Shown: in pieces, positions 1 through 64,000 of the stretch
Position numbering within the stretch: position 1 is the first letter of the stretch
Layout: the number at the start of each line of letters is the position of its first letter
Assembly: GCA_009599575.1 (NCBI GenBank)
Contig: VWND01000078.1
Coordinates: forward strand, 1-64,000
Direction of reading: 5' to 3'
Length of the DNA stretch: 64,000 nucleotides
Origin: Blumeriella jaapii
Taxonomy: Eukaryota; Ascomycota; Leotiomycetes; Helotiales; Drepanopezizaceae
Position numbers and translations under genes: made by a program
Notes under the pieces: model-generated
What the model was told of the DNA's origin: nothing
The model's input: the letters and a program-made list of their open reading frames with translations, nothing else
The model's database searches: none

Positions 1-977
1 GGCGCGTACGGCAGAAACCTGTAGCTAATTAAAAGCGAATCCGAGTAAAAGTTTAAAAAAATTTACAGAAAAGTATTAAATATGCGAAGTTTTGCAGCGG
101 TTGTATTTTACGCTAGAAAGTTCGAAAACGCAAAAAAGTAAAAAGGCCGTTGTAATACTTTCGCGTAAAATTAGGCGTATATATCGAAAGCAAATAAAAG
201 TCAAAGGCATTTTAAAAGTTCGCGGCGAACGCGGCGAAAAGCAGTTGATTAGAATAAAAAAAAGCTGAAAAAAAATAAAAAAAAAAAAGAAAAAAAAAAG
301 TCGAGCAAAAAAATTGCGGCCATTTTAAAAAAAAAGGCTTTTTTAAACGAAAATACAAGCGCTATCGAAAACAAAAAAAAAACAAAACAGCAGAACAGCT
401 ATAATTTACGATCGAAAACGAAAAAAATAATTATAATTCACGACCGAAAGCGGAAAAAACCGCACGTTATTTCGAAAGCGTAACGCACGTTATATACGGA
501 AGCATACGCATAAAAAAATCAATCGCTTTTAGGAACCAAAGGCTTAAAAGGAGAGGTAATGTCAGGAATTAATATTACGTATATAAGTCAGATAATCCGC
601 TAAGATCTTCTGCTTTTTATTAATTTTCGAATAGTATTTTTTGCGGATAGATAGGCCGTGGAGGCCGGATAATATTATAAAAGTTGAAAATAATATTTAG
701 ATAAAACATTTTATAAAAGTAATTGCTAAGAAATTAGTTATTAAAATTATATTAAAAAAAATTGAAAAAAGATCGGAATAAGGGCTGAAAAAGCATATTA
801 AATGGGGTTCGCCTGGTTTCCTAGGAAATATTCTTTTCGAGGGCTCCACCCCTTCTTTTGTATTTATACGCGCTTTCTACTAGAAATGTAAAAAATAAAA
901 ATCAGTCTGACTATTAACCCAATTTTATCTGAGCTCTATTGTCTGAACTAGTGTTTCCCTGCCTTTCAATCCTTACA
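1..977 (+). mobile_element. LTR retrotransposon C, 3' end only
   Basis: This is the 3' terminal part of an LTR retrotransposon whose body lies left of the window. Positions 1-559 are internal sequence: A-rich, broken by stops in every frame, with Lys/Arg-rich stretches but no domain I can name. A purine run (aaaaggagaggtaa, about 546-559) abuts the LTR and is a good polypurine tract, which fixes the orientation as plus. The 3' LTR follows at 560-977. The base after the LTR (978) is already inside the gag remnant of gypsy element B, so C was inserted into B. The second target-site copy would lie outside the window. Confidence 0.75.
560..977 (+). repeat. 3' LTR of element C (418 bp)
   Basis: The ends are tgtcagg and ccttaca, and the whole length matches the reverse complement of 57040-57453. 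Against that nearly clean copy, the inner portion here (about 560-780) carries many C-to-T and G-to-A changes, while the outer portion (about 810-977) is much better preserved. Confidence 0.9.
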
Positions 978-1622
978 ATCTGCTGCTTTTTTTCGCAACA
1001 TTTTGTTTTAATTAATAAACGCTGCAAATTAATTTTTACGCTTTTCGCGAACTTTGTTTGGATTTTTTTTTAACGGCCAAGATCTTAGCGCGCTTTTTAA
1101 ACGTTATGATTTTTATTTATCTGCTAACTTTCGACTAGCTCGTATAAAACGCGTTTCGAATCTTAAGTTTAAGCTAAATAATAATAAAAATTATAAAACA
1201 CGCTATTGAAAAACTAAAGTTTTCGACAATTTCGAATTTTACCACGATTATTTCGCTAGCGATCGATTTCGCAAGAATTATATATTCAATCAGACCGAAA
1301 CCGTAGTAAAAAAGTTTTTTATCCCGCGTATTTTGGACCGTTTCGATTTTATATTTCTCGAAGAATTAATAAAAAAGGTCGCCGATTTCCTAGCCGATTT
1401 TTCCGACGTTTAAAAAGCCGAAAACGAATTTAAAATATTTGCAATAAATACGTACGACTTTTAGCGATTTTATTTGCGATTTTCTATTTTCGCAACGAAC
1501 GCTTAAATACGAATTAATAAACAGCTTCGGAACGCTTTCCGCGATAAAATACCTACTAAAGCGTTTACGAGAAAAGCTGCATTTGAAATAAGCGCGTATA
1601 ACGACTTTTAAAAATTACTTAC
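978..1622 (+). pseudogene. gag remnant of element B, left part
   Basis: This aligns along its length with 2385-3018 of element A, so it is the same gag region. Readable pieces include a stretch equivalent to KKVADFLADPSDV of copy A, typical of the capsid part of fungal gypsy gag. Many in-frame TAA and TAG codons are best explained by CAA and CAG codons mutated by RIP. It begins exactly at the end of the LTR of element C and stops at the CGCCG target site of element A. Confidence 0.8.
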
Positions 1623-1627
1623 CGCCG

Positions 1628-1896
1628 TGTGACGACTCATTCTTTTGCCACCTCTCGTGTCATCCCAGCAACCACGTGTAGCTGCAAGCTCTCTGATCTT
1701 CTGATAAATCTCCTTATCAATTGTAAAAATTATTTATATATATAAGATTCTTTTTCCTTAGCAACCTTTGCCTTTTGCAATTGTTGATTTTAAGTGAATA
1801 TTTTTATTACAAAACCAAAAGCTCGTTTTTTATATTATATAAATACGGCGACCAATTAACTGATTTTCCAGCCCTCCGATTAATTAAATCGTTATA
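1628..1896 (+). repeat. 5' LTR of element A
   Basis: 269 bp, beginning TGTGACGA and ending in tcgttata (RIP form of TCGTCACA). The first 100 or so bases are nearly unmutated and the inner 150 are strongly transition-mutated. A TATA-like run (atatatataag, about 1736-1746) may mark the promoter. Confidence 0.92.
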
Positions 1897-1989
1897 TTAT
1901 TAACAACTTTTTTTCTACGTTAGCGACGACGTAAACTATCTTTTCTCTCGAATTTTTTACGAATTGTACCAAAATGATCGACCGGTCGT

Positions 1990-3420
1990 AAAAAAGCCTA
2001 TTTTCGCATTTCGCGAAAAATAGCTTTTGTTCAACGATTCCTTTTTTAACAAAGCTTTTCAGCTCCTGCTATTACATCTCAACCTCCCTTTCAATCAGCG
2101 AAAAAGCAGCCTTTCTCAAAAGCTTTTTCTTCTGAAAAACAGTCCTCCCCCTAAGAAAAAAAAACAAAAAAAAACAAAGCGCCTACCATTTCGCCTGCCA
2201 CCTTTTTTTTGCAGCCTAGCGCTAAAAACGTTTAATTAAAACTTTGACAAAATCAATTAAAAAAAGCGCAAAAGCGTAAACGATAACTTTTGGAAACTAT
2301 ACGACTGCGACAAACTCTTTAATTAAAGCGTTTAATAAAATCTATCGAATATACCTTTGCCAATCGCGAATCTGCTGCTTTTTCCCTTTTTCGCAACGTT
2401 TTATTTCAATTAACAAACGCTGCAAATTAACTTCTACGCTTTTCGCGAATTCTTTTTAAATCTTTTTATAACGGCCAAAACTTTAGCGCGCTTTTTAAAC
2501 GCTATAATTTCTATTTATCTGCTTATTTTCGATTAATTCGTATAGAACGCGTTCCGAATTTTAAATTTAAGCTAAATAATAATAAAAATTATAAAACACG
2601 CTATTAAACTAAAGTTTTCGATAACCTCGAATTTTACCACGATTATTTCGCTAACGATCGATTTCGCAAAAATTATATATTCGATCAAACCGAAAGCGTA
2701 GCAAAAAAGTTTTTTATTCCGCGTATTTTAAACCGTTCCGATTTTACATTTTCCGAAAAATTAATAAAAAAAGTCGCCGATTTTCTGGCCGATCCTTCCG
2801 ACGTTTAAAAGGCCGAAAACGAATTTAAAATGCTTGCAATAAATACGCACGACGACTTTTAGCGGTTTTATCTACGATTTTCCATTTTCGCAGCGAACGC
2901 TTAAATACGAATTAACAAACAGCTTCGGAACGCTTTCCGCGATAAAATACCAAAGCGTTTACGAAAAAAGCTGCATTTAAAATAAGCGCGTATAATAATT
3001 TTTAAAAATTGGCTCATCGCCGTCCGATAAAAAAAACAAAATCAATTAGCTAAACGAATTTTATACGCGAATCGCTTTTCAACCAAGTTTATTATTTATT
3101 AAAATAATAAATTTTTAACTAAAGCGTATTACAAATCAAATCGTACGTACGAAAATCGTTTAAATGTTCTACAAGCTCCTTTTCAGCCTTCTGCTGTTTT
3201 TTCTTTTTTTCTACGCCAAAACGCCCTTTCTAACGTTTTTTTTTTTCGATCGGACCAACGACAACGCTCGTGTTTTATTTTATATCAGAAAATTTAAAAA
3301 AGCCAATTTGCACGACCTTTTACGGGCCGATCTTCGGTTTTATTTAAAAGCTTTTTCAGGCTAATAAATATAAACGAAATCGAACCGGCCGAAAATTCGT
3401 TTTTCGATAATAATAATAAA
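1990..3420 (+). pseudogene. gag of element A (degenerate)
   Basis: The N-terminal part reads as a Ser/Pro/Lys-rich stretch (2027-2239, ending near a poly-Lys run). The capsid-like part follows at about 2380-3000, with helices such as the one around ADFLADPSDV and a readable segment about FRDKIP near 2937-2955. Gag would form the particle of the element. At least a dozen stops interrupt it, most of them TAA or TAG where a Gln codon is likely. The CGCCG motif near 3016 is the site used by element A to enter copy B. Confidence 0.75.
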
Positions 3421-3539
3421 AACGAAAACCTTTTTCCAAACGACTTTTAAAACGCATACGAAAAAATTAAAAGCTTTTCCGCCAATCGAAAAAACGCCCA
3501 AACCTAAGCAAAACCTTTTTCTTAAGCGTATTACGCGAT

Positions 3540-3720
3540 ATACGTTATTTTAACGTTCGGAAACTTTTTAATAGCGATTTATTAACAATTTCCGTTATAC
3601 TTATCAAAAATAGCCTTTCGTACAAAATAAAAGCGCTCGCCGATTTTAAAGCGAACGGTTATACGTTAATCAATTCGGCGCTAATCAAATTCCTTTTTTT
3701 TTTTAATTTTTAATTTAATC
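3540..3720 (+). pseudogene. retropepsin-like protease region of element A
   Basis: Short aspartyl-protease remnant between gag and the reverse transcriptase. The frame reads KALADFKANGY here and KALADFRANGYALID in copy E (minus strand, about 42000-42070). The family motif is D-S-G-A; Ser to Phe and Gly to Lys/Arg are exactly what C-to-T and G-to-A changes in TCC and GGA codons would give. The active site is therefore lost in both copies. Confidence 0.6.
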
Positions 3721-4462
3721 TCTTCCGGCTTCTTTTCTTATAAAAGAATATAATAAAACTCGTAGCCATTTAATTATACATTTTACGCTTTTCAATTTTA
3801 TTATTAATAATTAAATACAATCGTTTACTTTTTTTTTAATTACTAACTTCGGAAATCATAATATAATTTAAAAAAAAACTTAGTTGGCCGAATATCAAAT
3901 TTTACTAAATTATAATAAACGTAAGCTTTATTGGCCGAAGTTTTACCTTTTCACAGCCTTTTACGCTCGTTGTATTAAAATCTTTTATTTGCATTTTCGA
4001 AAAATTTAATCTCGCCATTAAAACGACGTTATAAAACGTAACAAAAACCTTAACTAATTATAGCAGATCTACGACGCTATGCGAAGCGCGAAAAGATCGA
4101 ATTTTACTCGCGATGCTAATTTCGATAGCGACGCTAATAAAATAATACAAAAAATTACACCATCTTTCCAAACTGCCGATCTTTTTTTTATTATTTCTTT
4201 TTTTTTTTTCTTTTCGTCAAAACAGCTTTTTCGTTCTACGAAAACAATTATAATAAAAACCGAAAAAAAGCTTTCGCCGCGATAGCTTTTTAGCTTAATA
4301 TAATCGATAATTTAAACAAACCATTTTCTAAATCTTCCAAACGATCAATTCGAAAACGAGTTTTTTAATCTACTGCTTACCCAATTTTTATTTGCCAAAT
4401 TATTATATACGCTTTTAAGCTGATTTTCAGAAAAAAAAACAATTAAAATATTTTTAATCTTT

Positions 4463-6015
4463 TTGTACGAAATCGATAAAATACTAAACGACCTTACGTA
4501 CAACACTTTTTTTAAAATCCAATTTTACAGTTTTTTCGAACGTTTCAAAACTAACGAAATATCGATTTCGACCTTTTCAACCAGTTTAGCAAAGCTAACT
4601 TCGAATAAACCTTTCCTCGAATCTTTTCCTCCGAAATACAAAAACCTCGAATACGTGTTTTCTAAAACCGCCAGTAACGAACTAGCTTTTTACCGGCCCT
4701 ACGATCACAAAATCGAGTTTACTGTAAATAAAAAAAAAACTGAAATACACTTTTTTATATAAAATATCGATCCCAAAATTCGAAATTATTAAAACTTATT
4801 TGTAAAATAATTTTAACAAAAGCTTTATCGAACTTTCTATCGCTCTTTTCGCTGCTTTAATACTTTTCGCCAATAAACCCGACGGTTCACTACGTTTTTA
4901 TATCGACTATCGAGCTTTTAATAACGTCACTTGTAAAAATCGCTATCCTTTTTCTTTTATCGATAAAACTTTTGCTCGTTTTTCGAAAGCGCGAATTTTT
5001 ACGAAGCTCGATATTCGTTAAACTTTTTATAAAATTCGAATAAACTCCGCTAATAAAAAACTGACGACGGTTCGTACGCGTTACGGCGTTTATAAATGCA
5101 AAATGCTATTTTTTAGTTTTATTAATGAATCCGCAATTTATTAACGCTATATAAACGACGTTTTTTTCGATTATTTAAACGATTTTTATATTGCATATTT
5201 AAATAACATTTTTATTTATTCGTCCGATTTTTTAAAACACGCTATACACGTTCGCAAAATACTCCAAAAGCTCGCTGACGCTAAATTACAAGCCGATATT
5301 CGGAAATTTAAATTTAACGTTACTCGGATTCGTTATCTAAATTTTATTATTTCGACTGAAAGTTTAAAAATAAATTTAAAAAAGATTTTCGTAGTCGCTT
5401 ACTGAAAGCCTTCTACTATTATAAAAAATATACAAAATTTTCTTGGTTTTTGTAACTTTTACCGACGTTTTATTCGAAACTACGATATAATTGCAAAGCT
5501 TTTGGTTTATTTAACCAAAGCTAACGTTTTTACAATTTTATTTCTAAATATTAAAAAAGTTTCGACCTTTTTACACTAGCCCTTACTATTATATTAATTC
5601 TACAATATTACAGGCAAAACCTTTTCTGCATATTAAAAACTAACGCTTCCGACGGCGTAGTAGCTTTTGTGCTTTCGCAATTTTATAATAACGATTAGCT
5701 TCCAATCGCTTATTTTAGCAAAATCATAATCTTCGCAAAGCTAAATTACGTCGTATACGATAAAAAAATATTCGCAATCGTAAGATTTTTAAATAACTTT
5801 CGTGCTAAACTAACTAGCTTAATTTATTAAATTAAAATAATTATTAATCACAAAACCTTGAAATATTTTATAATTTCCAAACTTTTAAACGTTCGATAAA
5901 CACGCTAAGCCGAGCTTCTCGTCGATTACAATTTTCTTATTACGTACAAACCAAATAAACATAACCCTCTGGCTAACGCACTAACACGTCGTACAAGCGA
6001 ATTCGACCGCTAAAA
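4463..6015 (+). pseudogene. reverse transcriptase and RNase H of element A
   Basis: This part of pol copies element RNA into DNA. Readable landmarks in order are YRPYDHKIEF (about 4690-4720), KPDGSLRFYIDYRAFN (about 4875-4922), FTKLDIR (near 5000-5022), and the catalytic box, which reads YLNN (5196-5207) instead of Y-x-D-D. RNase H begins near 5630 with TNASDGVVAFVLSQF and ends near 6010 with ITYKPNKHNPLANAL-TRRTSEFDR. Multiple stops are scattered through it. Both catalytic aspartates being asparagine fits GAC to AAC, again RIP. Confidence 0.85.
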
Positions 6016-6289
6016 CTTTTTTAAACGCATTCAGCGTCTGCAAACCTTTTTCCGAACAAATCAAATCGATCACCGCCTTTTAATTAAAAAACTTCGATCT
6101 TTCACGGCCTCCGAAACAGCTATTTCTATTATTAAAATAGCTGATTTTTTTTCCGCATTTCGTATCGTTGATTAAATTTTCTACGTTAATCGCACAATTA
6201 ACAGCCTAATAATTTTTCGAAAAAAAAACTGTACGAAACGCTACAAAAAAAAACGATAATAATAATACTTCGTATATATTTAAACGCGA

Positions 6290-7545
6290 TCTGCTATTAT
6301 ATTACGGTCGCCTAATAATACCAGACGTCGATTATTTTCGTTTGGCCCTTATACGAAAAATACACGACCAAATTTCTATCGCTTATTTTAGCGTTCGCAA
6401 AACTACGCAATTACTTTCGGACCAATATTATTAGCGAAATATAACAGTTTTTGTAAAATAATATTATCGCAATTGCTACGCTTATCGAAAAAATTCTGTT
6501 TCAAAAAATAAGCGCCCCGGCCTTTTTCAGCCTTTTTTTATTCCTGACCATTTTTAAAAGCACGTTACAATAAACTTTTGCAATTTTAATAAAAACAAAC
6601 ACGATTACGATAACGTATTCGTAATAATAAATCGCTTTTTTAAGCAAATTATTTCGATTTTTTGCTATAAAAATATCGACGCTCGAAGCTTCGCTAAATT
6701 ATATATATTCCACGTATACAAATATTTTAACTTTTTAAAAAGTATTATTAACGATCGTAATCCTTAGTATTAATTTATCTTTTGATTTAAATTAAACAAA
6801 ATATTTGATACGCAACTAAAGCTTTCGACAGCCGCTTATTTTGAAACCGACGATCAAACCGAAATTTACAATTAATACCTGCAAAAACGCTTTCGATCCT
6901 TCGTAAACTTCTATTAAAACGATTAAAACGAATTTTTTTTAATAATAAATTTCGTTCAAATAATTTTTTTTTACGAAAGTCTAAATGGCTTTTCACTTTT
7001 TGAAATTATATACGATTACACTTCTTATATCAATTGAAATTAAAAGCTCGATACTTTTCTTTTTCCTAATTCCTTACACAAGCTAAACGCAAACAAAGCT
7101 CGTGCGTACGTTCGCCGCTACTACGACGCTTAAAACTTCGCCAAATCGCATTTTTAATAAGCCTACGATAAAATAAAAAAAAATACGAATAAATTTCGCC
7201 GCGCGATCGATTTTAACGTTAACGACTACGTATAATTCGATATGCGTTTATTTCCGACCTCCCGGCCTTTCCGCAAGCTCGACAACTCTATAAACGGCCT
7301 TTTTAAAATTATAACCAAAATTTTCGATAACGCTTTTAAGCTAAACCTTTTTAATATTTTAAACGTACACCCAGTTTTTTACGCTAATCGATTGCGTAAA
7401 ACAGCTGACGACGCGCTTTCAGATTAGATTAACTCAGCCTTTAAATTTATTAATATAACTAATAAGCTTAAATACGAAATCGAAAAATTAATCGTCTATC
7501 GAATGCAGCGGAAAACCTTTTATTACAAAGCTTTTTAATCAAGCT
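6290..7545 (+). pseudogene. integrase with GPY/F module of element A
   Basis: The integrase inserts the element DNA. The frame shows a zinc-finger part (RKIHDQISIAYF, then a CYAYRKNS remnant near 6475), a core with the equivalents of D-F-x-x-P (about 6570), S-D-R-G-P (now INDRNP, about 6750) and T-D-G-Q-T-E (now ETDDQTEIYN, about 6840-6870). The C-terminal GPY/F-type module (7242-7540) reads RPFRKLDNSINGLFKI and then HPVFYANRLRKTADDAL. This layout is that of Ty3/gypsy chromovirus-type elements; a chromodomain proper is not clearly readable. Confidence 0.8.
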
Positions 7546-7766
7546 TAAATAAAAATCTTACGTAGTACCCCGCGTCTGACTTTATATATGCTTCTCTGAA
7601 AGTGCGCGACTTTCATTTGGCGCATAAAAAGCTCCCCGGTTCCTCTGCAAAACTTGTAAATTAGCTGAAAACGTATTTCGAAGATTTGAATTCGTACAAT
7701 TATTTGAATAGCAACGTACCAATAAATAAAAGCTCGAAGGCGCGTTTTTTTCGGACGGAAAAATAA

Positions 7767-8035
7767 TATAACGACTCACTTTTTTACCATTTTTCGTGTC
7801 ATCTCAGCAACCACGTGTAATTGCAAGCTTCCTGATCTCCTAATAAATCTTTTTATCAATTATGGAAATTATTCATATATATAAGACTCTTTTTTCTTAG
7901 CAACTTCTGCCTTCTGCAATTATTAATTCTAAGTGAATATCTTTGTTACAGAACCAAAAGCTCGTTTCTCATACCATATGAACACGGCGACCAGTTGACT
8001 GATCTCCCAGCCCTCCGACTGATTAGATCGTCACA
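7767..8035 (+). repeat. 3' LTR of element A
   Basis: 269 bp, the same length as the 5' LTR. The start (tataacga) is the RIP form of TGTGACGA and the outer end is intact TCGTCACA. The last 130 bp are almost free of transitions, the mirror image of the 5' LTR. Confidence 0.92.
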
Positions 8036-8040
8036 CGCCG

Positions 8041-8715
8041 TTCGTTAAAAAAAAAAAAATTAATGAGCTAAACGAATTTTATACGCGAGTCGCTTTTTAA
8101 TCAAATCCACCATTTATTAAAATAATAGATTTTTAATTAAAACGTATTACGAATCAAATCGTACGTACGAAAGTCGTTCAAATGCTTTATAAACTTTCTT
8201 TTAGCCTTTTGCTGTTTTTTCTTTTTTTCTACGCTAAAACGCTTTTTTTAGCGTTTTTTTTTTCGATCGGACCAACGACAACGCTCGTTTTCTATTTTAT
8301 ATTAAAAAATTCAAAAAGGCCAGTTTGCACGATTTTTTACGGGCCGATCTTCGGTTTTAATTAAAAGTTTTTTTAGACTAATAAATGTAAACGAGGTCGA
8401 ACCGGCCGAAAACTCACTTTTCGATAATAATAATAAAAATAAAAACCTTTTTTCAAACGATTTTCAAAACGCATACGAAAAAGTTAAAAGCTTTTCCGCC
8501 AGTCGAAAAAACGCTCAGGCCTAAGCAAAGCTTTTTTTTTAAACGTATTGCGCGATATGCGTTATTTTAACGTTCGAAAGCTTTTTAATAGCAATTTATT
8601 AATAATTTCCGTTATACTATTAAAAATAGCTTTTCGTATAAAATAAAAGCGCTCGCCGATTTTAAAGCGAACGGTTATACGTTGATCGATTCGGCGCTGA
8701 TTAAATCTTTTTTTT
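8041..8715 (+). pseudogene. gag end and protease region of element B
   Basis: Continues copy B directly after the CGCCG duplication and aligns base for base with 3021-3720 of element A. It holds the gag C-terminus and the protease remnant (near 8650-8700). It is no longer translatable as one frame. Confidence 0.75.
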
Positions 8716-9474
8716 TAAACTTTTAATTTAAATTTTTTTCGGCTTTTTTTTTTATAAAAAAATATAATAAAACTCGTGGCTATTTAATTATACATTTTAC
8801 GCTTTTTAATTTTATTATTAACAATCGAATACAATCGTTTACTTTCTTTTTAATTATTAACTTCGGAAATTATAATATAATTCTAGAAAAAGCTTAATTA
8901 GCCGAATATTAGGTTTTATTAAATTATAATAAACGCAAGCTTTATTGGCCGAAGTTTTACTTTTCTACAGCTTTTTACGCTCGTTATATTAAAATCTTTT
9001 ATTTGCATTTTCGAAAAATTTAATCTCGCTATTAAAACGACGCTATAAAACGTGATAGAAACTTTAATTAATTATAACAGATTTACGACGTTGTGCGAAG
9101 CGCGAAAAAATCGAATTTTATTCGCGATGTCAATTTCGATAGCGACGCTAATAAAATAATAAAAGAAATTATATCATTTTTCCAGGCTGCCGATTCTTTT
9201 TCTATTATTTCTTTTTTTTCTTTTCTTTTTTCGTTAAAACAGCTTTTTCGTTCTACGAAAAACAGTTATATTAAAAACCGAAGAAAAGCCTTCGCCGCGA
9301 TGGCCTTTCCGCTTAATATAATCGATAGTTTAAACAAGATTTTTTTTAAATTTTTTAAACGATTAATTCGGGAACGAATTTTTTAATTTACTGTTTATTT
9401 AATTATTATCTGCTAGATTATTACATACGCTTTTAAGCTGATTTTCAGAAAAAAAATAATTAAAATGTTTTTAA

Positions 9475-11010
9475 TTTTTTTATACGAAATCGATAAAATA
9501 CTAGACGATTTTACGTATAACACTTTTTTTAAAATCTAATTTTATAGTTTTTTCGAACGTTTCAAAACCAACGAAATATCGATTTCGATTTTTTTAATCA
9601 GTTTAGCAGAGCTAATTTCGAATAAACCTTTTTCGAATTTTTTTTTCCGGAATATAAAAACTTCGAACACGTGTTTTTTAAAGCCGCTAATAACGAGCTA
9701 GCTTTTTACCGGCCTTACGATTGCAAAATCGAGCTTATTATAAATAAAAAAAAATTGAAATATATTTTTTTATACAAAATATCGATTTTAAAACTCGAGA
9801 TTATCAAAACTTATTTGTAAAATAATTTTAACAAAAGCTTTATCGAATTTTTCATTGCTTTTTTCGCTGCTTTAATATTTTTCGCTAAAAAGCCCGACGG
9901 CTTATTACGTTTTTTTATCGATTATCGAACTTTTAATAATATTATTCGTAAAAATCGCTATTTTTTCTTTTTTATCGATAAGACTTTTGCTCGTTTTTCG
10001 AAGCGCGAATTTTTACGAAGCTCGATATTCGTTAAGCTTTTTACAAAATTCGAATAGATTTTGTTATTAAAAAAGTAACGACGTTTCGTACGCGTTACAA
10101 CGCTTATAAATACAAAATGCTATTTTTTGGCTTTATTAATAAATTCGCAATTTATCAACGTTATCTAAACGACGTTTTTTTCGACTATTTGAACGATTTT
10201 TATATTATATATTTAAATAACATTTTCATTTATTCGTTCGACCTATTAAAATACGCTATATACGTTCGCAAAATCTTTTAAAAGTTCGCTAACGCTGAAT
10301 TATAGGCCGATATTCCGAAGTTTAAATTTAATATTACTCGGATCCGTTATTTAAACTTTATTATTTCAATTAAAAATTTAAAAAAAAATCTAAAAAACTC
10401 TCCGTGGTCGTTTATTAAAAGCTTTTTATTATTATAAAAGATATACAAAGTTTTTTTGGTTTTTGTAACTTTTACCGACGTTTTATTCGAAATTACGGTA
10501 TAATTGCAAAGCTTTTGGTTTATTTAATCAAAGCTAACGTTTTTTACAATTTCATTTCTTAATGTCAGAAGAGTTTCGACCTTTTTATACTAGCTTTTAT
10601 TATTGCATTAGTTTTATAATATTACAGGCAAAACCTTTTTTGCATATTAAGAATTAACGCTTTCGACGGCGTAATAGCTTTTGTGCTTTCGCAATTTTAT
10701 AGCGACGACTGGCTTTTAATCGTTTATTTTAGCAGAACCATAGCTTTCGCAAAGCTAAACTACGTCGTATACGATAAAAAAATATTCGCAATTATAAAAT
10801 CTTTAAGCAATTTTCGTATTAAACTGATTAATTTAGTTTATTAAATTAAAATTATTATTAATTATAAGATTTTAAAATGTTTTATAATTTTCAAACTTTT
10901 AAACGCTCGATAAGCACGCTGAGCCGAGCTTTTCGCCGATTATAACTTTTTTATTACGTACAGACCAAATAAACACAACTTTTTGGCTAACGTATTAATA
11001 CGTCGTACGA
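9475..11010 (+). pseudogene. reverse transcriptase and RNase H of element B
   Basis: Aligns with 4460-6010 of element A. A readable KKPDG motif lies near 9890, FTKL-like remnants near 10010, and the catalytic box again reads YLNN (10210-10221). RNase H runs from about 10640 to 11015 and ends in the TRRTSEPDR equivalent. A and B share the loss of both catalytic aspartates but have different private stops. Confidence 0.82.
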
Positions 11011-11491
11011 GCGAACCCGACCGCTAAAACTTTTTCAAACGCACCCAGCGTTTACAAATCCTTTTTCGAGCCGATCAGATCGATTACCGTTTTTTAATTA
11101 AAAAACTTCGATTTTTTACGGCTTTCGAAACAGCTATTTTTATCGTTGAAATAACTGATTTTTTTTTCGCACTTCGTATCGTTAACTAAATTTTCTACGC
11201 TAATCGCATAGCTAGCAGCTTAATAGCTTTTCGAAAAAAAGCTATACGAAACGCTACGAAAAAAAACGACGATAATAATATTTCGTATATATTTAAACGC
11301 AATCTGCTGCTATATTACGGTCGTTTAATAATATTAAACGTCGATTATTTTCGGTTAGCTTTTATACGGGAAATATACGACCAGATTTCTATCGCTTATT
11401 TTAGCGCTCGCAAAACTACGCAATTGCTTTCGGATTAATATTATTAGCGAGATATAATAACTTTCGTAAAACAATATTATCGCAACTGCTA

Positions 11492-11618
11492 ATAGTGGGC
11501 TGCCTTCCCACATTTATCCTGCGGGCACTCGGATAATGTGGGGGAAAGCAAGTGTCCCACTGCATCCAAGTGTCCCATCTCAATTCATGATTTTTTACGA
11601 TCGCATTTTATATTAAAA
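11492..11618 (+). repeat. left terminal inverted repeat (127 bp)
   Basis: Matches the reverse complement of 12726-12852 with two transition mismatches seen by eye. It contains the direct motif aagtgtccca twice and is far less AT-rich than the interior. Confidence 0.9.
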
Positions 11619-12725
11619 TATTATTATTTAATTACGCCAAATTGAAAGGTAATAAAAGCAGAAAGCTATTTTTAGATTTTAAATTAAAAATTGCATTTTT
11701 ATTAATTAAAAGTTATCAAATTACATATTTTCGTTGAATTTTTAATTTTTTATTATCGCATTTTGTATTAAAACACTATCAACGCCAGATATTTAATTGT
11801 AATAAATTGATAAATGATAAAAACAGAAAGCTATTATTAAATTATAAGTTAAAAGTTTTATTTTTATTAATTAAAAGTTTTAAAACGTAATGTTTTGTTT
11901 GAATTTATTATTTTTTATAATCGCATTTTAAATTAAAAAACTTCCAACGCTAGTTATTTAATTATAATAAACTGAAGAAAAGTAAGTTCAGCTTGCATTC
12001 AAATAGAATTTATAGAAATTATATGAAATTCTACGTCGGAATATTCATTTTTGATTAAGTGAAAGTAATTTAAATCGTTTTTGTACGCATTTCCAATCAG
12101 AAATTGTATTAATTAAACGGCTACGAATCGTACAAATACAATATACTTTTATAAAAACTAAATAAAGCTTATATAATTTTTTTGCTTTCTAGCTATTTTA
12201 CATATGCTTTTCAGCTTTTAAATATCGGTATAATATTTATATTCGGAAGGTAAAAAACAAAACGCAAAAGGTAAAAGAAAACCGTTAGTTTTACGAAAAG
12301 CTTTTGCTTAAGCGTATAATAAGTAAAAGAAGCTGCTTACGAGCCTTGGATTTTAGGTTGTAAAAGCAATAAAGCTGTAAAACAAAAAAAAATCGTATTA
12401 AAAATAATAAATTGCAATTTTTTTGCCGAAAATCTTAATATATAATAAAACGCGAGCTTAGTAAAGCTTTTTTAAATATCGAATATTTTATAACCGATTA
12501 AAAAGGTTTATCTGAATTATAATACAAAACATTTTAATTGCAAACAAATGTAAATAGGCTTTTTAAAAGCGAAAAAGCGAAAAAAAAATTGAAAATACGT
12601 ACAAAACACTTGTTTAAATTGGTTTTTATTAATAAAATTTAATTTTTTAATTTAAAATCTGAAAATAACTGCTTGCTTTTATTATACTTTAATTTAATGT
12701 AATTAATTATTTGGCGTTGATAGTG

Positions 12726-12852
12726 TTTTAATATAAAATGCGATCGTAAAAAATCATGAACTGAGATGGGACACTTGGATGCAGTGGGACACTTGCTTTC
12801 CCCCATATTATCCGAGTGCCCGCAGGATAAATGTGGGAAGGCAGCCCACTAT
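12726..12852 (-). repeat. right terminal inverted repeat (127 bp)
   Basis: Partner of 11492-11618. Similarity continues more weakly inwards for another 100 or so bases, because one copy of the internal 155-165 bp unit adjoins it. Confidence 0.9.
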
Positions 12853-14141
12853 TACGCTTATCGAAAAAGTTTTGTTTTAAAAAATAAGCGCTCCGGCTTT
12901 TTTCAGCTTTTTTTTATTTCCGATTATTTTTGAAAACGCGTTATAATAGACTTTTGCAGCTTTAATAAAAACAAACACGATTACGATAACGTATTCGTAA
13001 TAATAAATCGCTTTTTTAAGCAGGCTATTTCGATTTTCTGTTATAAAATATCGACGTTCGAAGCTTCGCTAAATTGTATATATTTTACGTGTATAAGTAT
13101 TTTGGCTTTTTAAAAAGTATTATTAGCGATTGTGGCTTTTAATATTAGTTTATTTTTTGGTTTGAATTAAACAAGATTTTCGGTACGCAATTAAAGCTTT
13201 CGATAGCCGCTTATTTCGAAACCGACGGTCAAAGCGAAATTTATAATTAAATTTTGCAAAAACGCTTTCGACTTTTCGTAAACTTTTATTAAAACGATTA
13301 AAACGAATTTCTTTTAATAATAAATTTCGCTTAAATAATCCTTTTTTACGAAAGTCTAAATGGCCTTTCACTTTTTGAAATTGTATACGATTACGCTTTT
13401 TATACCAATTGAAACTGGAAATTCGATACTTTCTTTTTTTTTTAATTTTTTATATAAGCTAAACGCAAACGAAGATCGTGCGTACGCTCGCCGCTATTAC
13501 GACGCTTGAAATTTCGCCAAATCGCATTTTTAATAAATCTACGATAAAATAAAAAAAAGTGCGAATAAATTTCGCCGCCCGATCGATTTTAATGTTAGCG
13601 ATTACGTATAATTCGATATGCGTCCATTTCCGACCTTCCGGTTTTTTCGCAAGCTCGACAATTTTACAAACGGCCTTTTTAAAATTGTAGCCAAAATTTT
13701 CGATAACGCTTTTAAGCTAAATCTTTTTAATATTATAAACGTATATTCAGTTTTTTACGCTAATCGATTGCGTAAAACAGCTAACGACGCGATTTTAAAT
13801 CAGATTAATTCAGCTTTCGAATTTATTAATATAACTAATAAGCTTAAATACGAAATCGAAAAATTAATCGCTTGTCGGATACAGCGGAAAACCTTTTAAT
13901 ATAAAGCTTTTTAAAAAGGCTTAAATAAAAATTTCACGTGGTATTCCGCGTTTGATTTTATATATGCTTTTTTAAAAATGCGCGATTTTCATTTGGCGCA
14001 TTAAAAGCTTTCCGGTCCTTTTGCAAAACTTATAAACTGGCTAAAAGTGTATTCCGAAGGTTTAGATTCGTACGATCATTTGAATAGCGACGTATTAATA
14101 AATAAAAGTTCGAAAGCGCGCTTTTTCGAACGGAGGGGTAG

Positions 14142-14406
14142 TATAACGACTTATTTTTTTGCTTTTCGTATCACTCCAGCAATTACACGTAGCTGCAAGC
14201 TCTTTGGTTTTTTGGTAAGTCGTTTATTAATTATGGAAATTATTTATATATATAAGGCTTTTTTCTTTTAGCAATTTCTGCCTTTTGCAGTTGTTGATTT
14301 TAAATAAATATTTTTGTTACAAAATCAAAATCTCGTTTTTTATACTATATGAACACGGCGACCAGTTGATTGATTTCCCAGCCCTCCGACTGATTAGATC
14401 GTCACA
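14142..14406 (+). repeat. 3' LTR of element B (265 bp)
   Basis: Same family as 1628-1896. The inner end is RIP-altered (tataacga) and the outer end TCGTCACA is intact. The outer 60-70 bp are clean. The following five bases, GAATA, should be the target duplication of B; its partner lies outside the window. Confidence 0.9.
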
Positions 14407-15357
14407 GAATAAAAAGGAAACGATAAACGTAGAAAAATTAAAAAAATACGAGTTTAAATAAAACAGAAAAAGATTAAGAAAAAAGTCTACGAAATAATCA
14501 AAAAATTCGAAAAAGCCAAAAAACGCCGGAACGAATTTCGAAAAAAAATTAAACAATTCCAATAAAAACTTAACGCTTTCGAAAATATCGAAAAAAAGAT
14601 TTTTATATTTTTTAATACCGTTTCAATTGGAAAAAAAAAAAAAATTAAGCCGGCGATTATTATAAAATATTTTCGAAGCATTATAATAATAATATTTATT
14701 AAAAACGATTTAGCATATTTTCCGAATATATTATGCTTTTTGTAAAAAATATGGCGAATTCGAGCCGCAAAATATTAAAAATAAAAGATTTTCTAATATA
14801 TCGAAAAAAAAAAATATTAAAAAAGCTTAATTTTTTATTCGGCGTGCAAAGCAAAGTTTTCGCTAAAATAAAAAAGTAATATTTTGTATTAATAAAAAAA
14901 ATATCAGCGCTTATGTTTTAGCTTTCGACGATAAAAAAAAAAATCGGATACGAACGACGTTTTACGAATATTCGAATTATATAAAACGATTTTACAAAAT
15001 AAATATTAAATTTTCTGATAAATACGGAAAATCGAAAAATCGCCGTTTCGAATTTATACAATAAAGCGAAGCAGAAAAAGCATAAATCGGTTAAAGATTT
15101 CGTTGTTTATTTAAATGATTTCGAATAGCAATTGCAAATAATAAACGATGCGACTAGGAAAAAAATGCTTTTCGTAAAGCTTCGATTTATTTTTCGAAAA
15201 TAAATTATTAAACGAAATAATACTGCAACTATAAGCTTTTACGAAAAATTAATATTAATCGCTCGTCGTATCGAAAATACTAATAAAATTATTAGCGACG
15301 AAACGAAAAATAATAAACGACGAAACGAACGCAAAAAAAAAAGAAAAAAAAACTTAT
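14407..15357 (+). pseudogene. gag remnant of a further gypsy-like element F
   Basis: A Lys-rich degenerate frame that is not the gag of A/B or D. A gag-like core is readable near 15085-15340: KSVKDFVVYLNDFE, then KMLFVKLRF and LIARRIENTNK, which resembles the capsid helices (a K-x-V-x-D-x-x-x-Y-L-x-x-L-E pattern) of fungal gypsy gag. It is bounded left by the LTR of B and right by the LTR of D1, so it is an older layer into which both jumped. Its other parts are not found in this window. Confidence 0.5.
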
Positions 15358-15615
15358 TGTAAAACGGTGATACTTTGTATTGATAGGATTTGGTAGTTTT
15401 AGCTATGGTCGAGGCATGGACCCTTCCGAGATCCCCTGCCACTGACTATTTTTAACAAATATAAAAGCAAAGCACTTTTTTAAATAGTACCATAAATACG
15501 CAGTTTAATTTTTAATTTTTTTTTTCCTTTTTTTTTTTTTTTCTAAAGATTTCCTAAACTATCTTACTTATCGATATATGGCCGTATCAATTTGGTTTTC
15601 TTATTTACTTTTACA
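15358..15615 (+). repeat. 5' LTR of element D1 (258 bp)
   Basis: Begins TGTAAAACGG and ends TTTTACA. The first 110 or so bases are almost clean and the rest is T-rich from RIP. It matches 26476-26742, 46137-46403 and the reverse complement of 60849-61115. Confidence 0.92.
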
Positions 15616-16155
15616 TTTAGTAATTTACGCAGAGATTCAAACTTCGGTATTTCGTTTTTATATATTCGCCGATGTATTTTTTAAATTCATAATTAAAGCC
15701 GATTCCGATATTTCGCCACTACGGCTTAAAAAACTTTCAATATAATATTATTCGCAGCTGTATTATATAAAAGACTTTTAATAGCTTTTTTATTTTGCGC
15801 ATAATTATTAAATTACAGAAATGCAACATATCTTAAAAACGTCTGAAATTACGGTTAAGCAATTTTGAACCGTGCGAAGTTCAAAGCTCGAAAGTCGCTT
15901 TTTTGTCAAAAAATAACAAATCGAATATTAATTCGTACGTTTCGATCGCTGCGCTCGGCTTTTCTAAATTAAATCTTTTTTAATTAAACGCTTGGCGAAA
16001 ACTCAACTTTTTGATTTTACGCTTTATAATTATGGCAATTACAATATGCGGCTTTTTATTAAAAGTAGTAAAGAAATGGCTGTACGTATATTAATCTGAG
16101 CTACGGAATATCGAAGCCGTGGATTATATAATAATATTATATTAATTTAATCAAT
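15616..16155 (+). other. D1 leader between LTR and gag
   Basis: Conserved with 26743-27300 in D2, so it belongs to the element (primer site and leader). No coding signal. I could not assign the primer tRNA because the sequence right after the LTR (tttagtaatttacgc) is RIP-affected. Confidence 0.6.
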
Positions 16156-16159
16156 TTGT

Positions 16160-18480
16160 TTTTTAATATTTTATTCAAATGTTTAAACGCAATCTTATTT
16201 TATTTAATTTTTTCAGAAAATACAAAAACCTTTTTAATAGCTCCCTTATTAAAAACGATTTCTTTTATATTAAAAATTCTTAATCTGCAACTTCGGAAAA
16301 TACTTATTTATCTAATTCGAACTTTACTAATATTTTTATTTATATTATAGATAACGACGCTTTTCGTTTTTTTATGCGAGGCCGTATGCTCCTCCCTGGC
16401 TCTTTTGGTACATTTTTATTTAATAGCGCTAACGTTACCGATTTTATCGAGAAATATAAAAGAATCTGTAAAAATTTCGGAATTTTTAAAACCAAAATAT
16501 TCGATAAATTTTTTCGTTATTATAATCCAATTACTAAAAATATTATTATATCGATAAATAAATAAAAGGCTATTAGAGCTCGAAACTGGCGTAAGCTAAT
16601 CAAAGCTTTGAAATCGGAATTCCGAGACTACGATCGTTAACAAATTCGCGATATTATCGCTTTTTTTAAACAGTTTGTTATAATGATTCGCTAGGCCAAA
16701 AAACTTAAGGCTTATTATCGTATTTATACGAAAGTTTTAAACGTTTTCGTTAATAGAAAAGTTTTAAGCGAGGTTAAATAAAAAAAATTGTTTTTATTTA
16801 GCTTTCTAATTAGCATTCGCAACAAAACGATTAAGCATTTTAAAATTAATAAATAAAATTCTGAAACTTTCGATTAATATTTCAAATTTGTAAAGTTTGT
16901 TTTTAAACAAAACTAAAGCGAACGTATTATTAAAGCTATAAATTAAAAGAAATCGCTCTTTCCTATTTACAAAAAGAACGTAGAAGCTTTAGTACAGGAA
17001 TATGCCTAGCTATTAAAAAATACCGAAATCGCTAAAAAACAATCAGTTATTATATTATTTAATCGTTTTGAAAAGTTTACTGGCTTGGAAAAGCTTAATA
17101 AAATTATCGAAACTTTTATATTAAAATTTATCGATATTAAAATTTAAAAATTGCAAAGCAAAATCGAAGGTTTTATGCAATAGCAGAAGAATTTTTTTAC
17201 GTTAACTCGAATAATAAAAACGATTAAAATAGATTTTATAATAATTATTTCTTTTAAAATGCGCGAAGCGATTAACTTCGCTAAGCTATCGTAAAAGTAA
17301 TAGCTGCCTAATAGCAACTTTCCCGTGCTAGCGATTAAAATCAGCGAAATATTAATTATAATAACGATTATTAAAAAAAAAGAAAAAAACTAACGCGGAA
17401 ATCAAAATCGCGGCTATTAAAATAATAAAAGTAATTATTAAAACAGATTTCGCGGCTTTAAATATAGGTTTTGTAATAACAAAAAAATTCACTGCGAAAA
17501 ACCTTATCTTCGCTTAAAATACAAAATATTTAATTTTTGTATAAATAATAAAGTTTGTTATATTAATAATACGGAGTGATCTGCTTCGGACCGGTGGAAG
17601 CAGAAATAAGCTTTTTTAATAAAGCTGAAAATCAGAGCTGGTTAAATATTATTCGCTTGAAAATAAAAGGTACGGAATAAAACGATTGTTTGAAAAATAA
17701 AAAAAAATGCGAAAACGATTTTTATTAATAATAGAAAAAACATTTCCGAAAACGTATTAATTAAAAAGAAAACTTTTATTTTAAATATGAATGGAATTTA
17801 AGTGTATAAATAAAAAATAAATATATATATTGCTAATGCAATTATTGCATCTGCAGATATTATAGCTGTATAATTAAGCCAGCGAATTATAAAAAAGCAA
17901 AATGCTTTTGTTTTATTCGCCAAACCGATTAATATAAAAAAAACGTTAAAATCGAAAAAAAAAATTTTGAAATTCGAAAAAAACCGATAAAACCATCAGA
18001 AAAACGCTTATAATAAAAGAAATTAACGACGATATAAAAAAATCGACACCGATATTCCGGTTTAAATGATTCAGAAAATACCAGCTTTTAAACGCTTATT
18101 ATTAATACGAAACGAAAAATAAATCGACAAATATATTAGCTCCGAAGCCGTCGACGAAATTATTAAAAAAATTATAAAACAAAAAATTAAAATAAAATTC
18201 AGCGATTTATTTAGCACAAAAAAAAATTCGATAAAATTATTAATAAACAAATTTCTATATTAAAAAAAAACGAAAAAATTAAAATTATTCGAAAAAAAAA
18301 ACGATTTTAAATTAGAAAAAAATCAAAAAGAAATTTATAACACCGCAGTTAATTTAGCCGACGAAAAGAAATCTTCGGAAAAAATCAGCCTTTTGGCTTT
18401 TACTATAAAAATCCAAAAGTCAAAACGACGAAATTGCTTTTATACGGCTACAAAAATAAAAAAAATAAAAATAATACTTA
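16160..18480 (+). pseudogene. gag of element D1 (degenerate)
   Basis: The best readable part (16374-16565) is MRGRMLLPGSFGT, followed by NVTDFIEKYKRICKNFGI and KFFRYYNPITKNI. It matches the fungal gypsy gag pattern in which a 'G-x-D-V-T-x-F-L-E-x-Y' segment starts the capsid. Further down, RNWRKLIKALKSEFRDYD (about 16590-16640) and KLKAYYRIYTKV (about 16699-16735) continue the domain. The same frame is found in D2. Stops are scattered, usually where Gln or Trp is expected. Confidence 0.75.
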
Positions 18481-18800
18481 AGAAAAATACGACCGCCCTC
18501 GTTTTATTCGATAATAAAATAAAAGTCAATTGCATAAATTAAAAAACAGCCGAAGCTAATAATATTTTGATTATTATCGATAAACGAATAATTTACACGA
18601 TCGTTAATAAAAATATTATTAAATTTAATAAAATTATACGAAACGTTAAAATCGACGTTGAAAATATTATTATTTATAAAAACTTTTTAATAATAAAAAA
18701 ATGCTTTTATTTTATTATTTTTAAAATGCTTTGGATTCTGAAAAGTTTCGTCAGTTTTAAATATACCGAAAACGGCCAAATAAAAGCTTTTTTCTAAAAT
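18480..18800 (+). pseudogene. retropepsin-like protease region of D1
   Basis: The frame reads ALVLFDNKIKVNCIN here and VLLDNKAEINCIN in D2, which matches the L-x-D-(S/N)-G-A-E-V-N-C-I-S signature of fungal gypsy proteases. The Gly of the active-site triad now reads Lys, as two G-to-A changes in a GGA codon would produce. It lies between gag and reverse transcriptase as usual. Confidence 0.65.
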
Positions 18801-19239
18801 CAAAACCGATTTTTTTAAAATCAAATTACCGTCGCCGGCGATAAAATCTTTTTAATCGACGTTTTATCGATAAACGAATAGCCGGTTCTAGCTCCAAAAC
18901 AAACGCTAAACTATAATAGAACCTGGAAAATATTCGGCTAAAAGCATTTACGTTGCTAGCAAAAATCATATCGCGAATAAAAATAATTAATATTAATATT
19001 TTTAGCTATTAATTCGGAAATAAAAATTCCGAAGATTTCGTTTTCGTATTAAACAAATCCTATTTATATATTTTATTTTTTTGTATTATTATTAGCATTT
19101 TTTACAAGCGCAAAGCTGACAAAATACGATTCGTAAATTTTAATAAATTCGTTAAAAATATTTCCGAAAAAATAAACGATTAATTCGAAAAAAACGAAAT
19201 AATAAAATTATTTTAATTAATTATTAGCGAATTCGAAAG

Positions 19240-20720
19240 ATTTATCACCGGCCGATTTTCCAGCCTATTATTTAACAGCCGATTTATAAGAAAACGATTT
19301 GATATTTAGCAATCGGAATTTAATTTCTGCTAAAAAAAAAAGGTTTTATACGAAATTCTACGCAATCGAAAAAAAGTTATAGCTTTCGATTTTACCGAAA
19401 TAGGCCAATTTAGCTTTAACGTTACGTTTTATATCGATATCAAAACCGTATTTTACGAAGCCTGGCAAAAAAAACTTTTTCAGTTTTTAAAACATTTTAA
19501 AATAAAATAATCGAAATGCTAAAAAAACGAATTAAGCAAAAGATTTTCGAATTCTGCTACGGTTTATACAAAAACAAATAATTTATCGTTGCGAAAAAAA
19601 AAAATATTTATAAATTTATTATCGCAGTCGTCGAAATAAACAAAATAACGATACAAAACGCTAACGTATTATTTAATATCGATTAATTTTCAAACGAATT
19701 CGCAAAATTAACGATCGCTTTTTTTTTCGATCTGTTTTTAAGCTACGATTATTTAATGCTTAATCTACGATTTCGAAATAAAACGGCAATTTAAATTCCA
19801 ATCGGATTGCTGCGTATAACGAGAATATTTGTAAAAGCTATTAATTTAATCGTTTAATTCGTAAAAATCGTATACAAAGTTTTTATAATTTATATTTCTG
19901 ATATTGCTTTTTTTTACGTTAACGACGTCGGAATAAAAAGCCTTAGATTATATTATAATAATAAAGAAATCTTTTTAAAAATTCGACGTTATATAATAAA
20001 ATATATTTAAAATATCGACAAAATTACAATTTGCTTCGAAAAAGCCAAAACTATTATTAGCTTTCGATCAAAGTTTTGCATGCCCGAAATAAATATCGTT
20101 GATTATATAATTAACAGCGCTGGTCGTTATTTTCAACAAAAAAAAATTAAAAAAGTATGCGAATAAAAAAGATATAAAAATATTACCGAAGCCAAAATCT
20201 TTATTAGCGTTGTGATTTATTACCGCAATTAAATTAAAAACTTTTTTTAAAAGGCTGTATTTATTTACGCTACGATAAAAAAAAATCGATTTCGTTTGGA
20301 AAAAAAACAAAATAAAGCTATGGAAATTTTTAAAAACAATCTTTTATCAGTTTTATCGCTTATCCGAATCGATTATAGCTTAAACGCGGAAAAAATCATT
20401 TTAATTATCGACGCTAGTATTTTCGGTTAAAAAGCTATATTGTAATAAATCGACGAAAACAAAAAGCGGTATTTTTTACGATTCGAAAACGATTTATAAT
20501 TTTTCGCAAAAGCACGCTACGATGCTATTAAACGAAAATGTCGAAGCGCTTTTTAAATAATAAAAAAAAAATAAAAAGCGAATTGTATAACGTATATTTT
20601 ATTTTAAAAACAAACGCAAAAGTTTTTGTTAATTAATTAAATAAAAAAGCTAATAATTTTCCAAAAGCATTCGTTATTAATTAAATAGCTTAAATAAAAC
20701 TTATGGATTTCGAAATTAAA
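19240..20720 (+). pseudogene. reverse transcriptase and RNase H of D1
   Basis: Readable landmarks are KVIAFDFTEIGQFSFNV (about 19372-19420), the fingers/palm piece IAFFFDLFLSYDYLMLNL (about 19705-19760), IPIGLLRITRIFVKAINL (19797-19850), and the catalytic box YVND (19915-19926) in place of Y-x-D-D. Then come the thumb piece FCMPEINIVDYIINSAGR (about 20075-20130) and an RNase H remnant with IILIIDASIFG (20396-20429) and RYDAIKRKCRS (about 20516-20548). The whole fits a fungal gypsy pol lineage distinct from A/B/E. Confidence 0.82.
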
Positions 20721-20861
20721 TATATTAAAAAAACGATTCATATAGCGGCGGACGGTTTTTCTAAACGAAAACGCTTTTATCCGTTTGAATTCGCTAAACA
20801 AAACGAATAAAATATCGACGAATAAATCGCTAACGAAATCGGCTGCTTCGCTATTTGCGCT

Positions 20862-21143
20862 TTGGGTTTTATAAAACCGAAATTATGCGCGTTGTTATTT
20901 CGGTTGGCACCGCGAATTAAAAACATTAATTTTCGGGCCGAAAAAGCATTCGCATTATTATTTCGGCTGGCATCGCGAATAAATTTAATCGAAAACGATC
21001 GGAATAAACCGATTAACGACGAAAATAAATTTTTAATCGATAATTATAAAACCGAGAATTTTCATTTAATTGTATATTATTTAATTATTTTGTTTAAATT
21101 ATTTAGCGTATTAAATTATTTATTTAAAATATTTAAAAACTAG
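20862..21143 (+). pseudogene. pol linker of D1 with 63-bp duplication
   Basis: An unbroken stretch between RNase H and integrase that contains two copies of a segment reading ALLFRLAPRI and ALLFRLASRI, 63 bp apart. The same doublet is kept in D2 (about 32044-32135), so the duplication predates the two insertions. No function is known to me. Confidence 0.5.
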
Positions 21144-21179
21144 GCTTTCGATTATATTTTGACCGATAAAAAACTATAA

Positions 21180-22350
21180 AAAATAAAAAATAATATATAT
21201 TAAAAACGCTTAGTAATAAATAATAAAGCCGATAATTTTTAATTATAAAAAAAGCTTACGAAGAAATATTTTATAAAAAAGCTAAAGCTATTTATTACCG
21301 AATTAAAAACGATTTTTAATAAAAAAAATGCTTCGAAAATTGCAAAGCTTTCGTTAAAAGCTGCATTTTTTATTAAAAACGAAAGCTTGGCCGAAAAAAA
21401 AATTTATTTTATCCGACGTAGTTTTTTAAAATCTAAAAAAAATTAATTTCGATATTATACGCGTGCCGATTACCGACCGCGGATATATATACTTTGTATT
21501 CGTTATGAAAGATTTATTTAAATAGCTTAAAAAGCGACTTTTTCGAAACGCTATTTTCGAAGCTATAACGATTTTTTTTTAAATAAATATCGATAATAAA
21601 TCCGAAAACAAAAGCGTTGTCGAAAGTTTTATAAAAAAATACGATATTCAGCGCATTTAAATCTTAGCTTATAATTCGAAAAGCAACGGATCCGTTGAAC
21701 GAAGCTATAAAAATATTTTCGACGGCTTTTCAAAAGCTATTCGACAAAAATATAAGCGTTAATCGCGGAAATTCTCGAAAATGCTTTTTGCTATGCGTAT
21801 ATGCATATACGCTTTTATTAAAATAATTTTATTTTTTATTTAATACGGCAGAAACGCTCCATTGCTTTTAAAAATAAAATGGCTTATTTAAAAGTTTTAT
21901 AACGTAATTAAAATAAAAACGAAAGCAAATTTATTAGTAATAAAATTCAAATAATTAAATTACCGCGATATAAATATAAAAAAAATAATTAAAAAAAATA
22001 TATATATATAAGAAAACAGCTAAAAAAGTCTGGAATAAAACCAAAGTTTTAAAAAAAAAACGCTAATTAAAAAAAAAGATTTGGTTTTAATTTACGACGT
22101 TTAGCGCGCTATTAATAAATCGGCCGATATTAAACTTAATTATAAATGGCTCGGATTTTACGAAGTATACGAAGCCGAATTAAATAAAAGCTATTACAAA
22201 TTTACGGAATTCGATGAAATAAAACTGAAAAAAACGTTCGCTGCCAACCGATTAAAACGATTTTACAAAAGAAATCAGCAAATTTATTTTTTAAATTTTG
22301 ATTTAAATATCAATTTCGATTTAAACGATTTCGACGACGATTCCGATTAA
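21180..22350 (+). pseudogene. integrase of D1
   Basis: The zinc-finger end reads CFENCKAFVKSCIF (about 21330-21370). The core shows VPITDRGYIYFVFV (about 21463-21504), DNKSENKS (about 21594) and AYNSKSNGSVERSY (about 21670-21710), that is, the D-D-E core. D1 lacks about 36 bp that D2 has just before the second Asp (at about 32664-32704), so this copy is also damaged by a deletion. The C-terminus ends in an Asp/Ser-rich tail near 22345. Confidence 0.78.
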
Positions 22351-22984
22351 AGCGATTATATTTTAAAAAAAAAATCTTTTGAAAAAATCTGAAAATAATC
22401 GGATGATAAATTTGCTATTAAAACACGGTTTAAATCGTGATTCCATTTATAACCGAAAAAAAGAAAAGTGCATATAAAATTGTTTATTAATTGTTTCATT
22501 GTTTTTGTTATTTATTGTTTTTCTTTTATTATATACTGTTTTATTGTTTTTGTTTTGCTTTATCTATATACAATTTAATTATTTTGTTTTATATATATTA
22601 TTTATTTTTAAGACTTTTTTTTTATATTATTTGAAATATTTATTATATTTTTTTTTGTTTGATTGTATTTTTGTTTATTAAAACAAAAGCTTCGTATATA
22701 TTTAAGCCGTATATCTGATATATTTATATCGCTCGCATATTTTATGAAAATTAATTTTTATGCATTTTATTATTTGCTATTTTTTGTATTATTTTTTTTT
22801 TTTCGTTGTTTTGAACGGATGCTTGCCTAAACAGTTATAATTTATTAAAAAAATAGCATACGGATTCCCGTGATTTTTTAATACAAATACTTTATAATTT
22901 TCGTATTTTTTTTATTTACTTTTTAACAAATATGATATATTTTTCTGATAAATAAACCCATCGATATTATATCGTTTTTTAAAT
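22351..22984 (+). other. AT-rich spacer of D1 between pol and orf3
   Basis: About 600 bp of very T-rich sequence, conserved in position with 33481-34085 of D2. One frame (22499-22681) reads as a run of Leu/Phe/Tyr, but this is low-complexity T-rich sequence and is broken in D2. Confidence 0.5.
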
Positions 22985-25655
22985 AAAGCGTTGCTAAATT
23001 TAGCAAATTTATTTTTAATTTATTTTAAAACAGAATTATTATACGTAATTTTTTCGAACTTAAAAAAGTATATAATGCCGCTATTTTAAATTAATAAGCA
23101 GCTTTCGTAAAAATATTTATAAAACAATTCGATACAATAATTGAAAACATTAACGAATTTTTATTCGATTACGAAGATTTCGTTAAAGTTGAATTCGTTC
23201 GCAAAAATTTTAATTACGATAAGTTTTTGCTGAATTACGACAACGCTTTAAAAGCTTTCGTCGAAGCAAAAAAAAACTCGAAATAACAAAAAAAAAATAA
23301 TAGATCGGATTTTGCGCTTTTTGTTAAATCAACGAAAAAGAAATATTTAAAAATACGTTTTTAGCAAAATTATCGGTGTTATTTTATTTCGGCATTTCGC
23401 TCGCTTTTTCGAAACTATTATTTTTATTAAAAAAAAAATCTGGAATTTAAACGTTTATATTTTTAAAACGCAAGCTTTAAAAGCTAATAATCCAAAAGCC
23501 CGCAGATTTATAAGCTTTTTCACAATTATTTGCAAACTAATCGACGACGTTATGCAATCGCTAAAAAAAATATTAATCGGCTGCGAAATTTTAAATTTAA
23601 CTTTTTTTTAAAGCAAAAAACTAAGCGTCGCCAAATGCGGCATTTTTATACCGAAAAAAAAAACGACGCTATTCCGATATTTTAAATCTACGACGACGAA
23701 AAAAACGAAAAAGCTAATATTATTTTCGTTTAATTCGAAAAATATACGCAGCAATTAATAGTTTTAAAACAGCTAAAATAATTCGGCGATTTTTATTTTT
23801 AATTATCGAAAACGAATTCGAAAACGAAATCAAAAGCGTAATAGCAAACAACCGCTTATTCGAATATAAAAAACTTATTATATTTATAAAAACGATTCCG
23901 AGAAAAATAAAAACGGAAAACGTAAAAAAACGCGCCGATACTTCCGAAACTTTTTTTATTCGAAAAAAAAAAAAATTTCGCGTCGTTAGCAAAAAAAATA
24001 TTGCGAATAAAAACAGCCGGAAATCGACGCCGAGCTATAGCTTTTAAGCTAATTAATAAAAAACGCGACGATTTTATAAAATCAGATTTAAAAAACTCCG
24101 GTATTTCGAAAAAAAAAATTTAAACGATTTTGATTTTGATTTTTCGTAATTAAATACGCAAACGCTAAAAACGCTTGCTGCATTTAAAAACGTCGTATTA
24201 TTTACGCTAATATTTTAGATTTTAATAAAAGCATTTAAAATTTCGATTATTATACGATTCGACCGAAAAAGCTTAAAAAAAAATATCGAAATTATTACGA
24301 AAAAAATTATACAAAAAACGAAAAATCAAATTATTTTATTTAAAACTTTCGCTTTCGACGACGCTACGATTCAGAAATTTTATTTCGATATTTTTACGCA
24401 AATATTAAATAAATCCGTTAGTTTTTTTTTGGTTTTAAACGAAAACTAAATTAAGCTTTTTTCGGAAAATTGCAAATATAATACGTTAAAGCAAATAAAA
24501 AAGATTTTTGAAAACAATGATCCGTTTTTATTCGAATTTTTTTTCGTTTAAAAACTCCGATTTTTTAATTTCGTTTTTACAAATAACGTTAACGTCAAAA
24601 AAAACGGCAAGTTTTGCTATTTCTACGTATGCTATTACGCGGCGTATTGCGATTTGATTACAAAAAAAATCGATATTATCGGCTTCGCTAATCGATTCGC
24701 TATTATTAGAAATTCGGACTACGACGTATTCGAAATTAATTTTAATAATTAATTTATATTCCGACGAAGAATTACGAGAATTATTAAAGCGCGTGCTAAA
24801 GCTTATTTAGGCTGCGCGAATTTTAAAACGAGTTCCAAAACTTTTAGCGCGATTACAAAGCTCGACTAAAACAAAAAAAAATGGAAACAACGGATATTTT
24901 TAAAAGCCGACTTTTTTAGTTTTTCGACCGAAAATATATTTTAAAATCTATTTAAACTAAGCTGCAAATTCGTTAATTACGTAAGATTTTACAACGGAAA
25001 AAACAAACCATTGCTGTATTTTATAAAAAAAAATTAGTTATATATAAATATTATTTTCGACTAATTAAAACTTAAAAAGCGCTTACAGCTTTTTTCGCTA
25101 ATATATTTTACAATTTTATTTAGCAAACTTTTCAAATATACCCCCGGCTTTTACCTCGCTGTTTTAATTATTCGGAACTTCGGAAATTGCTGCTTCGTGG
25201 CATATCTTAACGTTCCGATCGTTTTAAATTTCGCTGATTCCGACCGTATTACAGTTATAAAATTCGATATCGCCGATTTTTAAAAAAAGGAAAAAATCGA
25301 AAATTTTACCGACGTTATTTTCGATTATTACGTTCTGCCTGCATTCGCATATAACTCGGGAATAATCGAAGCTTATTTGCAATTATATTACGACGGCAAA
25401 CTGATTAAAATCATTTAAAAAAGCTTAGCTTTTTCGTATTTCAGCGCTTTTAAAATAATAGCTTTAATTATTTTATCGGATTACAAAACCGAAGGCTACG
25501 AAAAAAAAAACGCAATAATTTTTATTAGCTTTTCGACTAAGCAAAAGATATTCGTTAGATTTAAAACCTAAAAAACCGACGGCGCGATGTTAATTTGCTC
25601 GAATAATTATACGGCGCAAAAATACAAAAATTATTTCGAAAACGACGCTTCGATA
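22985..25655 (+). pseudogene. third reading frame (orf3) downstream of pol in D1
   Basis: A long degenerate coding region lies where env-like genes sit in some gypsy elements. Coding origin is supported by frame-consistent similarity with D2 (34090-35358 plus 44073-46030) and D4 (minus strand, 61116-64000). Readable pieces are FVFTNNVNVKKNGKFCYFY (about 24575-24630), FANRFAIIRNSDYDVFEINF (24680-24740), KFVNYVRFYNGKNKPLLYF (24965-25025) and AFAYNSGIIEAYLQLYYDG (about 25342-25398). I see no signal peptide, membrane span or family motif, so I cannot say what it does. It is cut at 25655 by S1. Confidence 0.6.
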
Positions 25656-26475
25656 CTTAGGGGCGCCTGTGGGTGGGATTATAACCGATTCAACACCGAG
25701 TCAAATCCGAGTTAACATTTGGCGTAAAATTAATTCCGAGTATAATTAAAGTTAATACGCGATTAAATGAAAATTAATCTTAAAGTTATTAAAAATTAAT
25801 AAATACGATAAATTATATAATAATTCAAAGCTTCGAGAAAAATACAAATCTTATACGAATTAATTATTACTTTTTATCAACGCTTTTATTAACATCATTT
25901 CGCTGCCATTATTTCGCTGCTATTATCATCAATACTACTATTAACACTAATACCATCACCATCTCGCCGCCACCATCTTATTATCGCTATTATTAATATT
26001 ATTACTAATATTATTACTATTACTAATACTACTACCATTTCGCCGCCATCACCTTACTATCGCTACTACCAATATTACCATTAATACCATTATTAACACT
26101 ATTATTAATATTATTATTAACACTATTATTAACACTACTACTACCCTCTCGTCGCTATTATTATTATTATCATCTCGTCGTAGGTATTATTACCACTATT
26201 ATTATCATTATCACCACCACCTCGTCGCCGCCATCTCGTCGCCGCCATTTCGTCGCCATTACTAACACTACTATCAATACTATTATTAATACTATTACTA
26301 ATACTACTATTATTTCGCCGCTATATCTTTATTATCGCTATTATTAATACTACTATTAATATTATTACTAACACTACTATTACTAACACTACTACCATTT
26401 CGCCGCCATTACTTTACTGTCGCTACCATTAATACCACTATCAATCATTATTAATACCATTATTAACATTATTAT
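25656..26475 (+). mobile_element. S1 element, first segment (left arm and satellite)
   Basis: Begins cttaggggcgcc directly after TA inside orf3 of D1. The left arm (25656-25895) matches those of S2, S3 and S4 (reversed). Then follows a satellite of A-centred triplets (ttattaacactact type) with interspersed cgccgccatctcgtcgcc blocks. Element D2 interrupts the satellite at 26476. S1 continues at 46404-46593, 47962-48451, 50917-51830 and 53836-53920. No central module or right arm of S1 is visible. Confidence 0.8.
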
Positions 26476-26742
26476 TGTAAAACGGTGATACCTTGTATTG
26501 ATAGGAGTTGGTAGTTTTAGCTATGGTCGAGGCATAAACCCCTCCGAAACCCCCTGCCATTGACTATCTTTAACAGGTATAAAAGCAAAGCATTCCTTTA
26601 GATAATATTATAAGCACGCATTTTAATTCATACTTTTATTTATTTTTCTTTTTCTTTTTTTAATTTTTTCTAAAAATTCCCTAAACTATTTTATTCACCG
26701 ATATATAGCCGTATTAATCTGGTTTTCCTATTTATTTTTATA
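26476..26742 (+). repeat. 5' LTR of element D2 (267 bp)
   Basis: Starts TGTAAAACGG. The outer 110 or so bases keep many CpA sites, and the inner half is RIP-altered and ends ttata. Confidence 0.92.
26578..26585 (+). promoter_or_regulatory. TATA box in the D-family LTR
   Basis: TATAAAAG lies about 100 bp into the LTR and is kept in all four D LTRs seen here (for example near 46240 and, reversed, near 61010), as expected for a U3 promoter. Confidence 0.5.
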
Positions 26743-27309
26743 TTTAGTAACTTACGCAGGAATTCAAATTTCGGTGTTTCGTTTTTATATACTCGCCGAT
26801 ATATTTTTTAAATTCGCAATTAAAATCGATTTCGATATTTCGCCATTACGATTTAAAAAACCTTTCATATAATATTATTCGTAACTGCATTATATAAAAA
26901 ACTTTTAATAGCTTTTTTTATTTTGCGTATAATTATTAGATTACAAAAATGCAATATATTTTAAAAACGTTTAAAATTACGGTTAAGCAATCCTGAACCG
27001 TGCGAAATTCAAAGCTCGAAAATCGCTTTCTTATTTAAAAATAACAAATCGAATATTAATTCGTACGCTTCGACCGCTGCGCTCGGCCTTTCTGATTTAG
27101 ATTTCTTTTGGTTAAACGCCTGGCGAAAACTCAACCTTTTAATCTTACGCTTTATAATTATAATAATTACAATTTGCGGCTTTTTATTAAAAATAATAAA
27201 AAAATGGCTATACGTGCATTGGCCTGAACCACGGAATATCGAAACCGTAAATTATATAGTAATATTATATTAATTTAATTAACTTATTAAAACAAGTTTT
27301 TTAACACGC

Positions 27310-29600
27310 TATCCAAATATTTAAACGCAATTTTATTTTATTTAATTCCTTCAGAAAACATAAAAACCTTTTTAATAACTTTCCTATTAAAAACGATTTC
27401 TTTTATATTAAAAACCTTTAATCTGCAATTTCAAAAAATACTTATTCGTTTAATTCAAACCCTACCAACACTTTCGCTAATATTATAGACAACGACGCTT
27501 TTCGTTTTTTTATGCGAAGCCGTATGCTTTTTCCTAGCTTTTTTGATGCACTTTTATTTAATAGCGTTAATATTACCGATTTTATCGAAAAATATAAAAA
27601 AACCTGTAAAAATTTCGGAATATTTAAAACCGAAATATTCGATAAACTTTTTCGTTATTATAATTTAATTATTAAAAATATTATTAAATCGATAAATAAA
27701 TAAAAACTATTAAAGCTCGAAACTAGCGTAAGCTAGTTAAAATTTTGAAATCGGAATTTCGAAATTACGATCGCTAGCAAATTCGCGATACTATCGCTTT
27801 TCTTAAACAATTTGTTATAATAATTCGCTAAGCCAAAAAACTTAAAGCTTATTATCGTATTTATACGAAAGTTTTTAACGTTTTCGTTAATAAAAAAGTC
27901 TTAAGCGAAATTAAATAAAAAAGATTGTTTTTATTTAGCTTTCCAACCAGTATTCGCAACAAAATTATTAAGTATTTTAAAATTAATAAACAAAACTTTA
28001 AAATCTTCGATTAATATTTCAAATTTATAAAATTCGTTTTTAAATAAAACCAAAGCGAACGTATTATTAAAGCTATAAACCAAAAGAAATCTTCTTTTTT
28101 TATTTACAAAAAAAACGTGGAAGCTTTAATACAAAAACATGCCCAACTATTAAAAGTTACCGAAATCGCCAAAAAACAATTAATTATTATATTATTTAAT
28201 CGTTTTGCAAAACTTATTAATTTAAAAAAGCTTAATAAAAATATCGAAACTTTCGTATTAAAATTTACCGATATTAAAATTTAAAGATTTTAAAGCAAAA
28301 TCGAAAGTTTTATACAATAGCAGAAAAAACTCTTTTACGTTAATTCGGATAATAAAAACGATTAAAATAGCTTTTATAATAACTACTTTTTTTAAAATGC
28401 GCGAAGCGATTAATTTCGTTAAGCCATCGTAAAAATAATAGCTGCCCAATAGCAATTTTCTTGTATTAACGATCAAAATCAGCGAAACACTAATTACAAT
28501 AACGATTATTAAAAAAAAAAAAAAAACCAACGCGGAAACCAAAATCGCGACTATTAAAATAGTAAAAATAATTATTAAAACAAATTTCGTAGTTTTAAAT
28601 ATAAATTTTGTAACAACAGAAAAATTCATTACGAAAAACTTTATATTCGCTTAAAATACAAAATATTCAATTTTTATATAAACAATAGTATTTATTATAT
28701 TAATAAATACGAAGCGATTTGCTTCGAACCGACGAAAGCAGAAATAAACCTTTTTAACAAAACTGAAAACCAAAGCTGGTTAAATACCATTCGCTTAAAA
28801 ATAAAAAGTACGAAATAAAACGATTATTTAAAAAACAAAAAAAATACGAAAACGATTTTTACTAATAAAAAAGAAACATTTCAAAAAACGTATTAATCAA
28901 AAAAAAAAATCCCTATTTTAAATATAAATAAAATTCAAATATATAAATAAAAAACAAATATATATATTGCTAATGCAATTATCGCATTTGCAAATATTAT
29001 AATTGCATAATTAAGCTAGCGAATCATAAAAAAGCAAAATGCTTTTGTTTTATTCGCTAAATTAACTAAAATAAAAAAAACGTTAGAATCGAAAAAAAAA
29101 AAAAATTTAAAATTCGAAAAAAATCCGATAAAATTATTAAAAAAACGTTTATAATAAAAAAAATTAACGACGATATAGAAAATATCGATACCGATATTCC
29201 GGTTTAAATTATTTAAAAAATACCAGCTTCTAAGCGCTTATTATTAATACGAAGCGAAAAATAAATCGATAAATATATTAATTCCGAAGCCGTCGACGAA
29301 GCTATTAAAAAAATCATAAAACAGAAAATTAAATTAAAATTCAGCGATTTATTTAATACAAAAAAGAAATTCGACAAAATTATTAATAAACAAATTCCTA
29401 CATTAAAAAAAAACGAAAAAATTAAAATTATTCGAAAAAAAAAACGATTTTAAATTAAAAAAAAACCAAAAAGAAATTTATAATACCGCAATTAATTTAA
29501 CCGATAAAAAGAAATCCTCGGAAAAAATCAGCCTTTTGGCTTTCGTTATAAAAACCTAAAAATCAAAACGACGAAACTATTTTTATACGATTATAAAAGC
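27310..29600 (+). pseudogene. gag of element D2 (degenerate)
   Basis: Parallel to 16160-18480. Readable are NSNPTNTFANIIDNDAFRFF (about 27450-27510), then MRSRMLFP and NITDFIEKYKKTCKNFGIF (27512-27625). Most differences from D1 are transitions. The last 300 bp lead into the protease. Confidence 0.75.
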
Positions 29601-29604
29601 GCCA

Positions 29605-29930
29605 AAAATAAAAATAATATTCGAAAAAATACAACCGTCCTCGTTTTACTCGATAATAAAGCCGAAATCAATTGCATAAATCAAAAAACGGCCGAAGCTA
29701 ATAATATCCCGATTATTACCGATAAACGAATAATTTACATTATCGTTAATAAAAATACGATTAAATTTAATAAAATTATACGAAATATAAAAGTCGACGT
29801 TAAAAATATTATTATTTACAAAAACTTTTTAATAATAAAAAAATACTTTTATTTTATTATTTTTAAAATGCTTTAAATTCTAAAAAATTTCGTTAATTTT
29901 AAATACATCGAAAACGGCTAAATAAAAGCT
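29605..29930 (+). pseudogene. protease region of element D2
   Basis: Reads LLDNKAEINCINQKTAEANN (about 29645-29710), a gypsy retropepsin signature with the active-site Gly changed to Lys. Then comes NIIIYKNFLIIKK (about 29805-29845), conserved with D1. Confidence 0.65.
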
Positions 29931-30339
29931 TTTTTTTAAAACTGAAACCGGTCTTTTTAAAATTAAATTACCGTCGCCGGCGATAAAGTTTTTTTAATCG
30001 ACGTTCTATCGAAAAACGAATAACCGGCTTTGATTTCAAAACAAACGCTGGATTATAACAAAACCTGGAAAATATTCGGTTAAAAGCATTTACGTTACCA
30101 ATCGAAATAGCACCGCGAATAAAACTGGCTAATATTAATATTTTTAATTATTAATTCGGAAATAAAAATTCCGAAGATTTCGTTTTCGTATTAAACAAAC
30201 CCGACTTATATATTCTACCTTTTTGTATTAATATTAGCATTTTTTATAAGCGCAAAGCTGATAAAACACAATTCGTAAATTTTAGCGAATCCGATGGAAA
30301 TATTTCCGAAAAAATAAACGATTAATTTAAAAAAAATAA

Positions 30340-31830
30340 AATAATAAAATTATTTTAATTAATTACTGGCGAATTCGAAAAACTTATTACCGGCCGATTT
30401 TCCAATCTATTATTTGGCAGCCGATTTATAAAAAAACGATTTAATAATTTAGCAATCGGAATCTAATTTTTGCTAAAAAAAAAAAAAATTTTATACGAAA
30501 TTCTACGCAACCGAAAAAAAGTTATAACTTTCGATTTCACCGAAATAGGTTAATTTAGCTTCGACGTTACGTTTTATATCGATATTAAAACCGTACTTTA
30601 CGAAGCCTGGCAAAAAAAGACTTTTTTAATTCTTAAAACTTTTCAAAATAAAATAATCGAAATATTAAAAAAACAAATTAAACAAAAAATCTTCGAATTC
30701 TGCCACGGCCTATATAAAAATAAATAATTTATCGTTGCGAAAAAAAAAAAAAGCATTTACAAACTTATTACCGCAATCGTCGAAATAAACAAAATAACGA
30801 TACGAAACGCTAACGTGTTATTTAACGTCGATTAATTTTTAAATAAATTCGCAAAATTAACAATTGCTTTTTTTTTCGATTTGTTTTTCGATTACGATCA
30901 TTTGGTATTTAATTTACGATTTCGAAATATAACGGCAATTTAAATTTTAATCGGTTTATTACGCATAACGAAAATATTTATAAAAATTATTAATTTAATC
31001 GCTCAATTCGTACGAATCGTATATAAGATTTTTATAATTTGTATTTTTGATATTACTTTTTTTTACGTTAACGACGTCGGAATAAAAAGCTTTAAATCAT
31101 ATTATAATAATAAAAAGATTTTTTTTAAAATTCGACGTTATATAATAAAATATATTTAAAACATCGACAAAGTTATAATCTGCTTCGAAAAAACCAAAGC
31201 TATTATTAGCTTTCGATTAAAATTTTGCATGTCCGAAATAAATATCGTTAATTATATAATTAATAGCGTTGGCCGTTATTTTTAACGAAAGAAAATTAAA
31301 AAAATCTGCGAATAAAAAAAATATAAAAACATTACCGAAATCAAAACTTTTATTAGCGTTGTAATTTATTATCGCAATTAAATTAAAAACTTTTTTTAAA
31401 AAGCTGCATTTATTTACGCTACGATTAAAAAAAAAATCGATTTCGTTTAGAAAAAAAAGCAAAGCAAAGTTATAAAATTTTTTAAAAACGACTTTTTATC
31501 GATTTTATCGCTTATACGAATCGATTACAATTTAAACGCAGAAAAAATCATTTTAATTATCGACGCTAATATTTTCGGTTAAAAAGTTATATTGTAATAA
31601 ATCGACGAAAACAAAAAACGGTATTTTTCACGATTCGAAAACGGCTTATAATTTTTCGCGAAAACACGCTACGATGCTATTAAACGGAAATATCGAAGCG
31701 CTTTTAAAACAATAAAAAAAATAAAAAACGAATTATACGGCGTATATTTTATATTAAAAACAAACGCAAAAATTTTTATCGATTAATTAAATAAAAAAGC
31801 TAATAATTTACCAAAAGCGCTCGTTATTAA
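30340..31830 (+). pseudogene. reverse transcriptase and RNase H of element D2
   Basis: Parallel to 19240-20720. The catalytic box reads YVND (31064-31075) as in D1, so the loss of the first catalytic Asp is shared. RNase H remnants follow (IILIIDANIFG, about 31553-31580). Confidence 0.8.
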
Positions 31831-32239
31831 TTAAATAGCTTAAATGCGATTTATAAACTTCGAAATCAAATATATTAAAAAAACAATTAATACAGCGGCA
31901 AACGGCTTTTTCAAAAAAAAAAAACGCTTTTATCCGTTTGATTTCGCTAAACAAAACGAATAAAATATCAACGAATAAATCGTTAACGAAATCGGTTGCT
32001 TCGTTATTTGCGCTTTAAGTTTTACAAAGCCGAAACCATTCGCGTTATTATTTCGGCTGGCACCGCGAATAAAAAACATTAATTTTCGGGCCGAAAAAGC
32101 ATTCGCGTTATTATTTCGGCTAGCACCGCGAATAAATTTAACCGAAAACGATCGAAATAAGCCGACTAGCGACAAAAATAAACTTTTAATCGATAATTAC
32201 AAAACCGAAAACTTTTATTTAATCGTATATTATTTAATT

Positions 32240-33480
32240 ATTTTAATTAAGCTATACAAAATGAAAAACAATATATATCAAAAACATTTAATAATAAATA
32301 ATAAAACCGATAAATTTTAAATTATAAAAAAAGCCTACGAAAAAATATTTTATAAAAAAGCTAAAACTATTTATTACCGAATCAAAAACGATTTTTAATA
32401 AAAAAAATACTTCGAAAATTGCAAAGCTTTCGTTAAAAATTGCATTTTTTGCCAAAAACGAAAACCTAACCGAAAAAAAAATTTATTATATCCGACGTAA
32501 TTTTTTAAAATTTAAAAAAAAATTAATTTCGACGTTATACGCGTATTAATCACCGATCGCGGTTATATATGCTTTATATTCGTTATTAACGATTTATTTA
32601 AATGGCCTGAAAAGCGACTTTTCCGAAACGTTACTTTCGAAGTTATAACGACTTTTTTTTAAAAAAACGTTGTATATCGATACGGTTTATTTAGCAAATT
32701 AAACGTCGATAATAAATCCGAAAACAAAAGCGTTATCGAAACCTTTATAAAAAAATACGGCATTTAACGCATTTAAATCTTAGCCTATAATTCGAAAAGC
32801 AACGGATCCGTTAAACAAAACTATAAGAATATTTTCGACGGCTTTTTAAAAGCTATTCGAAAAAATTATAAGCGTTAATTACGAAAATTCTCGGAAATGC
32901 TTTTTGCTATACGCATATGCATATACGTTTCTACTGAAATAATCCCATTTTTTATTTAATACGGCAAAAACGCTCGATTGCTTCTGAAAACAAAATGGCT
33001 TATATAAAAGTTTTATAACGTAGTTAAAATAAAAACGAAAGCAAACCTATTAGCAATAAAATTTAAACAATTAAACTACCGCGATATAAATATAAAAAAA
33101 ATAATTTTAAAAAAAAAATATAAAAAAGCGGCTAAAAAAGTTTAAAATAAAACCAAAGTTTTAAAAAAAACATTAATTAAAAAAAAAAATCTGGTTTTAA
33201 TTTACGACGTTCAGCGCGCTATCGATAAATCGGCCGATATTAAGCTTAATTATAAATAGCTCGGATTTTCCGAAATATGCGAGGCCGAATTAAATAAAAG
33301 CTATTATAAACTTACGAAATTCGATAAAACAAAATTAAAAAAAACGTTCGCCGCCAACCGGTTAAAACGGTTTTATAAAAAAAATTAGCAAATTTATTTT
33401 TTAAATTTTAAATTAAGAAGCGATTCCGATTCCAGCGATTCCGACGATAATTCCGATTAAAATAATTATACTTCTGAAAA
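32240..33480 (+). pseudogene. integrase of element D2
   Basis: The zinc-finger part reads YFENCKAFVKNCIFCQKRKP (about 32410-32470), keeping the second Cys pair lost in D1. The D-D-E core follows with the RYGLFGKLNVDN segment that D1 lacks (about 32676-32712). It ends in a Ser/Asp-rich tail near 33455. Confidence 0.8.
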
Positions 33481-34089
33481 AAAAAAACTTTTTGAAAAAG
33501 TCTAAAAACAACCGAATAATAACCCGGCGGCCGAAAACACAATTTAAATCGTAATTCCATTTATAACCGAAAAGAAAAATATTTATAAAATTGTTTACTA
33601 ACTGTTTTATTATTTTTATTATTTATTGTTTTCCTTTTTATTATATATTATTTTATTGTTTTTGTTTTGCTTGCTTATATACAATTTAATTATTTTGTTT
33701 TATATACGCTGTTTATTTTTAAAACCTTTTTTTATATTATTTAAAACATTTATTATACTTTTTTTTATTTAATTATATTTTTGTTTATTAAAACAAAAGC
33801 TTTGTATATATTTAAGCCGCATATTTAATATATTTATATTACTCGCATATTTTACAAAAACTATTTTTTATATATTTTATTATTTGCTACTTTTTGTATT
33901 ATTTACTTTTTTCGTTGTTCTAAACGAATACTAATCTAAACAGTTATAATTTATTAAAAAAACAGCATGCGAATTCCCGTGATTTTTAAATACAAATATT
34001 TTACAATTTCCGTACTTTTTTTTAATTATTTTTTAATAAATATAATATATTTTTTTAATTAACAAACCTATCGATATTATATCGTTTTT

Positions 34090-35358
34090 TAAGTAAAGCG
34101 TTGCTAAACTTAGCAAATTTATTTTTAATTTATTTTAAAACGAAATTATTATACGCAATTTTTCCGAATTTAAACAAATATATAATACCGCTGTTCTAAA
34201 TTAATAAGCAGCTTTCGTAAAAACATTTATAAAACAATTCGATATAATAATTAAAAACGTTAACGAATTTTTATTCGATTACAAAAGTTTCGTCAAAGCT
34301 GAATTCGTTCGCAAAAGCCTTAACTACGACAAATTTCTGCTAAATTACGATAACGCTTTAAAAGCTTTCGCCGAAGCAAAAAAAACTCGAAATAACAAAA
34401 AAAAAATAATAAACCGAATATTGCGCTTTTTGCCAAATCAACGAAAAAAAAATATTTAAAAATACGTTTTTAGCAAAATCACCGATATTATTTCATTTCG
34501 GCACTTCGTTCGCTTTTTCGAAACTATTACTTTTACGAAAAAAGAAATCTGAATATTAAACGCTTATATTTTTAAAACGCAAGCTCTGAAAACTAACAAT
34601 TCAAAAGCTCGCAGGTTTACAAGCTTTTTTACAATTGTTTGCAAATTAATCGACGACGTTATGCAATCGCTAAAAAAAATTTTAATCGGCTGCGAAACCT
34701 TAAATCTGACCTTTTTTTAAAACAAAAAACTGAGCGTCGTTAAATGCGGCATTTTTATACCGAAAAAAAAAAACGACGCTATTCCGATATTTCAAATTTA
34801 CAACGACGAAAAAAACGAAAAAGTTAATATTATTTTCGTTCAGTTCGAAAAAACATACGCGATAACAATTAATACTTTTAAAACAGCTAAAACAATTCGG
34901 CGACTTTTATTTTTAATTATCGAAAACAAATTCGAAAACGAAACCAAAAGCGTAATAGCAAACAACCGTTTATTCGAATATAAAAAATCTATTATATTTA
35001 TAAAAACGATTCCGGAAAAAATAAAAACAAAAGACGTAAAACAGCGCGCCGATATTTTCGAAACTTTTTTTATTCGGAAAAAAAAATTATTCGCGTCGTT
35101 AGCAAAAAACACCGCGAATAAAAACAGCCGGAAATCGACGCCGAACTACAGCTTTTAAATTAATTAATAAAAAACGCGACGATTCTACGGAATCAAATTT
35201 AAAAAACGCAAGCATTCCGAAAAAAAAAACTCAAACGATCCTGAATCTAATTTTTCGAAATTAAATACGCAAATACCAAAAACGCTTGCTGCGTTCAAAA
35301 ACGTCGTACCGCTAATACTTCAGACTTTAATAAAAGCATTTAAAATCTCGACCATTGC
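34090..35358 (+). pseudogene. orf3 of element D2, first part
   Basis: Parallel to 22985-24240 in D1, and interrupted at ATTGC (35354-35358) by element E. Same degenerate frame as in D1 and no recognised domain. Confidence 0.55.
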
Positions 35359-35624
35359 TGTGACGATCTAATTAGTCGGAGGGCTGGAAGATCAGTCAAC
35401 TGGTCGCCGTGTTCATATGGTATGAAACGAGCCTTTGGTTCTGTAACAAAAATATTCACTTAGAATTAACAACTGCAGAAGGCAAAAGTTGCTAAGGAAA
35501 AAAAGCCTTATATACATAAATAGTTTTCACAATTAATAGAAAGACCTACCAAGAAACCAAAAAGCTTGCAGCTATACGTAGTTACTAAAATAACACACGA
35601 AATGGCAAAAAAGTAAATCGTTAT
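35359..35624 (-). repeat. 3' LTR of element E (266 bp)
   Basis: The outer (left) end TGTGACGA and the next 150 bp are nearly clean. The inner end is RIP-altered (tcgttata). A purine tract, read on the minus strand as ggacggaaaggtag, adjoins it. Confidence 0.92.
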
Positions 35625-35879
35625 ACTACCTTTCCGTCCGAAAACGCGCTCTCGAGCTTTTATCCATTGGTACGTTACTATCCAAATAATCGTACGAATC
35701 CAAACTTTCGAAATACGCTTTCAGCCAATCTACAAGTTTTGCAAAAGGACCGGAAAGCTTTTTATGCGCTAAATAAAAGTCGCGCACTTTCAAAAAAGCA
35801 TATATAAAATCAAACGCGAAGTACCACGTGAGATTTTTATTTAAGCCTATTTAAAAAACTTTGTATTAAAAGGTTTTCC

Positions 35880-37090
35880 GCTACATTCGACAAACGATCA
35901 ATTTTTCGATTTCGTATTTAAACTTATCAATTATATTAATAAGCTTAAAAGTTAAATTAATCTGATTTAAAAACGCGTCGTCAGCTGTTTTACGTAGTCG
36001 ACTAGCGTAAAAAACTAGGTGTACGTTTATAATATTAGAAAGGTTTAGCTTAAAAGCGTTATCGAAAATTTTAGCTACAATTTTAAAAAAACCGTTTATA
36101 AAATTGTCGAGCTTGCGAAAAGGCCGAAAGGTCGGAAATAAACGCATATCGAGCTATACGTAGTCGCTAACATTAAAATCGATTGCGCGGCGAAACTTAT
36201 TCGCATTTTTTTTTATTTTATCGTAGGCTTATTAAAAATGCGATTTGGCAAGATTCCAAGCGTCGTAATAACGGCGAGCGTACGTACGAGCTTCGTTTGC
36301 GTTTAGCTTATATAAAAAATTAAAAAAAAAGAAAATATCGAGCTTTCAGTTTTAATTAATATAAAAAGTATAACCGTATATAATTTCAAAAAATAAAAGG
36401 CCATCTAGACTCTTGTAAAAAAGGATTATTTAGGCGAAATCCATTATTAAAAAAAATTCGTTCCAATCGTTTTAATAAAAATTCACGAAAGGTCGGAAGC
36501 GTTTTTGCAAATATTAATTGTAAATTTCGGTTTGACCGTCGATTTCAAAATAAGCGGCTGTCGAAAGTTTTAATTGCGTACCGAGTATTTTATTTAATTC
36601 AGACCAAAAGGTAAACTAATACTAAAGGCCACGATCGCTAATAATACTTTTTAAAGGGCCAAAATACCTATATATATAAAATATATACAATTTAACGAAG
36701 CTTCGAGCGTCGATATTTATAGCAAAAGATTAAAATAGCTTGCTTGGAAAAGCGATTTATTATTACAAACACGTTATCGTAATCGTATTTATTTTTGTTA
36801 AAGCTGCAAAAGTCTATTATAACGTGCTTTTAAAAATAGTTAAAAACAAAAAAAAGCTGAAAAAAACCGGAGCGCTTATTTTTTAAAACAAAACTTTTTC
36901 GATAAACGTAGCAGTTGCGACAGTATTGTTTTACGAAAACTATTATATTTCGCTAATAATATTGGTTCGAAAGCAATTGCGTAGTTTTGCGAACGCTAAA
37001 ATAAACGATGGAAATCTAATCGTATATTTTTCGTATAAAAGCCAAGCGAAAATGGTCGACGTTTGGTATTATTAAGCGACCGTAATATAA
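35880..37090 (-). pseudogene. integrase and GPY/F module of element E
   Basis: Minus-strand counterpart of 6290-7545. The GPY/F module (35881-36147) reads RPFRKLDNFINGFFKIV and YASRLRKTADDAF. The integrase core and zinc-finger part follow to about 37080 with several stops. Confidence 0.8.
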
Positions 37091-37371
37091 CAGCAGGTCG
37101 CGTTTAAATATATACGAAGTATTATTATCGTCGTTTTTTTTCGTAGCGTCTCGTACAGCTTTTTTCGAAAGGCCATTAGGCTGCTAGCTGTGCGATTAGC
37201 GTAAAAAAGCTGGTTAATAATACGAAATGCGGGAAAAAAATCAGCTATTTTAACGATAAAAACAATTGTTTCGGAAGCCGTAAAAGGTCGAAGTTTTTCA
37301 GTTAAAAAACGGTGATTAATCTGATCGGCTCGAAAAAGGATTTGCAGGCGCTAAATGCGTTTAAAAAAGTT

Positions 37372-38065
37372 TTAACGATCGAATTCGCTCGTACGACGTA
37401 TTAATGCGTCAGCTAAAAAGTTGTATTTATTTGGTTTATACGTAATAAGAAAATTGTAGTCGGCGAAAAATTCGGCCCAGCGTGCCTGTCGAACGTTTAA
37501 AAGTTTAAAAATCATAAAATACTCTAAGGTTTTATAATTAGTAATTATTTTAATCTGATAAACTAAACTAATTAGTTCAGCACGAAAATTGCTTAAAAAT
37601 CTTACGATTACGAACATTTTTTTATCGTATACGACGTAGTTTAACTTTGCGAAAGCTATAGTTTTGCTAAAATAAGCGACTGGAAGCCAATCGTTATTAT
37701 AAAATTGCGAAAGCACAAAAGCTATTACGCCGTCGGAAGCGTTAGTTTTTAATATGCAAAAAAGGTTTTGCCTATAATATTATAAAACTGGTGTAATAAT
37801 AAAGGCTAATATAAAAAAATCGAAATTCTTCTGACATTTAGAAGTGAAATTATAAAAAACGTTAGCCTTAATCAAATGGACCAAAAGCTTTGCAATTATA
37901 CCGTAGTTTCGAATAAAACGTCGGTAAAAGTTATAAAAACCAAAAAAGCTTTATACACTTTTTACAATAATAAAAAGCTTTTAATAAGCGATTACGAAGA
38001 TTTTCTTTGGGTTTATTTTTAAATTTTTAATAAAAATAATAAAACTTAAATAACGGGTCCGAATA
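37372..38065 (-). pseudogene. RNase H and 3' part of reverse transcriptase of E
   Basis: RNase H is open from 37716 to 37372: LPVAYFSKTIAFAKLNYVVY, then YDKKMFVIVRFLSNFRAEL, ITNYKTLEYFM and ARWAEFFADYNFLITYKPNK, ending TSEFDR. This is the classic gypsy RNase H series. Upstream to 38065 is the thumb/connection part. S3 entered at TA (38064-38065). Confidence 0.85.
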
Positions 38066-38304
38066 CTTAGGGGCGCTTGTGGATGGGATTACAACCGATT
38101 TAACACCGAGTCAAATCCGAGTTAACACTTGGCGTAAAATTAACTCCGAGTATAATCAGAGTTAACACGCGATTAATTGAAAATTAATCTTAGTATTATT
38201 GAAGATTAATAGGTACGATAAGTTGTATAAAAATTCAAAGCTTCGAGAAAAATACAAATCTTATACGAATCTGTTATTATACTTTATCAACGCTTTTATT
38301 AACA

Positions 38305-39175
38305 CCACCTCGCCGCCACCATTTCGTCGCCATAATCACCACCATCACTACTACCACTATTACCACCACCACCTCGCTGCCACCACCTCGCTGCTACCAT
38401 CTTGTCGCTACCACTACTACTACTATTATCATCATTACCACCATTATTACCACCACCATTTCGCTGCTATCACCTCGCTGCCACCACCTCGCTGCCACCA
38501 CTTCGCTGCCACCACTTCGTCGCCACTACCACCATCACTATCATTACCACCATTATTATTACTACTACCACTACTATCATTACTATTACCACTACCATTA
38601 TTACTACTACTATTATCATTTTGCTGCCACCACCCTCGCTGCCACCACTTTCGCCGCCACCACCTCGTCGCTACTATCACTACTACTACTACCACCACTA
38701 CTACCACTACCACCATTATCACCACTACCACCACCACTACTACTACTATCACCATTACCACTACTACCACCATTATTATTACTACTACTACCACTTCGCT
38801 GCCACCATCTCGCTGCCACCACCTCGCTGCCACCACCTCGTCGCCACTACCACCACCACTATCACCATCACTATTACTACCACTACCACCATTATCATCA
38901 TTACTACCACTATCACTATTACCACCACTACCACCACTACTATTATTACCACCACCACTTCGCTGCCACCACTTCGCTGCCACCACCTCGCTGCCACCAC
39001 CTCGTCGCCACCACTACTACCACTATCACTACCACCACTACCACCATTACCACCACTACCACTACTACTATTACCATTACCACTATTACTACTACTACTA
39101 TCATTTTGCTGCCACCACCTCGCTGCCACCACCTCGCTGCCACTATCTCGTCCTCACCACCACCACCACTATTAT
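38305..39175 (+). repeat. S3 satellite, pyrimidine-A-pyrimidine orientation
   Basis: Triplets of the form CAC, TAC, CAT or TAT (A in every third position, C or T elsewhere) alternate with runs of the 14-bp unit CACCTCGCTGCCAC or its variant CACCTCGTCGCCAC. There is almost no G outside the 14-mers. Confidence 0.85.
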
Positions 39176-39282
39176 CATTATCATTACTATCATTATTATT
39201 ATTACTATTTGTATTTTCAAAAAAATATAAAAGTTTATTATATTTATTTTTTCGCTGCTATTACTTCGCTGCTATTATTATT

Positions 39283-39384
39283 ATTTCGCTAATACTATTT
39301 TGCTAGAAAAAATAACGAAAAGCCGAACAGCCGAACAGCCGAATAGCCGAACAGCCGAATAAGCTGAATAATTACAATGGTGGC
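39283..39384 (+). repeat. central module of S3
   Basis: About 100 bp of non-satellite sequence at the switch of satellite orientation. It holds ttcgctaatactattttgct, then five copies of an 8-bp unit (gccgaaca or gccgaata, 39333-39372), then attacaatggtggcagg. The same module occurs in S2, S4 and S5. Confidence 0.85.
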
Positions 39385-39885
39385 AGGAAGGTGGTAATGA
39401 TAATAATAGTGGTAGTAATGGTAATGGTAGTAATAGTGGTAGTGATAGTAGTAGTGATAATGGTGGTGGTGATGGTGGCGACGAGGTGGTGGCGACGAGA
39501 TGGTGGCAGCGAGGTGGTGGCAGCGAGGTGGTGGCAGCAAAATAATAGTAGTAGTGGTAATAGTGGTAGTGGTAATGGTAGTGGTGGTAGTAGTAGTAAT
39601 GGTGGTAATGGTGGTGGTGTTAGTGGTAGTGGCGACGAGGTGGCGGCGACGAGGTGTTGGTGGTGGTGGTGATAGTGGTGTTGGTAGTGTGTTGGTGGTG
39701 GCGACGAAGTGGCGGCGACGAAGTGGTGGTGGTGGTAATGATAGCGACGAGGTGGCGGCGACGAGGTGGTGGTGGTGGTAGTGGTGGGTGGTGGTGGCGA
39801 CGAGGTGGCGGCGACGAGGTGATGGTGGTGGTGGTGGCGGCGACGAGGTGGCGGCGACGAAATGGTGGTGTTGGTAAGGTTAATA
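39385..39885 (-). repeat. S3 satellite, opposite orientation
   Basis: The same triplet and 14-bp families as the left satellite, but read on the minus strand (plus strand shows GTG, GTA, ATG triplets and gaggtggtggcagc). The mirror arrangement makes the interior of S3 an imperfect giant inverted repeat. Confidence 0.85.
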
Positions 39886-40014
39886 TTAAAAGGTAGTGTT
39901 TAATAAACGTACTAATAGTTTTAATATAAGTTTTTTAATATATATTCGAAGGTTTGGTCAATATTAAATATCGATTTAATATAATAAATTTATAGGTTTA
40001 TAATTTTGTTTTGA

Positions 40015-40372
40015 TGTTAACACCGATTATACACCGATTATACACCGATTATATACCGATTATACTCGATAACACCGATTATACTCGGTGTAAAATCGTC
40101 ACATCGATGTGAGAGTAAACCGCGCCACTTCGGTGTTGACACCGATTAGCAACCGATTATACTCGGTTTTTAAAACCGGGTATACACCGATTATAATCGG
40201 TTTTAAAACCGATTGTAATCGATTAAAACCGGTAATAATCGGTGTATACTCGGTTTTGAAACCGATTATAATCGGTGTATACCCGGTTTTTAAAACCGAT
40301 TATAATCGGTGTATACCCGGTTTTGCAACCGGGTATAATCGGTTGTGATCCGACCCTAGATAAGCCGTACGG
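40015..40372 (+). repeat. right arm of S3 with palindromic repeats
   Basis: Dense copies of CCGATTATAATCGG and relatives (accgggtata, ccggttttaaaaccgg), each a short palindrome, separated by taca/tgta links. A conserved stretch gtaaaccgcgccacttcggt is embedded (about 40116-40135). The arm ends gatccgaccctagataagc and the palindrome ccgtacgg. Such subterminal repeats are typical of transposase-binding regions; that role is inferred. Confidence 0.8.
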
Positions 40373-40374
40373 TA

Positions 40375-41240
40375 ACGTTAAATTTAAACTTCCGAATATC
40401 GGCCTATAATTCAGCGTCAGCGAGCCTTTAAAGCATTTTGCGAACGTATATAACGTGTTTTAAAAAGTCGGACGAATAAATAAAAATATTATTCAGATAT
40501 ACAATGCAAAAATCGTTTAAATAATCGAAAAAAACGTCGTTTATATAACGATAATAAATTACGGATCTATTAATAAAGCCAAAAAATAGCATTTTGTATT
40601 TATAAGCGCCGTAACGCGTACGAAACGTCGTTAGTTTTTTATTAGCGAGGTTTATTCGAATTTTATAAAAAGCTTAACGAATATCGAGCTTCGTAAAAAT
40701 TCGCGCTTTCGAAAAACGAACAAAAGTCTTATCGATAAAAGAAAAAAAATAGCGATTTTTACGAATAATATTATTAAAAGCTCGATAATCGATACAAAAA
40801 CGTAATAAACCGTCGGGTTTTTTGGCGAAAAGCATTAGAACAGCGAAAAAAACGGTAAAAAGTTCGATAAAACCTTTGTTAAAATTATTTTGCAAATAAG
40901 TTTTAACAATTTCGAATTCTGGAATCGATATCTTATACAAAAAAATATATTTCAGCTTTTTTTCATTTATAATAAGCTCGATCTTATAATCGTAGGGCCG
41001 GTAAAAAGCTAGTTCGTTATTAGCGGCTTTAGAAAACACGTGTTCGAGGTTTTTATACTTCGAAAAAGATTCGAAAAAAAGTTTATTCGAAGTTAGCTTT
41101 GCTAAGCTAGTTAAAAAGGTCGAAATCGATATTTCGTTGGTTTTGAAACGTTCGAAAAGATTATGAAATTAAATCTTAAAAGAAATATTATACGTAAAAT
41201 CGTTTAATATTTTGTCGATTTCGTACAAAAAAATTAAAAA
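40375..41240 (-). pseudogene. 5' part of reverse transcriptase of E
   Basis: Frame 41039-40674 reads LAFYRPYDYKIELIINEKK, then AKKPDGLLRFCIDYRAFNN and FTKLDIR, that is, the fingers and start of the palm. The catalytic box lies near 40480-40500 and again appears as YLNN. The target site rebuilt across S3 matches copy A. Confidence 0.85.
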
Positions 41241-41975
41241 CATTTCAATTGCCTTTTTTCTAAAAATCAGCTTAAAAACGTATGTAATAATTTGGCAAAT
41301 GAAAATTAAGCAAGTAATAGATTAAAAGATTCGTTTTCGAACTGATCGTTTGAAAAATTCAAGAAATAGCTTGTTTAAATTATCGATTATATTAAGCTGA
41401 AAAGCTATCGCGGCGAAAGCTTTTCTTCGATTTTTGATATAATTATTTTTCGTAGAACGAAAAAGCTGTTTTGACGAAGGGAAAAAAAAAAAAAAAGAAA
41501 TAATAAAAAAAGGATCGGCAGCCTGGAAAAATAATATAATTTCTTGTATTATTCCACTGGCGTCGCTATCGAAATTGGCACCGCGAATAAAATTCGACCT
41601 TTTCGCGCTCCGTATAACGTCGTAGGTCTGCCATAATTAATCAAGGTTTTTGTCACGTTTTACAGCGTCGTTTTGATAGCGAAATTAAATCTTTCGGAAA
41701 TGCAAATAAAAGACTTTAATACAACGAGCGTAAAAGGCTATAAAAGGGTAAAACTTCGGCCAATAAAGCTTGCGTTTATTACAATCTAATAAAACTTAAT
41801 GTTCGGCTAATTAAATTTTTCTTAAAATCATACTATAATTTCCGAGATTAATAATTAAGAAAAAAGTAAATAATTATATTCGATTATTAACAATAAAATT
41901 AAAAAGCGTAAAATATATAATTAAATGGCTACGAGTTCTATTATACTCTTTTACAAAAAAAAAAACCGAAAAAAA

Positions 41976-42540
41976 TTAAATCAAAAGTTTAAAAAAAAAA
42001 AAAAAAGATTTGATCAGCGCCGAATCGATTAACGCGTAACCGTTCGCTCTAAAATCGGCGAGCGCTTTTATTTTATACGAAAAGCCATTTTTGATAAATA
42101 TAACGGAGATTATTAATAAATCGCTATTAAAAAGCTTTCGAACGTTAAAATAACGCATATCGCGTAATACGCCCAAAAAAAAAGCTTTGCTTAGGCTTAA
42201 GCGTTTCCCCGATTAGCGAAAAAATCTTTAACTTTTTCGTATCCGTTTTGAAAATCGTTTGAAAAAAGGTTTTCGTTTTTATTACTATTATTAAAAAGCG
42301 AATTTTCGGCCGGTTCGACCTCGTTTATATTTACCAGTTTGAAAAAGCTTTTAAATAAAACCGAAAATCGGCCCGTAAAAAATCGTGCAAATTAGCTTTT
42401 TTAAACTTTCTGATATAAAATAAAAAACGAGCGTTGTCGTTGGTCCGATCGAAAAAAAAAAACGCCAAAAGAAGCGTTTTGGCGTAAAAAAAAAGAAAAA
42501 ACAAATGGCTGAAAAAAAGCCTATAAAACATTTAAACGAT
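41976..42540 (-). pseudogene. protease region and gag C-terminus of E
   Basis: Frame 42176-41976 reads MRYFNVRKLFNSDLLIISV, then KALADFRANGYALID, a RIP-altered D-S-G-A protease site. Frame 42531-42331 (RTNDNARFLFYIRKFKKAN) matches the same place in A and B. Confidence 0.65.
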
Positions 42541-42639
42541 TTTCGTACGTACGATTTGACTCGTAATACGCTTTGGTTAAAAACCTACTATTTTAATAAA
42601 TAATAAACTTAATTAAAAAACGATTCGCGTATAAAATTC

Positions 42640-43795
42640 GTTTAGCCAATTAACCTTGTTTTTTTTAACGAACGGCGATAAGCCAATTCTTAAAAATCGT
42701 TATACGCGCTTATTTCAAATACAGCTTTTTTCGTAAACGTTTTAGTATTTTATCGCGGAAAGCGTTCCGAAGCTATTTGTTAATTCGTATTTAAGCGTTT
42801 GCTGCGAAAATAAAAAATCGCAAATAAAATCGCTAAATCGTCGTGCGTATTTATTGCAAGCATTTTAAACTCGTCTTCGGCCTTTTAAACGTCTGAAAAG
42901 TCGGCCAAAAAATCGGCGATTTTTTTTATTAATTCTTCGGAAAATATAAAATCGGAGCGGTTTAAAATACGCGGGGTAAAAAACTTTTTTGCTACGCTTT
43001 CGGTCTGATCGAATATATAATTTTTGCGAAATCGATCGCTAACGAAATAATCGTAGTAAAATTCGAGGTTATCGAAAACTTTAGTTTTTTAATAGCGTAT
43101 TTTATAATTTTTATTATTATTTAATTTAAATTTAAAATTCGGAACGCGTTTTATGCGAATTAATCGAAAATCAGCAAATAAATAAAAACTATAGCGTTCA
43201 AAAGGCGCGCTAAAGTTTTGGCCGTCAGAAAAAAATTCAAAAAAAGTTCGCGAAAAGCGTAAAAGTTGATTTGCAGCGTTTGTTAATTAAAATAAAACGT
43301 TGCGAAAAAAAGCAGCAGATTCGCGACTGGCAGAAGTACGTTCGATAGATTTTATCAAACGCTTTGATTAAAGGGTTTGTCGTAGTCGTATAATTTTCAG
43401 AAATTGTCGTTCACGCTTTTGCGCTTTTTTCAGTTGATTTTACAAAAGTCTTAACTAAACGCTTTCAGCGCTAAATTGTAAGAAAAAGGTGGCAAGCGAA
43501 ATGGTTGGCGCTTTGCTTTTTTTTTTGTTTTTTTTTTTTCGGGAAGAGGATTGTTTTTCAGAAGAAAAAGCTTTTGGGGAAGGCTGCTTTTTCGCTGATT
43601 AAAAAAAGGAAGATTAAGATATAATAGCAAAAGCTAAAAAGCTCTGCTAAAAAAAAAATCGTTAAACAAAAGCTATTTTTCGTAAAGTGCGGAAATAAAC
43701 TTTTTCACGACCGGTCGATCATTTTGGTATAATCCGTAAAGAATTCGAAAAAAAAGATAGTTTACGCCGTCGCTAGCGTAAAAAAAAAAATTGTT
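42640..43795 (-). pseudogene. gag of element E (degenerate)
   Basis: Aligns with 1905-3020 of element A on the opposite strand, including the Lys-rich stretch near 43500-43560 and the capsid-like part near 42750-43300. Stops are frequent. Confidence 0.75.
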
Positions 43796-43800
43796 AATAA

Positions 43801-44067
43801 TATAACGATTTAATTAATCGGAAGGCTAAAAAATCAGTCAACTGGTCGCCGTATTTATATAATATAAAACGAGCTTTTGGTTTTGTAACAAAAATATTCA
43901 TTTAAAATTAACAATTGCAAAAGGTAGAAGTTGCTAAAAAAAGAAAGCTTTATATACATAAATAGTTTTCACAGTTGATAGAAAGACCCATCAGAAGACC
44001 AGGGAGCTTGCAGCTATACGTAGTTGCTGGGATGACACACGAGGTGGCAAAAGAATAAATCGTCACA
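43801..44067 (-). repeat. 5' LTR of element E (267 bp)
   Basis: The outer (right) end TCGTCACA and its neighbouring 100 bp are clean. The inner left part is strongly RIP-altered. ATTGC follows at 44068-44072. Confidence 0.92.
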
Positions 44068-44072
44068 ATTGC

Positions 44073-46030
44073 ACGACTCGACCGAAAAAGCTTGAAAAGA
44101 AATATCGAAATTATCGCGGAAAAAATCATACAAAAAGCATAAAATCAAATTACCCTGCTTAAAACTCTCGCTTTCGACGACGAAACGATTCAAAAATTCT
44201 ACCTCGACATTTTTATACAAAAACCAAATAAACCCGTTAACTTTTTTCTTTTTGCTTCGAACGAAAACTAAACCAAATCTTTTTCGGAAAATTGCAAATA
44301 TAATATGCCGAAACAAATAAAAAAAACTTTTAAAAACGGTAACCCGTTTTTACTCGAGCTTTTCTTCGCTAAAAAACTCCGATTTTTTAATTTCGTTTTT
44401 ACGAATAACGTTAACGCCAAAAAAAACGGCAAATTCTGCTATTTTTATATACGCTATTACGCGGCGTATTACGATTTGATTATAAAAAAAGTCGACGTTG
44501 TCGGCTTTGCTAATCGATTCGCTGCTATCAGAAATTCGGATTACGACGTGTTCGAAATTGATTTTAATAATCAATTTATATTTCGACGAAAAACTGCGAA
44601 AATTATTTAAACGCGTATTAAAACTTATCTAGGCTACGCAAATTTCAAAACGGATCCTAAAGCTTTCAGCGAAATTATAAAGCTCGATTAAAACGTAAAA
44701 AAGTAAAAACAACGAATATTTCCAAAAGCCGACTTTTCTAGCTTTTCGACCGAAAATATGTTTTAAAATTTATTTGAACTAAATTACAAATTCGTTAATT
44801 ACGTAAAATTTCATAACGGAAAAAACAAGCCACTGCTGCATTTCATAAAAAAAAAAATAGCTATATATAAGTATTATTTCCGACTGGTTAAAACCTAAAA
44901 AGCGCCTACAGCTTTTTTCGCTAATATATTTTACAATTTTATTTAACAAGTTTTTAAAATATATTCCGGCTTTTACTTCGTTGTTCTGATTATTCGAAAC
45001 CTTGGAAACTGCCGCTTCGTAGCATATTTTAACGTTCCGATCGCTTTAGATTTCGCTGGTCCCGACCGTATTATAATTACAAAATTCGATATCGCCGATT
45101 TTTAAAAAAAAAAAAAGATCGAAAACCTTACCGACGCTATTCTCGACTATTACGTTCTGTTTGCATTCGCATACAATTCGGAAATAATCGAAATTTACTT
45201 ATAATTATACCACGACGCTAAGCTAATTAAAACTATTTAAAAAAGCCCAGCTTTTTCGTACTAACGCGTCTAAAACAATAGCCTCGGCTATTTTATCGGA
45301 TTACGAAACCGAAAGCTACGAAATAAAAAATAAAATAACTTTTGTCAGCTTTTCGATTAAACAAAAGATTTTCGTCAAATTCAAAACTCAAAAAACCGAC
45401 GGCGCGATATTAATTTATTCGAATAATTATACGACGCAAAAATATAAAAACCATTTCGAAAACGATATTCCGATAAGCAATTTAATATTATTTATACTGC
45501 GGCGAAAGCAATTACAGCATTTTCGGTAATTTCGACTGTAAACGACTATTTCCGAACCATTTCGTAAAATAATTTTTTTTATAAGCTTCGAAGCTTTTTC
45601 AAAAGCATTCGTCGGCAAACAACCGTAGTCCGACCTATTAATTTTATACGAAGCAAAAGCATTAATCGGTTTTAATTATAACGAATTAATCGATTACTTC
45701 TACGATTTTAATATAAAACTTTTCAGCGCTTTTTGCAAAGCGTAAAATTATATTCGGAAGCTGAAATTATTATTTACGCAGAAAAGTCGTAAAAAACATT
45801 CGTCGCGGCGATATTTAATAATATTATCGACGAAAAAGCTATCAGAACGTTCGTAAGTTTAAACGAAACTTCGATTAACATTTTATCAAGCCATTTTTCA
45901 AAAAAACAAAATAAATAAAATAATTCAAACGATAAGCGAAACGCTACTTTTCCGCAGAAGCCAACAGCAAAAAGACTAAAAACGGATTAAAAAACCGAAA
46001 AAGTATAAAACTAAAAAGTTCGGTTTTTAA
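44073..46030 (+). pseudogene. orf3 of element D2, second part
   Basis: Continues D2 after element E. The best frame (44305-44610) reads MPKQIKKTFKNGNPFLLELF, then FVFTNNVNAKKNGKFCYFYI, FANRFAAIRNSDYDVFEIDF and FIFRRKTAKII. Further down are FYNFI, NLGNCRF-like and AFAYNSEIIEIYL-like pieces matching D1. Beyond the point where D1 is cut, D2 shows about 550 bp more, including YDFNIKLFSAFCKA near 45705-45745. No known domain is recognised. Confidence 0.6.
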
Positions 46031-46136
46031 TTAATTAGTTTTTAAATTATATAAAATAAATTAAATTGTATTTATTAAAATTATATTTTTTTTTAGTCGT
46101 AATTAAAAACGATTATATATATTATTTAAAATAAAA

Positions 46137-46403
46137 TGTAAAACGGTAATATTTTATATTAATAAAAATTAATAGTTTTAGCTATAATCGAAGCATAAAC
46201 CTTTTCGAAACCTTTTGCTATTAACTACTTTTAACAGGTATAAAAGCAAAGCATTCTTTTAGATAGTATTATAGGCACGCACTCCAATTCATACCTTTAC
46301 TTATTCTTCTTTTCCTTTCTTCAGTCTTTTTTAGGGATTCCCTAGACTATCTTACCCACCGACATATGGCCGTATCAGTCTGGTTTTCCTACCTACTTTT
46401 ATA
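46137..46403 (+). repeat. 3' LTR of element D2 (267 bp)
   Basis: The first 100 or so bases are RIP-altered, and from about 46233 to the end the sequence is nearly clean. This complements the 5' LTR of the same element, whose clean half is the opposite one. Confidence 0.92.
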
Positions 46404-46593
46404 TTATTAATATTATTATTAAAATTACCACCACCACCTCGTCGCTATCACCACCACTACCATCTCGTCGCCATTACTACCATTACTACTACTACCATTA
46501 TCACCACTTCGTCGCCGCCACCTCGTCGCCGCTATCTCGTCGCCATCATCAACACCACTATCAACACTATTACTAACACCACTACTATTACTA
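46404..46593 (+). repeat. S1 satellite, second segment
   Basis: Triplet satellite and cacctcgtcgccgc-type units continue after D2. Interrupted at TA (46592-46593) by the Tc1/mariner element. Confidence 0.8.
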
Positions 46594-47961
46594 CAGTACG
46601 TAGACATATGAAGTTGCGCGTCGGCCCCCGACCGCGACTTTTCGCGTTTACAACAAAACACACCTCTTTTTCGCAATTACACTATTATGCCACGAACAGC
46701 CGAAACGTTTCGCCAGCCCTTTGAGCACTTTTCTTAAGGGGCTAGAAATCGTATTATTGGCGCTAGAAAGTATGGGGTTTCTTATACCTGGCTTGCGGAG
46801 TCGGAAAAGTGCAGCTTATCCACCGCGCGTTACACGGTCAAAAACGCGTTTTTATAACCCGACGGTAAATCACAACTTCGAGGACGCCCGCCTTTTCTTA
46901 TTACGGAACGCGATGGGAGGGCTATTTTCAAAGCAATTGCCCGTACGCCAAAGATTACAGCGGCTTAATTACGCTCTTTTACCGTTCCGTACGTTTCGAA
47001 GAAAACGATATATCGATTTTTAAAGAAATCTGGTATATAAAAATGGCGCTGTCGAAAACGACCTGTTTTGACCGACGAACGCGCTGCCGCGCGATTGCAA
47101 TGGGCACTTTTTTACGATAATAAACCATTTTTTTATTGGCGTCGCTGGCGCTGGTTTGACGAATATTCAATTAAACGTGGAAAAAGAGATCGTTAGGAGT
47201 TTGTTTATCGAGCGAAAAGTTAATATTTTTATCGATTTATATTTTTTATTACTAACGCAATTTAATAGCTAAAGGCTTATAACCTTGGGCAGTTCAAGGA
47301 GAGCTTATTAAAGGTCGATCGATTATGTTTTGGGTTGCATTCGGCTGGGGAATTCGAACAGATTTGGTCGTAATACGCGGAGATCTAAATGCGATTCGTA
47401 GAGGCGTTACAGCCGCTAAATATCTCGAAGTTTTCGAAGAACACTTTTCTACGATTTTTTACGACGATAGTATTTTTATGCAAGATAACGCTCCGATTTA
47501 TAAAGCGCGTTTTATTTAGGAATGGTTTCGTGATATGGATATTGAATTGATAAATTGGCCGCTTTATTCGCCGGATTTTAATCCGATTGAAAATTTGTGG
47601 AAAATGCTAAAAGCTAAGATAATTAAGCTTAAACTTGAATTAATCGCTATAAAAGATAACGATATAATTCAGCGTTTATTAATCAGTATTGCATAAAGGG
47701 CGTGGGAGCTTTTGGAAGACCAGTTATTGAATAAACTGGCGGAAGGGATGCAAAAGCGGGTAAACGCTATTAAGGCTGCAAATGGATGGTATACCAAATA
47801 CTGATTGAAATCGAATATTCTTTCGATTTTCAGCTTTCATTTAAGCTATTTGTATTTAAAATCGATTAATTATTGGTGGAGTTATGAAGTTGTAAAGGTA
47901 GTAGAATTTTGTTGGGGTACGGACTATTTACTGACGCGCAACTTCATGTGTCTACCCACTG
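46594..47961 (+). mobile_element. Tc1/mariner DNA transposon, 1368 bp
   Basis: The TIRs of about 29 bp begin CAGTACGTAGACATATGAAG on the left and, reversed, CAGTGGGTAGACACATGAAG on the right. TA duplications lie at 46592-46593 and 47962-47963. It contains one transposase pseudogene. Its base composition is clearly richer in G and C than the surroundings and it has few changes, so it is a comparatively recent insertion into the satellite of S1. Confidence 0.95.
46687..47804 (+). pseudogene. Tc1/mariner transposase (DD34E), inactivated
   Basis: The frame starts MPRTAETFRQPF at 46687. The N-terminal DNA-binding half reads ARKYGVSYTWLAESEKCSLS and later RGRPPFLITERDGRAIFKAI, then VPYVSKKTIYRFLKKSGI and KRPVLTDERAAARLQWALFY, as in Tc1-type helix-turn-helix modules. 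The DDE core has Asp at 47158-47160 (WFDEYS), Asp at 47484-47486 (MQDNAPIYKA) and Glu at 47589-47591 (SPDFNPIENLWKML), with 34 residues between the last two. The protein ends NAIKAANGWYTKY before TGA at 47802. About nine stops, nearly all TAA or TAG where Gln is expected, plus one frameshift around 47250-47320, kill it. The total of about 370 codons is normal for the family. Confidence 0.93.
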
Positions 47962-48451
47962 TACTATTATTTCGCCGCCATATCTTTACTATCGCTATCA
48001 TCAACACTACTATTAACACCATTACCAACACCACCATTATTAACATTATTACCACTTCGCCGCCACTATTTCACTGTCGCTACTATCAATATTACCATTA
48101 ACACCACTATTAATACTATTACTAACACCACTACTAACACTATCACCACCATTTCGTCGCTATTATCACTACCACCACCTCGTCGCTATCATCACTACCA
48201 TTACCATTACTATTATTACTATCTCGTCGCCGCCACCTCGTCGCCGCCACCTCGTCGCCATTACTAACACTATTATTAACACTATTACTAACACTACTAT
48301 TAATACTACTACCATCTCGCCGCCATATCCTTATTGTCGCTACCATCAACACTATTATCAACACCATTACTAACATTATTACTAACACCATCATTACCAT
48401 TTTGTCGCTACCATTTTGTCGCTACTATTATCACCACCATTACCAACACTA
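47962..48451 (+). repeat. S1 satellite, third segment
   Basis: Triplets such as actattaacaccattacc and cgccgccatatc units. S2 follows at TA (48450-48451). Confidence 0.8.
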
Positions 48452-49865
48452 CTTAGGGGCGCCTGTGGGTGGGATTATAACCGATTTAACACCGAGTCAA
48501 ATCCGAGTTAACATTTGGCGTAAAATTAACTCCGAGTATAATCAGAGTTAACACGCGATTAAATGAAAATTAATTTTAGTGTTATTAAAGATTAATAAAT
48601 AGAATAGGTTGTGTATTAATTTAAAGCTTCGAGAAAAATACAAATTTTATACGAATTTATTGTAATTTTATTATTACCTTTTATTTACGCTTTTATTAAT
48701 ACCACTTCGCTGCTAATACCACTTCGCTGCCACCACCTCGTCGCCACCACTACCACTACCACTACCATTACTACCACCACCATCACCATCACCACCACTA
48801 TTACTACTATCTCGCTGCCACCACCTCGCTGCTACCCACCTCGCTGCCACCATCTCGCTGCCACCACCTCGCTGCCATCATCTCGCTGCCACCACTTCGC
48901 TGCTATCACTTCGCTGCCACCACTTCGCTGCCACCACTTCGTCGCCATCACCACCACCACCACTACTATCACTACCACCACTACCACCACCACTACTACT
49001 ACTACTACCATCTCGCTGCTATCACCTCGCTGCCACCACTTCGCTGCCACCACCTCGTCGCCACTACCACTACCTACCACCACCACTATTACTACCACTA
49101 CCACCATCACCATCATCACTACTACCATCATTTCGCTGCCACCATCTCGCTGCCACCACCTCGCTGCCACCACTTCGCTGCCATCACTTCGCTGCCACTA
49201 CTTCGCTGCCACCATCTCGCTGCCACCACCTCGCTGCCACCACTTCGCTGCCATCACTTCGCTGCCACTACTTCGCTGCCACCATCTCGCTGCCACCACC
49301 TCGCTGCCACCACTTCGCTGCCACCACCTCGCTGCCACCATCTCGCTGCCACCACTTCGTCGCCACCATCACCATCACCATCACTATCATTACCACTACT
49401 ACTACCACCACCACCACCACTACTACCACCATTTCGCTGCCACCACCTCGCTGCCACCATCTCGTCGCTACTACTACCATCACGACTACTATTACTACCA
49501 TTACCATTATTATTACTACTATCACTTGGTCGCTACTACTATTACCACTATTATCATCACTACTACCACTACTATTATTTCTATCATCACTACTACTATT
49601 ACTACTATTATTATTATTTTGCTGCCACCACCTCGCTGCCACCATCTCGTCGCCACCATCTCGTCGCCACCACCACCACTATTATTACTACTACCACTAC
49701 TACCACTACTATTATTACTACTACTATCATCATTATTATTATTATCACTACTATTACTATTACTATTATCATTTTGCTACTATCACTTCGCTGCTACCAT
49801 TTCGATGCTATCATTTCGTCGCTATCACCACTACCACCACTATTATTATCATTACTATTACTTCG

Positions 49866-49985
49866 CTGCTATTATTATTATTTCGCTAATATTATTTTGC
49901 TAGAAAAAACAACGAAAAGTCGAACAGCCGAATAGCCGAATAGCCGAACAGCCGAATAAGCTGAATAATTACAATGGTGGCAGGA
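49866..49985 (+). repeat. central module of S2
   Basis: ttattttgctagaaaaaac, then 8-bp units (gccgaata, gccgaaca; about 49927-49958), then aataattacaatggtggcag. It marks the change in satellite orientation. Confidence 0.85.
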
Positions 49986-50569
49986 AAGTGGTGGTGATAA
50001 TAGTAATGGTGGTAGTAGTGGTGATAGCGATAAGGTGGTGGCAGCGAGGTGGTGGCAGCGAGATGGTAGCAGCAAAATGACAATAGTAATAATAATAGTG
50101 GTAATGATGGTGGTAATGATGGTAGTAGTGGTAGTAGTGATAGTAGTGATAATGGTGGTAATAATGGTAGTGATAATGGTAGCGACGAGGTGGTGGCAGC
50201 GAAGTGGTAGCAGCGAAGTGGTGGCAGCGAGGTGATGGTGGTAATAATGGTAGCGACGAGATGGTGGTAGTAATGGTAGTGGTGGTGGTGGTAATGGTAG
50301 TGATGGTGGTGGTGGTGGTGGTAGTAGTGGTGGCGACGAGGTGGTGGCAGCGAGGTGGTGGCAGCGAGGTGATGGCAGCGAAGTGGTGGCAGCGAGGTGG
50401 TGGCAGCGAGGTGGTGGCAGCGAGGTGGTGGCAGCGAGGTGGTGGCAGCGAAAATATTATTAAATGTAGTATTAAATAAACGTAGTTTAAAATAAGATTT
50501 TTAATTTAAATTCGAAAGGTTTGGTATATATTAAATATCGATTTAATTTAGTTGTATAAATTTGTTTCG

Positions 50570-50916
50570 GTGTTTACACCGAGTATAATCGGTATTAATA
50601 CCGATTATAATCGGTAATACCGATTATATTCGGTGTTAAATCGTTATATCGATGTAAGAGTAAACCGCGCCACTTCGGTATTGACACCGATTAGCAACCG
50701 ATTATACCCGGTTTTAAAACCGATTATATACCGATTATAACCGAATTAAAACCGGTTATAATCGGTATATAATCGATTATAATCGGTGTATAATCGGTTT
50801 TGAAATCGATTATAATCGGTGTATACCCGGTTTTAAAAACCGATTATAATCGGTGTATACCCGGTTTTGCAACCGGGTATAATCGGTTGTGATCCGACCC
50901 TAGATAAGCCGTACGG
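50570..50916 (+). repeat. right arm of S2 with palindromic repeats
   Basis: More than ten CCGATTATAATCGG-type palindromes and ccggttttaaaaccg-type ones, with the same gtaaaccgcgccacttcggt block (about 50661-50680) as in S3. Confidence 0.8.
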
Positions 50917-51830
50917 TACTACCACCACCACCACTACCTCGTCGCCGCTACTATCTTACTAAATATTATCGCTACTATTATCAACACTACTATTAATATT
51001 ACTATTAATATTATTACTATTAATATTATTATCACTACTACCATTACCACTTCGCCGCCACCACCTTGTTGCTACCACCTCGCTATTGCTATTATTACTA
51101 ATACTATTATTAATATTATTATTATTATTTCCACTTCGCCGCCACCACCTTACTACCGCTACTATTATCAATACTATTATTAATATCACTATTAATATTA
51201 TTACCACCAATTTTATTATCACTACCACCACTACCATTTCGCCGTCATCATTTTATCGCTACCATCTCGCTGTTGCTATTATTACTAATATTACTATCAA
51301 AACTATTATTATTATTTTCACTTCGCCGCCACTATCTTACTATCGCCACTATTATTAATACTATTATTAATATTATTATTAACATTATTACTACTAATAT
51401 TATTATTATTATTATTACCACCCATTATTTCGCCGTTATCATTTTGTCGCTACCATTTCGCTGTTGCCATTATTACCAACATTATTATTAATATTATTAT
51501 TATTATTTTCATTTCGCCGCCATTATTTCGCTGTCGCTACTATTATTAACACTATTATCAACACTATTAACACTATTATTACCAATATTATTATTACTAT
51601 TACTACCATTTCGCCGCCATTATTTTATCGCTATCTTATTACTTCGCTGTCGCAATTATTATTAATATTATTATTAATATTATTATTACTATTTTCATCT
51701 CGCCGCTACCATTTCGCTATCGCTATTATGATTAATATTACTATCAAAACCATTAATAATATTATTATTAATATTACCACCACCATTTCGCCGCCACCAT
51801 CTTGCCGCTATTATTACGCTATCGCCATTA
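50917..51830 (+). repeat. S1 satellite, fourth segment
   Basis: A higher-order repeat of about 180-200 bp: ttcgccgccaccacc..., attattaatattatt..., atttcgctgtcgct... recurs near 51050, 51135, 51235, 51325, 51510, 51610 and 51690. It is more A/T-rich than the satellites of S2-S5, either because it is RIP-altered or because it is another satellite type. S4 follows at TA (51829-51830). Confidence 0.75.
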
Positions 51831-52190
51831 CCGTACGGCTTATCTAGGGTCGGATCACAACCGATTATACCCGGTTGCAAAACGGGGTATACACCGATTA
51901 TAATCGGTTTTAAAACCGGATATACACCGATTGTAATCGGTTTCAAAACCGATTATACATCGATTATAATCGATTATACACCGATTATAACCGGTTTTAA
52001 TTCGATTATAATCGATTATAATCGGTTTTATAACCGATTATAATCGGTGTATAATCGGTTTTAAAACCGAGTATAATCGGTTGCTAATCGGTGTTAACAC
52101 CGAAGTGGCGCGGTTTACTTTTACATCGATGTGACGATTTAACACCGAGTATAATCGGTAGTACCGATTATACTCGGTGTTAACACCGAA
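51831..52190 (-). repeat. right arm of S4 with palindromic repeats
   Basis: Same palindrome family and same order as S2 and S3: ccgtacggcttatctagggt at the end, then accgattataatcggt copies, then the cgaagtggcgcggtttac block (about 52099-52116). Confidence 0.8.
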
Positions 52191-52924
52191 ACAAATCTAT
52201 ACAACTAAATTAACTCGATATTTAATATATACTAAACTTTTCGAATTTAAATTAAAAATTTTATATTAAACCACGTTTATTTAATACTATACTGAATAAT
52301 ATTTTCGCTAATACTACCTCGCTGCCATCACTTCGCTGCCATCACCTCGCTGCCACCACTTCGCTGCCACCACCTCGCTGCCACCATTTCGCTGCCACTA
52401 TTTCGCTGCCACCACCTCGCTGCTATCACCTCGCTGCCACCATTTCGCTGCTACCACTTCGCTGCCACCATTTCGCTGCTATCACCTCGCTGCTACCACC
52501 TCGTCGCCACCACTATCATTACTATTACCACCATTACCACTACTACCATCACCACCACTATTATCACCACTACCACCACCATCTCGCTGCCACCACCTCG
52601 CTGCCACCACCTCGCTGCCACCACCTCGCTGCCATCACCCTCGCTGCCACCATTATCACCACCACCATCACCACTATCACTACTACTACCACCACTACCA
52701 TCATTACCATTATTACCACCACTACCATTATTACCATCATTATCACTATTACCACCATTACCATTATTACCACTACTACCACCACTACCATCACTACCAC
52801 CATTACTACCACTACCACCACTACCACCACTATCATCATCACCACTATTATTATTATTACCACCATTATTTCGCTGCCACCACCTCGCTGCCACCACCTC
52901 GCTGCTATCACCTCGCTGCTACCA

Positions 52925-53030
52925 TTGTAATTACCCAGCTTATTCGGCTGTTCGGCTATTCGGCTGTTCGGCTGTTCGGCTTTTCGTTATTTTTCTAGCA
53001 AAATAGTATTAGCGAAATAATAATAATAAT
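52925..53030 (-). repeat. central module of S4
   Basis: Reverse complement of the S3 module: ttgtaattacccagcttatt, 8-bp units (ggctgttc, ggctattc; 52950-52982), then ctagcaaaatagtattagcg. Confidence 0.85.
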
Positions 53031-53835
53031 AGTAGTGATAGTGGTGATAATAGTGGTGGTGGTAGTGGTGGTAGTGGTGGTAGTGGTAGTAGTGGTGGTA
53101 ATGGTGGTAATGGTGGTAGTGGTGGTAGTGATAGTAGTGGTGGTAGTAGTAGTGGTAGTAGTGGTGGTGGTGGTGGTGGTGATGATGGTGGCAGCGAGGT
53201 GGTGGCAGCGAGGTGGTGGCAGCGAGGTGGTGGCAGCGAAGTGGTGGCAGCGAAGTGGTGGCAGCGAGGTGGTGGTGGTAGTGGTGGTAGTGGTGGTGGT
53301 AATAGTAATAGTGGTGGTGGCGACGAGGTGGTGGCAGCGAAGTGATGGCAGCGAAGTGGTGGCAGCGAGGTGGTGGCAGCGAGGTGGTGGTGGTAGTGGT
53401 GATAATAGTGGTGGTGGTGGTAGTGGTGGTAGTGATGGTAATAGTAATGGTGGTGGTGGCGACGAGGTGGTGGCAGCGAGGTGATGGCAGCGAGGTGATA
53501 GATAGTAATAATAGTGGTGGTGATGGTGGTAATGGTGGTAATGGTGGTAGTGGTGGTGGTATTGGTGGTGGCGACGAGGTGGTGGCAGCGAGGTGGTGTT
53601 AATAAAAGCGTTGATAAAAGGTAATAACAAATTCGTATAAGATTTGTATTTTTCTCGAAGCTTTAAATTATTACACAACCTATCGTATTTATTAATTTTT
53701 AATAATACTAAAATTAATTTTTATTTAATCGCGTGTTAACTCTGATTATACTCGGAGTTAATTTTTTATTAAGTGTTAACTCGGATTTGACTCGGTGTCA
53801 AATCGGTTGTAATCCCACCCAAAGGCGCCCCTAAG

Positions 53836-53920
53836 TATTACTAATATTATTATTAAAATTATTATTACCATTTCTATTTTTCCGCTACCATCTCGCTGTC
53901 GCTACTATTTCCTTTTCCAT
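53836..53920 (+). repeat. S1 satellite, last visible segment
   Basis: Short continuation of the S1 triplet satellite after S4. It fades out into unrelated AT-rich sequence at about 53920 with no right arm, which suggests a deletion or rearrangement junction. Confidence 0.6.
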
Positions 53921-53987
53921 TTTTATTCGTCGATATCGAATTCTCGATTAAATAAATTAATAAAATTTATCGAAAAAATTATTTTGC

Positions 53988-54350
53988 GTAAAATCTCCGT
54001 ATATAAAAAAGCTGTTTTTTGATTTTTTTGTATAAAAACTGCTTTTTGCGTAAAAACTTCGTATATAAAAACTGCTTTTTGCGCGGGATTTCCGTATATA
54101 AAAACTGCTTTATACGCGGAAACTGCTTTTTTGCGCGAAAACTGCTTTTAGCGCGAAAACTGCTTTTTACGCGGGACTTTTATATATAAAAACTGCTTTT
54201 TGCGCGGGACTTCCGTATATAAAAACTGCTTTTTTGCGCGGAAATTGCTTTTTTGCGCGGAGATTGCTTTTTGCGCGGAGACTGCTTTTTGCGCGAAGAT
54301 TGCTTTTTGCGCGGGGACTGCTTTTTGCGCGGAGACTGCTTTTTAAAACC
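53988..54350. repeat. minisatellite with core ctgctttttgcgcgg
   Basis: About 15 imperfect copies of a core aaactgctttttgcgcgg. The first units include a ttccgtatata insert (about 33 bp per unit); the last ones are bare 17-19 bp units. Strand asymmetry is visible (T runs on plus). No gene. Confidence 0.85.
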
Positions 54351-57039
54351 TCGCGTATGCGACTACGCTAAGCTTTTTTAAATATAAAAAGCAATTCGCA
54401 TAATATTTTATTTGTACACCGGTATGCATTTTTTTTGTATATCGTTTCAACACCTGTATTTTTTCAAATTTTTTATAATATTATTTTACAACCGATGCAA
54501 TACGATATTTATTCGTCGCCGGCATTGGCTGTTATATTATAAGTATTCCGGAACCTTTTGATACAAATAAAATGCTTTTTTCAGCCCCGCCTTTTACAAA
54601 ACCTTATAAATTAATAATAGCAACGCAGATAGCAATCAGTTCGCTCGCTGCTTCCGTTTATATTATACGCCTAAATTTAATTTTCGTATATATTCGGATC
54701 CCGATACTAACGAGAATAAATTATTAAACATATTTTTTTATCTTAATTAATATATTTATATATTACGTCTATTATATTTCCTGCTATTTATTATTATCAG
54801 CGCGCTATTTAACATATCTAATTTTAATTATTAATCTAGCCAATTTAATCAATCCACTATTATTATGCTATTTTAGCTTTTTAAAAAGCGCAAAAAAGTT
54901 TTTCGCGAAAATACATTCGATAAATCAGAAATTTCCGATGAAATTATAAAAGATTTTTAAATTTATATACGAAAAACGGGATAAATTAAAACGAACGGAT
55001 ATTAACAATCGCAAGCGGAATATGAAAATTTTCGATAGCGATAATAAAAATAATACAAATGGCTTAATATATAATAGCTTTATTCGAGCTAAAAATGCAA
55101 AAGTATATTCGCATTACGATTTTAATATTATTATTATATATTATTTAATAATTAACGATAGCTTTATTAAAAAACTTATTTTCAGCCTGCGACGAAAGCG
55201 AAATCTGTTAAAAAGGCTGTTAATAATTTTTTTACCGACTATAAGGCAAAAGCAATAGTAATATTTAATCAGCGTCGAGAATAACCGGCTCGTAAGCATT
55301 TTCGAAAGCAACCGGCTCGCAAATATTTTCGAAAGCAATCGGCTCGCAGGCATTTTCGAAAGCAACCGGCTCGCAAGCAAACCTACGTGCTTTTTAATCA
55401 CAGTTCTTTTTATTTTAGTCGCAATCCAATTTATTTTTTCGGTCGCAATTCAATTTTTTAAAGCGGCTTTTTATATATATTACATTTGTTGCTTTTATTT
55501 TTATTTTTACTGCCACTGTTATTGCTATTGCCCCGAAGCAGACGCAAGCCAAAGTTAAAAGTAGAAAAAGGCTTTTCCAAACATTTATAACCCTTCCATC
55601 TGACGAAAACGAGAATAATAAACAAAAAGTTAAAAAGCGAAAGCGCAAATCCAATATTTTTTAATACCTAAAAGCCTCCGAATCCAAGAAAATACAGCAA
55701 AAAGCAGCTAGAAAAGTATTTATCGAATATATTAAAACCGAAAATAAAATTATAGCTGAATTAAAGCTTTGAAACCGCCGGATTTATATAACAAAGCTCG
55801 ATCGAAACAAATGTTATATATCGGTACAAAAAGTTTTTCCGGGCCTATCGAATATTAATGTTATATTAAAAAATTGCGTTTATAAATCGAACTTCGATTT
55901 TTAAAAATTAAAAAAGTTTAATTTTTCGCAAAAAAATATATTTTTATCAAAAGTTTGTTTAAAAACAATCGTTATAATAAAGCTTTAACGCAAAGCACGG
56001 ATTACGGATTTTTAAAAAATACGATTAATTCGCGATTTTAGGTATATTAAATCGAATTATTATTTTTTGTTTTGTTTTTTTTCTTCGGCGATCGATATTG
56101 CTAATATATCCGAACTAAAATTCAATTTTTTGCGTTATAAATTTACCTGTTCTTTTGTATATTAAAAATACTAAATATAATTTATTCAGACCTTTAAATT
56201 CCGTTGTTTATATTATAATCCACGAGCGTTTTTACTCGCATTTATAACAAAATCAAAAACGATAATCTTTCGAAATTTATTCGTTATTATTAGCTAGCCG
56301 CATTTGATAGCTTTTACAAATTGGTTGTTTTTAATATTCTATCAATCAAAACGACTTTCCAATTAACGCAGTTTCCATTTTATTAAAGCGCCAGACCCGC
56401 GAGATTATCGATCTTAATCAAAACCAAGATATAACCGTAAATAAAAATTTTTTCGCAAGTACTAACGGAAACACTTAACAGTCTAAGATTAATAAAAAAA
56501 ATAATAGGCTTAATAATAATAAAATAAATTAAAATAAGAAATAATGCTTAATTATTAAATTTCGGGCGATTAATATTAATACTAATGTTTTAAAAATATA
56601 TAATATCCATTTGATTTTGACGTCCGAAAAAGCAGACGGAAATAATAGCATATAAAAAAAAAATATATATATTATTTATACCGGTAACGAATTTTGTTCG
56701 CTTTATGCCCGTGTTCCGCGTTTTATCGCGGCGGAACGCGGGTTTACATAAATAATATACGCCTACCTTTATTTTTTTATTTTTTTATGCGTTTGCATTT
56801 TGCATTTTTTTACTAATAATATCCATTTTTTTTGCTACATATACCTATTATTACTGCGGTAGTAATATACCAGTCGTTATAATAATACGACGTTTTAATA
56901 CAACGCGACTATTTATCTAGTAATAATCGATTAACGAATCCTTTTTTTTATTATCCTCGTTTTTATTTTTATTTTTTGCAATATCTACAGCTTCTTCCGA
57001 TTCCGACCACAGCGACGATTATATTTATAACGACTACGA
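54351..57039. other. AT-rich stretch with degenerate coding remnants
   Basis: No intact gene. A plus frame is open at 55022-55258 (MKIFDSDNKNNTNGLIYNSF, then RRKRNLLKRLL) and leads into a 27-bp tandem repeat. Further plus-frame patches occur to 56600 but I recognise no family. A Ser/Asp-rich patch (TASSDSDHSDDYIYNDYD, about 56985-57038) directly precedes the solo LTR and continues after it. It may be the RIP-damaged body of one large element. Confidence 0.4.
55268..55380 (+). repeat. 27-bp tandem repeat, four copies
   Basis: The unit attttcgaaagcaaccggct plus cgcaagc is repeated about four times. On the plus strand it reads ESNRLAxIF (nine residues), so it may be a repeat inside a former protein. 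Confidence 0.75.
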
Positions 57040-57453
57040 TGTAAGGATTGAAAGGCAGGGAAACACTAGTTCAGACAATAGAGCTCAGATAAGGTTGGGT
57101 TGATAGTCAGACTGATCTCTACCTTCTACATCTCTAGTAGAAGGCGTGTATAAGTACAAAAGGAGGGGTGGAGCCCTCGAGAAGAGTATTTCCCAGGAAA
57201 CCAGGCGAGCCCCATTTAGTATACTTCTCCAGCCCCCATCCCGACCTCTTCTCAATCCTTCTCAATATAACTCTAATAACTGGTTCCTTAGCAATCACTC
57301 CCATAAAGTGTTTTACCTAAATGTCATCTCCAGCCCCCACAGTACTATCCGGCCCCCACGGCCTATCCGCAGAGAGTACTATTCGAGGGTTGGTAGGAGG
57401 CAGAGGGTCTTGGCGGATCACCTGACTCATACACGTGATGTTGGTTCCTGACA
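57040..57453 (-). repeat. solo LTR of family C (414 bp)
   Basis: Reverse-strand LTR with ends tgtaagg (left, plus strand) and cctgaca (right), flanked by a perfect 5-bp duplication TACGA (57035-57039 and 57454-57458). No internal region adjoins, so the body was lost by LTR-LTR recombination. It is almost free of RIP and the least mutated retroelement sequence in the window. A 102-codon open frame inside it is a by-product. Confidence 0.93.
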
Positions 57454-58165
57454 TACGATAAACGCATATACAAAAAAGCTGGCAATAAAAACTACGATAA
57501 AACTAAAAATAAAATTAATAATAAAACCGGATGCAAAACTAAATACGATGCTAATAATTAAAATAAAAACATAGCTATTATTAATAACGATTCCGGTATA
57601 TATAATAAAAACGAAAACAATAATATAAATAGCAAAAATAATAGTATAAATAACGAGGATATTAATATAAATAACGAAGATATTGATATAAATAACGAAA
57701 ATATTAATATAAATAATAAAAACAATAATATAAATAATAAAAATAATAATATAAATAGCGAAAATATTAATGTAAATAACGAAAATATTAATATAAATAA
57801 CGAAAATATTAATATAAATAACGAAGATATTAATATAAATAATAAAAACATTAATATAAATAACGAAAATATTAATATAAATAACGAAAATATTAATTTA
57901 AATAACGAAACGTTAGTATAAATAACGAAAACAATAACGTAAATAATAAAAATAATAATATAAATAACGAAAACAATAACGTAAATAACGAAAATAACAA
58001 CGTGGATAACGAAAACGTTAATTTAAATAATAAGAAAAATAGCGACGTTATAAACGGCGAAAACGATAATATAAATAATCGTAATAATATTGTAAATAAT
58101 AAAAAGGAAAATACAAAATTAAAAAGTTTTTACGATAATATAAATATATATTGCGTTTAAAAATA
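57454..58165 (+). pseudogene. Asn-rich degenerate frame with 7-residue repeats
   Basis: The plus frame continues the Ser/Asp-rich patch that precedes the solo LTR (YNDYD, then YDKRIYKKAGNKNYDKTKNK). It runs into tandem repeats reading NNENINI or NNKNNNI. Stops occur at about 57567 and from 57918 on. A low-complexity Asn-rich protein or linker of an old element is likely; function unknown. Confidence 0.4.
57620..57912 (+). repeat. 21-bp tandem repeat
   Basis: The unit aataacgaaaatattaatat plus a is repeated about 14 times with small changes that keep the codon phase on the plus strand. Confidence 0.85.
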
Positions 58166-58187
58166 ATATTAATAATTATAAAATATA

Positions 58188-59428
58188 ATGCAAATCCCAA
58201 ATAAAACTGAAATAATATCTTCCGATATATCTGAATTAATTATTTTTCCGTATAATTCAATTTTATTTGTTATTGTTTCCAGCTTATTTTTTTTACTAGT
58301 TTCATCAGATCTCGAGTTTATTATTATATTAACAGCTAAAAAACCTATATCACTTTTTTATTTTGCAATTAAATTATAATACGAAAAAAACTCGATATTC
58401 CGGACGGTATATAAACAGCTTCGACAGCTTTTTTTTATAGCCCAAAACGTTATTTTCAAACAAAAAAATATATTGAAACTGCTTTTTAAAATAAACACTC
58501 TGAAAAAAACAGTTGCGTGTCCACCTTTTATTATTGCGTTTATTAAAACGACCGATTACTATCGTATTAAAAAAACAGGCTATATTAAAAAAAAACAGAA
58601 AAGCAAAACCGGGCGTATACGAATAATTAAAAAAAACGTAGTATTATTAATATAATTCAATAGATTTAATCGCTTATTTAATGCGAGCGAGTATTATTAT
58701 AAATAAAATGCATCTGAGTATAACCTAGTATATTAATAAATTTTATGAGTTTTATTATTTTAAAGCTTAAAGTATATTTGTATTAACGACTTCCGGAGAT
58801 TTTACCCGAAGTTTAAACGATAATATCCTTTTGCTAAAAAATATCGTTAAATTAATAAGCTTTATAAATAGCTTTTCCAAAAGTCGTATTACGTTTATTA
58901 AACGTGAACATCGATCGAAACTTTTTACTGTTATCGAAAATATTATTTTTATTATAATAAAAATAGCTTTTCGAAAAAAAAAATACCCGATAATATTAAC
59001 ATTTATTTAAAAAATCAAAAGCTTTTTATTTTTAGTAAAACGTTCGAAATTGTTCCGAAGCAGATTGCATACCGAAGCGTTGTTATAATCCTTTAGAAGT
59101 TTAATAATACAAAAAAAACTGATATCCATATAAATAGATTTTTTATTAAACATATTATCGGATTGAATCGAGCTATTATAATAAAAGTCCGGAAAATTTA
59201 TCTTTTACGAGCCGAATTAAAAATCGGTATTTACGGTCGGAAATATTTCGAAAAATTTGCTAGCTTTTAATATTGTATATCTGTCCCGTTTATTTTGTTT
59301 ATAAACGATTTCGAAATATATCGCAACAATTATAAAGCTATTAAAAGGTTTTATATCACACCGGCGAATCTAACCTTCGAAAAAAACGCCGAAAGTCTGA
59401 TAATAATTTCATTTTTATCCTAAAGCTA
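58188..59428 (+). pseudogene. degenerate ORF, possible large DNA-transposon transposase
   Basis: A plus frame broken by stops: MQIPNKTEIISSDISELIIF (58188 on), ATVACPPF-like PPFIIAFIKTTDYYRIKKTG (about 58518-58575), KTGRIRIIKKNVVLLI (about 58605-58652), then FRRFYPKFKR and, near 59280-59390, VPFILFINDFEIYRN followed by YKAIKRFYITPANLTFE. That last pattern (P-F-x-L-F-x-D-D-F-x-x-Y-R-N, then Y-x-x-x-x-x-F-Y-x-x-P-A-x-L) reminds me of the transposase-like ORFs of large fungal DNA elements of the Plavaka/KDZ kind, but I cannot verify it. Cut at TA (59427-59428) by S5. Confidence 0.3.
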
Positions 59429-59815
59429 CCGTACGGCTTATCTAGGGTCGGATCACAACCGATTATACCCGGTTGCAAAACCGGGTATACACCGATTATA
59501 ATCGGTTTTAAAACCGGGTATACACCGATTATAATCGGTTTCAAAACCGATTATATACACCGATTATAATCGATTATACACCGATTATAACCGATTTTAA
59601 TTCGATTATAATCGATTATAATCGGTTTGAAAACCGATTATAATCGGTATATAATCGGTTTTAAAACCGGATATAATCGGTTGCTAATCGGTGTTAATAC
59701 CGAAGTGGCGCGGTTTACTTTTACATCGATATAACGATTTAACACCGAGTATAATCGGTATTACCGATTATAATCGGTATTAATACCGATTATATTCGGT
59801 GTTAACACCGAAACA
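59429..59815 (-). repeat. right arm of S5 with palindromic repeats
   Basis: Palindromes of the CCGATTATAATCGG family, then the cgaagtggcgcggtttac block (about 59701-59718) as in the other right arms. Confidence 0.8.
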
Positions 59816-60470
59816 AATTTATACAATTAATTTAAATCGATATTTAATATATACCAAACCTTTCGAATTTAAATTAAAAATCTTATATTAAACTACGTTT
59901 ATTTAATATTATATTTAATAATATTTTCGCTAACACTATCTCGCTGCCATCATCTCGCTGCCACCACCTCGCTGCCACCATCTCGCTGCCACCATTTCGT
60001 CGCTACCACCACTACCACCACCACTACCACCACCACCTCGCTGCCACCACCTCGCTGCCACCACCTCGCTGCCACCACCTCGCTGCCACCACCTCGTCGC
60101 TACCACCACCATCACCACTACTACCACCACCACCTCGCTGCCACCACCTCGCTGCCACCACCTCGCTGCCACCACCTCGCTGCCACCACCTCACTGCTAC
60201 CACTTCGCTGCCACCACCTCGTCGCCATCACCATCACTATCACCACCATTACTACTATCATTATTATTATTATTACCACCATTACTACCACCATCTCGTC
60301 GCTACTATTATTACCACCACCACCTCGCTGCCACCACCTTGCTGCTACCACCTCGCTGCTATCACCTCGCTGCTACCATTTCGCTGCTACCATTTCGTCG
60401 CCACCACCACCACCATTATTATTACCACCACCATCACCATTATTATTATCACTACCTTCCTGCCATTATT

Positions 60471-60565
60471 ATAATTATTCAGTTTATTCGACTGTTCGGC
60501 TATTCGGCTGTTCGGCTGTTCGGCTTTTCGTTGTTTTTTCTAGCAAAATAGTATTAGCGAAATAA
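60471..60565 (-). repeat. central module of S5
   Basis: 8-bp units ggctgttc and ggctattc (about 60491-60528), followed by ctagcaaaatagtattagcg. It marks the change of satellite orientation. Confidence 0.85.
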
Positions 60566-60848
60566 TAATAATAGCAGCGAAGTAATAGTAATAATAATAG
60601 TAGTGGTGGTAATAGTGGTGATAGCGACGAAATGATAGTAGCGAAGTGGTGGCAGCGAAGTAGTAATAGTAATAGTGATAGCGACGAAATAATGGTAGTA
60701 ATAATAATAATGATGGTGGTAATAGTAGTAATAATGATGGTAGTGGTAATAGTGGCGACGAGATGGTAGCAGCGAAGTAATAATAGCAAAATAATAATAG
60801 TAATAGTAATAATAGTAATAATAGTGATAATAATAATAATAGTGATAG

Positions 60849-61115
60849 TGTAAAAGTAGGTAGGAAAACCAGACTGATACGGCCATATGTCGGTGGGTAA
60901 GATAGTCTAGGAAATTTCTAGAAAAGACTGAAGAAAGGAAAAAAAAAATAAGTAAAAGTATAAATTGAACTGCGTGCTTATGATATTATTTAAGGAAGTG
61001 CTTTGCTTTTATACTTGTTAAAGATAGTTAATAGCAGAAGGTTTCGGAAAAGTTTATGCTTCGACTATAATTAAAACTATTAACTTTTATTAATATAAGA
61101 TATTACCGTTTTATA
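60849..61115 (-). repeat. 3' LTR of element D4 (267 bp)
   Basis: The outer (left) end tgtaaaagtagg and its neighbouring 90-100 bp are clean. The inner end is RIP-altered (ccgttttata). Confidence 0.92.
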
Positions 61116-61199
61116 TTCTGTTTTAAATAATATACGTAGTCGTTTTTAATTACGATTAAAAAAAAACATAATTTTAATAAATGCAATTTAATTTATTTT

Positions 61200-64000
61200 A
61201 TATGATTTAAAAACTAATTAATTAAAACCGAATTCGTTAGCTTTATATTTTTTCGGTTTTTTAATCCGTTTAGCCTTTTTGCTATTAGCTTTTGCGAAAA
61301 GATAGCGTTTCGCTTATCGTTTAAATTATTTTGTTTATTTTGCTTTTTTAAAAAATGGCTCGATGAAATGTCAGTCGAAGTGTCGTTTAAATCTACGAAC
61401 GTTTTGATAACTTTTTCGTCGATAATATTATTAAACGTCGCCGCGACGAATGCTTTTTACGATTTTTTTTCGTAAATAATAAATTTCAATTTTTAAACGT
61501 GATTTTACGTTTTGCAAAAAGCGTTGAAAAATCTTATATTAAAATCGTAAAAGTAATCGATTAATTCGTCGTAATTAAAACCGATTAACGCTTTTGCTTC
61601 GCGCAAAACTGATAGGTCGGATTACGGTTGTTTATCGACGAATGCTTTTAAAAAAGCTTCGAAATTTGTAAAAAAAACTATTTTACGGAATAATTCGGAA
61701 ATAATCGTTTGCAATCGAAATTATCGAAAATGTTATAATTGCTTTCGCCGTAATACAAATAGTATTAGATTGCTTATCGGATTGTTGTTTTCGAAATAGT
61801 TTTTGTATTTTTACGTCGTATAATTATTCGAATAAATTAGTATCGCGCCGTCGGTTTTTTGGGTTTTAAATTTAACGAAAACCTTTTGTTTAGTCGAAAA
61901 GCTAATAAAAGTTATTTTATTTTTTATTTCGTAGCTTTCGGTTTCGTAATCCGATAAAATAACCGAAGCCACTGCTTTAAACGCGCTGAAATACAAGGAA
62001 GCTAGGTTTTTCTGAATAGTTTTAGTTAATTTGGCGTCGTAGTATAATTGCAAATAAGTTTCGATTATTTCCGAGTTGTATACGAGTGCAAGCAGAACGT
62101 AATAATCGAAAATGGCGTCGGTAAAGTTTTCGATTTTTTTTTTTTTTTAAAAGTCGGCGATATCGAATTTTATAATTGTAATACGGTCGGGGCCAGCGAG
62201 ATTTAAAACGATTAAAACGTTAAAGTATATTACGAAGCGGCAGTTTTTAAAATTTCGAATAATTAAAACAGCGAAGTAAAAGCCGGGGTGCATTTTAAAA
62301 GCTTATTAAATAAAATTATAAAACATATTAGCGAAAAAAGCTATAGGCGCTTTTTGAGTTTTGATTAGTCGGAAATAATACTTATATATAATTATTTTTT
62401 TTTTTATAAAATATAGCAGTGGCTTGTTTTTTCCGTTGTAAAATTTTACGTAATTAACGAATTCGCAGTTTAGTTTAAATAAACTTTAAAATATATTTTC
62501 GGTTGAAAAACCAAAAAAATCGGCTTTTAAAAATATTTGTTGTTTTTATTTTTTTACGTTTTAATCGAGCTTTATAATCGCGCTGAAAGCTTTAGGGTTT
62601 GCTTTGAAATTTACGTAGCCTAAATAAGTTTTAGTACGCGCTTAAGTAATTTTCGTAATTTTTCGTCGAAATATAAATTGGTTATTAAAATTAATTTCGA
62701 ATACGTCGTAATTTAAATTTTTAATAGCAACGAATCGATTAGCGAGGCCGATAACGTTAATTCTTTTTGTAATTAAATCGCAGTACGCCGCGTAACAGCG
62801 TACGTAAAAATAATAAAATTTATCGTTTTTTTTAGTATTAATATTATTCGTAAAAATAAAATTAAAAAATCGGAGTTTTTTAACGAAAAAAAGCTCGAAT
62901 AAAAACGGATTATTGTTTTTAAAATTTTTTTTTATTTATTCCGGCGTATTATATTTGCAATTTTTCGAAAAAAGTTTAATTTAGTTTTCGTTCGAAGTAA
63001 AAAAAAAAAAGCTGACGGATTTATTTGATTTTTATGTAAAAATATCGAAGTAAAACTTTTGAATCGTTTCGTCGTCGAAAGCGAAAGTTTTAAATAAAAT
63101 AATTTGATTTTATGCTTTTTGCGTAATTTTTTCCGCGATAATTTCGATATTTTTTTTCAAACCTTTTCGGTCGAATTATATAATAGTCGAAATTTTAAAT
63201 GCTTTTATTAAAATCTGAAATATTAGCGGTGTTAGTACGACGTTTTTAAACGCAGCAAGCGTTTTTGGTATTTGCGTATTTAATTTCGAAAAATCAAATT
63301 CAAAATCGTTTAGGTTTTTTTTTTTCGGAATGCCGGCGTTTTTTGAATTTGATTTCGTAAAATCGTCGCGTTTTTTATTAATTAGCTTAAAACTTATAGC
63401 TTGGCGTCGATTTCCGGCCGTTTTTATTCGCGGTGCTTTTTTTGTTAGCGACGCGAATGGTTTTTTTTTTCGAATAAAAAAGATTTCGGAAATGTCGGCG
63501 CGCTTTTTTACGTTTTTTGTTTTTACTTTTTCCGAAATAATTTTTATAAATATAATAGGTTTTTTATATTCGAATAAACGGTTGTTTATTATTACGCTTT
63601 TAATTTCGTTTTCGGATTTGTTTTCGATAGTTAAAAATAAAAGTCGTCGAATTATTTTAGCCGTTTTAAAAATATTAATTACTATTGCGTGTATTTTTTC
63701 GAATTAAACGAAAATAATATTAACTTTTTCGTTTTTTTCGTCGTCGTAGATTTAAAATATCGAAATAGTATCGTTTTTTTCGTTCGGTATAAAAATGCCG
63801 CATTTGGCGACGCTTAGTTTTTTGTTTTAAAAAAAAATTAAATTTAAAATTTCGCAGCCGATTAAAACTTTTTTTGACGATTATATAACGTCGTCGATTA
63901 GTTTGCAAACAGTTGTAAAAAAGTTTGTGAATTTACGGGCTTTTGGGTTGTTGGCTTTTAGAGTTTGCGTTTTAAAAATATAAGCGTTTAGTATTTAAAT
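61200..64000 (-). pseudogene. orf3 of element D4 (partial, degenerate)
   Basis: Third copy of the unidentified frame downstream of pol. Minus frame 62053-61811 reads MQLYYDAKLTKTIQKNLASL, then DYETESYEIKNKITFISFST and TDGAILIYSNNYTT. Minus frame 63908-63720 reads MQTNRRRYIIVKKSF, matching D1 near 23535 in another frame. It runs to the window edge at the point equal to about 23450 of D1. Confidence 0.55.

Follow-up and report, generated by a model that had tools for sequence, protein, structure and literature searches.

Satellite-carrying, TA-duplicating mobile elements in Blumeriella jaapii and their probable mobilisation by a RAG1/CACTA-type transposase

RAG reads histones via the PHD finger of its partner RAG2, and both RAG and Transib generate a 5-bp target duplication; in the relatives of the transposase described herein, a predicted BAH-like domain lies inside the transposase itself, and the element in question, termed S, duplicates TA. 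Plavaka (PF18759), of the CMCT clade (CACTA/EnSpm-Mirage-Chapaev-Transib), is described as having tips of TGT..ACA in PlavakaA and CATCA..TGATG in PlavakaB (PMC12730594). The TA duplication of S fits the 2-3 bp target duplication of Plavaka and the C(2)C motif is present in relatives of its transposase, whereas the tips of S, CTTAGGGG..CCGTACGG, were not inverted in the 30 left and 30 right ends read, and its arms carry satellite DNA. The original prediction, in which no named family with this layout was known, is supported as far as the published PlavakaA and PlavakaB termini are concerned (PMC12730594), to which the comparison of termini is limited. ESTA, described as EnSpm-like with a TA duplication and a transposase similar to RAG1, resembles S in duplicating TA, whereas the ESTA families in that description are rust-fungal and carry a TET/JBP gene (PMC12730594), and the S pieces scanned had no Pfam match; this comparison is one with the description of ESTA.

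With respect to architecture, S is of foldback type, having long inverted arms that contain tandem repeats, and is thereby similar to Foldback, Galileo and Tetris, which are described as having long, internally repetitive and variable inverted arms around a middle (PMC3573991, PMC4079207). Galileo belongs to the P superfamily, unlike S, for which a CACTA/RAG1-type transposase is indicated, which duplicates TA and whose outermost arms are not inverted copies of each other. The satellite-carrying Helentrons of oysters likewise are mobile elements with an internal satellite-like array (PMC7492417), but in S the target is duplicated and the associated transposase is of DDE type. By its tips S is not Plavaka, by neither its tips nor its gene is it Tc1/mariner, and it is foldback by architecture only. 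Its unusual features are the foldback/satellite architecture, the non-standard tips and the predicted chromatin-reader domain.

The window, that is, the whole stretch analysed, comprises 64,000 nucleotides of contig VWND01000078.1 from Blumeriella jaapii (GCA_009599575.1). As summarized in Table 1, in which the boundaries of the S3 parts were placed by reading of the sequence, S2, S3 and S4 are complete elements with a common layout, as had been predicted, and each has TA on both sides. The sub-terminal motif GGATYACAACCGATT occupies bases 21-35 counted inwards from the left tip and, counted from the right tip, bases 22-36, with 14 of 15 positions identical, in good agreement with the predicted offset motif at termini that are not true inverted repeats; this motif alone is common to both ends. 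The satellite unit was found 529 times in forward and 543 times in reverse orientation across the genome, while the reversed-pattern control gave 0/0.

Table 1. Coordinates of S elements and their parts in the window
Feature	Position	Strand	Remarks
S3, complete non-autonomous element	38066..40372	+	sharp ends between two TAs; empty sites with one TA
TA duplication of S3, left copy	38064..38065	.	filled versus empty site comparison
TA duplication of S3, right copy	40373..40374	.	filled versus empty site comparison
S3 left arm	38066..38302	+	sub-terminal motif GGATTACAACCGATT at 38086-38100
S3 left satellite array	38303..39209	+	14-bp unit CTCGCTGCCACCAC and ACY/ATY triplets
S3 central module, specific to short form	39210..39376	+	absent from long-copy pieces read
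S3 inverted satellite array	39377..39876	-	satellite unit in opposite orientation
S3 right arm	39877..40372	+	16 CCGATT (both strands), three ACCGATTATAATCGGT palindromes, tip CCGTACGG
S2, complete	48452..50916	+	TA on both sides; inserted in S1 satellite
S4, complete	51831..53835	-	TA on both sides; inserted in S1 satellite
S5	59429..64000	-	right end 59429; left end C76:73065, outside window; enters LTR element at ~60857
S1 (long, transposase-bearing), left arm and first satellite stretch	25656..26475	+	
S1 satellite, resumed after other repeats	46424..46593	+	presumably continuous
S1 satellite, resumed after Tc1/mariner-type insertion	47962..48451	+	
S1 satellite, interval between S2 and S4	50917..51830	+	
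S1 satellite end and upstream region	53836..58331	+	matching C51 region (L082) without family match
S1 decayed transposase gene, N-terminal half	58332..59381	+	profile positions 19-372; interrupted by S5

The family proved far larger than the five occurrences originally proposed. When the 47.4 Mb genome was searched with the tip patterns, allowing up to 3 mismatches, 69 left ends and 75 right ends were identified, while the reversed patterns used as control gave 0 matches. Since these controls were empty and since the 16 CCGATT (both strands) in the right arm are far above the shuffled mean of 0.19, the offset motif cannot be ascribed to chance. Nested pairing of the ends resulted in 67 pairs and 10 single ends; 55 of the pairs were shorter than 4 kb net of nested S copies (1645-3535 bp, median 2287), one of which encloses a nested long copy. 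When the flanks of the best-scoring 30 left and 30 right ends, out of 40 scored each, were read, TA was present at 27 ends on each side and absent from 3 on each side, as compared with a TA frequency of 0.115 in the window.

Filled and unfilled sites were then compared by 19 site queries representing 18 distinct sites (L002 and L029/L066 are one element), the junctions being judged by reading. At 11 of the 18 sites, an unfilled relative had a clean single TA where the filled site had two. The predicted empty site of S3 could be confirmed, being intact in elements A and B, copies of the host repeat elsewhere in the window, with one TA that becomes two upon filling, whereas the sites predicted for S2 and S4 lie in satellite and aligned only loosely to their unfilled relatives. 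One of the remaining queries had TG instead of TA, two lacked both a TA pair and a clear junction, and two had no spanning match. On either side, none of 435 flank pairs exceeded 70% identity over 40 bp, and for this reason S is not a segmental duplication, the reading that had been named as its refutation. S is thus a real, TA-targeting, non-autonomous mobile element family.

Two copies in the window that had been regarded as partial turned out to be otherwise. S5 has a full end pair, and S1 marks where a long copy with a transposase gene begins on the left; the right end of that copy lies outside the window at C76:77158, and its transposase gene resumes at C76:73075-74255 (bases 126-1306 of L078, profile positions 390-770). 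The original prediction had missed that a copy of the autonomous type starts within the window. An 8.9 kb repeat pair is present beside S1 (15354-24246 and 26472-35351, 86% identical). Upstream of its transposase, the long form has a region (window 53914-57040; L082) with CTGCTTTTTGCGCG repeats, which in the C51 copy includes a longer open stretch without a Pfam match, perhaps a second gene. A solo LTR (TG..CA) with TACGA on each flank occupies window 57040-57453; its G+C content is 0.48 as against 0.19-0.27 in the flanks, and related stretches occur near window 559-992 and in L069.

Counting itself, the DNA of 57900-59428 is present at full length six times in the genome, on contigs C16, C51, C12, C62, C5 and C76 (window S1), and every one of these copies lies inside a long S end pair. 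The longer copies with the same arms and a transposase, for which the original prediction had proposed a search, therefore do exist, albeit with decayed genes: none is intact, stops being present within the matched pieces of all six. Net of nested S, four of them measure 11,250, 11,578, 11,665 and 12,327 bp and that on C5, provisionally, 16,735 bp, while the C76 copy is estimated at about 11.7 kb, a sum that leaves out the repeats at 26476-46423, the Tc1-type element, the solo LTR, S2, S4 and S5. Where read, the long copies follow the plan left arm, satellite, genes, inverted satellite and right arm, and their arms (two left, one right) are 87-90% alike to those of S3. Five other long pairs (C8 22963, C65 1126528, C12 64188, C14 9938 and C76 59429) were without the coding DNA. 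A 9.8 kb pair on C91 was rejected as an autonomous copy, its middle consisting of other window repeats followed by S satellite.

In a tree of right arms, a branch with 100/100 support united the six long copies with five other ends, namely four from short pairs including S3 and one unpaired end where a contig begins. In the tree of left arms, five long copies grouped with two short ones at low support and the sixth was placed elsewhere, so that the single grouping with those short copies seen for the right arms was not recovered. Of the seven short loci compared, four had a complete central module (92-99% identical), which the long-copy pieces read did not contain, and the short form is accordingly not a plain internal deletion of those pieces; for the central module, such an origin is unsupported.

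Read-throughs of the long copies gave no Pfam match other than noise, and a protein search with the C-terminal stretch of a long copy returned one chance match (E 0.14). A better-kept stretch, however, led to P0002, with E 5.3e-5 among 5.8 billion database proteins; P0002 is 1185 aa long and comes from an assembly of the lichen fungus Pyrenodesmia. Searches of P0002 against NCBIfam and PDB sequences gave nothing useful, and a further search with it assembled a family of 63 proteins including itself (664-1314 aa). Most of these are unnamed; the named sources are Pyrenodesmia, Gyalolechia, Gallowayella, Seirophora, Letharia, Coleophoma, Trichoderma and Jackrogersella, all of them ascomycetes. 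With E-values computed for 42 translations, the profile of the 63 proteins matched the long copies collinearly (L081, E 2.4e-66; L080, 7.8e-45) as well as the window copy (5.5e-30, continued in L078 at 1.1e-40), whereas no profile match below E 0.9 came from frames or loci that lie outside the gene, including L069. P0002 itself matched all six long copies in the genome, with stops in each. Three relatives of the transposase lie outside S end pairs (C18:468144-469013, C2:987073-987777 and C73:1183596-1184387), possibly representing other families of the same clade.

D386 and D471 were each present in 36 of 37 relatives and E569 in 34 of 37, while E624 was found in 28 of 38 rows, both glutamates being candidate catalytic residues. 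The likely first catalytic position is N in five of the six S copies read and in P0002, and D in the other relatives. In 36 of 37 relatives, the second D is followed by a C(2)C motif (C490 and C493, 36 of 37 each); H514 was present in 34 of 37 and H510 in only 10 of 37, and conservation of an H(3-4)H pair is not clear-cut. The Pfam Plavaka family PF18759 matched 2 of 37 relatives (E <= 0.1, best 3.9e-6) and none of the S read-throughs, and by sequence the transposase family appears only distantly Plavaka-like. The predicted structure of the best relative has a RAG1/Transib-type core with an inserted BAH (histone-reader) fold, at a sequence identity to RAG1 or Transib of about 9%; the model of the C62 copy is weak (pLDDT 61.8, pTM 0.58) and was shaped partly by the relatives in its alignment. 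From the predicted fold and the profile, S most likely belongs to the CACTA/RAG1 clade. The BAH domain has been placed in DNA methyltransferases (PMC4352252), and a literature search covering mostly titles and abstract openings yielded no described BAH domain in a RAG1-like transposase.

Other movers were also considered. Tc1/mariner and pogo transposases likewise duplicate TA, and the genome holds 24 DDE_3 and 5 DDE_1 matches, one of them within the S1 satellite (47466-47627), so that S might be moved by such an enzyme with the gene in the long copies as a mere passenger. The DDE_3 match in the S1 satellite was rejected as the S transposase, as it belongs to a separate element of Tc1/mariner type, which spans 1368 bp (46594-47961), lies between two TAs and is bounded by 29-bp TIRs of its own, identical at 26 of 29 positions; the S tips, in contrast, are not inverted repeats, and the CACTA/RAG1-type gene lies between S ends in all six copies. 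We regard mobilisation by a Tc1/mariner or pogo enzyme as highly improbable. Still harder to credit is a rolling-circle element of Helentron kind with TA at its borders by chance. The mid satellite, palindromic right end and offset sub-terminal repeats do recall satellite-carrying Helentrons (PMC7492417), but TA is duplicated at filled relative to empty sites, while Helitrons and Helentrons have no target duplication, and the gene product of the long copies is related to proteins for which a RAG1-like fold is predicted; Pfam scans of the long-copy pieces detected no Rep/helicase.

Taken together, S is very probably the non-autonomous form of a cut-and-paste DNA transposon, the long form of which (~11-12 kb) encodes a RAG1/CACTA-type DDE transposase. 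In the mechanism we propose, the transposase would bind the sub-terminal GGATYACAACCGATT about 20 bp (20-21 bp) inside each tip, with the CCGATT repeats as probable further binding sites, and would excise the S unit and join it to a TA, which is thereby duplicated. The satellite arrays, which are inverted relative to each other and separate the binding arms from the middle, may serve as flexible spacers, and slippage in them is probably the source of most length variation. The short form, which has no genes and a central module of its own, would be mobilised in trans by the transposase of the long form. Such mobility by a TA-targeting enzyme supplied in trans had been part of the original prediction, and it is now backed by the six long copies, in which a transposase gene lies between ends like those of S. 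As a whole, that prediction is partly supported.

In the coding region of three long copies, 533 transitions were counted versus 16 transversions, and in pieces of elements A, B and E 816 versus 48, whereas the transition:transversion ratios of the S arms were only 2.6 and 1.8. In the left arms, CpH-to-TpH change was also higher in the six long copies than in 30 S loci (0.244 versus 0.102, one-sided p = 0.001). These differences would be expected if the short form thrives by escaping RIP, its short arms and hypervariable satellite keeping homology under the RIP threshold. The right arms, on the other hand, were alike (0.103 in 6 long copies versus 0.092 in 27 S loci, p = 0.21), and the arms may be under functional constraint or have been spread by late bursts. 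The evidence is mixed, and we hold RIP escape to be a tentative explanation that falls somewhat short of being favoured. In alignments of S arms, long copies and LTR elements, C-to-T change avoided CpG almost entirely (0.002-0.033 versus 0.04-0.20 in other contexts). CpA and CpT were struck alike, and CpG observed/expected in the window is 2.6, an unusual context for RIP.

In the genome, each S-bearing contig has a single block of S; the 20 blocks contain all 77 elements and total 1.36 Mb or 2.9% of the assembly. Of the LTR matches, 6 of the 40 exact ones lay in these blocks or within 20 kb of them, as did 4 of the 24 DDE_3 matches, and S rarefied to 40 elements formed a mean of 16.7 clusters (maximum 20) versus 30 for the LTRs, this control being 40 exact matches, from 100 listed of 512, and perhaps the youngest copies. 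The sampled LTR and Tc1-type elements are thus dispersed, unlike S, the clustering of which is compatible with targeting or retention. Most S blocks lie near contig ends as if the assembly broke there, making them candidate centromeres or other large repeat blocks; exact (TTAGGG)5 was not found in the assembly, leaving the contigs without a telomere repeat for orientation.

One interpretation of the blocks is that the RAG1-like transposase, by its built-in BAH reader, steers the family into one kind of heterochromatin, perhaps centromeric, where nesting short copies plant and enlarge the satellite. Guidance of insertion to a chromatin compartment by the BAH-like domain would explain the 20 tight blocks, but it is speculative, and we consider the whole scenario unlikely. 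Retention is somewhat more likely than not: insertion would be wide, but copies would persist only where the DNA is poor in genes and recombination, possibly at centromeres, and the role of the BAH-like domain would be a different one. Consistent with retention, the window copies sit in AT-rich, RIP-scarred DNA; in 15 of the 20 blocks, an edge is no more than about 0.15 Mb away from the end of a contig, as expected of large repeat blocks; and the longest contig seen, C1 (3.09 Mb), carries no S, so that one block per chromosome is unsupported. Against it stands the confinement of S to 20 blocks while LTR and DDE_3 matches lie mostly outside them, an observation that does not separate targeting from retention.

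With these results, what had been an orphan satellite repeat becomes a complete transposon system of two components. They join a foldback-like satellite architecture to the CACTA/RAG1 clade, a pairing not encountered in our literature search of mostly titles and abstract openings, and point to a family of transposases in which a BAH domain is predicted to lie within a RAG1-like protein. If the steering scenario were true, S would be a mobile seed of a fungal heterochromatin or centromere satellite and would parallel RAG, whose chromatin reader resides in the partner RAG2. Should the reader domain direct insertion, the arrival of a DNA transposon and its satellite in heterochromatin would become testable.
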